Origin: a virus | Length of the DNA stretch: 35,666 nucleotides | Reading direction: 5' to 3' (one strand) | IMG/VR virus record: IMGVR_UViG_3300047409_000413 | Location: 1-35,666 of that record | In this document: piece by piece, positions 1 to 35,666 of the stretch | Layout: each line of letters opens with the position of its first letter | Position numbering within the stretch: position 1 is the stretch's first letter | The notes under the pieces: model-generated | Told to the model about the DNA's origin: nothing | The model's input: only the letters and a program-made list of their open reading frames with translations | The model's database searches: none | Program-made: the position numbers and the translations under genes

Positions 1-469
1 AGGTCATTTGCTTTACAACGTAGTCCCAGTAAATCTTCGAGTAGCCAACGCCCAAAGCTTCCGCGGCCATTCTCACTCTTACATCTTGACTGCGCTCTTT
101 TGAGCGGTCGTACTGCTGAGAAAGAACCGCACTCATCCTGGGCCCTACCGTTGGGTCTCCTGCGCCGATGACGCGCAGGCTGTAAGGCTCGGCACTCAAC
201 CTAGCTACATTGCGCCGGTAGATGATGTTCATGTCCGGCATGGCCACGTTGGTACGCGATGTGTCTTCCTGCTTGGTGTCGCGGCCAGCGGCGTCTTTCT
301 TGTAAATAGGTTTTGTCTTGCATTTGATCGCGCGCCACACTTCCACCCACTCATCCCAGACATTCATGCGTAGCCATTTTTTCGACTCGTCGCGGCGCTG
401 AATGACCTCCGAGCAGTAGGTCGAAGGCTGCGAGATGCCGTCAGGAAGTGGGACGCTGGTCGCAGACAT
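1..469 (-). CDS. Phage portal protein, N-terminal part (truncated by window edge)
   Basis: This frame is open from an ATG at 469 to the left edge, giving about 156 residues without a stop. The visible part has a charged N-terminus, then a stretch containing TSRTNVAMPDMNIIYRRNVA and AEPYSLRVIGAGD. This style is typical of portal proteins, which form the dodecameric DNA channel at one capsid vertex and dock the terminase. The ATG overlaps the stop of the terminase nuclease gene as TAATG, so the two are translationally coupled. The order terminase then portal is the usual one in tailed phages and supports the call. The C-terminal two thirds lie outside the window, so the portal family cannot be determined. 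Alternative: another head-vertex protein, judged less likely. Confidence 0.7.
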   Translation of the reverse strand, partial: MSATSVPLPDGISQPSTYCSEVIQRRDESKKWLRMNVWDEWVEVWRAIKCKTKPIYKKDAAGRDTKQEDTSRTNVAMPDMNIIYRRNVARLSAEPYSLRVIGAGDPTVGPRMSAVLSQQYDRSKERSQDVRVRMAAEALGVGYSKIYWDYVVKQMT

Positions 470-1554
470 TAGTAGGCGATCCCTCGGTGAACGGGCTGCC
501 AGTCCGGACGCTTTACATCGTGGCGGATGTAGGTCGGATGCGACATTTCGAGATACCGCAGGTTGTCTGTCATGTGAGTTCTAACCGGCACGGCTTTTCC
601 AGTTGGGTCTTTCGTTTGCGCTTGAGTCGCGGTCAACTGTTGGCGCCGGTTGTTCTTTAGTTGATAAATAAGTTCGGGGCAGCGGTCTTTGAAGATGTGA
701 ATGGTACTCCGTTTCCGCGGCTCCCCGTCGTTGCCCATGACCATGCGCGGCCGCAGCCCCGAGTTAACGATTTCAAAGCCGACGTCGCGGTCTTTTTGCG
801 CATCGTCAAAACTCGGACAGGAGACGCGAAACTCGGGAAGGATCATGTACATTTCATAACGCTGCTGGAAATTCGGCTGCTCTGGGTCGTCGTTGGTTCC
901 TTGTCCAAAAGCTCGAGCAGCGTAATCAATCACACGCGCCGTAATCTGTTCTTCGAAAGGCTGCTCTTTGCTCTGGTTGAAGTTCTCCGGGTTCTCTGCC
1001 GATTCCAGCCAGTGAATCGTCTCCACATAATCCCGGATGCGCATGATGGGTTCATCGTCCGCACATGGGCCAGGCTTGCCAGTTAGTTTCGCTCCGTCAT
1101 AGCGATAGCAGACTTTCGATGGCCACAGTTCGCGGTAATACCATCGATCTCCCCAAGGATCAGTTGCACACCAGAGGAACGCATGCGGAACAGAGGGATG
1201 AGGGTCTAAAGACATTCTCCGCGTCCAGTGCGGCGGAATCGGGAATGAAGGTTCAAGCGTCGAGGTTTCATCCAAGCTGAAAATCAACTGGCCCAAAGTA
1301 GCTTCGGCTTCAATTTCGTACTCTCGCAGGTAGGCGTTTGAATCCGTCATCTGCGTGTACTGCTGGTAGGCCCAGGGCGACAGATGACGATTGATTTCCG
1401 GGACGAACACTTTCTCGCCCGAGCCTTTCCGCGGGTCGGCGTCGTAGTGCAGGCGCAGCACCGTCGCACCGTGTTGGTTCTGGTGCACTCGAATGCCAGG
1501 AGAAGGATAAGTTGGGACGCTAGAGATCACGATGAGAATAGTAGGGCGGCACAC
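469..1554 (-). CDS. Terminase large subunit, C-terminal nuclease half (separate gene)
   Basis: This 361-residue protein matches only the C-terminal half of a TerL: the RNase H-like nuclease that cuts concatemeric DNA during packaging. Visible features are the post-linker strand TVLRLHYDADP (31-41), the start of the nuclease fold at RRMSLDPHP (Asp117), RVIDYAARAFG (Asp210) and HMTDNLRYL (Asp330), which are candidate metal-binding acidic residues. There is no Walker A or B. The start is a GTG at 1554 preceded by AGGGGG with 8-nt spacing, so it is a real translation start and not simply a broken gene tail. The matching ATPase half lies upstream at 7107-7853, about 5.5 kb away. The first ~18 residues (MCRPTILIVISSVPTYPSP) have no obvious TerL counterpart. 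The family assignment is strong; the idea that the two halves work together is inferred. Confidence 0.85.
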   Translation of the reverse strand: MCRPTILIVISSVPTYPSPGIRVHQNQHGATVLRLHYDADPRKGSGEKVFVPEINRHLSPWAYQQYTQMTDSNAYLREYEIEAEATLGQLIFSLDETSTLEPSFPIPPHWTRRMSLDPHPSVPHAFLWCATDPWGDRWYYRELWPSKVCYRYDGAKLTGKPGPCADDEPIMRIRDYVETIHWLESAENPENFNQSKEQPFEEQITARVIDYAARAFGQGTNDDPEQPNFQQRYEMYMILPEFRVSCPSFDDAQKDRDVGFEIVNSGLRPRMVMGNDGEPRKRSTIHIFKDRCPELIYQLKNNRRQQLTATQAQTKDPTGKAVPVRTHMTDNLRYLEMSHPTYIRHDVKRPDWQPVHRGIAY

Positions 1555-1573
1555 GTTTACCGCCCCCTGTTAA

Positions 1574-1849
1574 TTAGCCGCCTACACTCCAGTTGGTTGC
1601 GGCCTTGTCTTCTGCCCCCACCGTCCACGGATTACCGTTGTTGTCGGTGAGCGTGCCATTGAGGTCTTTGTAGATGTAAGAGTTTGCGGTCCAGCCGGTT
1701 CCACTTGCCCGGCGCGCCTTGTTTCCGCCACCGTTGGTGAGTGCGGCTACGGCTTGGTCGTAAGTCAGCGCTTTCGGATCTTGCGCAGGTTTTGCGGGTG
1801 GTTTTGCTGGTGCTTGTGGCTTTGCTGCTGGTTTATCTATTGGGTCCAT
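1574..1849 (-). CDS. Tad2/DUF2829-like small protein (candidate anti-Thoeris sponge)
   Basis: The protein has 91 residues from the ATG at 1849, chosen because GAGGAGA sits 6-7 nt upstream. An in-frame ATG at 1879, overlapping the previous stop, would add ten residues. Residues 7-25 are a Pro/Ala/Lys linker. Residues 28-90 follow the DUF2829 layout: an N-terminal 'Y-D-Q-A-V-A-A-L...ARR' segment (30-47), a middle strand pair (SYIYKDLNGT), and a C-terminal PWTVGAEDKAATNWSV, resembling the family's 'PW..S..DL.A.DW.V'. Known members include Tad2, which binds and hides the gcADPR signal of Thoeris defence. The function is inferred from this weak pattern only. The Pro-rich tail and the position among late genes are unusual for an anti-defence gene, so a virion-associated small protein is the main alternative. 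Confidence 0.45.
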   Translation of the reverse strand: MDPIDKPAAKPQAPAKPPAKPAQDPKALTYDQAVAALTNGGGNKARRASGTGWTANSYIYKDLNGTLTDNNGNPWTVGAEDKAATNWSVGG

Positions 1850-1871
1850 GGTTTGTCTCCTCTTTTTTGAC

Positions 1872-2093
1872 TTAGCCATATATTGCGCTCCGGAGTGCGG
1901 AATCTGGCTTTCGCTCGAACTTACGGCACCAATCCTCTGGTCGAATGACCCCGGATACAATCTGGCATCGGTCTCGGTGCTTCATAAAATGCTTGCAGGC
2001 CCCACAGTGGTTCGCGCCTTTTGCGGGATGCTCAAAACTGACTTCATCTTTGCCGAACGCTTTGCGATTGTCTGGCAGCTTGCGCTCGATCAT
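1872..2093 (-). CDS. HiPIP-like four-cysteine small protein with AIYG C-terminus
   Basis: This 73-residue protein starts at an ATG that overlaps the upstream stop (ATGA). Four cysteines at 30, 33, 43 and 56 are arranged as CGACKHF then C then PEDWCRKF. That spacing (C-x2-C-x2-F ... C ... x-W-C-x2-F) resembles high-potential iron-sulfur proteins, which bind a 4Fe-4S cluster, and similar small proteins occur in phage genomes. A zinc site is also possible. The protein ends RSAIYG, nearly the same as the C-terminus of its upstream neighbour (RSAFYG). The role in the phage is unknown. Confidence 0.6.
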   Translation of the reverse strand: MIERKLPDNRKAFGKDEVSFEHPAKGANHCGACKHFMKHRDRCQIVSGVIRPEDWCRKFERKPDSALRSAIYG

Positions 2094-2269
2094 CCGTAGA
2101 ACGCGCTCCGCTTTGGCTTCGCGGCGTATTCCGACTTGCCGCTTTTGGCTTTGCGCTTCTCAGAAAGCATGATCGCAATCGCCTGCTTCTGCGAAGAAAC
2201 TGGAGAACCGGAGCCCCCAGATTTGAGAGCTCCAGTCTTCCATTTGTGCATCACTTCGTTCCACGGCAT
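2090..2269 (-). CDS. Small basic phage protein, DUF6496-like, AFYG C-terminus
   Basis: This 59-residue gene starts at an ATG at 2269 and its stop overlaps the next start (ATGA). The sequence begins MPWNEVMHKWKTGALKSG, followed by a 'SPVSSQKQAIAIMLSEKRKA' core. This layout (short helix, Gly/Ser turn, then 'KQAIAI.LSE.RKA') is seen in small basic proteins of many phage late regions annotated as DUF6496. The tail is Lys/Arg-rich and ends KPKRSAFYG. Its function is unknown; a virion-associated or DNA-contacting role would suit the charge. It is clustered with other small genes carrying the same C-terminal motif. Confidence 0.7.
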   Translation of the reverse strand: MPWNEVMHKWKTGALKSGGSGSPVSSQKQAIAIMLSEKRKAKSGKSEYAAKPKRSAFYG

Positions 2270-2284
2270 CGAAATGCTCCGGAA

Positions 2285-2905
2285 CTAGGCAGGCGTTCCG
2301 AACGTCAATACCATCTTCCCTGGCCGAGTCGGGCTGTCCGTCACGGTCAAAGTGTCGGTCCCAACTACGCCTGTCTTGGTGTCGGTGCAGGACACATTCG
2401 CAGTGCGCGGGTTAACTGCCGGTGGCACAGCCTTCACAGCTTGGAAGGTCGCGGAACCGTCGGCATTCTGAACCAGGGTTGCAATGGTTGGATCGTCGAT
2501 CGCCCACTGTACGGCTGTGGGGTCAAGGGTTACTGGATTTCCGTCCGCGTCAGTTTCAATCTCTGAGCAGGGGATTGTCTGGGTATCGGTCTCTTGTCCT
2601 GGCATTTGTGTTTCTCCTTTGGAAAGTTCGAATCTGGATAGTTTTGATTGCCCACTACCTGCCTCACTGGGTTGGCCCCAGTTGAGTACCATCTTGCCGC
2701 CTTCCCCGAGTACAGAGAGAATGCGTTCAAGCTTTTGTTCTACCGCAATCAGCCGAGTCTGGATGTCCTCGAGTTTTTTCGCTTCGGAGCGTTCCCAATC
2801 CTCCGCTTCTTCGAGCTCACCGGCAATGGCCTTGACGCGGCGGAGGATCTCGGCGACATCCTGCGTTAACCACTGCGGATTGTTTGGATTCTTCTTGCTC
2901 GGCAT
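2285..2905 (-). CDS. Coiled-coil protein fused in frame to an Ig-like domain; internal start likely
   Basis: The full frame gives 206 residues. Residues 13-68 are a probable coiled coil rich in Glu, Lys and Leu. Residues 101-206 look like a bacterial Ig-like (Big_2-type) beta domain, with VQWAIDDPTIATL and GTDTLTVTD segments. The segment GKMVLNWGQP at 70-79 recurs as GKMVLTFGTP near the C-terminus. An ATG at 2605 (Met101) has AAAGGAGA ideally placed upstream, so a separate ~106-residue product from the same frame is likely. The ATG at 2905 has no clear ribosome site. This may be two genes joined by loss of a stop, or one gene with two products. A decoration or tail-accessory role is possible but unproven. 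Confidence 0.6.
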   Translation of the reverse strand: MPSKKNPNNPQWLTQDVAEILRRVKAIAGELEEAEDWERSEAKKLEDIQTRLIAVEQKLERILSVLGEGGKMVLNWGQPSEAGSGQSKLSRFELSKGETQMPGQETDTQTIPCSEIETDADGNPVTLDPTAVQWAIDDPTIATLVQNADGSATFQAVKAVPPAVNPRTANVSCTDTKTGVVGTDTLTVTDSPTRPGKMVLTFGTPA

Positions 2906-2921
2906 GTATTTATCTTAAAGA

Positions 2922-2953
2922 GTGCGGAAAGAAATATATGGTCACTTTCGCAC
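2922..2953 (-). other. Hairpin in the gap between two late genes
   Basis: GTGCGGAAAG (2922-2931) and CTTTCGCAC (2945-2953) form an inverted repeat with a single bulged G and a 13-nt AT-rich loop. It lies in the 52-bp gap between the stop at 2958 and the start at 2905. No T-run follows it on the minus strand, so it is not a classical intrinsic terminator. It could be an mRNA-processing or translation-control hairpin for the following gene, which lacks a clear ribosome site. Confidence 0.35.
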
Positions 2954-2957
2954 AGGT

Positions 2958-3134
2958 TCACTCACCGTAGAAAGCGCGCCCTTTGACTTTGTTCAATCGC
3001 GGATTCTTTTTGCGCGCCGACTTTGACGCCCGACGTGTAGCCGCACCGAGGATGGCACCCGCACGATCTTTGCTGATGCCTTCCTTACTGGCTATGCTGG
3101 ATTGCACTTTCTGGAAGCCCGGATGCGCTGACAT
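2958..3134 (-). CDS. Small basic phage protein with AFYGE C-terminus
   Basis: The protein is 58 residues from the ATG at 3134, chosen because GGAGGA lies 6 nt upstream; an in-frame ATG at 3152 would sit before that ribosome site. The pattern 'MSAHPGFQKVQSSIASKEG' then 'DRAGAILGAATRRASKSARKKNPRL' is of a type recurrent in phage structural regions, with helical, Lys/Arg-rich content. It ends GRAFYGE, sharing the AFYG motif of neighbouring genes. It overlaps the upstream zinc-protein gene by about 50 nt in another frame. The biochemical role is unknown. Confidence 0.7.
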   Translation of the reverse strand: MSAHPGFQKVQSSIASKEGISKDRAGAILGAATRRASKSARKKNPRLNKVKGRAFYGE

Positions 3135-3354
3135 GGATGATCCTCCGTGCATGGCCGTTATGCCACTTTCGACAAAACCTGCAACGATACGGATGTACGA
3201 CTTCGCCCAACTGCTCGAGCATCATGCGGCATATGGCTTTCGCGTGACCTTTGCTCGAATGCGCTTTCTTCCCGATGCAGCCGCGTTCGGAGCGTTTGAC
3301 GTCGCCAGCGATTGCGTCCCAAAAGCGCCGATTGCGTAACTGTCTGCCGGCCAC
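3085..3354 (-). CDS. Small zinc-binding phage protein
   Basis: This 89-residue protein starts at a GTG at 3354, four nucleotides after the previous stop. The central part reads KKAHSSKGHAKAICRMML followed by HPYRCRFCRKWHNGH. A 'C-x2-C-x2-W-H-x2-H' pattern of this kind is common in tiny phage proteins thought to fold around zinc. The C-terminal ~20 residues overlap the next gene and may be dispensable. Its function is unknown. Confidence 0.55.
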   Translation of the reverse strand: MAGRQLRNRRFWDAIAGDVKRSERGCIGKKAHSSKGHAKAICRMMLEQLGEVVHPYRCRFCRKWHNGHARRIIHVSASGLPESAIQHSQ

Positions 3355-3357
3355 ATC

Positions 3358-3990
3358 TCACCGCGCACCAGAGTTGAACTCACCGTAAAAAGCTGCGTTT
3401 GGCCGCGGCGTGTTGCGCATGTTTCGCGTGGTCTGCATGGCGATGGCTTGAGGTCTGCCAGCACCTGCACCGGACGAAGGACCGCGGAGACTAGCGCGCT
3501 TCTGTATTCCCGGCCCGCGGCGCGAGTCATTTGGCCGGGCTACGCTTCCTAATCTAGCACCGCTTCTTGGTCCGCTTGGATTCTTCACGGAACCTTGGGA
3601 CTGGACAATGCCAGGACCGCGGCGCGCGGGAAGAGTCGGCGACACACTCATAGGTCTCGAGCCGGCCGGTTTGGGAGCGGACCGCTGCACGGGCGGAGTC
3701 GGCGGTTTGAGACTGGTCTGCGGAGTCTCAAAGGAATCCGGTTCGCGTGGAGGCTGATCCTCGCTGGCTCCCATAAGAGCCGTGGTGCGCAGCACTTGGC
3801 CAGATGGAACTTTACCGGCGCCAGGGGAAGTGAAATTGTTGCTTTGCACTCGTTTCGGACTCGCTGCTTTCATTTGTGCCTCCACTTGCCTCTGAAGATG
3901 CGGACGAAGATGTGCCGGCGTCCGCGGACTGGCTGCGGCGCGGCGCATCCCTTCAAGCTTATGCTGATGCTGATTCGGTTGGCCGAACAT
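3358..3990 (-). CDS. Basic, Pro/Ser/Arg-rich disordered protein with AFYGEF C-terminus
   Basis: The protein is 210 residues from the ATG at 3990; a TTG at 4038 would extend it by 16 residues. It is strongly basic, low in hydrophobics and full of Pro, Ser, Arg and Gly (for example PTPPVQRSAPKPAG and RRGPGIVQSQGS), so it is almost certainly disordered. A GPGI element with flanking RR occurs twice. The C-terminus NAAFYGEFNSGAR carries the motif shared with three smaller neighbours. It begins inside the end of the epimerase gene. No known family is recognised; an internal virion or DNA-associated protein is a guess from composition. Confidence 0.6.
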   Translation of the reverse strand: MFGQPNQHQHKLEGMRRAAASPRTPAHLRPHLQRQVEAQMKAASPKRVQSNNFTSPGAGKVPSGQVLRTTALMGASEDQPPREPDSFETPQTSLKPPTPPVQRSAPKPAGSRPMSVSPTLPARRGPGIVQSQGSVKNPSGPRSGARLGSVARPNDSRRGPGIQKRASLRGPSSGAGAGRPQAIAMQTTRNMRNTPRPNAAFYGEFNSGAR

Positions 3991-4972
3991 TGACAGTTTC
4001 GACTTCCTTTGCAGCTTGCGCCCGAACTTGGCCCTCAATCCATTGATACGTCACCCACAGACCTTGTTCAAGCGATATTTTTGGTTCCCAGCCCTTTAAG
4101 ACCTTGCGGGCCATGGTATTGTCTGAATTCCGCCCGCGGACGCCTAGAGAGCCGTCTACATGCTTAATCTCGCATGGCCAGTCGGCTATCTTCATCAGCA
4201 TTTGGGCGAGTTCGTTGATGCTCACCGTGTAGTCGTTACCGATGTTGACCGCGCCGGAGTAGTCCGACTCCATCAGGCACTCGAGACCCTTACATACGTC
4301 GTCCACGTAAACGAATGATCGGCGTTGCAAGCCGTCGCCCCAGAGTTCAATTTCGTGTTTACCAGCCAACTTAGCCATGGCGATCTTTCGCGAGAGCGCT
4401 GCCGGCGCTTTTTCGCGACCGCCGTCCCAGGTCTCTTCTGGGCCATAGACGTTGTGGAATCGCGTGATCCGTGTAGTGAGCCCGTAATCCTTGGAGAAGT
4501 GTTCACAAAGCTTCTCCGTAGTCAGTTTCCCCCATCCGTAAGCCGCCTCGGGCAGCGCGGGATATACTTCCGACTCTTTCAATGGCGCCGCATCCACCGT
4601 CTCCTGGTTATACTCGGGATAAACACAAGCCGAAGATGAGTAGAGCAACCGCGGGACGTTAGCTTCTTTCGCGGCGCGCAAGACGTTCAAGTCAATCTGC
4701 AAACTGTTGTGCAGGATTTCCGCGTGGTGAGTTGAGATCCAGCCAATCCCGCCCATGTCGGCCGCCAAGTGATAGACGCGGTCCACGCCTTTTACTGCCA
4801 TCCAGGCTATGCCCAGTTTGCGGAGGTCGTTTTCGATGAATTCGTCGCACTCGTTTGCCGAGAATTCCGGCTGCTTAATGTCCACTCCGCGGACCCAGTG
4901 CCCTTGGGCTTTAAGGTGCCGGGTAAGCCAGTGGCCGATAAATCCGCCGGCGCCGGTTATGCTGATACGCAT
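3959..4972 (-). CDS. NAD-dependent sugar epimerase, GDP-mannose 3,5-epimerase-like
   Basis: This 337-residue extended short-chain dehydrogenase is close to the GDP-mannose 3,5-epimerase pattern, which makes GDP-L-galactose or GDP-L-gulose. Visible motifs are the NAD-binding GAGGFIG (7-13), HLAADMGGIGWI (68-79), the catalytic SSSACVYPE (112-120, candidate Cys116), YGWGK (Tyr145, Lys149), GGREKAP (184-190, candidate Lys188) and VRGRNSDNT (278-286). These are the family's diagnostic residues, including the active-site Cys/Lys pair. Full length is close to that of typical bacterial members. It overlaps the glycosyltransferase gene by 16 nt, so the two are probably co-translated and act on the same glycan. 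Other GDP-sugar epimerases remain possible. The last ~20 residues look like a low-complexity tail. Confidence 0.85.
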   Translation of the reverse strand: MRISITGAGGFIGHWLTRHLKAQGHWVRGVDIKQPEFSANECDEFIENDLRKLGIAWMAVKGVDRVYHLAADMGGIGWISTHHAEILHNSLQIDLNVLRAAKEANVPRLLYSSSACVYPEYNQETVDAAPLKESEVYPALPEAAYGWGKLTTEKLCEHFSKDYGLTTRITRFHNVYGPEETWDGGREKAPAALSRKIAMAKLAGKHEIELWGDGLQRRSFVYVDDVCKGLECLMESDYSGAVNIGNDYTVSINELAQMLMKIADWPCEIKHVDGSLGVRGRNSDNTMARKVLKGWEPKISLEQGLWVTYQWIEGQVRAQAAKEVETVNVRPTESASA

Positions 4973-5925
4973 TGTGCGAGTCCTACTTTCTGAAAGAGTT
5001 GCTCAAAGCGAAGTTCCATGGCGTGCTCGTCGCGGACGTATTCCGCAGCGAGTTCCCCGAAATGAGCATCGGCTTCTAGAGCAACGAGGATTTGCGCCGC
5101 GCATTGTTCTGGTGTCTCGTAAGCGAAATGATGGTGCATCCGTACAGGCTGTTTCGGACAGACAAGAGCACATCCACTCGCCATCGACTCGAGAATCTTC
5201 GCCACCAGCACATTGCTCAGGCTCGGAAACGTCACGAAGACCTGAATCCGCCGGTACTGCGAGGCCAGCAGTTCCGTGCTCTTTTCGACGTTGATTCCAT
5301 CTAGGTCTGATACTGTAATCGTTCCATTGCAGACTCGCATGTCAATCCCGCGGACGTGCTTCATAACTTCCCGGTAGAACCTTTCTCGCTTAGGGTACAT
5401 CAGTCCAATGAAAGCGCACGGCACGTCGCGCTCTGGATAGCAATGCCGAGGACCGCCGTGCGTGTCGGCATAATCCAGCGTTGCCGAACTCGCTAGGTCT
5501 CCAGGGTGAAACATCTTCGTATCAATTCCCAGCGGCAGGAACTCGCCTTTGTATTTCGCGGCATCGTCTTTGTCGGGGAAGAAATGGAAGTCCAGCCACG
5601 GCTTGTAGTCTTCGAAGTTTAATGAGTAGTCTTCGCGGACAAAGCTTTCGTGATACCAGCCGACCTTCGGAATCTTGAGGCCATCCCATCCTTTGTAAAA
5701 CTGTTTGATCCATGGACCCAGATGCTCGGGACCTGAAACCAGCAAGAGGTCATGGTCGGCGATGGGCTTATTGATCCGTTCCGCCTGGTCGCTGCGAATC
5801 TTTTGTACGGGCGGGATGGCAATCTCCGTCACCTGATGCCCCATGCGGGAGAGTACGCGCGCAAAGCCGCGGGACTGGCCCCATGAGGCGTAAGGCGAAT
5901 CGGAATAGAATGCTGCGATCTTCAT
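4957..5925 (-). CDS. GT-B-type glycosyltransferase
   Basis: This 322-residue protein has an N-terminal Rossmann-like half (MKIAAFYSDSPYASWGQSRG, then VLSRMGHQVTEI) and a C-terminal half with LPLGIDTKMF, VPCAFIGLMYPKRERF and FPSLSNVLVAKILESM. This 'F.SLSN..V.KILE.MASGC.LV' stretch is the nucleotide-sugar binding part of group-1-type glycosyltransferases. It should transfer a sugar from a nucleotide donor in the cytoplasm; the acceptor cannot be read from sequence. The start overlaps the upstream methyltransferase stop (ATGA). The epimerase immediately downstream suggests a GDP-sugar donor. The target could be host surface polysaccharide, phage DNA or virion protein. Confidence 0.8.
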   Translation of the reverse strand: MKIAAFYSDSPYASWGQSRGFARVLSRMGHQVTEIAIPPVQKIRSDQAERINKPIADHDLLLVSGPEHLGPWIKQFYKGWDGLKIPKVGWYHESFVREDYSLNFEDYKPWLDFHFFPDKDDAAKYKGEFLPLGIDTKMFHPGDLASSATLDYADTHGGPRHCYPERDVPCAFIGLMYPKRERFYREVMKHVRGIDMRVCNGTITVSDLDGINVEKSTELLASQYRRIQVFVTFPSLSNVLVAKILESMASGCALVCPKQPVRMHHHFAYETPEQCAAQILVALEADAHFGELAAEYVRDEHAMELRFEQLFQKVGLAQCVSA

Positions 5926-6443
5926 TCGATAATCCCCATTCCATAGCTTCCGCGCACAACAATGAACTTGCGCTTGGTTTGTTTGGCGTAACGCTCACAG
6001 GCCATCACCACCCCAGGATAGTCTGGCGCTTCGCAGTCGTGAACTAGAATCTTCTTGGCCCGCGGCCCGAAGTTCTCGAGGTCCGACATGCACCCTTCAT
6101 AGGTGTGATCGCCATCCACGAACAATAATTCTAGGTTGTCCGGAATCGCGGACTTGATGCGTGCGGCTTCTTTGATGCTGTCGGCGTGAAGGAATGTCCA
6201 GTGCGGATGGCCAGCGAAGATGTAAAAACAACTGGTTATATCCACGCTGTACAGGTGCCCGCTGCGGTCTTCGATTCCAGCCAGGAGTGCTGAGGTTGAG
6301 AAGCCTTGCCGTACTCCGATTTCGAGTACATTACCGGCGGACATTTCCCGCATCATGGGCAAGTGCTGCTGGATGTCGCTCCACATTGCCAAGTTCGCGG
6401 CGTAACGACTAGCGGCGGTTGGTTGAATAGTTTGGACGCTCAC
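5922..6443 (-). CDS. Class I SAM-dependent methyltransferase (Methyltransf_24 type)
   Basis: This 173-residue protein has the SAM-binding motif I NVLEIGVRQGFSTSALL (38-54), an acidic end of strand 2 (LYSVDIT), and LELLFVDGDHTYEGCMSDLE, typical of the Methyltransf_24 group. Members methylate small molecules or sugars, often within glycan clusters. It is joined by ATGA overlaps to the protein-methyltransferase gene before it and the glycosyltransferase after it, so the unit is co-translated. A sugar-decorating role is an inference from context. Confidence 0.8.
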   Translation of the reverse strand: MSVQTIQPTAASRYAANLAMWSDIQQHLPMMREMSAGNVLEIGVRQGFSTSALLAGIEDRSGHLYSVDITSCFYIFAGHPHWTFLHADSIKEAARIKSAIPDNLELLFVDGDHTYEGCMSDLENFGPRAKKILVHDCEAPDYPGVVMACERYAKQTKRKFIVVRGSYGMGIIE

Positions 6444-6943
6444 GCTTCGGCTCCGCGAGTGAATGGCGCATAGGCTGCGACTTCAATGCGCACCAGCTTA
6501 TCACCTTCCCGCTTGTGAACTTCAATGGCTGCGGAGTTTCCGCGCGCTACGGGAACAACCAAGATGCCTCCGTCCCGCAACTGATGGGCCCACATCGGAG
6601 AAATTCTATTCGCTTCAAAGGTCACGAGAACCGCGTCAAACTTTTCGCCAGAATCAAACTCGTAACCGTTGGCCATGACTAGCGCCACATGCGCCGGCAG
6701 TTTATCTGCTACGCCCGGATGCCTTTCCACGTCGATCGAGACGACTGACCGACAACGCTCTGCCAGTACCGCGGTCTGGTAACCGGAACCGGTCCCAATC
6801 TCGAGCACGTCTTGGGCATCGTCGCCGAGGAGTGAAGCTAGCAAGTAGGCCATCTCCGTCGTTGGAACGGTGCAGAGATCGTTAATCGGCACCGGGAATG
6901 GCGGATTCGAGCCGTCTGGCGTGAACTGGCAGCGGTCAATCAT
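6440..6943 (-). CDS. Protein-L-isoaspartate O-methyltransferase-like enzyme
   Basis: The protein is 167 residues from the ATG at 6943, chosen because it overlaps the preceding stop as ATGA; an in-frame ATG at 6958 would add five. It has the PCMT-type SAM site VLEIGTGSGYQTAVLAE with the upstream 'VPTTEMAYLLASLL' segment, then VVSIDVE and a 'LRDGGILVVPVARG' strand. PCMT enzymes methylate damaged isoaspartyl residues for repair. The family is usually slightly longer, so the N-terminus is compact. In a phage it could repair virion or host proteins, or have a changed substrate. Confidence 0.75.
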   Translation of the reverse strand: MIDRCQFTPDGSNPPFPVPINDLCTVPTTEMAYLLASLLGDDAQDVLEIGTGSGYQTAVLAERCRSVVSIDVERHPGVADKLPAHVALVMANGYEFDSGEKFDAVLVTFEANRISPMWAHQLRDGGILVVPVARGNSAAIEVHKREGDKLVRIEVAAYAPFTRGAEA

Positions 6944-7110
6944 GCGGCTATCTTCCACCCCTTTATGAGCTCATCCACCAGTAAAGTTATCGCTCGGTCG
7001 AGTCGTTCTTTCTGAATTCCGTACAAGATGCTCTTACTCTTTTCCTGCTTCATGCGATTACGCCACTGCCGAAGTAGCCAGTAGCAGTCAACTAGTTGCT
7101 GGGAGTTCAT
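6940..7110 (-). CDS. Small coupled protein, unknown function
   Basis: This 56-residue gene lies exactly between the terminase ATPase half and the PCMT-like gene, with ATGA overlaps at both ends. The sequence (MNSQQLVDCYWLLRQWRNRM, then KQEKSKSILYGIQKERLDRA) is helical and basic. It is not recognisable as terminase sequence. The perfect coupling on both sides is the main evidence that it is translated. It marks the left boundary of the ATPase-encoding gene. Confidence 0.55.
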   Translation of the reverse strand: MNSQQLVDCYWLLRQWRNRMKQEKSKSILYGIQKERLDRAITLLVDELIKGWKIAA

Positions 7111-7853
7111 CCCTCTAATTTACAGCAGTTGTGGAACCAACCGATTTCATCAGTCGAGACACAAATCACCTGCTTTACTACCGGTCTAACCGCGTCGTGC
7201 GCTTGCTGCGCTTCCGGCAAAAATGCCGCTTCGTCTTGGAAGTATCCGTAAGGATGGTGAATACGAATCTGGTCTGCACCCTTGGCCACTCCCAAGAACC
7301 TTCCGCCCTGTGCCCACTTTAATTCGAGTTCGTTGTCCACTACCAGAGGATTTTTTAGTTTCATCCACTCGGGCTGGTTGCGATGCAGAATTCGCGCGTA
7401 CTCGATCAATTCTGCAACTTTGTCTTCTTTGCCGGTCTGCGCCACCCAAAACACCGGATACCACTGGCACATCCACGCGATGTAGCCGCAGACGGTCCAG
7501 GACATCAGCATTTCGCGGGACTTCTGCAGGAACAAGCTCGGTTCTGATATCAGATAGGACATGACGACTCGGATGTATTCCTCGCGCGGAAATCCGGCGT
7601 TGAACTCGGTATGCTTGGCCAGCCAGTGCGTGTCTTCGCTCTTGGTGAACTGACTTAGCCACAGCAGTGGACCTTTGTCCCATCGAGCCTCGCGGGTTTT
7701 GATTGCTTCCCATTCGCCTTCGTGCTCCGCAATTTCTAATATCTCTGAGACTTCGTCTTGTTCGCTGTCACCGAGATGCTGCAGCAGCACGTTCAAGTGC
7801 TCGGGCGAGAAGCTCTCTAAGACGTTCTGCAGGTTCGACTGTGAGGTTGCCAC
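7107..7853 (-). CDS. Terminase large subunit, N-terminal ATPase half (separate gene)
   Basis: This 248-residue protein contains only the packaging ATPase of TerL. It has an adenine-binding/approach segment (REEYIRVVMSYLISEPSLF), a Walker A-like KSREMLMSW (111-119), a Walker B YGYFQDEAAF (202-211, Asp207-Glu208) and the coupling motif VSTDEIGWF (232-240). It then stops at Gly248, exactly where the linker to the nuclease domain would begin. Full TerL proteins of this type continue with the sequence now found at 469-1554. The start is a GTG at 7853, inside the small-terminase gene (86-nt overlap). The stop is coupled by ATGA to the next gene, so the end looks settled rather than freshly broken. 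It should power DNA translocation at the portal. Confidence 0.85.
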   Translation of the reverse strand: MATSQSNLQNVLESFSPEHLNVLLQHLGDSEQDEVSEILEIAEHEGEWEAIKTREARWDKGPLLWLSQFTKSEDTHWLAKHTEFNAGFPREEYIRVVMSYLISEPSLFLQKSREMLMSWTVCGYIAWMCQWYPVFWVAQTGKEDKVAELIEYARILHRNQPEWMKLKNPLVVDNELELKWAQGGRFLGVAKGADQIRIHHPYGYFQDEAAFLPEAQQAHDAVRPVVKQVICVSTDEIGWFHNCCKLEG

Positions 7854-8217
7854 CGACTTCTACCTTTTGATTCGGCTTCCCTTCGGTTCGGTCAGCCGCT
7901 TTGTCTAAGAACAATATCAGGTCTTTTGTAAGCCTGTCTTTACGTGCAATCTTGGCGGCGCCGCGAACCATCCCGCGGGCGATCAGCGCGGCGTAAGTAC
8001 CTGTACTCTCTGGATCAATGGATCCAAGTTCCTCTTTGAGCGCGTCCGATAAAATGCTCGAAAACTTCTTTGGTCTGCCGCCAGGGTTGCCAGACTGGCC
8101 AGGCTTGAACTGGTATGGCTTTCCAACATTTGGATCAACGTTACCATCTAGCATTTTCTTACCGGCTGTTTTGCGCCTCAGAGCAGCCGCGCGCTTTCCC
8201 TTCTTCTTCGCCGGCAT
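7768..8217 (-). CDS. Candidate terminase small subunit (DUF5681-like)
   Basis: This 149-residue protein starts with a very basic tail (MPAKKKGKRAAALRRKTAGK), then the FKPGQSGNPGGRPKK motif of DUF5681, and a helical C-terminus (LRELLARALERAAAA). DUF5681 proteins are frequent directly before large-terminase genes and are probable DNA-recognition subunits. The gene overlaps the ATPase half by 86 nt. The position and motif support the call, but DNA binding has not been shown here. Confidence 0.65.
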   Translation of the reverse strand: MPAKKKGKRAAALRRKTAGKKMLDGNVDPNVGKPYQFKPGQSGNPGGRPKKFSSILSDALKEELGSIDPESTGTYAALIARGMVRGAAKIARKDRLTKDLILFLDKAADRTEGKPNQKVEVGGNLTVEPAERLRELLARALERAAAASR

Positions 8218-8218
8218 C

Positions 8219-8704
8219 TCAGTAGCCAGAACAGAACTGAAAGTGCATCGGATCCCGCCTACTTCCCGACCATATTCCGCCCCAAGTGAATCCGAAATCG
8301 TTGAATATCTTCACTACGCCAGGGTCCATGTGACCATCCGTGCCTTGCTGGTTAGTAGCTGGATTGAGATCAATCGCTATCCCCCAGGAATGAGTTGAAA
8401 GCTTGGTCGAACTGCGCTGCGGCCGGAAAGCAAAACATCCACCGTAGGAACTCACACTCGAGCGCAGCCCTTGCGTCAAGATTTCCGCAAACACGTTCTG
8501 AAAGGTCTCGACCAGTAGCTTGTGGCAGGTGATCTTCGAGACGCTTACGTTAAGGTTCCAAGCCAGCGGCATCGTAAACGGTAGATCAGCTTGCGCTAAG
8601 AACTGCGTCTGCCACTCTGGTTTTAAGTTTCCTGTCGGATCCAGATAGGCATGGATGTCGCCGAATTCCGCGATCAGCGCCGGTAATCCGTTAGGTGTAT
8701 TCAT
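8219..8704 (-). CDS. Endolysin, M15-family peptidase
   Basis: This 161-residue protein has the zinc-peptidase pattern of the M15 family (VanY/Ply-type L-Ala-D-Glu or D-Ala-D-Ala peptidases): STHSWGIAIDLN with His105 and Asp112, and DPMHFQF with His154. The upstream SYGGCFAFRP is the usual substrate-side segment. It should cut peptidoglycan stem peptides to lyse the host. There is no signal peptide, so export would need a holin; membrane-protein genes upstream (9406-9906 and 10145-10558) are candidates. The gene is complete and of usual length for single-domain M15 endolysins. Confidence 0.9.
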   Translation of the reverse strand: MNTPNGLPALIAEFGDIHAYLDPTGNLKPEWQTQFLAQADLPFTMPLAWNLNVSVSKITCHKLLVETFQNVFAEILTQGLRSSVSSYGGCFAFRPQRSSTKLSTHSWGIAIDLNPATNQQGTDGHMDPGVVKIFNDFGFTWGGIWSGSRRDPMHFQFCSGY

Positions 8705-8785
8705 AATGAATACTCAGAAGCCAGGTCATACGACCAGGCCCCTGAGAGCTCTGGCGGATTCTCCGCGACCTCCTTTCCTCGCCGA
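8704..8785 (-). other. Short gap before the endolysin with a weak hairpin
   Basis: This ~80-bp gap contains AAAGGAGG on the minus strand about 70 nt before the endolysin start, too far to serve that ATG, and no good start codon follows it. An imperfect palindrome, CCAGGTCATACGACCAGG on the plus strand, has a GGTC/GACC core stem. These could be remnants of a lost small gene or a timing element for lysis. The evidence is weak. Confidence 0.25.
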
Positions 8786-8971
8786 TTAAGCTGGCGGCAA
8801 TTTGGCGTCGGCAATGATCTTGTTGTAAGTTGCGTCGGCATCGTCCAGGATGTCGTCGATGGCTTTGGTGCTCGCGCCCGAGAGAACGTTGCGCAAGTCC
8901 ATAATAGTTTTTGCGGCGAGTCCAGCCATTTGCTCTGCAAATAGTATGAGTTGAAGGGTTTGGGGGTTCAT
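8786..8971 (-). CDS. Small hypothetical protein in the lysis region
   Basis: This 61-residue protein (MNPQTLQLILFAEQMAGLAA then KTIMDLRNVLSG) is predicted helical and mildly acidic. Its ATG overlaps the previous stop as TAATG. It has no clear membrane segment or known motif. It sits between the lipoprotein and the endolysin, so a lysis-related role is possible by position only. Confidence 0.55.
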   Translation of the reverse strand: MNPQTLQLILFAEQMAGLAAKTIMDLRNVLSGASTKAIDDILDDADATYNKIIADAKLPPA

Positions 8972-9405
8972 TAGTGTCCTCCCACAGTCGCGGCGATGAT
9001 CGCTACCGAGGTCTCAGCGCCGGTGATAATAGTTGAAATCGTGAGTTTCAGGTTTGGGTTCTTGATTCCCGCAACGCCGCTTTGCTGTAATTCATTAAAG
9101 GCGTCGAGGAAAGCATTCACCTTGGTTGAAACGGTCGTCGCCGATTCGTTGGCGCGGATGCCTTTGTCGAGTGTGAGGCCGGCCATGGCGACTTTGCTTA
9201 GATAGCCCTCAAACTCGGCCTCGTCGGCTTGGGTGATGACACCTTGAACTACTGCGTCCCGTGCAGCGACTTGGGCATTCGCCAGGCTGTGCGCGATTGC
9301 GTCCGAAGCCACGGCGAGACGCTTGGTGCCGGTGCTGCAGGAGAATCCTGACAGCAAAATGGCAATGGTTAGAACGGTGATACAGGATGACACTCTTCGT
9401 CTCAT
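8971..9405 (-). CDS. Phage lipoprotein (possible outer-membrane spanin or exclusion protein)
   Basis: This 144-residue protein has an N-terminal basic stretch and hydrophobic segment ending in a lipobox, ILLSGFSC, so Cys23 would be lipid-modified. The mature part is helical and Ala/Thr-rich, with a hydrophobic C-terminal stretch (ISTIITGAETSVAIIAATVG). GGAGGG lies just before the ATG, which follows the previous stop with no gap. Outer-membrane spanins are small lipoproteins in lysis cassettes, but they are usually shorter and Pro-rich, so this is only one option; superinfection exclusion is another. Confidence 0.65.
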   Translation of the reverse strand: MRRRVSSCITVLTIAILLSGFSCSTGTKRLAVASDAIAHSLANAQVAARDAVVQGVITQADEAEFEGYLSKVAMAGLTLDKGIRANESATTVSTKVNAFLDAFNELQQSGVAGIKNPNLKLTISTIITGAETSVAIIAATVGGH

Positions 9406-9906
9406 TTAACCCTCCTTCGGGGGTACGGCTTTCAAATTGTCTGCGGCCGCTTCCACGTTCTCTTTTGCTTTCGCCAGTTTCTCGTCAGTGACATTGACGT
9501 TTGTTCCTAGTGGCCCGGGCATCTGCGGCAATACGTCCTTGACCCAAGGGATTTTGCTAATCGCTGTGTCGGCAACGCTGTCGGAAAAGAATCCGAAAAT
9601 GCCGGCAAACACAGCGAATTGGGTAACCATACTGAGCGCCCATGAGGCCGTTTGCCACCCCATCGCCGAGAGTGCCTTGTCCACAAATCCAGGCGTGAAC
9701 AGAGTCCAGAAGATCATACTGTCGGCAAAGAATCTTACCAGCAAGGGAACCCAAGCGCGCTTGAGGAAATGCACGTAGCCGGTTGCTACGGCATTTGGCG
9801 GAGAAACCATGTAGTAGGCCCGCTTGAGCCAGTACATGAGAGCGCCGATGAAGAACCAGAACCACAGCCATACGAGGTGCCAGTTCGTTTCCATTAACGT
9901 GTGCAT
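9406..9906 (-). CDS. Membrane protein, holin candidate
   Basis: The protein is 166 residues from the ATG at 9906, chosen because GGAGA lies 5 nt upstream; upstream in-frame starts lack this. It has three likely membrane segments: LVWLWFWFFIGALMYWL near the start, VPLLVRFFADSMIFWTLF, and ALSMVTQFAVFAGIFGFF. A soluble, charged C-terminal tail (DEKLAKAKENVEAAADNLKA) follows. Its place beside the lipoprotein and endolysin suggests a holin or other lysis membrane protein. No family signature was recognised. Confidence 0.6.
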   Translation of the reverse strand: MHTLMETNWHLVWLWFWFFIGALMYWLKRAYYMVSPPNAVATGYVHFLKRAWVPLLVRFFADSMIFWTLFTPGFVDKALSAMGWQTASWALSMVTQFAVFAGIFGFFSDSVADTAISKIPWVKDVLPQMPGPLGTNVNVTDEKLAKAKENVEAAADNLKAVPPKEG

Positions 9907-9926
9907 GTTTTTCTCCGCCAAACGAA

Positions 9927-10148
9927 TTACCACAAGAGATGCTTGAGCCAAGCGTACCAGCCGCTGCCATTGTCTTTTGGCGCGACTGTGAAGTCCAAGA
10001 CGGCCGGAAGTTCTTCCTCGGGAAGTTCTGGCGCATTCTTGATTTCAAGTTCTACTTCGACAACGTGCGTGTCCGGAGCGATCTGTTTCACTTTCCGAAC
10101 CGCGATTTTCTTGACTTTCGAATGGCGCTTGCTTTTCTTTGTGCTCAT
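9927..10148 (-). CDS. Small hypothetical protein, basic N-terminus
   Basis: This 73-residue gene has an ATG that overlaps the preceding stop (ATGA). The N-terminus is Lys/Arg-rich (MSTKKSKRHSKVKKIAVRKV), followed by an acidic strand-like segment (HVVEVELEIKNAPELPEEEL) and an aromatic C-terminus (GSGWYAWLKHLLW). The function is unknown; coupling to two membrane-protein genes suggests the same operon role. Confidence 0.6.
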   Translation of the reverse strand: MSTKKSKRHSKVKKIAVRKVKQIAPDTHVVEVELEIKNAPELPEEELPAVLDFTVAPKDNGSGWYAWLKHLLW

Positions 10149-10558
10149 GGTTGTTTGTCCCTCTCGCTCGCGGCTCCCTCTTTTCTGCCCTCGGCATGGG
10201 AAAGTCTCTCGCGTACTTCGGCCAGTTGAACGCTGACGTCGGTCAGTTTCTGGTTGGCCTGAGTGAGATTATTGTTCGTGTTGGTTTCCACCTGCTGCAT
10301 GGTGTCTTTTACTTCGCCAAGTTTCGAATGCAGACGTGCCTGATCTTCTTTCCGCAGTTGTTGATCTTCCTGCCGCTCGCGGCGGTCCGCGCGGTGCATC
10401 CAAAGTGCAACTCCGCCGCTGATCACCGCTGTGCTGACTGCGGTCGCACCTACGATCATCGCTACTTGCACAGACGGATCCAGGGCCACTGCTAAAACCG
10501 ATGCGAGGGCTAGCGCTAATCCAGCAACCTTCCACACGCCAATGTGCGCGATGGTCAT
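10145..10558 (-). CDS. Membrane-anchored coiled-coil protein, possible holin or inner-membrane spanin
   Basis: This 137-residue protein has two close hydrophobic segments (VAGLALALASVLAVAL and VAMIVGATAVSTAVISGGVAL). A long charged coiled coil follows from about residue 55 (ADRRERQEDQQLRKEDQARL onward) and runs nearly to the C-terminus. The topology resembles phage proteins that span the inner membrane and extend a helix, such as i-spanins, or a two-TM holin with a tail. Both ends are coupled by ATGA overlaps. The exact role is not decided. Confidence 0.6.
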   Translation of the reverse strand: MTIAHIGVWKVAGLALALASVLAVALDPSVQVAMIVGATAVSTAVISGGVALWMHRADRRERQEDQQLRKEDQARLHSKLGEVKDTMQQVETNTNNNLTQANQKLTDVSVQLAEVRERLSHAEGRKEGAASERDKQP

Positions 10559-13500
10559 CTGAAACTCGCCACCCCGGCAATCGCGTTAGAAAGCGCCACC
10601 ACATCTGCCCCTGGGTCTTTGCCATCTAGACCCGTGTTATGGCATGGGCTAGTTGATTTCACGGCATAATTCAAGACGCCTGCGGGTCCGTTAAAACCTC
10701 CGTTGTAGTTTACGAAAATGTTGGCCAAACTGGTTTCGGATGTGCAGTTCGTTCCCGGCCACAGTGGCCCCGAACCGTTTACGAGCGCATTGCCGCCAAA
10801 CTTATAAGTTGTAAAACACGCATTCAGGACCGTGGTGGGATTGGAATTTCCGCAGAAGCAATTTGCCACGGGTGTTTGTGAGCATCCATCCGAGGGATTG
10901 TTGATCGGGTTTGAACCTGGATTATTGAGCGGCTCACGCAGAATCAGGTTGTTGGTCCAGGTGTAGTCGGTCATCTGTAGACCGGAACTCGCTAGAGGCC
11001 CCGATACTCCAAGCGTCCCGCCCATTGTGAAAGCACTGGCCGAAGGAATGTACGAATTGTGATTTACGAAGACGTGTTTCAGGACATCGGTGGAAGGAAC
11101 CGCCGCGCCCGTAATGACTCCGCCGTCAAGCGCGGCGCCCGAGTTCGTGCCGCACTTATAGCAGGTCGGGTAATTCGTGTTTTCGCAGACGTTGTCGTGG
11201 ATTGAGTAAGAGTTCCCAGCCGTTGCATATCCGCCCGCGTCTCCAGCGGCGTTCGCTATCTGAAAGCAGTTGTTGCTGGTGGTGAAAAAGTTGTATCGAA
11301 CCGTGAAATTCGTGACAAAACAGTTCGAACAGACGCTGACGCCATTGATCGCTTGATTCTTCGGAGTAAAGAGAATGTGGGAGCCAATTTGGGAAAATCC
11401 TGCCCACACTCCATCGAACACGTTGGCTTCAACAAAGAACCGGTCAGAATTCTTTGATTCGAGACTCTGTTTGACGACAAACGTTGTCCCAAAGAACGTC
11501 GGCGATAAAGGATTCCAGATTTGCAGCTTTTGTCCCCAGTTCAAGCGGAACTCAATATCTGCCGGCGTGTTGCTGGCTGCTCCTCCCCCTAATCCCACCG
11601 TCGTATTGTCGGCGCTGGTTATGTAGTTGTTGACAATCTTCCAAGTATGGTCCTGAGTCGTCGTGAGTGTGCTGTAGCCTCCCGAGAAAGCCTGATTAGC
11701 CGAGCAGGGACCGCCTACGACGCAATGGAAGTCGGTTGCCAGTCCATTCACCCATGCAAAATTACTTATCCCATTCATCGTCAACACACGTTGGGTGTCG
11801 TCCGTGGCCGTCCCCGCAGCCCAGTCGGAATCGAATACGATGTGGTCCATGTTCGCCACTTCACTCTTGATCAGGCGGGCGATGTACCCGCCTCCAACCG
11901 TGCGCGTGATCTTGGTGCCTTGTATCTTTAGGTAAGAAGTTGGAGCGGTCAGAGTTAAAGGAATTCCAGTTCCGGTGCTCTGGATCGTGATTCCAACATT
12001 CGCAACCGGCGCCGTCCCAAACGAGGGATAGCCTGGGAGTGACGATACTCCCCAATGGTGCGGACTGACCCCGCGGATAGTTCCGTAGGCAGGGAAGTTG
12101 GTAGCGAATCCCGTCGGCCTAAGAGTGCGATAATGGGCCGCATCGCATACCAGTGCCGGAATAACGAATTGGCCAGAGAGAACCGTACCTGGCGCAACTT
12201 CGACGACGTCCCCGCAAAGAGTTGCTGCCCAGACTGAGGTCCAGGTCGCCGCGGTCGCCACCCTGACGGTTCCAGGAGATGGCGTTGAAGCTGGAGATGT
12301 GTTGTAGCAGGTGAGCGGCAGTTGCGCCGTGGCGTCGGTAGATCCCCAAGTAGGAGAACCTGCAGGACAATAGAGGTCCACCCCGCCGACCGCTGGCCGG
12401 GTTGCGCAGGCTAAAGTCGTGTTTCCAGAAACCGCACCGATTGTAGCCGAAACGACGGACGAGCCGACGGTGAGGCAATTCAGTATCTGGGTGGTTCCTA
12501 AGGCACCCAAAGAGGCTACCGCGGGCGTCCCGCTGGCCCATGTAGAGGTTACGGTAACATTCTGCACCGTTCCATCAGAATAAGTCCCGTTGGCCGTGAA
12601 ACCTTGCGTAGAGCCAACATACTGGGTTGGGGTGAGTGGACTGACGGCGATCGAGACCAAGGTCACTGGATTGGCTATGCAGGTGATCGTTGTGTTGCCG
12701 GAGATGCCTCCTACCGTGGCTGAAATTGCGCTTGTCCCTGCCGCTATGCAGTTCACTGACTGGACGGTCGTCAAAGCTCCTAGAGTCGCATGCGTGGGCG
12801 TCCCGCTGGCCCAAGCGGACGCCTTCGTGACGTCTGAGGTCGAACTGTCGCTGAAAGTCGCCGTGGCAATGAAACTGAATGACGAACCGACGGAAATCGA
12901 AGGATTGCTCGGCGTTACGGCGATTGTGGTAATGATCGGAGGAGGCGCCGCCAAGCAGGTTAGCGTGGTAGAACCGTTTACCGCTCCGATAGTTGCCCTG
13001 ATGACACTCGTCCCAGCCGACCCGCAAATAACGATTTGTTGTGTGGACAAGGTTCCTAAGGTCGCCACACCCGTGGATGCGCTGTTCCAAGTTGATGACG
13101 CTGTAACGTCTTGAGTGCTCGAGTCGCTGAATGTCCCCGTGGCGATGAAACCGATGCTCGAGCCAACTTGCACGGATGGCAAAGCAGGAGTCACAGCGAT
13201 AGATACCAGGGTCGGCACGGGAACCACGCAGTTAACGGTCGTATTCCCGGAAACCGCCGCAATTGTCGCCGAAATGACGCTGGTCCCGCTAGCAACGCAG
13301 TTGACCGCCTGAGTAGTCGTTAGCGGCCCAAGAGTCGCATGGGAAGGAGTCCCACTGGCCCACACCGCGGTTTGGGTCACATTCTGCTGTGAACCGTCGG
13401 AGAACGTACCCGTCGCAATAAAGGCAATCACTTGGCCTACGTTAACCGTCGGAGTTGCCGGCGTGACCGCGATACTCACTAACGGATTCACGCAGGATTG

Positions 13501-16044
13501 AGTCGTATTCCCGTGAATCGCTCCGACCGTGGCTGTGATGACCGAGGATCCAACAAGATTGCATGTTCCGAGTTCCGGATTCGTCACCGGAGAGCCCATG
13601 GTGACGATGGTTGGAGACCCAGATACCCAGGTTGCGGACGATGTCACGTTCTGCGTGGTGCCGTCAAAAAAGGTCCCGGTAGCCACGTAACTGACACTGG
13701 AGTGCAGATTTACTGTGGGGCTGGCCGGGGACACCGAAATGCTGACCAGAGGATTAACGCAGGTCTGTGTCGTACTTCCGACGATTGCGCCGACGGTGGC
13801 CGTAACGGTTGAAGATCCCGAGGCAGCACACAAGGCAGTCTCCGGCTTAGTGACCGGGGACTGCACCGTGACCACAGAAGGAGAGCCAGCCGCCCACACC
13901 GCGGTTAAAGTCAGGTCCTGGGTGGAATTATCGTTGTAGTGTCCTGTGGCTAGGTAGCTGGCGCTCTGGCCAATATTGACCGCGGGGTTGGTCGGAGCTA
14001 CCGAAATACTGACCAGCGTCGGGAGCGGAGCCACAGCGGTGCACGCCTGAGAACCGTTTACGGAAATGGTTCCCACCGTGGCTGTAATGGTCGCGGTGCC
14101 GACGATATTACAGAGAACAGTTTCCGGATTCGTAACCGGAGAGCTCACCGAGGCAACCGCGGTGTTACTCGAGCTCCAGACCGCCGACAGAGTTAAATTC
14201 TGCGTGCTTCCGTCGAAAAATGTGCCCGTGGCAATATAGCTGGCGCTGGTTAAGATCGTGACCGAAGTGCTGGAGGGCGATATGGCGAGACTGACCAGCG
14301 GGTTTACGCAAGTCTCAGTTGTGCTTCCATGGACTGTCCCAATGGTCGCTGTGATGTTCGAAGAGCCCGTGATCTTGCAGGTTCCGAGTTCTGGATTTGT
14401 GATCGGCGAACCCATAGCAACGACGCCCGGCGAACTCGAGCCCCAAGTCGCCGCCAGGGTTACATTCTGGGTAGTGCCATCCGAATAGGTTCCGGTCGCT
14501 ATGTAACTCGCCGCGGTGTTTACGTTCACCGAAGGATTTGCCGGCGTCACATTGATCGAAAGAAGAGTGGGCGCGATGACCGTGCAGCTATAGCCCGTAG
14601 AGCCGCTTACTGTTCCAACGACCGCGGTAATTACCGTCGAGCCAGAAGAAACGCAGTTCACTGACTGACTGGTTGTAGGAGATCCGGAAAGAGACGCGAC
14701 GGCGGTATTCGAACTGCTCCACACCGATTGCGAACTCACATTTTTAACAGACCCATCAGAATACGTTCCGGTCGCGGTGAACGGTTGCGACAGACCGATT
14801 TTACCGATGGCCAGGGGCGGATCGACTTCAATGCTCGATAGAGTCGCCACGCAGGTTAGCGTTGTGTGATTATTGACCGCGCCCACGGCCGCTGAGATTT
14901 GACTGGTCCCCGCGGTCTTGCAGTTGATCGGTTGCGGATCGCCAAAGGCTCCCACCGTCGCCACTGCGATAGTGGCTGAGGTCCAGGTCGCGCTATTTGT
15001 AATGTCTTTGGTCGAACCGTCCGAATAAGTTCCGGTGGCTATAAACCCAGCACTTTGGCCCACGCTGATAGAAGGCGATGCCGGGGTGACGACTAAAGAG
15101 GTCAGCGTCGGCGGAGGGTTGACGCAGGAAAGCGTTGTGTTTCCTGCAATCGTGGCCAAGGTCGCTGTAATGACGCTCGAGCCAGAGGTCACGCACTTTA
15201 CGTTCTGCTGTGCGCCTAATGTTCCAAGCGTGGCGACAGCCGGCGTTCCGCTAGTCCACACTGTCAAGGGGGTGACGTCTTTGCTGGTGCCGTCGTTGTA
15301 AGTTCCAGTGGCTAGGAATCCGAGAGATGATCCGACATTCAGGCTGGGAGTTGTGGGCTGGACAGCCACACTGACCAAACTCGCAACGCAGGTCAAAGTC
15401 GTACTCGAGTTCACGATTCCGACCGCGGCGGTGATTAAACTAGTCCCGCCGTGAATGCAGTTCACCGCTTTCGCTGTCGTCACCGCGCCCAAGGTGGCAT
15501 TTGCCAGCGTCCCAGAAATCCATGCCGCAGAACCGGTAAGGTCCTGGGTTGAGCCATCACTAAAATGGCCGGTGGCTGTGAAACCTACCGCCTGGCCAAC
15601 ATTCTGGGTTGGGGAAGTCGGCGCGAGTGTAATGGTATTCAGGGTAGGAGGTAGAGGCGGGGGAGCGGTGGTGCAGGTCAGCGGCGCGGAGCCGTTTGTC
15701 ATAGCGTAGGAAGCTATAATCTGTACCGACCCGCCAGAAACGCAGTTCACGTTTTGAACGGTAGTCCGCGGCGCAATTGTCGCAATCGAAGTGTTTGAAC
15801 TCGTCCATGAGACATAGGGCGTGAAGTCTTGACTGCTTCCGTCCGAATAGTTTCCCGTGGCTGTGACGCCTACCGACTGGCCGACGGTTTGGGTTACCGG
15901 GTTGACTTGGACAGTGATCGAAATAAGGTTGATGGGCTGCTGAATCGTCGTCAGACCAGAAGCAAGACCTTGGCCATTGAGCGTGGTCGATCCTTGGCCA
16001 AAGACCGCGCCGCACAGCACGAGAATGAGGAATAATTGTTTCAT
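10555..16044 (-). CDS. Giant secreted fibre/adhesin: signal peptide, 13 Ig-like domains, beta-helix C-terminus
   Basis: The 1829-residue protein begins with a Sec signal peptide (MKQLFLILVLCGAVFGQ). It continues with 13 tandem bacterial Ig-like domains of about 88-94 residues, roughly residues 40-1220, each with the pattern 'S/NVG..., F.ATGTYSDGSTQ-V, W-S, VATLG' and two cysteines (one in '..VNC', one in 'TLTC' near the end). The C-terminal ~600 residues (from GVDLYCPAGSPTWG) are Asn/Gly-rich with short strands (for example ITRTVGGGYIARLIKSEV and YSIHDNVCENT), as in right-handed parallel beta-helix proteins that bind or cut polysaccharides. It is placed like a tail fibre, before the lysis genes. 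The signal peptide and probable disulfides are unusual for a virion protein, so a secreted phage-encoded adhesin is an alternative. Confidence 0.8.
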   Translation of the reverse strand: MKQLFLILVLCGAVFGQGSTTLNGQGLASGLTTIQQPINLISITVQVNPVTQTVGQSVGVTATGNYSDGSSQDFTPYVSWTSSNTSIATIAPRTTVQNVNCVSGGSVQIIASYAMTNGSAPLTCTTAPPPLPPTLNTITLAPTSPTQNVGQAVGFTATGHFSDGSTQDLTGSAAWISGTLANATLGAVTTAKAVNCIHGGTSLITAAVGIVNSSTTLTCVASLVSVAVQPTTPSLNVGSSLGFLATGTYNDGTSKDVTPLTVWTSGTPAVATLGTLGAQQNVKCVTSGSSVITATLATIAGNTTLSCVNPPPTLTSLVVTPASPSISVGQSAGFIATGTYSDGSTKDITNSATWTSATIAVATVGAFGDPQPINCKTAGTSQISAAVGAVNNHTTLTCVATLSSIEVDPPLAIGKIGLSQPFTATGTYSDGSVKNVSSQSVWSSSNTAVASLSGSPTTSQSVNCVSSGSTVITAVVGTVSGSTGYSCTVIAPTLLSINVTPANPSVNVNTAASYIATGTYSDGTTQNVTLAATWGSSSPGVVAMGSPITNPELGTCKITGSSNITATIGTVHGSTTETCVNPLVSLAISPSSTSVTILTSASYIATGTFFDGSTQNLTLSAVWSSSNTAVASVSSPVTNPETVLCNIVGTATITATVGTISVNGSQACTAVAPLPTLVSISVAPTNPAVNIGQSASYLATGHYNDNSTQDLTLTAVWAAGSPSVVTVQSPVTKPETALCAASGSSTVTATVGAIVGSTTQTCVNPLVSISVSPASPTVNLHSSVSYVATGTFFDGTTQNVTSSATWVSGSPTIVTMGSPVTNPELGTCNLVGSSVITATVGAIHGNTTQSCVNPLVSIAVTPATPTVNVGQVIAFIATGTFSDGSQQNVTQTAVWASGTPSHATLGPLTTTQAVNCVASGTSVISATIAAVSGNTTVNCVVPVPTLVSIAVTPALPSVQVGSSIGFIATGTFSDSSTQDVTASSTWNSASTGVATLGTLSTQQIVICGSAGTSVIRATIGAVNGSTTLTCLAAPPPIITTIAVTPSNPSISVGSSFSFIATATFSDSSTSDVTKASAWASGTPTHATLGALTTVQSVNCIAAGTSAISATVGGISGNTTITCIANPVTLVSIAVSPLTPTQYVGSTQGFTANGTYSDGTVQNVTVTSTWASGTPAVASLGALGTTQILNCLTVGSSVVSATIGAVSGNTTLACATRPAVGGVDLYCPAGSPTWGSTDATAQLPLTCYNTSPASTPSPGTVRVATAATWTSVWAATLCGDVVEVAPGTVLSGQFVIPALVCDAAHYRTLRPTGFATNFPAYGTIRGVSPHHWGVSSLPGYPSFGTAPVANVGITIQSTGTGIPLTLTAPTSYLKIQGTKITRTVGGGYIARLIKSEVANMDHIVFDSDWAAGTATDDTQRVLTMNGISNFAWVNGLATDFHCVVGGPCSANQAFSGGYSTLTTTQDHTWKIVNNYITSADNTTVGLGGGAASNTPADIEFRLNWGQKLQIWNPLSPTFFGTTFVVKQSLESKNSDRFFVEANVFDGVWAGFSQIGSHILFTPKNQAINGVSVCSNCFVTNFTVRYNFFTTSNNCFQIANAAGDAGGYATAGNSYSIHDNVCENTNYPTCYKCGTNSGAALDGGVITGAAVPSTDVLKHVFVNHNSYIPSASAFTMGGTLGVSGPLASSGLQMTDYTWTNNLILREPLNNPGSNPINNPSDGCSQTPVANCFCGNSNPTTVLNACFTTYKFGGNALVNGSGPLWPGTNCTSETSLANIFVNYNGGFNGPAGVLNYAVKSTSPCHNTGLDGKDPGADVVALSNAIAGVASFR

Positions 16045-16415
16045 GGAATCACGCGCACGTTAAAAGTTGTTGCGGTCGGAGTGACAATAAGCAGACCGCA
16101 TTCCCACACTGTGACTGTGTTTGCCGAAGTGACTTGCGCCTGCCACTGAATCCCGTTTGCCATCGAAGTTCCGCTGGCTGGCGAAACAATTGCCGCCATG
16201 CTGGTAGTTGCACCGGGTACGTTGACGGTAGCTGTGTTGCAGGTTCCGAGCGTCAATCCACCAGAGATTGAACCGCTGGCCGCGCTAAGGACTGGCCCTG
16301 ATTGCCCGTAGGAGCGCCCACTATTCGAGTTGTAGGTTTGCGCGGCGAACAATGCGCCAACCCACAAAAGTCCACAAATAGCCCTAAGTGCCCATGCACT
16401 GAATTGAAATTTCAT
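16041..16415 (-). CDS. Secreted small protein with tail-fibre-tip-like domain
   Basis: This 124-residue protein has a signal peptide (ICGLLWVGALFAAQ) and a Gly/Ser-rich linker. Its compact beta domain (GTCNTATVNVPGATTSMAAI, later VTVWECGLLIVTPTATTFNV) resembles the short C-terminal domain often found at the end of phage tail fibres. Two cysteines in the domain could pair. It overlaps both neighbours: 32 nt with the gene before and ATGA with the giant fibre gene after. A separately exported fibre-tip domain would be unusual; it may form a complex with its neighbours. Confidence 0.65.
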   Translation of the reverse strand: MKFQFSAWALRAICGLLWVGALFAAQTYNSNSGRSYGQSGPVLSAASGSISGGLTLGTCNTATVNVPGATTSMAAIVSPASGTSMANGIQWQAQVTSANTVTVWECGLLIVTPTATTFNVRVIP

Positions 16416-19400
16416 ATGTCTTCCCAGTCGTCGGCGTAGCGTTCCATTGGAAGGTGTATGCCGTTGCCGATCTTGCCGTGACCGTCAAGTCTCCAATGAT
16501 GTCATTGCCCCCGGTCTGAATCGCCGCGCAGACTGGCACCTGCAACCAAGTTCCATTGTGGAAGGTGATCTGGTAAGTGGGATTGGCCGCGATTCCAGTT
16601 CCGCCGGTGGTGATGGTCGTCACGCTGGCTTGATCTTTGCTGGTGGCCACAGTGATCGCGGTTGCCGCCGTGCTTCCCCAGCCCGCTCCGAGGGTAAAAT
16701 CTCCCGTTATTAGAGTGCTGGATTTGTCCACGTCGTAACGTACCGAGCTTGTCCCTCCGGTTGCGTTCTGGGTTGGTGCTGTCGCTCCGTCCCCAGCTAG
16801 TGCCTTGTCGTCCAAAGTTAAAGAGCAGTTGGTCAGCCCTGGGCCGTTGGTCAAAAAGTCAGACGATGGGTTGATAGAGCCGATCTTCCCTTGCGTGGCT
16901 CCGCCTACGGTTCGATAGACATCAACCCTGGTGTAAGCCAAGACCTGCCCACCGCTGCAAAAACTCACGGAAATCCGGTTGAAATTATTGGTATCTAGCG
17001 TAGCGTTGCCGGTCGTCGTGGTTCCTGCCGCGCTGGCCCCGGTTCCTTGTCCGTTTCCGTCAATGCCCATGACCTTGTAGGTATAGGTTGTTGATCCGGG
17101 TGTGCCGATGTTTGCCACCCCGCCGTTGTTGAATGTCGGGACGGCAAGCTGTACCGTATTGATAGAGCCGGTATCAGATACCGACCCGAGGAAGCCTAGC
17201 GTACCGGAGTCCGTTACCAACGCGGGGCTAGATGCAAAATAATGCGACCCCATCCATTTGCTCTTGGCAGTCGCGTCGGAACGGATGGCGAAATCAAGCG
17301 TGGAACTGGAAAACCCGGACTCAAGATAGACTCCCATGTTCTGAGTAGCAAAGCGCGTCGTGGGGGACTTGGCATACAGGGCTACGCTTTGCCCGTTAGT
17401 ATTGCCAGCACTTCCATTGGTTGAGCCAACAACTCCGGCATAAACTAAGCCCGCACCATTTTGACTGCCTACCGTTTCCTGCGATGCGGTCCCCACTATG
17501 CCTGCTACAGCGGGAAGGCCAGTAATGGCGGGACTAGCCACATCAGTTGCAGCCGTGGCGTGTAACCCGATAATTGGGATGCCGTGAGCGCCCGCTGTCC
17601 TTTGGTCGTCGGTTCTAACCCGAACCGCCGCCACGCAATCTTCTCCAACCATCGGACCGCCTACGGGCTGGCAGTTGAAATTGTTGTTGTAAATGAATTG
17701 CTCACCGTAGATGCCTAGCCATTGGTGATACCATGGGCTTCCGGTAGGCTGGTCGGTTCCACGAAAGGCGATGACTCGATCATCTGCGCTGCCATCGGTG
17801 CTGATTTTGGTGGTTCCATTTCCTCCAATGTGGGAGAAGCTGACAAGCGCGTTACGAATCAATCCTCCGCCCGCCTGCGTGGCCTCGGTAATATTCTGGT
17901 TGCTGTCGGTGACAAAGAAGCGGTGCCAAAATTCAAAGGTGCCATCAGGAGTTGGGAGCGGCGTTCCTACGGAGAAGTCCATGCCTGCGAGGGGATAATA
18001 ATTACCGTCAGCCTTGGGGAAGAACAGACCTGGAATTCCGCCGTGAGGAACCAAGGTGTTAGCCTGAATGTTAGGCGGTTGGATATAGGCTGTGCTCGTG
18101 GTTGGGGGTTGACCGCTGGACGTAACAGCGGTGATGACGCAATTGCCGGTAATATTCACACATGCACCGGTGGCGGTCTGTTTGTGATAGAGCGCGTCAC
18201 TAGAAGCATCGTTGGCGTACACCGTGTACCCGGTGTAGCCTGCTGGAATCGTGGGGGCGGTAACGGTTACAGAACATGAGTTGCCGCCGCTGCAACTGGA
18301 AGAAGAAACTACCGCCGAAGTTGCGCTTACGGTCGTCTCCCCTGCGGCGCTCACGAATGTAAACTGCACGGAAATTCCGTGAGAATTGAGAATACTCCCA
18401 CCGGTAGTCGAGATCGCCACCGCAGCAGGGACAATTCCCGGACTAAGCCACATTTGCGACCCAGCCACTTGTCCGATGTTGAGCGGGGAAAGCGATGAGC
18501 CTGTGCTGTTCTGCATGTTGGCGGTTGTGTTTACGCCCGACGTGATAGCAGAGAATGCCGCGCTTACTGTCTTGCATGTCCCATCGCCGAATAAAGCATG
18601 CGTTGAATCGCAGGTTCCTGTCCACAGCGCAATTAAATCTGCGCTAGTAGCAACCCGAGTTATATTGAGAGACGACCGGAAGACGACGCCATTGGCTCCA
18701 GGATCGCCCAGTGAAGCTGTTGGCGGATTCGTATATCCAATCTGATAAAGTCCAGCTCCCGGATTTGAAGCCACCGAAAGACCTTGGCCGACGGTCGGAA
18801 GAGTGGAAGGCAGCAAGAAAAGGTAAGGGGAATTGACCGAGGTTCCAACGCCCCATCCCGCGCTGTTGGCCGGCGGAATTGTCGGCAGTCCTCCGGTGGC
18901 GGTCCAGACAATATTCCCTGGACCAGTGCCGTTGACGCGCACTCCCTGCAGTGTGGCCACACCTAAATTCAAAGTAGCGAGCGGGTCGCACAATCCCGAG
19001 TAATAAAGAATCGCGCCCGCCAAACTGCAATTGAAATTGACTCCGCCGGCACCGTTGATTCCTAGAACCGTGGCTCCAGTGAAGTCATACGTCCCAAAAA
19101 AGAACGCAGTTGTCCCTAGCGGCTGGTTCCATGTTTGGTTCTTGACTGCGTTGCCGAAAATGGACGTGAAGCCAGGCGCTGGAGGGGTGATGGTATCCGG
19201 TTGGGAAGTCCCAGCGTCAAAGGTCTGGCCAGGAACATTCGAGCAACCTAGCGTAGTCCCCACTGCGATCGAGCAGATATTATAGCGTTCGGCCGCATTC
19301 AGCGGGGTCGCGCCATCTTTCATGGGCGTGACTAGCCAGCGGGTTGAGGCCACATTGCCGCAGAGGATTTCATCGTTGGGGATGATTTTCCCGGTGACGT

Positions 19401-19629
19401 TTCCGTTTACGTCGGCCTTGAAGTCTATCTGCTTTTTGACGATGACCAGCGAGGAGAAGGTGTAGCGCGGGAAGTTGGCGCCGCAGTTCCAGAGCTCGAA
19501 GCGCAGACTGGATCCGGAGATCGGATTTCCAGCACCGTCGGTTATTTTTCCGGAGACGGTTACAGTTTGGGAAAAGGCGGGGAGAGCGAAGAGGAGAAAC
19601 GCGAGGACGCGGAGGCTGCGCATGCTCAC
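16384..19629 (-). CDS. Large secreted tail-fibre-like protein
   Basis: This protein of 1081 residues starts at a GTG at 19629, or an ATG at 19623 two codons later. The signal peptide (RSLRVLAFLLFALPAFSQ) is followed by a transthyretin/carboxypeptidase-regulatory-like beta domain (VSGKITDGAGNPISGSSLRF, to about residue 130). The long rest is Gly/Thr/Asn/Ser-rich with repeated strand-turn patterns, typical of fibres, and ends in a beta domain (YTFQWNATPTTGKTYEISIQ). It contains many cysteines, unlike cytoplasmically assembled fibres. It probably recognises the host surface, either on the virion or as an exported factor. The next two genes also have signal peptides, so the three form a secretory unit. 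Confidence 0.75.
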   Translation of the reverse strand: MSMRSLRVLAFLLFALPAFSQTVTVSGKITDGAGNPISGSSLRFELWNCGANFPRYTFSSLVIVKKQIDFKADVNGNVTGKIIPNDEILCGNVASTRWLVTPMKDGATPLNAAERYNICSIAVGTTLGCSNVPGQTFDAGTSQPDTITPPAPGFTSIFGNAVKNQTWNQPLGTTAFFFGTYDFTGATVLGINGAGGVNFNCSLAGAILYYSGLCDPLATLNLGVATLQGVRVNGTGPGNIVWTATGGLPTIPPANSAGWGVGTSVNSPYLFLLPSTLPTVGQGLSVASNPGAGLYQIGYTNPPTASLGDPGANGVVFRSSLNITRVATSADLIALWTGTCDSTHALFGDGTCKTVSAAFSAITSGVNTTANMQNSTGSSLSPLNIGQVAGSQMWLSPGIVPAAVAISTTGGSILNSHGISVQFTFVSAAGETTVSATSAVVSSSSCSGGNSCSVTVTAPTIPAGYTGYTVYANDASSDALYHKQTATGACVNITGNCVITAVTSSGQPPTTSTAYIQPPNIQANTLVPHGGIPGLFFPKADGNYYPLAGMDFSVGTPLPTPDGTFEFWHRFFVTDSNQNITEATQAGGGLIRNALVSFSHIGGNGTTKISTDGSADDRVIAFRGTDQPTGSPWYHQWLGIYGEQFIYNNNFNCQPVGGPMVGEDCVAAVRVRTDDQRTAGAHGIPIIGLHATAATDVASPAITGLPAVAGIVGTASQETVGSQNGAGLVYAGVVGSTNGSAGNTNGQSVALYAKSPTTRFATQNMGVYLESGFSSSTLDFAIRSDATAKSKWMGSHYFASSPALVTDSGTLGFLGSVSDTGSINTVQLAVPTFNNGGVANIGTPGSTTYTYKVMGIDGNGQGTGASAAGTTTTGNATLDTNNFNRISVSFCSGGQVLAYTRVDVYRTVGGATQGKIGSINPSSDFLTNGPGLTNCSLTLDDKALAGDGATAPTQNATGGTSSVRYDVDKSSTLITGDFTLGAGWGSTAATAITVATSKDQASVTTITTGGTGIAANPTYQITFHNGTWLQVPVCAAIQTGGNDIIGDLTVTARSATAYTFQWNATPTTGKTYEISIQCMGT

Positions 19630-19928
19630 ACGAAAACGGGAAAGGCTTCCCAGTTCTGCTTGCTGCCAAACGGCTTTGGGTCGGATGTCAAATCACGTAC
19701 TGGGTACGTTGAAAGGGCGCAGTCTGGCATCCCGGCTGGATTGAGAATCCCTGAATCGTAGTAGTGTGTGACGCTTTTGAGAGCCAGCACTATTGGCTTG
19801 CTGATCATTTCGTGGAGACCGCGATCGACGCGCCGCGAGAATCCAGCGGCAAGAATCATCTCAGCGATGCGCTTCTTGACCTGGTACTCGGTTCCGTCTA
19901 GTTCACGGATGGTTATTTTGGCAGACAC
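19626..19928 (-). CDS. Small hypothetical protein upstream of the fibre genes
   Basis: The frame is open from about 20009 (TTG) to 19626. The GTG at 19928 is chosen because the conserved-looking part starts there (SAKITIRELDGTEYQVKKRI, then AEMILAAGFSRRVDRGLHEM), giving 100 residues. No strong ribosome site is visible. The stop overlaps the GTG of the large fibre gene. A promoter at 20015-20043 would place its transcript start about 80 nt upstream. The function is unknown; a chaperone or connector for fibres is a guess from position. Confidence 0.5.
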   Translation of the reverse strand: MSAKITIRELDGTEYQVKKRIAEMILAAGFSRRVDRGLHEMISKPIVLALKSVTHYYDSGILNPAGMPDCALSTYPVRDLTSDPKPFGSKQNWEAFPVFV

Positions 19929-20014
19929 TGGTTGCTTGGTTGGTTTGGTAACCCGATATCCGGCGGGCGTCCGGGCAAAACATCTACAGGCTGTGGGCGT
20001 GGCACCCAATACGG

Positions 20015-20043
20015 AATATGCTGTATCTAAGGTGAGATGTCAA
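20015..20043 (-). promoter_or_regulatory. Promoter for the fibre/late module
   Basis: On the minus strand, TTGACA (20038-20043) is followed 17 nt later by CATATT (20015-20020). That is a perfect -35 and a 4-of-6 -10 for a sigma70-type promoter, with transcription expected from about 20008. It lies in the short non-coding gap between the small zinc-type gene (stop 20095) and the gene at 19626-19928, so it could give the fibre and lysis genes their own start. Confidence 0.5.
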
Positions 20044-20094
20044 CCGGAAAGTGTTGTATGGCTAGTTCTTAGTTGTGGAAATTGCGGGTGGAAA

Positions 20095-20289
20095 TCACAG
20101 ATTATAGAACCTGTGCCCGCATGAACAGGTGCAGTTCTTGCGAATGCACTGCGCATGATGGCCGTTTTTGCATTGCCAGCTTTGCGCCGGAGGAGCCGAT
20201 GAATGACGGCCGCGCTGATCTTCTTTGGGCGGCGAAACCATAAACCTGCTGTTGGCGGACCGTGCATATGCTAGGGAAACAAATCTCAT
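20095..20289 (-). CDS. Small cysteine-rich (zinc-like) protein
   Basis: The protein is 64 residues from the ATG at 20289, which overlaps the previous stop (ATGA). The C-terminal third, WQCKNGHHAQCIRKNCTCSC then GH, has the Cys/His spacing of a small zinc-binding fold. The N-terminal part is unremarkable. Two other frames stay open across this stretch, but only this start is coupled to its neighbour. The function is unknown. Confidence 0.5.
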   Translation of the reverse strand: MRFVSLAYARSANSRFMVSPPKEDQRGRHSSAPPAQSWQCKNGHHAQCIRKNCTCSCGHRFYNL

Positions 20290-20540
20290 CGCTCGAGTCC
20301 TGTGCGTAATGAATCCGACTTGTCCGCGAAACTCTGAGCGATAGCTTTGCCGATGGCCGCATTGAGCAGATGCCAAGCGTCCAATGCGATGGTAACGCAG
20401 CCGACTTTGAGGTCGCTTCCGCTAACGGTGACTTCTATGGTGTGAAAGGTGCGGCCTTGGATAACGCCAATTCGCTTTCCAACCCGAACTATGTGTTTAT
20501 CGGCTATGTCGTCAACGTAACCAGCATTTGTAGTACCCAT
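20286..20540 (-). CDS. Small hypothetical protein
   Basis: This 84-residue protein starts at an ATG overlapping the preceding stop (TGATG), with GAGGG about 10 nt upstream. The sequence has alternating strands (HIVRVGKRIGVIQGRTFHTI, then EVTVSGSDLKVGCVTIAL) and a C-terminal helix. No family was recognised. It belongs to a chain of tiny coupled genes (22.4-20.1 kb). Confidence 0.55.
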   Translation of the reverse strand: MGTTNAGYVDDIADKHIVRVGKRIGVIQGRTFHTIEVTVSGSDLKVGCVTIALDAWHLLNAAIGKAIAQSFADKSDSLRTGLER

Positions 20541-20686
20541 CAGTTTGCCCTCGAAGTAGCTTGTTGGTTAGCAGTCTCGGTCTCGCAGAATTGCGCGATG
20601 TCGCGGAGGCAGTCTTTTTCGTACAGTGTGGAAGTTCTCGGATAGTAGGCATAGGCGCGCCAGCCGGATTGAAGAAATAGGTTCAT
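20540..20686 (-). CDS. Very small coupled protein
   Basis: This 48-residue gene begins MNLFLQSGWRAYAYYPRTST. Its start overlaps the preceding stop (ATGA) and its stop overlaps the next start (TGATG). It fills what would otherwise be a 140-bp gap. The coupling at both ends is the main support. The function is unknown. Confidence 0.45.
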   Translation of the reverse strand: MNLFLQSGWRAYAYYPRTSTLYEKDCLRDIAQFCETETANQQATSRAN

Positions 20687-20967
20687 CGCACTCGCATCGC
20701 TTCGTGCTGACCGAGGTCATAGCCTACTTCCACGCCCACCGTAAAAGCCGAGAGCAATTTCATCATCACCAGATCGACGCCTTCGGGAACCTCGAGATCA
20801 TTGGCATAGCGGAGCATCTGAACCCACTCACGCATTTCTTGGCTGGAAGCGATGTTTTCGGCAATCGTCGCCTCTTTACCAACGTCACGCACTCCCGAGA
20901 TCACGCGCCGAACAGCCTGGTCCATCAGCAGTGGATCAATTTCCTCGAGCGGTCGCAGGGTCGTCAC
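20683..20967 (-). CDS. Small helical hypothetical protein
   Basis: The protein is 94 residues from a GTG at 20967 that overlaps the preceding stop (GTGA); an upstream ATG at 21042 lies inside the neighbouring gene and is unlikely. The sequence is helical (MDQAVRRVISGVRDVGKEAT, EMREWVQMLRYANDLEV). It has no recognised domain. Confidence 0.55.
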   Translation of the reverse strand: MTTLRPLEEIDPLLMDQAVRRVISGVRDVGKEATIAENIASSQEMREWVQMLRYANDLEVPEGVDLVMMKLLSAFTVGVEVGYDLGQHEAMRVR

Positions 20968-21158
20968 TTTAACCCCACAATGGCGCCCATCGTCCACAAC
21001 TTCACTCCCACCAAAGCCACAACTACGAAAGTGACGGAGCACCAGAAGATTACGTTCTGGGCGGCTAGCTTTTTCTGCGCGCGGACGGCTTCGGCATCTT
21101 TGAACAGTTGCTGAAAGCGTTCGCCGGATTCATCGTGATACTCGTTCGGGTACTTCAT
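20964..21158 (-). CDS. Small single-pass membrane protein
   Basis: The protein is 64 residues from the ATG at 21158, preceded by GGAGG at 5 nt. A charged helix (ERFQQLFKDAEAVRAQKKLA) leads to one hydrophobic segment (VIFWCSVTFVVVALVGVKLW). Superinfection exclusion or host takeover at the membrane are typical roles for such phage proteins, but nothing here decides it. Confidence 0.55.
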   Translation of the reverse strand: MKYPNEYHDESGERFQQLFKDAEAVRAQKKLAAQNVIFWCSVTFVVVALVGVKLWTMGAIVGLK

Positions 21159-21173
21159 GACTGCCTCCAACGC

Positions 21174-21716
21174 TTACCGATATTTGAGTCCCTGGAATCC
21201 CCCCTTTAGGTGTACTGCCGTTCCGTAAGTTGAACCAATGTAAGCTAACCAGCCAGCTTTCTTGGGGAAGTGAGCATGCTGGACCAAAATGTCAAATCCG
21301 GTCATGACCGCAAACGGTATCAAGTCGTTGCGATACATTTCGCCACGCGATTCGTAGGCTCCGCCGCGGGGTACATCCGAACCGCCTTCGATGCAGGTGC
21401 CTTTAGCTTCGCAGTGCTGCGTCATTTCCACGTCAAAGACGATAGAGCCGAGAAAGACGGCGTGGGCGGCGACGAACTTCTTGGTAAAGGTCTTTTGCTT
21501 GGGCGGGTCGCCGGCGGCATCGTGCATCCAAGCGCCATGTGGTAAGCGCTTGACGGGCTCCGGAGCATCCGGGAACTGGTTCCCGTACTGAGATGATCCC
21601 GGCACCTGCGCAAAGCCGACTCCGACCAGCAAAAGCACAGGCAAAATCTTTTTCAGCGGCCGAGTCCAACTCCAACGGCTAATCAAACAGACAAACCACT
21701 CGAGAATCTTTCTCAT
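21174..21716 (-). CDS. Exported or membrane protein with signal-like N-terminus
   Basis: The protein is about 180 residues from the ATG at 21716, which has GGGAGGA 8 nt upstream; an ATG at 21725 sits on that ribosome site. A hydrophobic segment ends LPVLLLVGVGFAQ, like a signal peptide cleaved before Gln. The rest contains FPDAPEPVKRLPHG and a later hydrophobic stretch (FAVMTGFDILVQ). The signal style equals that of the fibre proteins. No family was recognised; it is probably periplasmic or surface-located. Confidence 0.55.
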   Translation of the reverse strand: MRKILEWFVCLISRWSWTRPLKKILPVLLLVGVGFAQVPGSSQYGNQFPDAPEPVKRLPHGAWMHDAAGDPPKQKTFTKKFVAAHAVFLGSIVFDVEMTQHCEAKGTCIEGGSDVPRGGAYESRGEMYRNDLIPFAVMTGFDILVQHAHFPKKAGWLAYIGSTYGTAVHLKGGFQGLKYR

Positions 21717-22000
21717 AGTACACATCCTCCCTGGATGTAATCCATCCGACCAGCTTCTGAATAGCCCAATCTACGGGTTTGCTCTTGCTCAGTTTCGCAA
21801 CGCACTCGGTAGTGAATCGCGCAGTAAGAGAGGCTGGTCCGCGAGTCCGAGATTAGTGCCGAAGATTCGCACTCTTCTGCTTGGCAGTGGCCGCAGAGGT
21901 TAGAGGGGAAATCGTGGCGCAGGACGACCGCGCGTTCGATGCCAAACAATTTCTCGATTAGCTTGCCGGAGTATTCCGGAAGGAGAAGGATTGTGCTCAC
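21713..22000 (-). CDS. Small cysteine-containing phage protein
   Basis: The protein is 95 residues from a GTG at 22000 overlapping the preceding stop (GTGA). It contains LCGHCQAEECESS and later SYCAIHYRVRC, a spaced Cys/His set that could bind zinc. It lies in the chain of coupled small genes. The function is unknown. Confidence 0.5.
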   Translation of the reverse strand: MSTILLLPEYSGKLIEKLFGIERAVVLRHDFPSNLCGHCQAEECESSALISDSRTSLSYCAIHYRVRCETEQEQTRRLGYSEAGRMDYIQGGCVL

Positions 22001-22356
22001 GCGCTCACCGTCGCTTTGCGAATAATGTCGTCGATCTCGGATGCGTGATTGAGTGCTCGGCGTGATGTGGGAGAAGCATCTGGCGCTCCGTCGCCGATAC
22101 CGTCCAGCCACTCATAGAGTTCTTCGAGTTTGGCCAGCATATCCGGAGCGGCTGCGATAAGGCGGGCGTTGGGAACTGCTGCATCGTCTGGCGCGCGGTA
22201 ATTGACCAAACAAATATCGGCTTTATCGTCGCGTACAATCGGACAAAGGCTTTCTATTTCACCAGCGTGCCAAGGCCCAGGAGAATGTCGTATCACTATT
22301 TTTTGTGAGCTAGCCAATTCTGCGCTGGCCATACCGCGGCTGATTTCTGAGTTCAT
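21997..22356 (-). CDS. Conserved small phage protein of the 'NARLIAAAPDML' type
   Basis: The protein is 119 residues from the ATG at 22356, which has GGGAGGT 4 nt upstream and overlaps the preceding stop (ATGA). It has the combination HSPGPWHAGE ... VPNARLIAAAPDMLAKLEEL found in many small phage proteins from early regions. Their function is not established. The C-terminus is acidic and helical. Confidence 0.7.
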   Translation of the reverse strand: MNSEISRGMASAELASSQKIVIRHSPGPWHAGEIESLCPIVRDDKADICLVNYRAPDDAAVPNARLIAAAPDMLAKLEELYEWLDGIGDGAPDASPTSRRALNHASEIDDIIRKATVSA

Positions 22357-22565
22357 GCTGACCTCCCGTACACAGTCTTGACTTCTTTCCACATTCCGAA
22401 GCGCTCTAGAATCGCTGGCCCAGGGTCGCGCCGACCGAGGTACAAGTCAGACAAGTAGGAAACCGAGACACCAATATCCTTGGCGAATGTCCGCAGACTC
22501 CGCTTGCCCTGCTCTTTCTTGAGGAACCGGATGATGCCGTCCCGTGTGATGGTCTTTATTGCCAT
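22353..22565 (-). CDS. XRE/Cro-type helix-turn-helix regulator
   Basis: The protein is 70 residues from the ATG at 22565. The core DGIIRFLKKEQGKRSLRTFA then KDIGVSVSYLSDLYLGRRDP fits a five-helix XRE DNA-binding domain with the recognition helix near SVSYLSDLY. There is no C-terminal dimerisation/cleavage domain, so it resembles Cro or a small repressor rather than full CI. A sigma70-type promoter ends right at the ATG and an exact palindrome covers it, so autoregulation of a leaderless mRNA is likely. It probably controls the switch of the leftward block. Confidence 0.75.
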   Translation of the reverse strand: MAIKTITRDGIIRFLKKEQGKRSLRTFAKDIGVSVSYLSDLYLGRRDPGPAILERFGMWKEVKTVYGRSA

Positions 22566-22601
22566 GTCCGCAATGTACGCCTGTGCGCGGACACCTGTCA
22601 A
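22565..22601 (-). promoter_or_regulatory. Promoter with palindromic operator of the XRE gene
   Basis: On the minus strand TTGACA (22596-22601) is followed after 18 nt by TACATT (22572-22577), then the ATG at 22565, about where transcription should start. TGTCCGC (22565-22571 on the plus strand) and GCGGACA (22587-22593) form an exact 7-bp inverted repeat spaced by 15 nt, spanning the -10 and start site. This is the expected layout of an autoregulatory operator of a small phage repressor. Confidence 0.6.
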
Positions 22602-22623
22602 GAACTATTTCCACAAATAAATC

Positions 22624-22690
22624 AGGGCGCCAGATCAGTCCTCCGAGGAGACCTTTCTAGCGCCCTAGTTCCGGATACAAGGCTCCGGAA
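22624..22690 (-). other. Two adjacent strong hairpins (structured RNA or terminator)
   Basis: The first hairpin pairs AGGGCGC (22624-22630) with GCGCCCT (22660-22666). An extra AGA/TCT pairing follows after one mismatch, and a small TCCT/AGGA stem sits in the loop. The second pairs TTCCGGA (22669-22675) with TCCGGAA (22684-22690) around an 8-nt loop. They fill the gap between the stop at 22694 and the XRE promoter. No U-run follows, so a plain intrinsic terminator is not evident; attenuator, ncRNA or phage-protein-binding RNA are options. Confidence 0.45.
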
Positions 22691-22693
22691 TGC

Positions 22694-22876
22694 CTATGCC
22701 GCTTCGCCGTGAACCTTTTTGTCCAGTAGGCAGAAGCCGCAATACCAGTAACCGTTTAATTCAGTAGCGCACTCGCGGCAAATCTGGCGGCCGCATACGC
22801 ACTGAAAGTCTGCCGGCGCAACGCAAGGGATAATCCTCGGGTCGCGCGGTCCGGAATACTCCATCTCGCAAATCAT
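22694..22876 (-). CDS. Small zinc-ribbon/B-box-like protein
   Basis: The protein is 60 residues from the ATG at 22876, with GGGAGG 4 nt upstream and an ATGA overlap with the preceding stop. Eight cysteines occur: C3, C18 and the group FQCVCGRQICRECATEL ... YWYCGFC. The arrangement resembles two-zinc cross-brace folds. The role is unknown. Confidence 0.6.
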   Translation of the reverse strand: MICEMEYSGPRDPRIIPCVAPADFQCVCGRQICRECATELNGYWYCGFCLLDKKVHGEAA

Positions 22877-23382
22877 ATTGCCTCCCGCTTGTTGTTCTGC
22901 TGCCAAGTCCTAAGATAGGCTATGGCACTTTCCAGTAATCTTAGATTCTCGATTCCAGGTAGTACAGAGTTGCAGTTGTTGCAAAGCAGGCCACGGCGAC
23001 ACTTACCGCATGACCGTAGCATCTTTCGCTTGCCTGCTGGCGAGAACTGATAAGGACAACAGGACGTGTCGTGATCCAAATGAAGCTTGCCGAACTTGCG
23101 ATTGATAGCTGGCTTTCCGCAGATTGCGCAGCGACCATTCTGCAGTGCTAGCTGGCTATCGTAGTACTCAGCCGCGCCTTTTCCGTAGGTGCGGTCGAGG
23201 TAATCTCTCCGGACATCGGTCCTATGCTTCTCTGGATTCATGTGGAACTTGCGCTTCGACCACGCCCTCTGCTTGTCCAGATGTTCGTGGTACCACTTTA
23301 GGGCATACGCTCTTATCTTTTCGCGGTTCTTCTTGCGATAACGACTAGCCCATTCTCTTCGTTGCTGCACAGTATGAGGCAT
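22873..23382 (-). CDS. Endonuclease VII-type Holliday-junction nuclease
   Basis: This 169-residue protein has the Endonuclease_7 (T4 gp49-like) signature: CAICGK (85-90), LHLDHD (100-105) and RGLLCNNCNSVLPGIE (130-145), with a zinc site from the two CxxC pairs and catalytic His/Asp/Asn. The insertion between the HLDHD and RGLLC motifs holds four extra cysteines (CCPYQFSP ... SCGKC). A basic helical N-terminus of ~70 residues precedes the domain. Such enzymes resolve branched DNA before packaging. It follows the recombinase-like ATPase gene closely, consistent with a recombination pair. Confidence 0.85.
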   Translation of the reverse strand: MPHTVQQRREWASRYRKKNREKIRAYALKWYHEHLDKQRAWSKRKFHMNPEKHRTDVRRDYLDRTYGKGAAEYYDSQLALQNGRCAICGKPAINRKFGKLHLDHDTSCCPYQFSPAGKRKMLRSCGKCRRGLLCNNCNSVLPGIENLRLLESAIAYLRTWQQNNKREAI

Positions 23383-23385
23383 GGA

Positions 23386-24636
23386 CTAAAACGGTAATTC
23401 CGCTTCGGCCAATGCTTCCGCGTTAACCTCTTGGAAGCAGTTAGCTAGCAAGTTGATTTGGCTGGTTTCAGTTGAACCTTTGTCTTCGGCTGCCTTCCCC
23501 TCAAACTTTTGCAACGTGCGGAGTGCTAGTTCCAGTTTGTCAAGTGGAGCCTGTTCGACCGACTCCCATGAGCGGACGCCCAGCAGCACTTCGGTAGCCT
23601 GGCGCTTGATGGATTTAACGGCTTCGGTGGAACCTGGCCAGTTAGCCGCGTAGGTTTCTTTCAATTCGCCGAGGACCATGACTTTACGGCGCTGCTTCTG
23701 CATATACTCGCTACCATGCTCGGGTGTGGCCAAACCAGTGGAATGGCCTGGTTCCAGGGAGTGATGCGGAGATCCGCTCACATTCAGTTTTCCGAGTTTA
23801 TGGAATTCTAAGTGCGGCCGGAATTGCTTCCAGACATCCTTGTATTCGCCTTTTTTGTAACCGGTCGTGCCGGCGAAGTCGAATGTCTGTCCGTTGATGC
23901 GGCGGGTGCGGTCGCCCCAGACAATCGCGCGGTGAATTAGACCGGTAGGTTTGACCCCGCGCTTCATGCGTGCCAGCGGGAGCGCGGACCCGTTAACGGC
24001 CAGAACGCGCTGCATCTCTACAATCAAGCTAGGTTCATAGGCAAAGTACTTTTCAGTCTTCGCTTTCGAACCGGTCTTGATCATCTCCATCTTGTCGGTG
24101 CCTTCCTTTTCTTGAGAGACGTAATCATCTGCGGCGCGCGCAAGGACGATGCAGTTGATCGGGCTAGCCAAGTAGCGTTTTACCCACTGCTCATTCCAGA
24201 TTTCCTTGATGTCCGCCCAATGCTGATACTGAATGTCTCCGGTGATGCGGCGCTCACGTTTGTAGGTTTCAGTGAGATCGTCCCAGGCGTGAGAGTTTTG
24301 ATCTTGCACAAAGCAGCAGCAGCCTTCCTTTTCTGCTTCCTCGAGCACGGTGACCATGTCGGTAAACTTGCGGCTCTGGCGGACCAGCAATTCAACTCCC
24401 TCGGCTTGGTAGAGTGGGAGCAAATAGTCAGAGCCAGGTTCGGTATCGTGCATGGCGACCGGAGCACCGTCGTAATATTCCTTCGAAATTGAGATGGCGA
24501 GCTCAGCGGCGGTGGTACTCTTGCCAGACTTCTCCCCGCCATAGAATAGAATTTTGGTAGATTTAGCGGCTATTTCTGTCTTGCGCTGCAGAAGAGACGT
24601 GCCTTTCGGTGCGTTATTTACTGTTGAAGTTGCCAT
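23386..24636 (-). CDS. Sak4/RecA-like AAA ATPase with SSB-like acidic C-terminus
   Basis: The protein is 416 residues from the ATG at 24636, chosen for AAGGAGGGG just upstream; a further in-frame start at 24693 lacks one. The P-loop is YGGEKSGKST (32-41). A Walker B-like strand with the following loop is CCCFVQDQNSHAWDDL, the position where Sak4-type proteins have 'DS.(S/T)HLWD'. The C-terminal half is less conserved and ends in AEALAEAELPF, similar to the acidic -PF tip of SSB proteins. Sak4 proteins are RecA-core single-strand annealing recombinases in phages. Helicase or other replication ATPases are alternatives. Confidence 0.75.
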   Translation of the reverse strand: MATSTVNNAPKGTSLLQRKTEIAAKSTKILFYGGEKSGKSTTAAELAISISKEYYDGAPVAMHDTEPGSDYLLPLYQAEGVELLVRQSRKFTDMVTVLEEAEKEGCCCFVQDQNSHAWDDLTETYKRERRITGDIQYQHWADIKEIWNEQWVKRYLASPINCIVLARAADDYVSQEKEGTDKMEMIKTGSKAKTEKYFAYEPSLIVEMQRVLAVNGSALPLARMKRGVKPTGLIHRAIVWGDRTRRINGQTFDFAGTTGYKKGEYKDVWKQFRPHLEFHKLGKLNVSGSPHHSLEPGHSTGLATPEHGSEYMQKQRRKVMVLGELKETYAANWPGSTEAVKSIKRQATEVLLGVRSWESVEQAPLDKLELALRTLQKFEGKAAEDKGSTETSQINLLANCFQEVNAEALAEAELPF

Positions 24637-24666
24637 TTTTGCCCCTCCTTGTTGGGACAAGACAAC

Positions 24667-24680
24667 GTAACACGTGCAAC
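24667..24680 (-). promoter_or_regulatory. Candidate operator site A (GTTGCACGTGTTAC)
   Basis: This 14-bp element, GTTGCACGTGTTAC on the minus strand, lies about 30 nt upstream of the ATPase start. It matches two similar elements near 24.9 kb (12/14 with site C and 11/14 with site B). The core CACGTG is self-complementary. The repetition suggests binding of one regulator at both leftward and rightward control points. Confidence 0.4.
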
Positions 24681-24682
24681 AT

Positions 24683-24874
24683 TCACTTGTCAATAACCAT
24701 GTTTTTAACGACTTCTCTTAGCATTAACAGTTCTTCTTTGCGTTTGGCGCGGAATCCGCGCTGATAGGTCGCGTGACAGTCGCGGCAGTATCGCTGCCCT
24801 TTCATCCTGGCTTCGGCGCCGCACTTTGAGCATTGTCCATTGCGGACTCGCGGCGGCATACCTTTAAGCATCAT
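24683..24874 (-). CDS. Small zinc-finger phage protein
   Basis: The protein has 63 residues from 24874; in-frame ATGs at 24871 and 24859 are alternatives. The core CSKCGAEARMKGQRYCRDCH is a clear C-x2-C ... C-x2-C zinc site, followed by a basic helix. It is a frequent type of tiny phage protein. It is the first gene of the leftward block, divergent from the plus-strand genes, and its start lies near the end of a possible promoter, so its mRNA may be nearly leaderless. Confidence 0.65.
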   Translation of the reverse strand: MMLKGMPPRVRNGQCSKCGAEARMKGQRYCRDCHATYQRGFRAKRKEELLMLREVVKNMVIDK

Positions 24875-24883
24875 GCAACATTA

Positions 24884-24924
24884 GTAACACGCGGAACGTT
24901 GACAACTCAAGATGCACGTGCAAC
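24884..24924. promoter_or_regulatory. Candidate operator sites B and C in the divergent control region
   Basis: Site C (24884-24897, GTTCCGCGTGTTAC on the minus strand) and site B (24911-24924, GTTGCACGTGCATC on the minus strand) lie between the two diverging genes. Site B includes the perfect 10-bp palindrome TGCACGTGCA (24913-24922), placed in the spacer of the rightward promoter. Together with site A they look like a multi-site operator for a dyad-binding regulator. Confidence 0.45.
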
Positions 24925-24927
24925 AAT
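24899..24927 (+). promoter_or_regulatory. Rightward promoter
   Basis: TTGACA (24899-24904) is followed by a 17-nt spacer and AACAAT (24922-24927, 4 of 6). Transcription would begin near 24934, only about 3 nt before the ATG at 24937, giving a nearly leaderless mRNA. A -35-like TTGTCA of the leftward promoter overlaps it on the other strand (24900-24905), so the two promoters are back to back. Confidence 0.5.
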
Positions 24928-24936
24928 CTAATAGTT

Positions 24937-25092
24937 ATGTGCCGCAATCACATCCCGGTCCCGGTTTTTCAGGAAGGTGTCGATCCCGAGCAATTGCAGA
25001 TTGTGGAAACTCGGTGTGCGCGCTGCGGGGAAAAACTGTCCACTCAGTTCCTGGACGGGCCCGTTGACGAACCCGTCCAAGAAGCTGCCTAA
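24937..25092 (+). CDS. Small zinc-ribbon protein, first rightward gene
   Basis: This 51-residue protein starts MCRNHIPVPVFQEGVDPEQL and contains TRCARCGEKLS, one C-x2-C pair plus an N-terminal Cys/His. It has no ribosome site, but the promoter ends just before the ATG, so leaderless translation is plausible. It may be a small regulator or host-takeover protein. Evidence is the open frame, the promoter placement and the zinc motif. Confidence 0.45.
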   Translation: MCRNHIPVPVFQEGVDPEQLQIVETRCARCGEKLSTQFLDGPVDEPVQEAA

Positions 25093-25128
25093 AAGTAACT
25101 GCCTAGTTTTCCACCGATATTAACACTT

Positions 25129-25153
25129 GCTAACAGTTAGCATGTGTGCTAAC
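25129..25153. promoter_or_regulatory. GTTAGC inverted repeats at the initiator promoter
   Basis: GCTAAC (25129-25134), GTTAGC (25136-25141) and GCTAAC (25148-25153) form two overlapping palindromes, including GTTAGCATGTGTGCTAAC with exact 7-bp arms. A -10-like TATTAT follows at 25154-25159, so the repeats cover the promoter spacer of the initiator gene. The same GTTAGC element recurs inside that gene as direct repeats. This is the pattern of an initiator that represses its own promoter. Confidence 0.55.
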
Positions 25154-25163
25154 TATTATTCGC

Positions 25164-25766
25164 GTGACATTCACCAAGCTTTTCAGTTCGATAACTGAAT
25201 CGACGATCTGGTGCGAAGATGATCGCACTCGAATTGTGTGGATAACCATGCTTGCCATGGCGAACAAAAACGGCTTTGTATTTGGATCCGCTCCTGGGCT
25301 GGCAAATCGTGCGCGCGTTCCAGTTCAGGCTGTCCGTGTAGCTTTGGCGAAATTCCAACAACCGGACCCGGACAGTAGGACAAAGGACTTTGAGGGGCGC
25401 CGCATTGCCGAAATTGATGGCGGCTGGAAGCTTCTAACTTACGATAAACATAGGTCTATTCGTGACGAGGAAGAACGCAAAGAGTATATGAAGAATCTCA
25501 TGCGCCAGAAACGAGCGGCTGTTAGCAACGTTAGCCACCGTAAGCCACTGTTAGCCCAAGCAGAAGCAGATACAGAAGCAGAAGCAGTAAGTCAAAACCT
25601 ACGCGCTAGCGCGCGATTTTCCAAATCTAAAATCGATCTTACCCATTTGGCAAACCCTAACTGCACCGTCTGCGTGGGATCAGGATATAGGAGAAGTTAT
25701 TCCAATCCCAAGAAAGAAGAACCGTGCGAGTGTGCGGCGCCGGATGCTTCTTGGAAGTCGGAGTGA
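25164..25766 (+). CDS. Putative replication initiator (winged-helix N-terminus, iteron-bearing linker)
   Basis: The protein is 200 residues from the GTG at 25164 (in-frame GTG at 25146 adds six). The N-terminal ~110 residues (TKLFSSITESTIWCEDDRTR, IVWITMLAMANKNGFVFGSA, PGLANRARVPVQAVRVALAK) have the shape of the helical DNA-binding domain found in phage replication proteins. A low-complexity linker follows (residues ~120-145), exactly where the DNA shows four phased GTTAGC-type repeats. The C-terminus has a possible zinc site (NCTVCVGSGYRRS ... CEC). Lambda O likewise carries its origin inside its gene. No helicase or primase gene is seen nearby, so host enzymes would be recruited. A transcription factor is the alternative. 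Confidence 0.6.
   Translation: MTFTKLFSSITESTIWCEDDRTRIVWITMLAMANKNGFVFGSAPGLANRARVPVQAVRVALAKFQQPDPDSRTKDFEGRRIAEIDGGWKLLTYDKHRSIRDEEERKEYMKNLMRQKRAAVSNVSHRKPLLAQAEADTEAEAVSQNLRASARFSKSKIDLTHLANPNCTVCVGSGYRRSYSNPKKEEPCECAAPDASWKSE
25521..25555. repeat. Iteron-like direct repeats (putative origin)
   Basis: GTTAGC at 25521, GTTAGC at 25530, GTAAGC at 25540 and GTTAGC at 25550 are spaced 9, 10 and 10 bp, close to one helical turn, with shared CCAC-type flanks. They lie in the linker region of the putative initiator. Similar phased repeats form the origins of lambda and iteron plasmids. Confidence 0.5.
25602..25640. other. Perfect 12-bp palindrome followed by AT-rich stretch (putative origin part)
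   Basis: CGCGCTAGCGCG (25602-25613) is a perfect palindrome. It is followed by an AT-rich stretch (25616-25640, with ATTTTCCAAATCTAAAAT). It lies about 50 bp downstream of the direct repeats and still inside the initiator gene. This order, repeats then palindrome then AT-rich DNA, is what an unwinding origin would show. Confidence 0.35.
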
Positions 25767-25894
25767 GGAACAAGTGCTCTGGAAACGAAAACATATCAGT
25801 GAAGAACAACTTTTGCGGAGCGCGACACCAGGATTCTCGAGTTTGGGCCCAAACGTAGAACTCTCTCCGCACCGCGCGGACCCGGAGAAATATA
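25767..25894 (+). other. Gap after the initiator gene; uncertain small frame
   Basis: The 128 bases have no convincing gene. A frame open from 25732 to 26106 passes through (sequence like VLWKRKHISEEQLLRSATPG), but its second half is antiphase to the well-supported gene at 25895, and it has no ribosome site close to its start. A GTG at about 25774, with GAGTGAGGAA near it, could start a small product. Confidence 0.25.
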
Positions 25895-26131
25895 ATGCTG
25901 TCTATTCAGGAACGGCTGATGGAGTCACGCGAAAGATTCAAGCGCGATCATGGCGTTTATCCGATAGCCATGCGGCTCGGAACCGAGCTCTACAAGCGAG
26001 TATCGACGCATCCCGCTTGGGCGATCGAAACGACCTTGGTAGTGGAAAGCCAGCAGATACTTCCTTGGGCAGTGGTGCTGGTAAAGCCTCCGGAGATCAG
26101 AAATGAAAGCAAGCAAGACTCTCGAGGGTAA
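25895..26131 (+). CDS. Small hypothetical phage protein
   Basis: This 78-residue protein has an ATG preceded by GGAGA at 6-7 nt. The sequence MESRERFKRDHGVYPIAMRL then GTELYKRVSTHP has a helix-loop pattern, followed by strands (IETTLVVESQQILPWAVVLV). No domain was recognised. It overlaps the next gene by 29 nt. Confidence 0.6.
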   Translation: MLSIQERLMESRERFKRDHGVYPIAMRLGTELYKRVSTHPAWAIETTLVVESQQILPWAVVLVKPPEIRNESKQDSRG

Positions 26132-26291
26132 GCGACTTCCACGGCGCGAATGCAAAGACTGCGACGGTTCTGGATTCCGTCCGGTTGAAAATGGATATGT
26201 GGTGAAGTGCCACTGTTGGCGCTATGTGAAATTTACGAAAGCAGTTCCAGTTGAAGTTCATGACGGGAAAATGGCGGCTACCGGCGAATGA
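26103..26291 (+). CDS. Small zinc-ribbon (DnaJ-like CxxCxGxG) protein
   Basis: This 62-residue protein contains CKDCDGSGFRPVENGYVVKC then HC, a C-x2-C-x-G-x-G ... C-x-C site similar to one repeat of the DnaJ zinc domain. Its stop overlaps the next start (ATGA). The C-terminal extension is charged. It is likely an early accessory protein; the function is unknown. Confidence 0.65.
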   Translation: MKASKTLEGKRLPRRECKDCDGSGFRPVENGYVVKCHCWRYVKFTKAVPVEVHDGKMAATGE

Positions 26292-26683
26292 AAACTTATT
26301 ACCATCCTCGAGCGACCAAGCCTATCCGAGAAAGAATGGACACGACCGGATTCGCAATCCCTAAGCCCAGCCCGCGGGCGAAGTCGCAGCCAAAAGACGG
26401 GCGCCTGATTGAAACTCCTCGACGCTACCTGATCACAAAGCGGGGAATGTGGGCAAAGCAGAATCAGCGCTGCGGCAAACTAGGCTGCAATAACTACATG
26501 CCCACGCCGGCGCATGGACACAGACATCATCCCGGCGGCCGCGGAATGGGCGGATCTAAACGGGATGACTCTAAAACCGTGTTATGGTGCATACCTTGTC
26601 ACGAGAAAGAGCACGAAAATATGAGAAGTCCGGCAGTGGCGAGGCAGGGGGTAACCCCAATTGAGAGAGGATGTGACAAGTGA
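26288..26683 (+). CDS. HNH endonuclease
   Basis: This 131-residue protein has a zinc-binding HNH arrangement: RCGKLGCNNY, then GHRHHPGGRGMGGSKRDDS (His-His), then LWCIPCHEKEH. This is a known HNH variant in phages. The N-terminus is basic and Pro-rich. Many phage HNH proteins cut DNA in packaging, in homing or as toxins; the sequence alone does not show which. Both neighbours are coupled by overlap (ATGA, GTGA). Confidence 0.75.
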   Translation: MKTYYHPRATKPIRERMDTTGFAIPKPSPRAKSQPKDGRLIETPRRYLITKRGMWAKQNQRCGKLGCNNYMPTPAHGHRHHPGGRGMGGSKRDDSKTVLWCIPCHEKEHENMRSPAVARQGVTPIERGCDK

Positions 26684-27564
26684 AAGGTTACAAAGGTTTT
26701 GATAAAGACTTCCGCTGCAAAGATCAGCAGTACGAAGTCGGCAAAGAAGTGACTCACGAAGGCAAGCTGGAACTGTGCTCCTCTGGGCTGCACTTCTGCG
26801 AAAACCCACTGGATACACTGCGCTACTACCAGCCAGCATCTAGCCGCTATGCCGAAGTTGAGGCGGAAGGCGTAGCCGAGCAAAAGTCGGAAGATTCTAA
26901 GCGAGTCGCCAAGAAGTTGAAGATCATGGCGGAAGTTAAGCTATCTTCGCTGATTCAATTGGGCGTCAAGTTCCTTCTCAATAAGTCAGAGAAGCCTGTT
27001 ACCGCGACCAGCGGGAACTCTTCGCCCGCCGCGACCAGCGGGAACTCTTCGCACGCCGCGACCAGCGGGGACTCTTCGCCCGCCGCGACCAGCGGGTACT
27101 CTTCGCCCGCCGCGACCAGCGGGAACTCTTCGCCCGCCGCGACCAGCGGGAACTATTCGCCCGCCGCGACCAGCGGGAACTCTTCGCCCGCCGCGACCAG
27201 CGGGAACTCTTCGCCCGCCGCGACCAGCGGGTACTCTTCGCACGCCGCGACCAGCGGGGACTATTCGCCCGCCGCGACCAGCGGGAACTCTTCGCCCGCC
27301 GCGACCAGCGGGAACTATTCGCCCGCCGCGACCAGCGGGAACTCTTCGCACGCCGCGACCAGCGGGGACGAGTCCATTGCTGCTGCTATCGGCAGAGAAG
27401 CCACAGCCAAAGCCGCGAAAGGTAACTGGATTGTCCTCGCAGAGTACGAGCCGGATTCGGCCAAAGTGCGGACAGTAAAAACAGTGAAAGTGGACGGCAA
27501 GAAGATCAAAGCTGACACGTTTTATAAGCTGAAAAAGGGAAAGTTTGTAATTGCGGGGGCGTAG
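26680..27564 (+). CDS. DUF7666-type protein with 14 tandem 9-residue repeats
   Basis: This 294-residue protein starts at a GTG overlapping the preceding stop. Residues 1-65 (KGYKGFDKDFRCKDQQYEVG, then HEGKLELCSSGLHFCENPLD) match the small DUF7666-like domain seen in many phages. Residues ~108-233 are 14 units of consensus A-A-T-S-G-[NDY]-[SY]-S-[PH], likely a beta-solenoid or extended surface. The C-terminal 60 residues (TAKAAKGNWIVLAEYE ... GKKIKADTFYKLKKGKFVIA) form a beta domain found after such repeats in related proteins. The biochemical role is unknown. Confidence 0.7.
   Translation: MKGYKGFDKDFRCKDQQYEVGKEVTHEGKLELCSSGLHFCENPLDTLRYYQPASSRYAEVEAEGVAEQKSEDSKRVAKKLKIMAEVKLSSLIQLGVKFLLNKSEKPVTATSGNSSPAATSGNSSHAATSGDSSPAATSGYSSPAATSGNSSPAATSGNYSPAATSGNSSPAATSGNSSPAATSGYSSHAATSGDYSPAATSGNSSPAATSGNYSPAATSGNSSHAATSGDESIAAAIGREATAKAAKGNWIVLAEYEPDSAKVRTVKTVKVDGKKIKADTFYKLKKGKFVIAGA
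27001..27378. repeat. 27-bp tandem repeat, 13 full units plus one diverged unit
   Basis: Thirteen units of 27 bp (27001-27351) and a diverged fourteenth (27352-27378) encode the 9-residue repeats. Apart from the first codon of unit 1, only three bases vary among the 13 units: position 1 of codon 6 (A, G or T), position 2 of codon 7 (C or A) and position 2 of codon 9 (C or A). Synonymous positions are otherwise identical, showing recent expansion or gene conversion. Confidence 0.9.
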
Positions 27565-27570
27565 GTTCCG

Positions 27571-28305
27571 GTGCTCACACAGCCTAGAATGCTCGATTTG
27601 TTTTGCGGACGCTTAGGTGTGGCGAAAGTGTTTGCCGCACGCGGTTGGAAATGCGTCGTGGTCGACTTGGTAGAGCCACCCGAGATTCCACCGGGGTGCA
27701 CGTTTATACAGGCTAATGTTTTGAACATCAGGGTCGGCAGTTTGTTCGGAAAACCGCTTATTACCTATGTTCGAGATGCCAAACTTTCCGAACTATTTGC
27801 GGAAGACTTCGATTTCATCTGGGCTAGTTCGCCCTGCGAGGAGTTCTCGGTGCACGGCATGAAATGTTTTCACCCGAATCCGAAGTATCCCGAGAACGGA
27901 ATCCGACTGTTCAATCACACGCGGGAAATCTGCGAAGCATCAGGAGTGACATATGTCATGGAGAACGTTCGCGCCGCGCAACAGTTTGTAGGTAAGGCGG
28001 TACATCATTGCGGCCCGTACTATTTGTGGGGAAGCGGAGTGCCACCCCTCATGCATCAGGGGATTACGAAACCGTTTCGCGCCGCATCTGGAAGCTATAT
28101 GGACAAATGCCCGCCAGGTTACGACCGCAAGAAATGGCGGATGCTTTGGCAGAAGGACTTCGAGAATAGGGCCGGCAGCAGGAAAGATTGCCCAGGAGTC
28201 GCGGCCACGATTCCGCCAGAGCTAGCCAATTGTGTTGCGGATTACGCGGAAAGACTTCTGGAAATGAAAGTGGGAGGATCGTGGCCTGCCACGAAAGCCG
28301 GCTAG
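27571..28305 (+). CDS. Cytosine-5 DNA methyltransferase-like protein
   Basis: This 244-residue protein starts at a GTG at 27571, with an in-frame ATG at 27589. Motif I-like RMLDLFCGRLGVAKVFAARG, the catalytic SSPCEEFSVHG (87-97, Cys89) and VMENVRAA (motif VI ENV) fit C5 methyltransferases. The target-recognition part is short and the second half of motif I is altered (GRLGVA instead of GAGG), so activity is likely but specificity is unknown. It may protect phage DNA from host restriction. It is the first of four methyltransferases in this block. Confidence 0.75.
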   Translation: MLTQPRMLDLFCGRLGVAKVFAARGWKCVVVDLVEPPEIPPGCTFIQANVLNIRVGSLFGKPLITYVRDAKLSELFAEDFDFIWASSPCEEFSVHGMKCFHPNPKYPENGIRLFNHTREICEASGVTYVMENVRAAQQFVGKAVHHCGPYYLWGSGVPPLMHQGITKPFRAASGSYMDKCPPGYDRKKWRMLWQKDFENRAGSRKDCPGVAATIPPELANCVADYAERLLEMKVGGSWPATKAG

Positions 28306-28363
28306 AACGCTAGAAATTGGTTTTGGTCTATGAAGTTGAGCACGAAAGAGAGCATCGCGGGAG

Positions 28364-29299
28364 ATGGTGAGTAATTTGACAGACGAGTACACACGCGAGG
28401 AATTTGAGTGGGATAGATTCGGTACGGCGGGGCCGATTACGCCGGAACGGCCGATTCTGCGATACCACGGTGGAAAGTGGAAGTTAGCTCCGTGGATCAT
28501 CAGCCATTTCCCTCCGCATCGTGTTTACGTCGAGCCATACGGCGGTGCTGCCAGCGTTTTGATGCAGAAGCCACGAAGCTATGCCGAGATTTACAACGAT
28601 CTGGATGGGGAGCTGGTGAACTTATTCCGCGTGGCGCGAGATCGTGGGAGTGAATTAAGTAAGGCCTTAGGCTTGACGCCCTTCTCGCGCACCGATTACC
28701 GCGAGAGTTTCGAGACGTGCGAGGATCCTTTAGAGCAAGCGCGGCGTACAACGGTGCGGTCATTTATGGGATTCGGTTCTAACGCCCTCTGCCGCAATAT
28801 CCAGAGCGGGTTTCGGTCAAACTCGAATCGCAGTGGCACAACGCCCGGCCATGATTGGGCGAACTTTCCCGAAGCCCTGCAACTGATAATCAGCAGACTC
28901 CGCGCCGTGGTGATCGAGAACCGTGATGCAATGGAAGTCTGCCTGCGGCATGACGGGCCGGATACGCTGCACTACTGCGACCCGCCTTATGTGCACGATA
29001 CGCGCAGCTCGAAAGTCCACGGCCATCACGGTTACAACTTTGAGATGAGCGACGAGCAACACTGCGAAATGGCGGAAGTCCTCCGCGAACTCAAGGGAGT
29101 CGTGATTATTTCCGGCTATGCCTGTCAGCTCTACGATGAACAACTTTTCCCCGACTGGCATCGCGTGGAACGTGCGGCACTCGCGGACGGGGCGCTGGAC
29201 AGAACGGAAGTGCTCTGGATGAATCGGCAGCTACAGACCCAGGGAGTGATGGCGTTCGGAGAAACCAGCCAGGAGCAAACAGACGTGAGGAGATGGTGA
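28364..29299 (+). CDS. D12-class N6-adenine DNA methyltransferase, copy 1
   Basis: This 311-residue protein has the Dam-type pattern: YHGGKWKLAPWI (34-45, SAM binding), YVEPYGGAASVLMQKP (55-70) and YCDPPYVHDTR (204-214, catalytic DPPY). The start ATG follows GGGAG. It ends in a tail that overlaps the next gene by 7 nt. The product should methylate adenine in an unknown site. It is closely paralogous to the following gene, including the RSFMGFGS and NSNRSGTTP segments. Confidence 0.85.
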   Translation: MVSNLTDEYTREEFEWDRFGTAGPITPERPILRYHGGKWKLAPWIISHFPPHRVYVEPYGGAASVLMQKPRSYAEIYNDLDGELVNLFRVARDRGSELSKALGLTPFSRTDYRESFETCEDPLEQARRTTVRSFMGFGSNALCRNIQSGFRSNSNRSGTTPGHDWANFPEALQLIISRLRAVVIENRDAMEVCLRHDGPDTLHYCDPPYVHDTRSSKVHGHHGYNFEMSDEQHCEMAEVLRELKGVVIISGYACQLYDEQLFPDWHRVERAALADGALDRTEVLWMNRQLQTQGVMAFGETSQEQTDVRRW

Positions 29300-30216
29300 G
29301 AACTTTAACTCCAACACGGCCGATACTTCGCTACCACGGCGGAAAATGGTTGCTTGCGGATTGGCTGATCGGATTCTTTCCTGCCCACCGGGTCTATGTG
29401 GAACCTTACGGCGGCGCGGCATCGGTCTTGTTGCAAAAGCCGCGCAGTTACGCGGAGGTTTACAACGATCTCGACGAAGAAGTAGTAAATCTCTTTCGCG
29501 TGGCGCGGGAACGCGGAGACGAATTGCAGCGGGCGTTGACGCTGACCCCGTTTGCTAGGCAGGAATACGAGGAGGCGTGGCATCCGTCTAATGACCCGCT
29601 AGAACAGGCCCGCAGAACGGTTATCAGATCCTTCATGGGTTTCGGGTCTGCGGCAGTCACCATGAAGCGAAGGAATGGAACCAAAGGCGGACAGCCGGGG
29701 ACTGGCTTCCGCGCGAATTCCAATCGCTCAGGCACTACGCCAGCGCATGACTGGCGCAACTATGCTGGCACTGGATTCAGGACGTACACAGGAGACAACC
29801 GCCAAACTATTCCGTCAAAGGACTGGGAAACATTCGGGGCTGCACTCGCGCCGATTATCGAGCGGCTACGCGGAGTGGTGATCGAAAACAAGGACGCCTT
29901 CGAGGTGATGAGAGATCACGATTGCTCTCAGGCGTTGCATTACGTTGATCCGCCATACCCACTGGAAACGAGAGACGCCGGCGTGGATTATCGCTATGAA
30001 ATGACCAGCGATCAACACCGCGAGCTGGCTGGCTTCCTCGGAACATTACAAGGCGCGGTTGTCATTAGCGGCTATCCCTGCGATCTGTACGAGGAGATAT
30101 TCTCTGGCTGGGTGAGGAGAGAAAAGGCTGCACTGGCAGACGGCGCTCGAGCTCGAGTGGAAGTTGTTTGGTTGAATCACAAAGCTAGCCAGCACACGAG
30201 AGGGCTTTTTGGGTAA
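29293..30216 (+). CDS. D12-class N6-adenine DNA methyltransferase, copy 2
   Basis: This 307-residue paralog of the preceding gene has YHGGKWLLADWL (14-25), YVEPYGGAASVLLQKP (35-50) and YVDPPYPLETR (217-227). It differs by an insertion where GTGFRANSNRSGTTPAHDW is followed directly by a similar GTGFRTYTGDNRQTIPSKDW, an internal duplication of about 23 residues in the specificity region. It has a stretch of RNGTKGGQ not present in copy 1. Both genes start with GAGATGGTGAG, consistent with tandem gene duplication and divergence of target site. Confidence 0.85.
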   Translation: MVRTLTPTRPILRYHGGKWLLADWLIGFFPAHRVYVEPYGGAASVLLQKPRSYAEVYNDLDEEVVNLFRVARERGDELQRALTLTPFARQEYEEAWHPSNDPLEQARRTVIRSFMGFGSAAVTMKRRNGTKGGQPGTGFRANSNRSGTTPAHDWRNYAGTGFRTYTGDNRQTIPSKDWETFGAALAPIIERLRGVVIENKDAFEVMRDHDCSQALHYVDPPYPLETRDAGVDYRYEMTSDQHRELAGFLGTLQGAVVISGYPCDLYEEIFSGWVRREKAALADGARARVEVVWLNHKASQHTRGLFG

Positions 30217-30235
30217 GGGACCCGAGCGGGTCAAA
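30209..30235 (+). repeat. Intergenic TTGGG-GGGAC element with hairpin, copy 1
   Basis: TTGGGTAAGGGACCC spans the stop codon of the second adenine methyltransferase and continues as a hairpin: GACCC (30219-30223), GAGC loop, GGGTC (30228-30232). A closely similar block lies at 31267-31293, and shorter forms lie at 30558 and 30970. No U-run follows, so it is probably not a plain terminator. Confidence 0.45.
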
Positions 30236-30290
30236 GTTCGGAGACGTAATCTTTAGAAAATAGCGAGGCGGGGGAAAAGGAGAAATGAAC

Positions 30291-30545
30291 ATGTGCGATT
30301 GCGAAGAAGAAGAAATTACCGCAGAACAACTTGAGGCCGAATCTGCTGAATGGAAAGCGCGTGGCCCTTTCAAGGTCGAGGAGCGAACCCGTAAGCCGTA
30401 CAAAGACTTCATGGGCAACGTCCGAGAGCTACATGTTCTCTGCGTCGTAGATGCGGCAGGCGTCGAAGTCGGTTACCCCGCTAGCCAGGAGCAAAGCGAA
30501 ATGTGGGCGATTCAGTTAACCCAACAAGGCGTCATCGAAGATTGA
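30291..30545 (+). CDS. Small acidic hypothetical protein
   Basis: The protein is 84 residues from the ATG at 30291, which has AAAAGGAG 8 nt upstream; an ATG at 30285 is too close to that site. The N-terminus is very acidic (MCDCEEEEITAEQLEAESAE), then strands with LHVLCVVDAAGVEVGYPAS. No family was recognised. Confidence 0.55.
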   Translation: MCDCEEEEITAEQLEAESAEWKARGPFKVEERTRKPYKDFMGNVRELHVLCVVDAAGVEVGYPASQEQSEMWAIQLTQQGVIED

Positions 30546-30586
30546 GAGGCTGGCTAGTTGGGGGACACCGAGGAGGAAAGGGAACC

Positions 30587-30961
30587 ATGAACGGAAAACT
30601 TTTGCGAAAAGTAAAGAAGCACATTCTGGAGGAGCCGCGAAGGTTCTTCATGTCTAGTTTGCTTGAGCGGGGGACGCCGGGGCAGGTGAAGAGATTGGAC
30701 GATATTGAAAGGCCGCTTCCCGATTGTGGTACAGCCGCGTGTATCGCCGGATGGACGTGCGTTCTAGCAGACACCCCAATTATTGACAGGACTTATGCCG
30801 AGAAAGTGCTGGGCATAAGTGTCGTTCAGGGCGACAAACTTTTCTTTATCGGTGGATGGCCGGAACTGTACCAGCGAAAATGGGATGCGACAAAGGACAT
30901 ATCCAGACGTGCCCAAATCGGCAAGAATCGCATCGATCACTTCATCAAGACAGGGGAATAG
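30587..30961 (+). CDS. Conserved small phage protein with CGTAACIAGW motif
   Basis: The protein is 124 residues from the ATG at 30587, preceded by GAGGAGGAAAGG. The pattern ILEEPRRFFMSSLL ... PDCGTAACIAGWTCVLA ... LFFIGGWPELY is a familiar conserved phage early protein; its biochemical role is not known. The two cysteines in the core may be structural. Confidence 0.65.
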   Translation: MNGKLLRKVKKHILEEPRRFFMSSLLERGTPGQVKRLDDIERPLPDCGTAACIAGWTCVLADTPIIDRTYAEKVLGISVVQGDKLFFIGGWPELYQRKWDATKDISRRAQIGKNRIDHFIKTGE

Positions 30962-31066
30962 CGGTGAGTTTGGGATAGTGGGACACACTTCATTTTCTAG
31001 AAAGTTGTAGCTTGAAATAGTTCACTTCGGGGCCCTGCCCCACAGCATGGGGAAAGGTGGCAAGGT
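30962..31066 (+). other. Intergenic gap with repeat element and hairpin
   Basis: This 105-bp gap has TTGGGATAGTGGGACAC at 30970-30986, a diverged copy of the intergenic element. It also has a hairpin CCCCA-CAGCA-TGGGG at 31038-31052, just before the ribosome site of the next gene. No gene is visible. Confidence 0.4.
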
Positions 31067-31264
31067 GTGGCTAGAAAGAAAAAGCGCAAGAGAATAGTGA
31101 CTGCGAAGGAGGCTTGTCTCAGACTTTACTGCATGATGGAAGATTGCCTGAATCAGATCGAATATATTGCAGGCGACAATGCTTACGGTGACCTAGAGCA
31201 CACCTGCATGATGTTTGAAACTGACATGAACGAGGTTTACGCAGCTATCCAAGAAGTAAGGTGA
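31067..31264 (+). CDS. Small hypothetical protein
   Basis: This 65-residue protein starts at a GTG with AAAGGTGG upstream. It is basic at the N-terminus (MARKKKRKRIVTAKEACLRL), then helical and acidic (HTCMMFETDMNEVYAAIQEV). No family was recognised. Confidence 0.5.
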   Translation: MARKKKRKRIVTAKEACLRLYCMMEDCLNQIEYIAGDNAYGDLEHTCMMFETDMNEVYAAIQEVR

Positions 31265-31266
31265 CG

Positions 31267-31293
31267 TTGGGTAGGGACCCGTACAGGTCTAAA
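31267..31293 (+). repeat. Intergenic TTGGG-GGGAC element with hairpin, copy 2
   Basis: TTGGGTAGGGACCCGTACAG then GTCTAAACG starts 2 bp after a stop codon. It can form GACC (31276-31279) and GGTC (31286-31289). It is similar to the element at 30209 over about 25 bp despite a different gene context. Its recurrence right after stop codons suggests an mRNA-end or regulatory element. Confidence 0.45.
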
Positions 31294-31349
31294 CGTGAGC
31301 GATGAATTGTAGATGAAAAGGACTTGTTTGGGGTCTGGAGGAGGGGAGA

Positions 31350-31619
31350 ATGACGCAGGACGAGCTTGCTAGGACGGGGCGAGTTGCAGTCGCTCTTTGC
31401 GGCGGACTGATGACCTTGGCAGGGTTCGGAATCTTGCTGATGTTGCAATATCCCGATCCCCAGGATCCCATGTCCACTGGAGGCCACATTGGAGTAACGA
31501 TCTTGGGATTGGCGTTCATTACGGGCGGCGTGGACTTTATCCGCATTGCAGTACGCGGGCCGAAAGAAAAAGAAGCGAAGCCGGAAAACGTGGGCGGGGG
31601 TGCAGCTAATGGCGAGTGA
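31350..31619 (+). CDS. Small two-TM membrane protein
   Basis: This 89-residue protein has two hydrophobic segments (VAVALCGGLMTLAGFGILLM and IGVTILGLAFITGGVDFIRI) with a charged C-terminal tail (KEKEAKPEN). GGAGGAGGGGAG precedes the ATG. It could be an early phage membrane protein, for example for exclusion, but no homolog was recognised. Confidence 0.6.
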   Translation: MTQDELARTGRVAVALCGGLMTLAGFGILLMLQYPDPQDPMSTGGHIGVTILGLAFITGGVDFIRIAVRGPKEKEAKPENVGGGAANGE

Positions 31620-31788
31620 GCCAGCGCAAGTCATCAAACAAGACGAAGATGGCGGAGCCACTTGTCCATGCGGATTTGAGTTTAGTTTCAAGGTTTGGAT
31701 TGTTCGAGAATGGGAATGCCCACGATGTGGTCGGATGTTTCAAGCCGTTGAGCAAACGGGGGCGCGGCTGAAAGGAAGGCAAGAATGA
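31609..31788 (+). CDS. Small zinc-ribbon protein
   Basis: The protein is 59 residues from the ATG at 31609, overlapping the end of the membrane-protein gene. It has ATCPCGFEF and WECPRCGRMF, a classic two-knuckle C-x-C/C-x2-C ribbon. Its stop overlaps the next ATG. Its role is unknown. Confidence 0.6.
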   Translation: MASEPAQVIKQDEDGGATCPCGFEFSFKVWIVREWECPRCGRMFQAVEQTGARLKGRQE

Positions 31789-32636
31789 GGACGGAGCAAG
31801 TCAAGCACATGGTGGAGAGGTTTCTTCGGTGGCGATTGCCCGAAAACTTTAATCCAGACGGCGGGATCAGCTTTAAGCCTATGTTCAACGAGCACACGGC
31901 ACACCCGATGAAGGCCGAACCTGTAGGGACGAATCTCTTTGACTTTACGCAAGCGGAAGGAATGATTCGCTACATGGTTGAGGGAATGGAGCCCGCGTTA
32001 CTAGAAATTCCAACGGCAAAGCGCGCAACGGGCCGAACCATCCCAGACTTGACGAAGCGAGAACATGTCTGCGAATACCAATCAAACGTCAAGGCTGCCG
32101 TGACAGCGCAGTCGGTAGGAACATGCCGAACGCCTCATTTCTTGGGAGAACCAACGCCCGACCGAAAAGCCTTGACGCAAACCCCGCATTACGAATTGCC
32201 GGATGGTTTATGCAAAGAATGGCGGCCTGTTGAGGCGGCTCCCGTGACCGGGACGGACGTGGCCCAGCAGATGCCAACTCAATTCTTAATGTCGCAATCG
32301 TGGGCGCACTCACGTGGTCTAGGTTACAGGTACAGCATGTCGGGGCAAGACCTAGTTGACCTGCTCACGGATTACACTGCCCTGATCCGCACCGTCCTGG
32401 AGGAGCAGACGCGAGACCTGCGCGAGATGCACGAAGCAACCAGAGACGCTCAAGCAAGGTGTATTGCTGACCTCCGTGAGAGGGCCGAGTCCGAGACGCG
32501 GCAGTTGCGAGAAGCCCTTGCGCCAATTGTGGAGCGGCTGAAAAACTGGCAGCTTGAGAAACAGTACGAGCGCGATGCACTTCATCAATTTGCACTGGAG
32601 TTAGAAAGCGTGCTGGCAGGAGGGAAGCCGTCGTGA
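31785..32636 (+). CDS. Hypothetical protein: conserved phage N-terminus plus C-terminal coiled coil
   Basis: This protein is 283 residues. The first ~65 (MRTEQVKHMVERFLRWRLPE, then NFNPDGGISFKPMFN ... GTNLFDFTQAEGMIRYMVEG) match a common small phage protein type. The middle (~85-180) has an odd composition rich in Pro, Thr and Gln and could come from a fusion or frameshift relative to relatives. Residues 190-270 are a charged coiled coil (LEEQTRDLREMHEATRDA). The function is unknown. Confidence 0.55.
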   Translation: MRTEQVKHMVERFLRWRLPENFNPDGGISFKPMFNEHTAHPMKAEPVGTNLFDFTQAEGMIRYMVEGMEPALLEIPTAKRATGRTIPDLTKREHVCEYQSNVKAAVTAQSVGTCRTPHFLGEPTPDRKALTQTPHYELPDGLCKEWRPVEAAPVTGTDVAQQMPTQFLMSQSWAHSRGLGYRYSMSGQDLVDLLTDYTALIRTVLEEQTRDLREMHEATRDAQARCIADLRERAESETRQLREALAPIVERLKNWQLEKQYERDALHQFALELESVLAGGKPS

Positions 32637-32785
32637 GCGAAGGCCACTTTGATCTTCGCTGTCCGATGTGTGACTCGCGCGATTGGCATTCAGTCGAGAA
32701 AGATGAGAACGGCGTCAACCAAGTCATCTGCTGCAACCAGTGTGGAACGCGGCGGATTCGCAGACCTCAGGAGCCAAGGCAATGA
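32633..32785 (+). CDS. Small zinc-ribbon protein
   Basis: This 50-residue protein starts at a GTG overlapping the preceding stop (GTGA). It contains LRCPMCDSRDWHS and ICCNQCGTRR, two C-x2-C knuckles. It is too short to be noticed by length alone, but the coupling and motif support it. Confidence 0.55.
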   Translation: MSEGHFDLRCPMCDSRDWHSVEKDENGVNQVICCNQCGTRRIRRPQEPRQ

Positions 32786-32804
32786 ACGCTAAGGGGAGCA
32801 AGCC

Positions 32805-33062
32805 ATGAGCACTTGGACAAAAGTTTCTGAGCGAATGCCAGAGGGCGAGGGCAAATTCTGGGTATGGCTAGTACCACACAAACCACAGCCTAGCAGCCTT
32901 GATCCGGGAGATTTGGTATTCCTCAATTTCCCGCCACACGCCGAAATTGTTAGTACATGGCGCGACAAGCATGGCAATAAACGATTCAATTGTGGAGCGG
33001 TGCAATTACCGACTCATTGGATGCCGCTACCGGAGCCGCCTTGTGCGGATGAGACGCGATGA
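32805..33062 (+). CDS. DUF551-like small protein
   Basis: This 85-residue protein begins STWTKVSERMPEGEGKFWVW and ends PTHWMPLPEPP, the two hallmark ends of DUF551 proteins of phages. GGGGAG is upstream of the ATG. DUF551 function is not established; the '.THWMPLP' end is a widespread signature. Its stop overlaps the next ATG. Confidence 0.75.
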   Translation: MSTWTKVSERMPEGEGKFWVWLVPHKPQPSSLDPGDLVFLNFPPHAEIVSTWRDKHGNKRFNCGAVQLPTHWMPLPEPPCADETR

Positions 33063-33087
33063 CCGCGCCATCCTCAAAGCGGGAGAG
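33055..33087 (+). repeat. 33-bp direct repeat, left copy
   Basis: This segment covers the start codon of the cytosine methyltransferase gene and its first nine codons (MTAPSSKRE). It is identical to 33720-33752. The pair flanks the methyltransferase gene exactly, suggesting module insertion or duplication by recombination. Confidence 0.85.
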
Positions 33088-33727
33088 GGAGAGGAAGCCA
33101 CGAAAGGTGCTAGACCTGTTCTGCGGAGCGGGTGGGGCTGCAATGGGCTTGCATCGGGAGTGGCCGAACGCAGAGATAGTGGGAGTGGACATCAATCCTC
33201 AGCCAAGGTATCCGTTTACGTTTATTCAGGGAGACGCAATGCAATTCCTCCGAAGTCAGGAGGTTGACGACTTCGATTTCGTCTGGGCCTCTCCGCCATG
33301 TCAACGTTATACGCAAATGTTGAATCACGGCCTCACTGATCGCAATAAGCACCCTGATTTTATAGCCATAGTGCGTGAATATCTGTGGGAGGTTTACCCA
33401 GAACACGTCATCGAAAACGTCGCAGGCGCACCGCTAAAGAACACAACAATGCTCTGCGGCCTAATGTTCGGCCTACAAACACTAAGGCATCGCTTCTTTG
33501 AATGCTCTTTTACGGTTCATTCACCGTTTCATCCAAGGCACAATGGCAGAGGGATTCGCAATCAGAAAGACGGCGGAACTTACTATCGTTGCTACGGCCA
33601 TGAGACAGGGAAGCGGGAATGGGGGAAGGCGATGGGAATTGATTGGATGAAAACGCCGGAACTAGCACAGGCAATTCCACCGGCGTATTCACAGTACATT
33701 GCGAAACAGTTCGAGTGTGCGCGATGA
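33059..33727 (+). CDS. Cytosine-5 DNA methyltransferase-like protein, second copy type
   Basis: This 222-residue protein has motif I KVLDLFCGAGGAAMGLHREW (17-36), motif II VGVDINP, catalytic ASPPCQRYTQ (77-86, Cys81) and VIENVAGAPL (motif VI). It is a compact C5 methyltransferase, of a type frequent in phages, with a small target-recognition region (FFECSFTVHSPFHP). It is only distantly similar to the one at 27571. It probably modifies phage DNA against host restriction. Its start lies within a 33-bp repeat. Confidence 0.8.
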   Translation: MTAPSSKRERERKPRKVLDLFCGAGGAAMGLHREWPNAEIVGVDINPQPRYPFTFIQGDAMQFLRSQEVDDFDFVWASPPCQRYTQMLNHGLTDRNKHPDFIAIVREYLWEVYPEHVIENVAGAPLKNTTMLCGLMFGLQTLRHRFFECSFTVHSPFHPRHNGRGIRNQKDGGTYYRCYGHETGKREWGKAMGIDWMKTPELAQAIPPAYSQYIAKQFECAR

Positions 33728-33752
33728 CCGCGCCATCCTCAAAGCGGGAGAG
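33720..33752 (+). repeat. 33-bp direct repeat, right copy
   Basis: Identical to 33055-33087, it gives the next gene the same first nine residues (MTAPSSKRE). The short junction GTGTGCGATGA also recurs at the following start (33860-33870). It marks the right border of the methyltransferase module. Confidence 0.85.
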
Positions 33753-33870
33753 CAAGATGCAAATTAGGCGAAGGATTGCACGGATTAATCGTCGAGCGCG
33801 GAAGTTGGGCCAAGACCCTTTTTTGTATCAAACACGACAATGGCTTAAGCAATTGGAGCGTGTGCGATGA
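33724..33870 (+). CDS. Small basic protein with borrowed N-terminus
   Basis: The protein is 48 residues from the ATG at 33724, overlapping the methyltransferase stop. It begins MTAPSSKRESKMQIRRRIAR and is Arg/Lys-rich. The first nine residues come from the 33-bp repeat. An internal ATG (33757) would give the part after the repeat. The function is unknown. Confidence 0.5.
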   Translation: MTAPSSKRESKMQIRRRIARINRRARKLGQDPFLYQTRQWLKQLERVR

Positions 33871-34166
33871 AGCCGAGCAAGGAACTGGTGGAGATGGCGC
33901 GGGAACTGATAGACGATAACGGTAGCACCTGTTATGGGTGTGCCTCTTACGAGGAAAGTTGGCGTCCCGGCATCCAAGGATGGGGTGCAACCGATGAAGA
34001 ATCTAGGGCCGATAGCGTCATTAGGGTTATAGATGCCGAGGGGATCATCTTTAAGATTGCTGAGTTTGTGGCCCGCGACTGCGCCGAGATCGCCGAGCGC
34101 ACAGCAGCAGAAGGCGTTTCTACCAAGTCGGCCATCCTCGCCAAGTACGCTGGAAAGGAGCAGTGA
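33867..34166 (+). CDS. Small hypothetical protein
   Basis: This 99-residue protein has an ATG that overlaps the preceding stop (ATGA). It contains a GSTCYGCASYEESW segment and a helical C-terminal half (IAEFVARDCAEIAERTAAEG). No family was recognised. Confidence 0.55.
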   Translation: MKPSKELVEMARELIDDNGSTCYGCASYEESWRPGIQGWGATDEESRADSVIRVIDAEGIIFKIAEFVARDCAEIAERTAAEGVSTKSAILAKYAGKEQ

Positions 34167-34319
34167 ATGAGCAGAGCAAATCCAACGTGGGTTGAGTGCG
34201 GACATCCGGCTTCAATCATGGAGATACTTAACAACAAAGAATGCCCAATTTGCCATCCCGCTGCCCAGCCCGAAGCTCGACCAGAGCCGCGATGGCGGAT
34301 TCAGCGGGAACACGCATGA
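34167..34319 (+). CDS. Small zinc-ribbon protein
   Basis: This 50-residue protein starts directly after the previous stop. WVECGHPASIM and KECPICHP give a C-x-H ... C-x2-C-H site. Its Pro/Arg tail is low complexity. The ribosome site GGAAAGGAG lies just upstream. Confidence 0.5.
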   Translation: MSRANPTWVECGHPASIMEILNNKECPICHPAAQPEARPEPRWRIQREHA

Positions 34320-34355
34320 TCGCAGGAAACAACGTCGTGCTGCTGGAAGGCCGAA

Positions 34356-34625
34356 ATGAAATCTCTTTTACTGCTGGCGGGGATGCTAGTGCTGAGCGGG
34401 TGCAGCCACAAGCCGGATTTAACCTGCGCCGTCATCCACGAATCGAAACAGGGCTGCCCGCAAGGCTACGTGCGGGAGAAACACCAGCGCTTCACCGAGA
34501 AAGACGGCAGCCGGGAATATGCCTGCGTTTCAGACGACCTAGCCAAACCAGGGTGCACCGACGTTCTGCGGCCCGGCGAGACCGAGTCTGTATTTATTTT
34601 CTACGACAACAGGGAGCAGCCATGA
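34356..34625 (+). CDS. Small lipoprotein
   Basis: This 89-residue protein has a textbook lipoprotein signal (MKSLLLLAGMLVLSGCSHKP, lipid-modified Cys16). The mature part has four further cysteines (LTCAVIHESKQGCPQGYVRE, EYACVSDDLAKPGC), so it is likely disulfide-bonded in the periplasm or outer membrane. Its stop overlaps the next ATG (ATGA), tying it to the glycoside hydrolase. A superinfection-exclusion lipoprotein is a plausible role. Confidence 0.7.
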   Translation: MKSLLLLAGMLVLSGCSHKPDLTCAVIHESKQGCPQGYVREKHQRFTEKDGSREYACVSDDLAKPGCTDVLRPGETESVFIFYDNREQP

Positions 34626-35461
34626 TTAACCTAAAAACCGCGATTCCAACACCGGTAAAACTACTCACGCACTGGATGGGATGGCATGGTCAGCCCAGCC
34701 GAGTAAATCATGTCACCCGCTACCGCTCTGTAGATCCTTGGGCCATCGACGCCCAATTAGACGCCATGCAAGCGGTAGGAATAGACGGCGCCATTGCTAC
34801 CTGGCAGGGTCCGACAGTAAATCCGTACTTGCATCAAGCGACGATTGGACTCTGTGAACGGCTCGGCCGCCGGCAAATGCTATTCGCGCTCTTGTTGGAC
34901 CCGTGGATTGCAAAAGGGCAACCCAATCCAACCCAAGTGGCGACCGCGGCACTGCAGCACCCAGACACAGTCGAGATGCTGGCGTCTTCGGCCTACCTTC
35001 CAGAGAAGTACGTCTTAGAATTTGACCTCGCCAGCGCTGGCGTGAACGTCCCTCAACTGGTCGCAGCCTTTCCAAAGTCGCCTATCATTTCAAAACATAG
35101 TGGCTATTCCTGGCCGGAGATCTCGAGCACCATGGCAATACTCGCAGCAGATAATGCCAACCCCGCAATGAAGATTCCCGGAGTCATCCTACAGTTCTTT
35201 GACGGAGGTCAACCCTTGCCGGCGGGGAGCTTTACCAACGCACCACTGTGGAATGGAAACCGGGACTACAACACAAGCGTATGGGGTGGGTCGCCAGCAA
35301 GAATGATTGAGCACCAGGCGGGAAATATCTTTCTGGATAGTGCGGCGCTAGTCCCGAAGTCTGCGCCTTACGCTGCTGTGGTGACTTGGAACGATTACGA
35401 GGAAGGCACGGCAATTGAGCCGTTTTGTTCGATGATTTCCGGAATCAGGATTGGGAAGTGA
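34622..35461 (+). CDS. GH71/GH99-like TIM-barrel glycoside hydrolase
   Basis: The protein is 279 residues from the ATG at 34622, which has GGGAGC upstream and overlaps the lipoprotein stop; the frame is open further upstream but only across other genes. Segments THWMGWHGQPSRVNHV, VGIDGAIATWQGPTVN, YVLEFDLASAGVN and the C-terminal VVTWNDYEEGTAIEP are in the style of GH71/GH99-type enzymes, which act on alpha-glucans or mannans. It has no signal peptide. In a phage it might break down a host capsule or exopolysaccharide or trim glycans. The family call is moderately supported; the substrate is unknown. Confidence 0.55.
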   Translation: MINLKTAIPTPVKLLTHWMGWHGQPSRVNHVTRYRSVDPWAIDAQLDAMQAVGIDGAIATWQGPTVNPYLHQATIGLCERLGRRQMLFALLLDPWIAKGQPNPTQVATAALQHPDTVEMLASSAYLPEKYVLEFDLASAGVNVPQLVAAFPKSPIISKHSGYSWPEISSTMAILAADNANPAMKIPGVILQFFDGGQPLPAGSFTNAPLWNGNRDYNTSVWGGSPARMIEHQAGNIFLDSAALVPKSAPYAAVVTWNDYEEGTAIEPFCSMISGIRIGK

Positions 35462-35666
35462 AAGAGCAACTGATCGTTCGCCAGATCCTCGAGGGGCTAG
35501 CCGCGAATCGCATATTCGCTTTCCGCCTGGGGAGCGGAGCGTTTTTCGGGGAATCAGAGAAAGGGAAGCGCTGGAAGTTCCAGTCTCACAGCTTAGGACC
35601 AGGCACCGCTGACATCTTTGCCCTGATCCGCCCAGCAAATGCTGCAAACGGAAGTGGGCTGCGATG
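35458..35666 (+). CDS. VRR-NUC-type nuclease, N-terminal part (truncated by window edge)
   Basis: The frame opens at a GTG at 35458 overlapping the preceding stop and runs to the window end, about 69 residues. It reads KEQLIVRQILEGLAANRIFA, then FRLGSGAFFGESEKGKRWKF and LGPGTADIFALIRP. The G-x-x-D segment after a helix is the VRR-NUC pattern (PD-(D/E)xK fold), where Asp of GTADIF is an active-site residue. The E-x-K part would be downstream. Such proteins are common in phage replication/recombination regions. Confidence 0.6.
   Translation, partial: MKEQLIVRQILEGLAANRIFAFRLGSGAFFGESEKGKRWKFQSHSLGPGTADIFALIRPANAANGSGLR

Follow-up and report, generated by a model that had tools for sequence, protein, structure and literature searches.

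Signal-bearing, cysteine-paired fibre-like proteins suggest that some phages export spike-like proteins by way of host secretion

Three overlapping genes of a soil phage encode proteins that carry predicted Sec-type signal peptides, and the sequences and relatives of these proteins suggest that some phages use the secretion route of their hosts to export spike-like proteins. The genes, which we call P1, P2 and P3, lie in IMG/VR virus record IMGVR_UViG_3300047409_000413, positions 1 to 35,666 of which are referred to as the window. The sequence supports the signals and their host type, a cysteine pairing signature, a set of homologies and the gene neighbourhoods. In an earlier sequence-only reading of the window, the 1829-, 124- and 1081-residue proteins were described as translationally coupled and as beginning with Sec signal peptides; the open reading frames do overlap, and rule-based scores bear out the signals. 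The features on which the analysis draws are as follows.

10555-16044, minus strand: P1, 1829 aa, with a signal in residues 1-16 (predicted cut before Q17), 13 Ig domains, a C-terminal beta-helix and 44 mature cysteines
16041-16415, minus strand: P2, 124 aa, with a signal ending in A before QTYNS and 2 mature cysteines
16384-19629, minus strand: P3, fibre-like, 1081 aa, GTG start, with a signal in residues 1-20 (predicted cut before Q21) and 18 mature cysteines
19060-19569, minus strand: N-terminal domain of P3, residues 21-190, present in the phage module L004 and nearly absent from Acidobacteriota genomes
16387-16749, minus strand: C-terminal domain of P3, 120 aa, residues 961-1081, with an 86% identical copy in L002/L003
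12385-15912, minus strand: array of 13 Big_2 Ig domains of P1, residues 45-1220, with a Cys-X22-Cys pair in each
10558-12372, minus strand: C-terminal right-handed beta-helix of P1, residues ~1225-1829, with homologues among signal-bearing proteins of Acidobacteriaceae and spike-like genes in other phages
10145-10558, minus strand: P4, putative holin-like membrane protein (weak evidence) at the start of the lysis group, with a 4-base overlap with P1
8219-8704, minus strand: endolysin, which puts the fibre module beside lysis
21174-21725, minus strand: 183-aa protein upstream of the module, with one more signal peptide ending in A before Q

The P2 and P1 genes overlap by 4 bases (ATGA) and the P3 and P2 genes by 32 bases. 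Overlaps of 4 bases also join an upstream open reading frame (19626-20009) to the module and the module to the holin-like gene downstream, and the three genes lie directly ahead of the lysis genes on the same strand. No head or tail gene was recognised in the window, and the module is therefore not tied to a structural operon there.

P1 begins with MKQLFLILVLCGAVFG followed by QGSTT, P2 with MKFQFSAWALRAICGLLWVGALFAA followed by QTYNS, and P3 with MRSLRVLAFLLFALPAFS followed by QTVTV. All three score as Sec/SPI-type signals, that of P2 being the weakest, in a purpose-written rule-based script that looks for a tripartite N-terminal signal with small residues at positions −3 and −1. The script flagged 0 of 47 genes of at least 400 aa in control phage stretches (T7, P22; Tunturi 3, 4 and 5, first 50 kb) and 19 of 47 such genes in ten module-carrying phage loci, a difference that describes the class and not its frequency because the ten loci were picked for carrying signal-bearing genes. 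Signals were also predicted where the earlier reading had proposed to look for them, in homologues: they are kept in L004, L007, L003 and Tunturi 1 and 2, and in each of the three homologous modules (window, L004 and L007) every main gene has its signal at the same place.

The residue that follows the predicted cut is distinctive. Of 42 phage signals, 31 have glutamine immediately after the small −1 residue, compared with 19 of 44 signals from random stretches of Acidobacteriota and 5 of 64 from other bacteria (phage versus other bacteria, P = 1e−12; Acidobacteriota versus other bacteria, P = 3e−5). The motif resembles the Q-rule of Bacteroidetes, described in a study that did not examine Acidobacteria (PMC5837995). 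Such a preference for one +1 residue would reflect what follows cleavage, and it thus points indirectly to cleavage of the signals in hosts of this kind; it is most naturally explained by SPI cleavage in a host of the Acidobacteriota type. Judged from the homologues and the +1 glutamine signature only, the host of the window phage is probably an acidobacterium.

The mature cysteine counts of P1, P2 and P3 are all even. Even counts were found in 31 of 36 signal-bearing phage proteins (P = 1.3e−5) versus 26 of 47 long signal-less open reading frames from the same loci, with P values that are optimistic because relatives from the same phage are not fully independent. Among signal-bearing proteins of Acidobacteriota, 35 of 48 have even counts, and of 60 Acidobacteriota genomes, 35 have DsbA-family genes. 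Signal-bearing and signal-less beta-helix proteins are not told apart by cysteine richness alone, and the evidence from cysteines is therefore limited to parity and fixed spacing. Because signals recur in the homologues, the +1 glutamine is of the host type and even cysteine counts exceed chance, we regard the export of P1 to P3 as very likely from their sequences, in agreement with the earlier proposal that the module may be exported during infection.

The fixed spacing is found in the Ig array of P1, where the sequence-only reading had seen 13 domains with two cysteines each in constant positions. A search against Pfam confirmed the domains as Big_2 (PF02368; E = 2.4e−20, 72.7 bits against a curated cut-off of 22.8). 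The 13 repeats hold 26 cysteines, spaced by 23 within the pair in 13 of 13 repeats and by 65-72 between pairs; both cysteines are invariant across the repeat alignment, in which mean column identity is 56%. In an AF2 model of one repeat (pLDDT 95), Cys59 is at the end of strand 55-59 and Cys82 within strand 74-83. The top fold matches of this model are Leptospira LigA/LigB (Z = 14.6). Because the same fold occurs in the phage lambda tail tube and in mycobacteriophage Douge proteins, the Ig fold alone is uninformative on location. The cysteine pair is more restricted: besides the window repeats, it is found in the single aligned Ig domain of L004 and that of L007, and it is absent from all 550 Big_2 repeats of 79 bacterial loci. 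We therefore dropped the possibility that the Ig repeats were simply copied from the Big_2 repeats of a host.

Over ~600 aa, the beta-helix region of P1 matches chromosomal proteins of Acidobacteriaceae at 30-33% identity (best E = 1e−76). Several of these homologues (L101, L120, L126, L102) carry export signals at the N-terminus, at least one of them lipoprotein-like, and some lie beside polysaccharide-type genes, namely deacetylase-like and glycosyltransferase-like open reading frames read from the sequence. Further relatives occur on 36 viral contigs, with or without signals. In the tree of the domain, host and phage copies are interleaved with at least four changes, and P1 clusters with one host copy (L101) and one phage copy (L134; support 100/98). 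In one phage locus (L130), a signal-bearing beta-helix gene lies between the terminase and portal/MCP genes; in another (L151), the same slot is held by a signal-less beta-helix gene. A K..E.K motif is invariant in the alignment, and Pfam Beta_helix matched 1 of 9 relatives. The structural model of the domain is of low confidence (pLDDT 58), and its best Foldseek matches, to PL6 lyases, RbmB and phage tailspikes, are weak (E = 1e−4 to 1e−2). The suggested capture from a host, and the likeness to acidobacterial secreted proteins, is thus supported only for the beta-helix of P1, with its signal-bearing Acidobacteriaceae homologues and interleaved tree; the support does not extend to the Ig array, whose cysteine pair was not found in bacterial Big_2 repeats, or to P3, for which almost no host homologue was found.

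For P3, a search of 396 Acidobacteriota genomes yielded 2 weak or partial matches, and its C-terminus 1 weak match. The two candidates matched by the N-terminus were set aside, one (L094) being a fragment in a damaged locus and the other (L095) weak and confined to the signal and first strand. Relatives of P3 are instead found in phages. In L004 (IMG/VR 3300005529_000039), a signal-bearing 570-aa protein is 41% identical over 258 aa to the N-terminus of P3, and its gene overlaps by 4 bases the next one, a signal-bearing gene for a 1492-aa Ig and beta-helix protein. In L007 (IMG/VR 3300050821_010293), the same gene pair encodes 776 aa and, cut off by the end of the contig, 1061 aa; a gene with a weak match to a virion structural family lies upstream of the pair. 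The 86% identical copy of the P3 C-terminal domain in L002/L003, which represent one phage, is part of a signal-bearing gene followed by a second one; upstream are portal and MuF-like genes and downstream prohead protease-like and MCP-like genes, the portal being a family match and the other three being read from sequence and gene order. The N-terminus of P2 weakly resembles a signal-bearing 177-aa protein of L003. Beyond these loci, tblastn of P1, P2 and P3 against 50,697 phage records gave no significant match and blastn of the P3-P2 stretch no match. IMG/VR scans with P2, the P3 N-terminus alone, the P1 beta-helix alone or Tunturi gp12 found no relatives, and a scan with the P3 N-terminal alignment returned only the L004 contig.

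Cultured phages of Tunturiibacter carry comparable genes. Tunturi 1 and 2, which are podoviruses, have five signal-bearing genes (gp12, gp13, gp14, gp16 and gp17) in a run flanked by a tail gene and the endolysin, and gp14 is annotated as a tail spike/pectin lyase. The mature proteins of Tunturi 1 contain 20, 10, 20, 1 and 32 cysteines, respectively, and its gp17 combines a signal, repeats typical of beta-helices and a C-terminal region similar to the Ig domains of the window. In the siphovirus Tunturi 4, unrelated to Tunturi 1 and 2, signal-bearing gp111, gp113 and gp114 adjoin the terminase and are annotated as "tail fiber", "tail protein" and "virion structural", respectively; the signal of gp111 is upstream of the annotated start, and gp114 shares ~50% identity with a portion of gp17 of Tunturi 1. 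The tail and spike annotations are depositors' predictions. The paper on these phages does not mention signal peptides, and its main text reports no virion proteomics (PMC11924767). The contrast that the sequence-only reading drew with normal fibres is real, in that tail fibres are normally synthesised in the cytoplasm without a signal and P1 to P3 bear signals, but the module is not unique, because signal-bearing fibre-like genes are found in several unrelated phages, probably of Acidobacteriota.

We propose, with middling confidence, that P1 to P3 are exported, disulfide-bonded spike or fibre proteins that join virions at lysis. They would be made late in infection as a translationally coupled set, cross the inner membrane via Sec and have their signals cut off ahead of the glutamine, with folding and oxidation taking place in the periplasm. 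In P1, the 13 disulfide-locked Ig domains would form a stiff stalk and the beta-helix may bind or cut host exopolysaccharide; P3 and P2 may serve as fibre or adaptor. When compartments mix at lysis, the mature proteins would bind finished virions as receptor-binding or depolymerase spikes. Of these steps, we infer cleavage, oxidation, enzymatic activity and, above all, virion attachment at lysis. More tentatively, and with somewhat less confidence than for the window itself, we conjecture that there is a class of tailed phages of Acidobacteriota in which some of the tail fibres and spikes are Sec-secreted, undergo oxidation and N-terminal processing in the periplasm and join the virion only at lysis, so that disulfide-locked spikes beyond the means of the cytoplasm could be made.

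An exported polysaccharide-modifying module accounts for nearly as much as virion attachment. P1 to P3 might never join virions and might instead cut or coat exopolysaccharide at the host surface or matrix, aiding release or spread or excluding other phages, which we consider a serious though less probable explanation. The nearest relatives of the P1 beta-helix, signal-bearing Acidobacteriaceae proteins of which some lie near polysaccharide-type genes, fit such a role, as does the weak fold match to RbmB, a Vibrio cholerae lyase that acts on Vibrio polysaccharide. The position of the module directly ahead of the lysis genes and the outer-membrane modification proposed for Q-rule genes in phages of Porphyromonas gingivalis (PMC10367356) point the same way. 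A counterpoint to attachment is, moreover, that exported proteins have no access, until lysis, to virions assembled in the cytoplasm. However, many genes of the class are fibre-like and several are predicted tail proteins in isolates, a signal-bearing beta-helix gene takes the slot of a signal-less gene between terminase and portal, and up to five fibre-like proteins per run are more than a single exported enzyme would need. Gene position and the fibre-like make-up of the proteins make virion attachment the better of these two readings.

That the hydrophobic N-termini go unused, P1 to P3 being ordinary cytoplasmic fibres or spikes whose signals are leftovers of host capture or tail anchor peptides, seems improbable to us: ordinary capsid and tail proteins of phages do contain Ig domains of the same fold, and phages do have signal-less beta-helix versions, but the signals persist in diverged phages and on genes with no known host homologue (P3; Tunturi gp12 and gp13), and +1 glutamine and even cysteine counts are unexpected for unused peptides. 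Temperate phages are known to encode exported proteins of the lysogenic-conversion kind, such as lambda lom and bor. If P1 to P3 were genes of this kind, they would give the lysogen new surface fibres, and the host-derived beta-helix domain would be in keeping with that. We judge this slightly less probable still, since neither an integrase nor a repressor was recognised in those window genes that were scanned, P1 to P3 are coupled to lysis genes of the same strand, and the isolates reported with recombinase or integrase genes do not include Tunturi 1 and 2, which have five signal-bearing genes of this type (PMC11924767).

If P1 to P3 and their relatives are virion parts, a periplasmic step would have to be added to textbook tail assembly, and spikes stabilised by disulfides become possible. 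Otherwise, these phages secrete runs of large polysaccharide-directed proteins, an under-described late function. We found no virion proteomics for any of the module-carrying phages, and the cultured Tunturi 1, 2 and 4 make the question of virion membership directly testable. The +1 glutamine signature could also help to match uncultured phages to their hosts.

Among the systems compared, L004 and L007 have the same gene pair as the window: a signal-bearing fibre gene precedes a signal-bearing Ig and beta-helix gene with a 4-base overlap and the Ig cysteine pair, but there is one paired Ig domain instead of 13, and a counterpart of P2 is missing between the two genes. The runs of Tunturi 1 and 2 (gp12-gp17) and Tunturi 4 (gp111, gp113 and gp114) are likewise long, cysteine-rich, signal-bearing and fibre- or spike-like, and lie near tail, lysis or terminase genes, yet they have no overall homology to the window and another domain order. 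The Acidobacteriaceae beta-helix proteins share with P1 the homologous C-terminus and export signals, but they are chromosomal, in some cases in apparent polysaccharide loci, and have no cysteine-paired Big_2 array. Leptospira LigA/LigB and other Big_2 surface proteins share the Ig fold, but their aligned sequences are without the Cys-X22-Cys pair. Tailspike depolymerases such as gp49 of Acinetobacter phages APK14 and Fri1 are like P1 in having a beta-helix and a polysaccharide target, although the fold match is weak; unlike the window proteins, they are assembled in the cytoplasm and have no signals. In a literature search of partial coverage, neither a report of tailed phages whose tail fibres bear signals nor a tailed-phage precedent for export followed by attachment was found. 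The closest published idea is a remark on five signal-bearing genes of unknown function in P. gingivalis phages, which follow the Q-rule of their host (PMC10367356). These phages are temperate, infect Bacteroidota and have genes that were not read as fibre or spike runs, but they share with the window phage proteins with host-type +1 glutamine signals (PMC10367356).

The gene for gp111, the 'tail fiber protein' of the cultured Tunturiibacter siphovirus Tunturi_4, probably starts 119 codons upstream of its annotated start, which appears to be placed too late because the open frame extends upstream as far as a signal peptide:

L165:4077-4433 (Tunturi_4, PP885687, about 80076-80432): upstream extension of gp111, an open frame with signal peptide MNRISKAIGLCALALSVGSSYGQ

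Among relatives of the P3 domains, the signal-bearing gene with the P3 C-terminal domain at L003:9458-10367 (IMG/VR contig) appears to carry a frameshift near 10190: the tblastn match of this domain extends to 10361, the same-frame ORF ends at 10249, and L002, a contig of the same phage, is identical to L003 at that point. The P3 N-terminal domain family is represented by a fragment in L094, an Acidobacteriaceae MAG locus that is damaged and possibly a prophage remnant. About eight signal-bearing genes form a run at L164:2437-13641, upstream of which lies a virion protein with a transglycosylase (lytic tail protein match).

Other genes of the window are as follows:

3959-4972, minus: nucleotide-sugar epimerase-like gene (phrog_540, E 2e-77)
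5922-6958, minus: two further methyltransferase pieces
8971-9405, minus: lipoprotein-like ORF (SGFSCSTG), between holin-like and endolysin genes
27571-33727, plus: four DNA methyltransferase-like genes
28364-29299 and 29293-30216, plus: two of these four, tandem phrog_56 members

The lipoprotein-like ORF is a possible outer-membrane spanin. The epimerase-like gene, located close to the lysis region, may have a sugar-modifying function.

Glutamine directly after the cleavage site (+1) is frequent in Acidobacteriota signal peptides, as scored by a rule-based script in the stretches L166-L179 and in the Ig loci: 19 of 44 in random stretches and 31/56 in the Ig loci. Other bacteria have it in 5 of 64. 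PF05096 (glutamine cyclotransferase) is present in 41 of 149 Acidobacteriota genomes. The paper on the Bacteroidetes Q-rule does not mention such a feature for Acidobacteriota (PMC5837995); their +1 glutamine is a Q-rule-like feature.

Follow-up and report, generated by a model that had tools for sequence, protein, structure and literature searches.

Our analysis of a 35,666-nucleotide phage sequence (hereafter the window) indicates that the DNA in and just upstream of one small gene is probably an intragenic iteron origin combined with autorepression of the kind used by iteron plasmids; observed directly are the elements, their arrangement, word matching across the family, constraint at the DNA level and a replication-type context, and from these we infer that the protein binds its sites, represses its gene and starts replication there, and what a repeat tract does. 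In the mechanism we propose, the four direct GTTAGC copies in the gene, phased at 9–10 bp, would be where the initiator assembles, and the adjacent (GCAGAA)-type tract where the DNA opens and the helicase is loaded. Accumulating product would then bind the inverted promoter copies, GTTAGC-N6-GCTAAC, and shut off its own gene (Table 1). Two textbook logics, an in-gene origin and iteron-type autorepression, would thus be united in one phage module, and the family-wide pattern behind this reading is more interesting than the single locus in the window.

Table 1 Features of the initiator locus in the window
Feature	Position	Strand	Basis or remark
Putative promoter under half-sites, TTGCTA-17-TAACTA or CTAACA-18-TATTAT	25127..25159	+	Sequence reading, consensus scan
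Third promoter half-site GCTAAC	25129..25134	-	1 bp from core repeat
Core operator-like inverted repeat GTTAGC-N6-GCTAAC	25136..25153	.	Sequence; geometry common in relatives
Initiator gene, 200 aa, GTG start, possibly leaderless	25164..25766	+	Start aligned with relatives; winged-helix model
Winged-helix domain, residues 4–92	25173..25439	+	AlphaFold2, pLDDT >90 for nearly all
Basic-helix codons, residues 99–112, tracking word	25458..25499	+	Partial Mantel p = 0.002, 0.001, 0.002; nearest-neighbour test
Iteron 1 GTTAGC	25521..25526	+	Exact site
Iteron 2 GTTAGC	25530..25535	+	Exact site
Iteron 3 GTAAGC	25540..25545	+	One change; other reading frame
Iteron 4 GTTAGC	25550..25555	+	Other reading frame; 4 bp before tract
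(NCAGAN)n strand-asymmetric tract, putative opening/helicase-loading element	25560..25589	+	Relatives; codon bias; other frames/strands
Hairpin CGCGCtagcGCGCG after tract	25602..25615	.	Window p = 0.05, borderline
AT-rich DNA after hairpin	25616..25640	.	Window sequence only

Two clusters of one hexamer

Exact copies of GTTAGC/GCTAAC lie at 25129(-), 25136(+) and 25148(-) at the promoter and at 25521(+), 25530(+) and 25550(+) in the gene, where a one-change copy, GTAAGC at 25540(+), completes the cluster. This confirms the original prediction of three promoter copies and four gene copies, one of them degenerate. The promoter copies are adjacent half-sites that form both GCTAAC-a-GTTAGC and GTTAGC-N6-GCTAAC, while the gene copies repeat directly at intervals of 9, 10 and 10 bp and do not all share a reading frame. 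The word is not enriched across the window (17 sites against 12.7 expected); what sets it apart is the two clusters. Two such places less than 1 kb apart, each packing three or more non-overlapping copies of one hexamer into 40 bp, are found at this locus alone in the window, and in none of 200 first-order Markov windows. The divergent intergenic region at 24675–24925 carries TGCAACA three times on one strand (24675, 24874 and 24919), twice as CGTGCAACA; the motif shows no window-wide enrichment, and the trio is possibly a second operator set.

A word shared by promoter and gene

Relatives were compared in a first set of 83 non-redundant family members, window included, and in a held-out set of 95 more, none above 90% identity to any other member and none used in pattern discovery. 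Across both sets, every phage uses a GTNNNN word of its own, present as direct repeats in the gene and as an inverted repeat at the promoter. Hexamer sharing between a member's own promoter and linker was 19.2 in the first set, compared with 9.6 ± 0.66 after promoters and linkers were reshuffled among members (z = 14.5), and the match recurred in the held-out set (z = 12.1). Controls gave z = 1.5 and 2.9 for far-upstream DNA in the two sets and z = 3.7 and 5.5 for promoter versus gene body; since the latter exceed permutation, a minor share of the signal reflects lineage composition. Tested against a synonymous-codon null, sharing between linker and promoter was significantly higher (p < 0.05) in 45 of 82 members, the window among them (p = 0.006). 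We counted 29 distinct words with three or more exact copies in the linker. Two or more exact linker copies together with a matching promoter copy were present in 48 of the first 83 members and missing from about 40%, in some cases because another gene lies just upstream.

Linker copies are almost all direct, and 72 of their 143 spacings measure 9 or 10 bp; another cluster of spacings falls at 19–21. The promoter inverted repeat has a commonest offset of 12 bp (GTnnnn-N6-nnnnAC) regardless of word, seen in 19 of the 39 members having such a repeat (one repeat in far-upstream control DNA) and in 14 of 31 held-out members with a repeat (two in control DNA); GTTAGCATGTGTGCTAAC in the window has exactly this form. 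The last exact linker copy tends to end about 5, 15, 25 or 36 bp before the tract, as if the gap were filled by degenerate copies. The division of labour originally proposed, inverted promoter repeats for autorepression and direct gene repeats for replication, is supported by this comparison, in which words co-change, linker copies are direct and promoter pairs are mostly inverted.

Loss of the repeats in close relatives had been named beforehand as evidence against the prediction. In the closest relative (L002, winged-helix domain 74% identical) the GTTAGC letters are indeed absent from the region, but the promoter–gene pairing is kept, with GTAAAC in the gene and its reverse complement GTTTAC at the promoter. 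A conservation test based on letters misfires here because L002 swaps the word at both places, and words changing together in both places appear to be the expected evolution of a protein and its binding sites.

A candidate specificity helix

In the AlphaFold2 model of the window protein, a long helix (residues 93–154) follows the winged helix. With overall identity controlled for, word similarity associates with residues 93–117, above all with column 109, and in held-out members with residues 99–112 (partial r = 0.40, p = 0.001). The classical recognition helix, H3, shows no association with the word and was rejected as specificity determinant. Words and helices pair as GTGGAC with RRAYKTEKQREYR, GTAGAN with ESKRxYINxRRA, and GTCCCG with EYERxRKRxQR. 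These associations fit a role for the basic helix after the wing as the specificity helix.

Co-inheritance is a confounder, because the helix segment is encoded beside the iterons. Words taken from the promoter only, 300 bp away, associated with the helix in 64 members (p = 0.001); the corresponding values were p = 0.11 in the first 36 and p = 0.43 after thinning to 33. The association is lost on thinning, so helix and adjacent iterons may be co-inherited. Word specificity that diverges rapidly and co-evolves with its sites is the best explanation of these comparisons. We offer only tentatively the broader generalization that a large, mostly uncultured initiator family reads a fast-changing hexamer through its post-wing basic helix, that the helix codons and the iterons directly beside them form a mobile specificity cassette to which the promoter operator co-adapts, and that the (NCAGAN)n tract is a new strand-specific opening or helicase-loading element embedded in coding sequence. 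Apart from this generalization, specificity in the module appears to diversify while the sites in both places follow suit, and the approximately 29 words with their proteins offer a natural data set for decoding protein–DNA recognition. The pattern also allows origins to be predicted, from the sequence only, in many uncultured phages.

A conserved tract beside the iterons

A 30-bp [GA]CAGA[ATG] repeat follows the iterons in 73 of 83 members and 72 of 95 held-out members, and is of the GCAGAA type in the window. The original prediction had pointed instead to a 12-bp palindrome and AT-rich DNA. Both are present, but the more conserved downstream element appears to be this tract, which the prediction did not name, rather than the AT-rich DNA. 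The palindrome (CGCGCTAGCGCG, 25602–25613) belongs to the post-tract hairpin, and hairpins of varied sequence follow the tract above chance in many relatives (p < 0.05 in 32 of 76 members).

Codon choice in the tract differs sharply from that in the winged-helix domain (Ala as GCA, 94% versus 17%; Asp as GAT, 92% versus 36%; Thr as ACA, 83% versus 18%). One strand is 76% purine, and GC content is 48%, against 57% in the domain. The usual reading is AEAEAE, with QKQKQK, IQIQKQ, SRSKSR, PLPLPL or SASASG elsewhere. The tract stands in other frames or on the opposite strand in L030, L034, L064, L075, L105 and L115 and in held-out L202, L208 and L362, the opposite strand being used in L064, L075 and L115; its occurrence in other frames and strands argues for selection on the DNA and for the tract as a DNA element. 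In L075 and L115 the words keep their usual orientation though the tract is flipped, so the orientation of the tract is not strictly tied to that of the iterons. The CAGA tract would thus be an unrecognised DNA element that resembles a dull protein repeat.

A scan for one exact tract sequence returned mostly unrelated low-complexity genes, so the tract letters alone are not diagnostic. Initiator-like ORFs in L124 and L136, whose proteins read ...NSPPNSPTNREGHSPPHSLEAEADTEAEAEKK, carry this identical tract behind a repeated linker, with a scant family match (E about 0.004), a hint that other phage initiator classes may use a similar layout.

Replication context of the initiator family

The family protein is likely a replication initiator, given the replication domains and gene neighbours of its members. 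Longer members carry a C-terminal Phg_2220_C domain, and the C-terminal parts of other longer members match PHROG 'replication initiation', 'O-like', 'DnaD-like helicase loader' or 'primosomal' families. DnaB-like helicases made up 5 of 10 downstream genes of family members scanned with Pfam, and DnaC-like loaders lie downstream in L018, L028 and L034. The window protein is without the long C-terminal domain, and no DnaB or loader gene was found adjoining its gene. It has no Pfam match and a weak match to PHROG 186 'DnaD-like helicase loader' (E = 5e-4). Among 80 family members, Pfam found Phage_rep_org_N in 2 and HTH_36 in 12, and neither an O-type N-terminal domain nor a plasmid Rep-family domain in any. 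Sequence and fold searches of the PDB returned generic winged helices only, and a PLSDB search with L002 gave no hit. The family's N-terminal part had no match in isolate phages or plasmids; isolate phages match mainly the C-terminal domains, and this winged-helix initiator family is found almost exclusively in metagenomic phages.

A perfect DnaA box (TGTGGATAA, 25237–25245) lies inside conserved V-W-I-T codons and is probably a coding coincidence. Across 178 loci there were only 10 perfect boxes, partly coding coincidence, and conserved DnaA boxes are not favoured as an origin element.

Several other features of these genomes were recorded. L008 has, from 126 onward, a second gene of the initiator family beside the main match, which was excluded from statistics. 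The window encodes two adjoining D12-class N6-adenine methyltransferases (28364–30216; 55% identical to each other) and cytosine-methylase-like genes at 27571–28305 and 33059–33727, and a DUF7666 gene contains a 27-bp tandem repeat of 13.5 units (27002–27366) encoding SGNSSPAAT-type repeats.

Alternative readings of the locus

The gene repeats might be no more than the coding trace of a low-complexity linker in the protein (VSNVS..., AEAEADTEAEA) and do nothing as DNA. The sites do lie in the linker, GTT AGC is read in frame as Val-Ser in two of the window's copies, and the window's hexamer-count excess alone is not significant (p = 0.16). We nevertheless regard this as highly improbable, given that linker copies spread over two or more frames in 46 of 49 members and match the promoter words, and that the tract's codon choice is extreme and its peptides diverse. 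A role as operators of another repressor that blocks transcription from sites at the promoter and in the gene, with no origin, is also very unlikely: inverted promoter repeats suit any dimeric repressor, and the phage encodes a small HTH_3 protein (22353–22601), but word identity follows part of the initiator's own sequence, the direct and phased array adjoins a conserved tract, and longer members have replication domains.

Alternatively, the initiator could bind both sets while the array serves as a control locus for handcuffing or titration, the true origin lying elsewhere. Plasmid F offers a precedent in its regulatory iterons at incC besides oriS (PMC13028717), and GC skew has no clear minimum at the candidate origin, though gene direction confounds the skew and makes it uninformative. 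A single array with a strand-asymmetric tract at a phased distance behind it, and in many cases a hairpin, has the anatomy of an origin, however, and the lambda and SPP1 oriL layouts are similar; we consider a pure control locus unlikely and favour an intragenic origin with autorepression.

Comparison with known origins

In the literature searched, which was mostly without subscription papers and leaves absence unproven, we found no paper describing this combination in a phage, in keeping with the original prediction that it is undescribed, and none describing the (NCAGAN)n tract. Lambdoid origins lie inside gene O and combine iterons with an AT-rich tract (PMC7466680); the phage here likewise has a mid-gene iteron array followed by a putative unwinding region. 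Lambda differs in its longer iterons and AT-rich flank, whereas the tract here is 48% GC and asymmetric rather than AT-rich. Early transcription in lambda comes from pR, whereas here the initiator has a putative dedicated promoter. The lambda O N-terminal Pfam domain is undetected here, and only some C-terminal parts match 'O-like'.

SPP1 gp38/oriL also has direct repeats within the initiator gene (gene 38) beside an unwinding element. That element is AT-rich and SPP1 has a second origin, oriR; the review text consulted mentions no inverted repeat at the gene 38 promoter matching the iterons, unlike the arrangement here.

Similarity to DNA unwinding in Bacillus subtilis (DnaA-trios, DnaD recognition element) lies in a strand-specific repeat placed right after the initiator boxes. 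The phage initiator is, in contrast, not AAA+, and TnnT opposite the tract is no denser than in shuffles (5.58 versus 5.59 per 30 nt), by which the DRE/TnnT analogy was rejected. RepE of plasmid F recognizes the oriS iterons as well as inverted repeats in its own promoter (PMC13028717). Iteron plasmids thus share with our phage the phased direct repeats for initiation and the inverted copies at the rep promoter, but their iterons lie outside rep and their initiators belong to another family, whereas here the array is carried by a phage, within the initiator gene.
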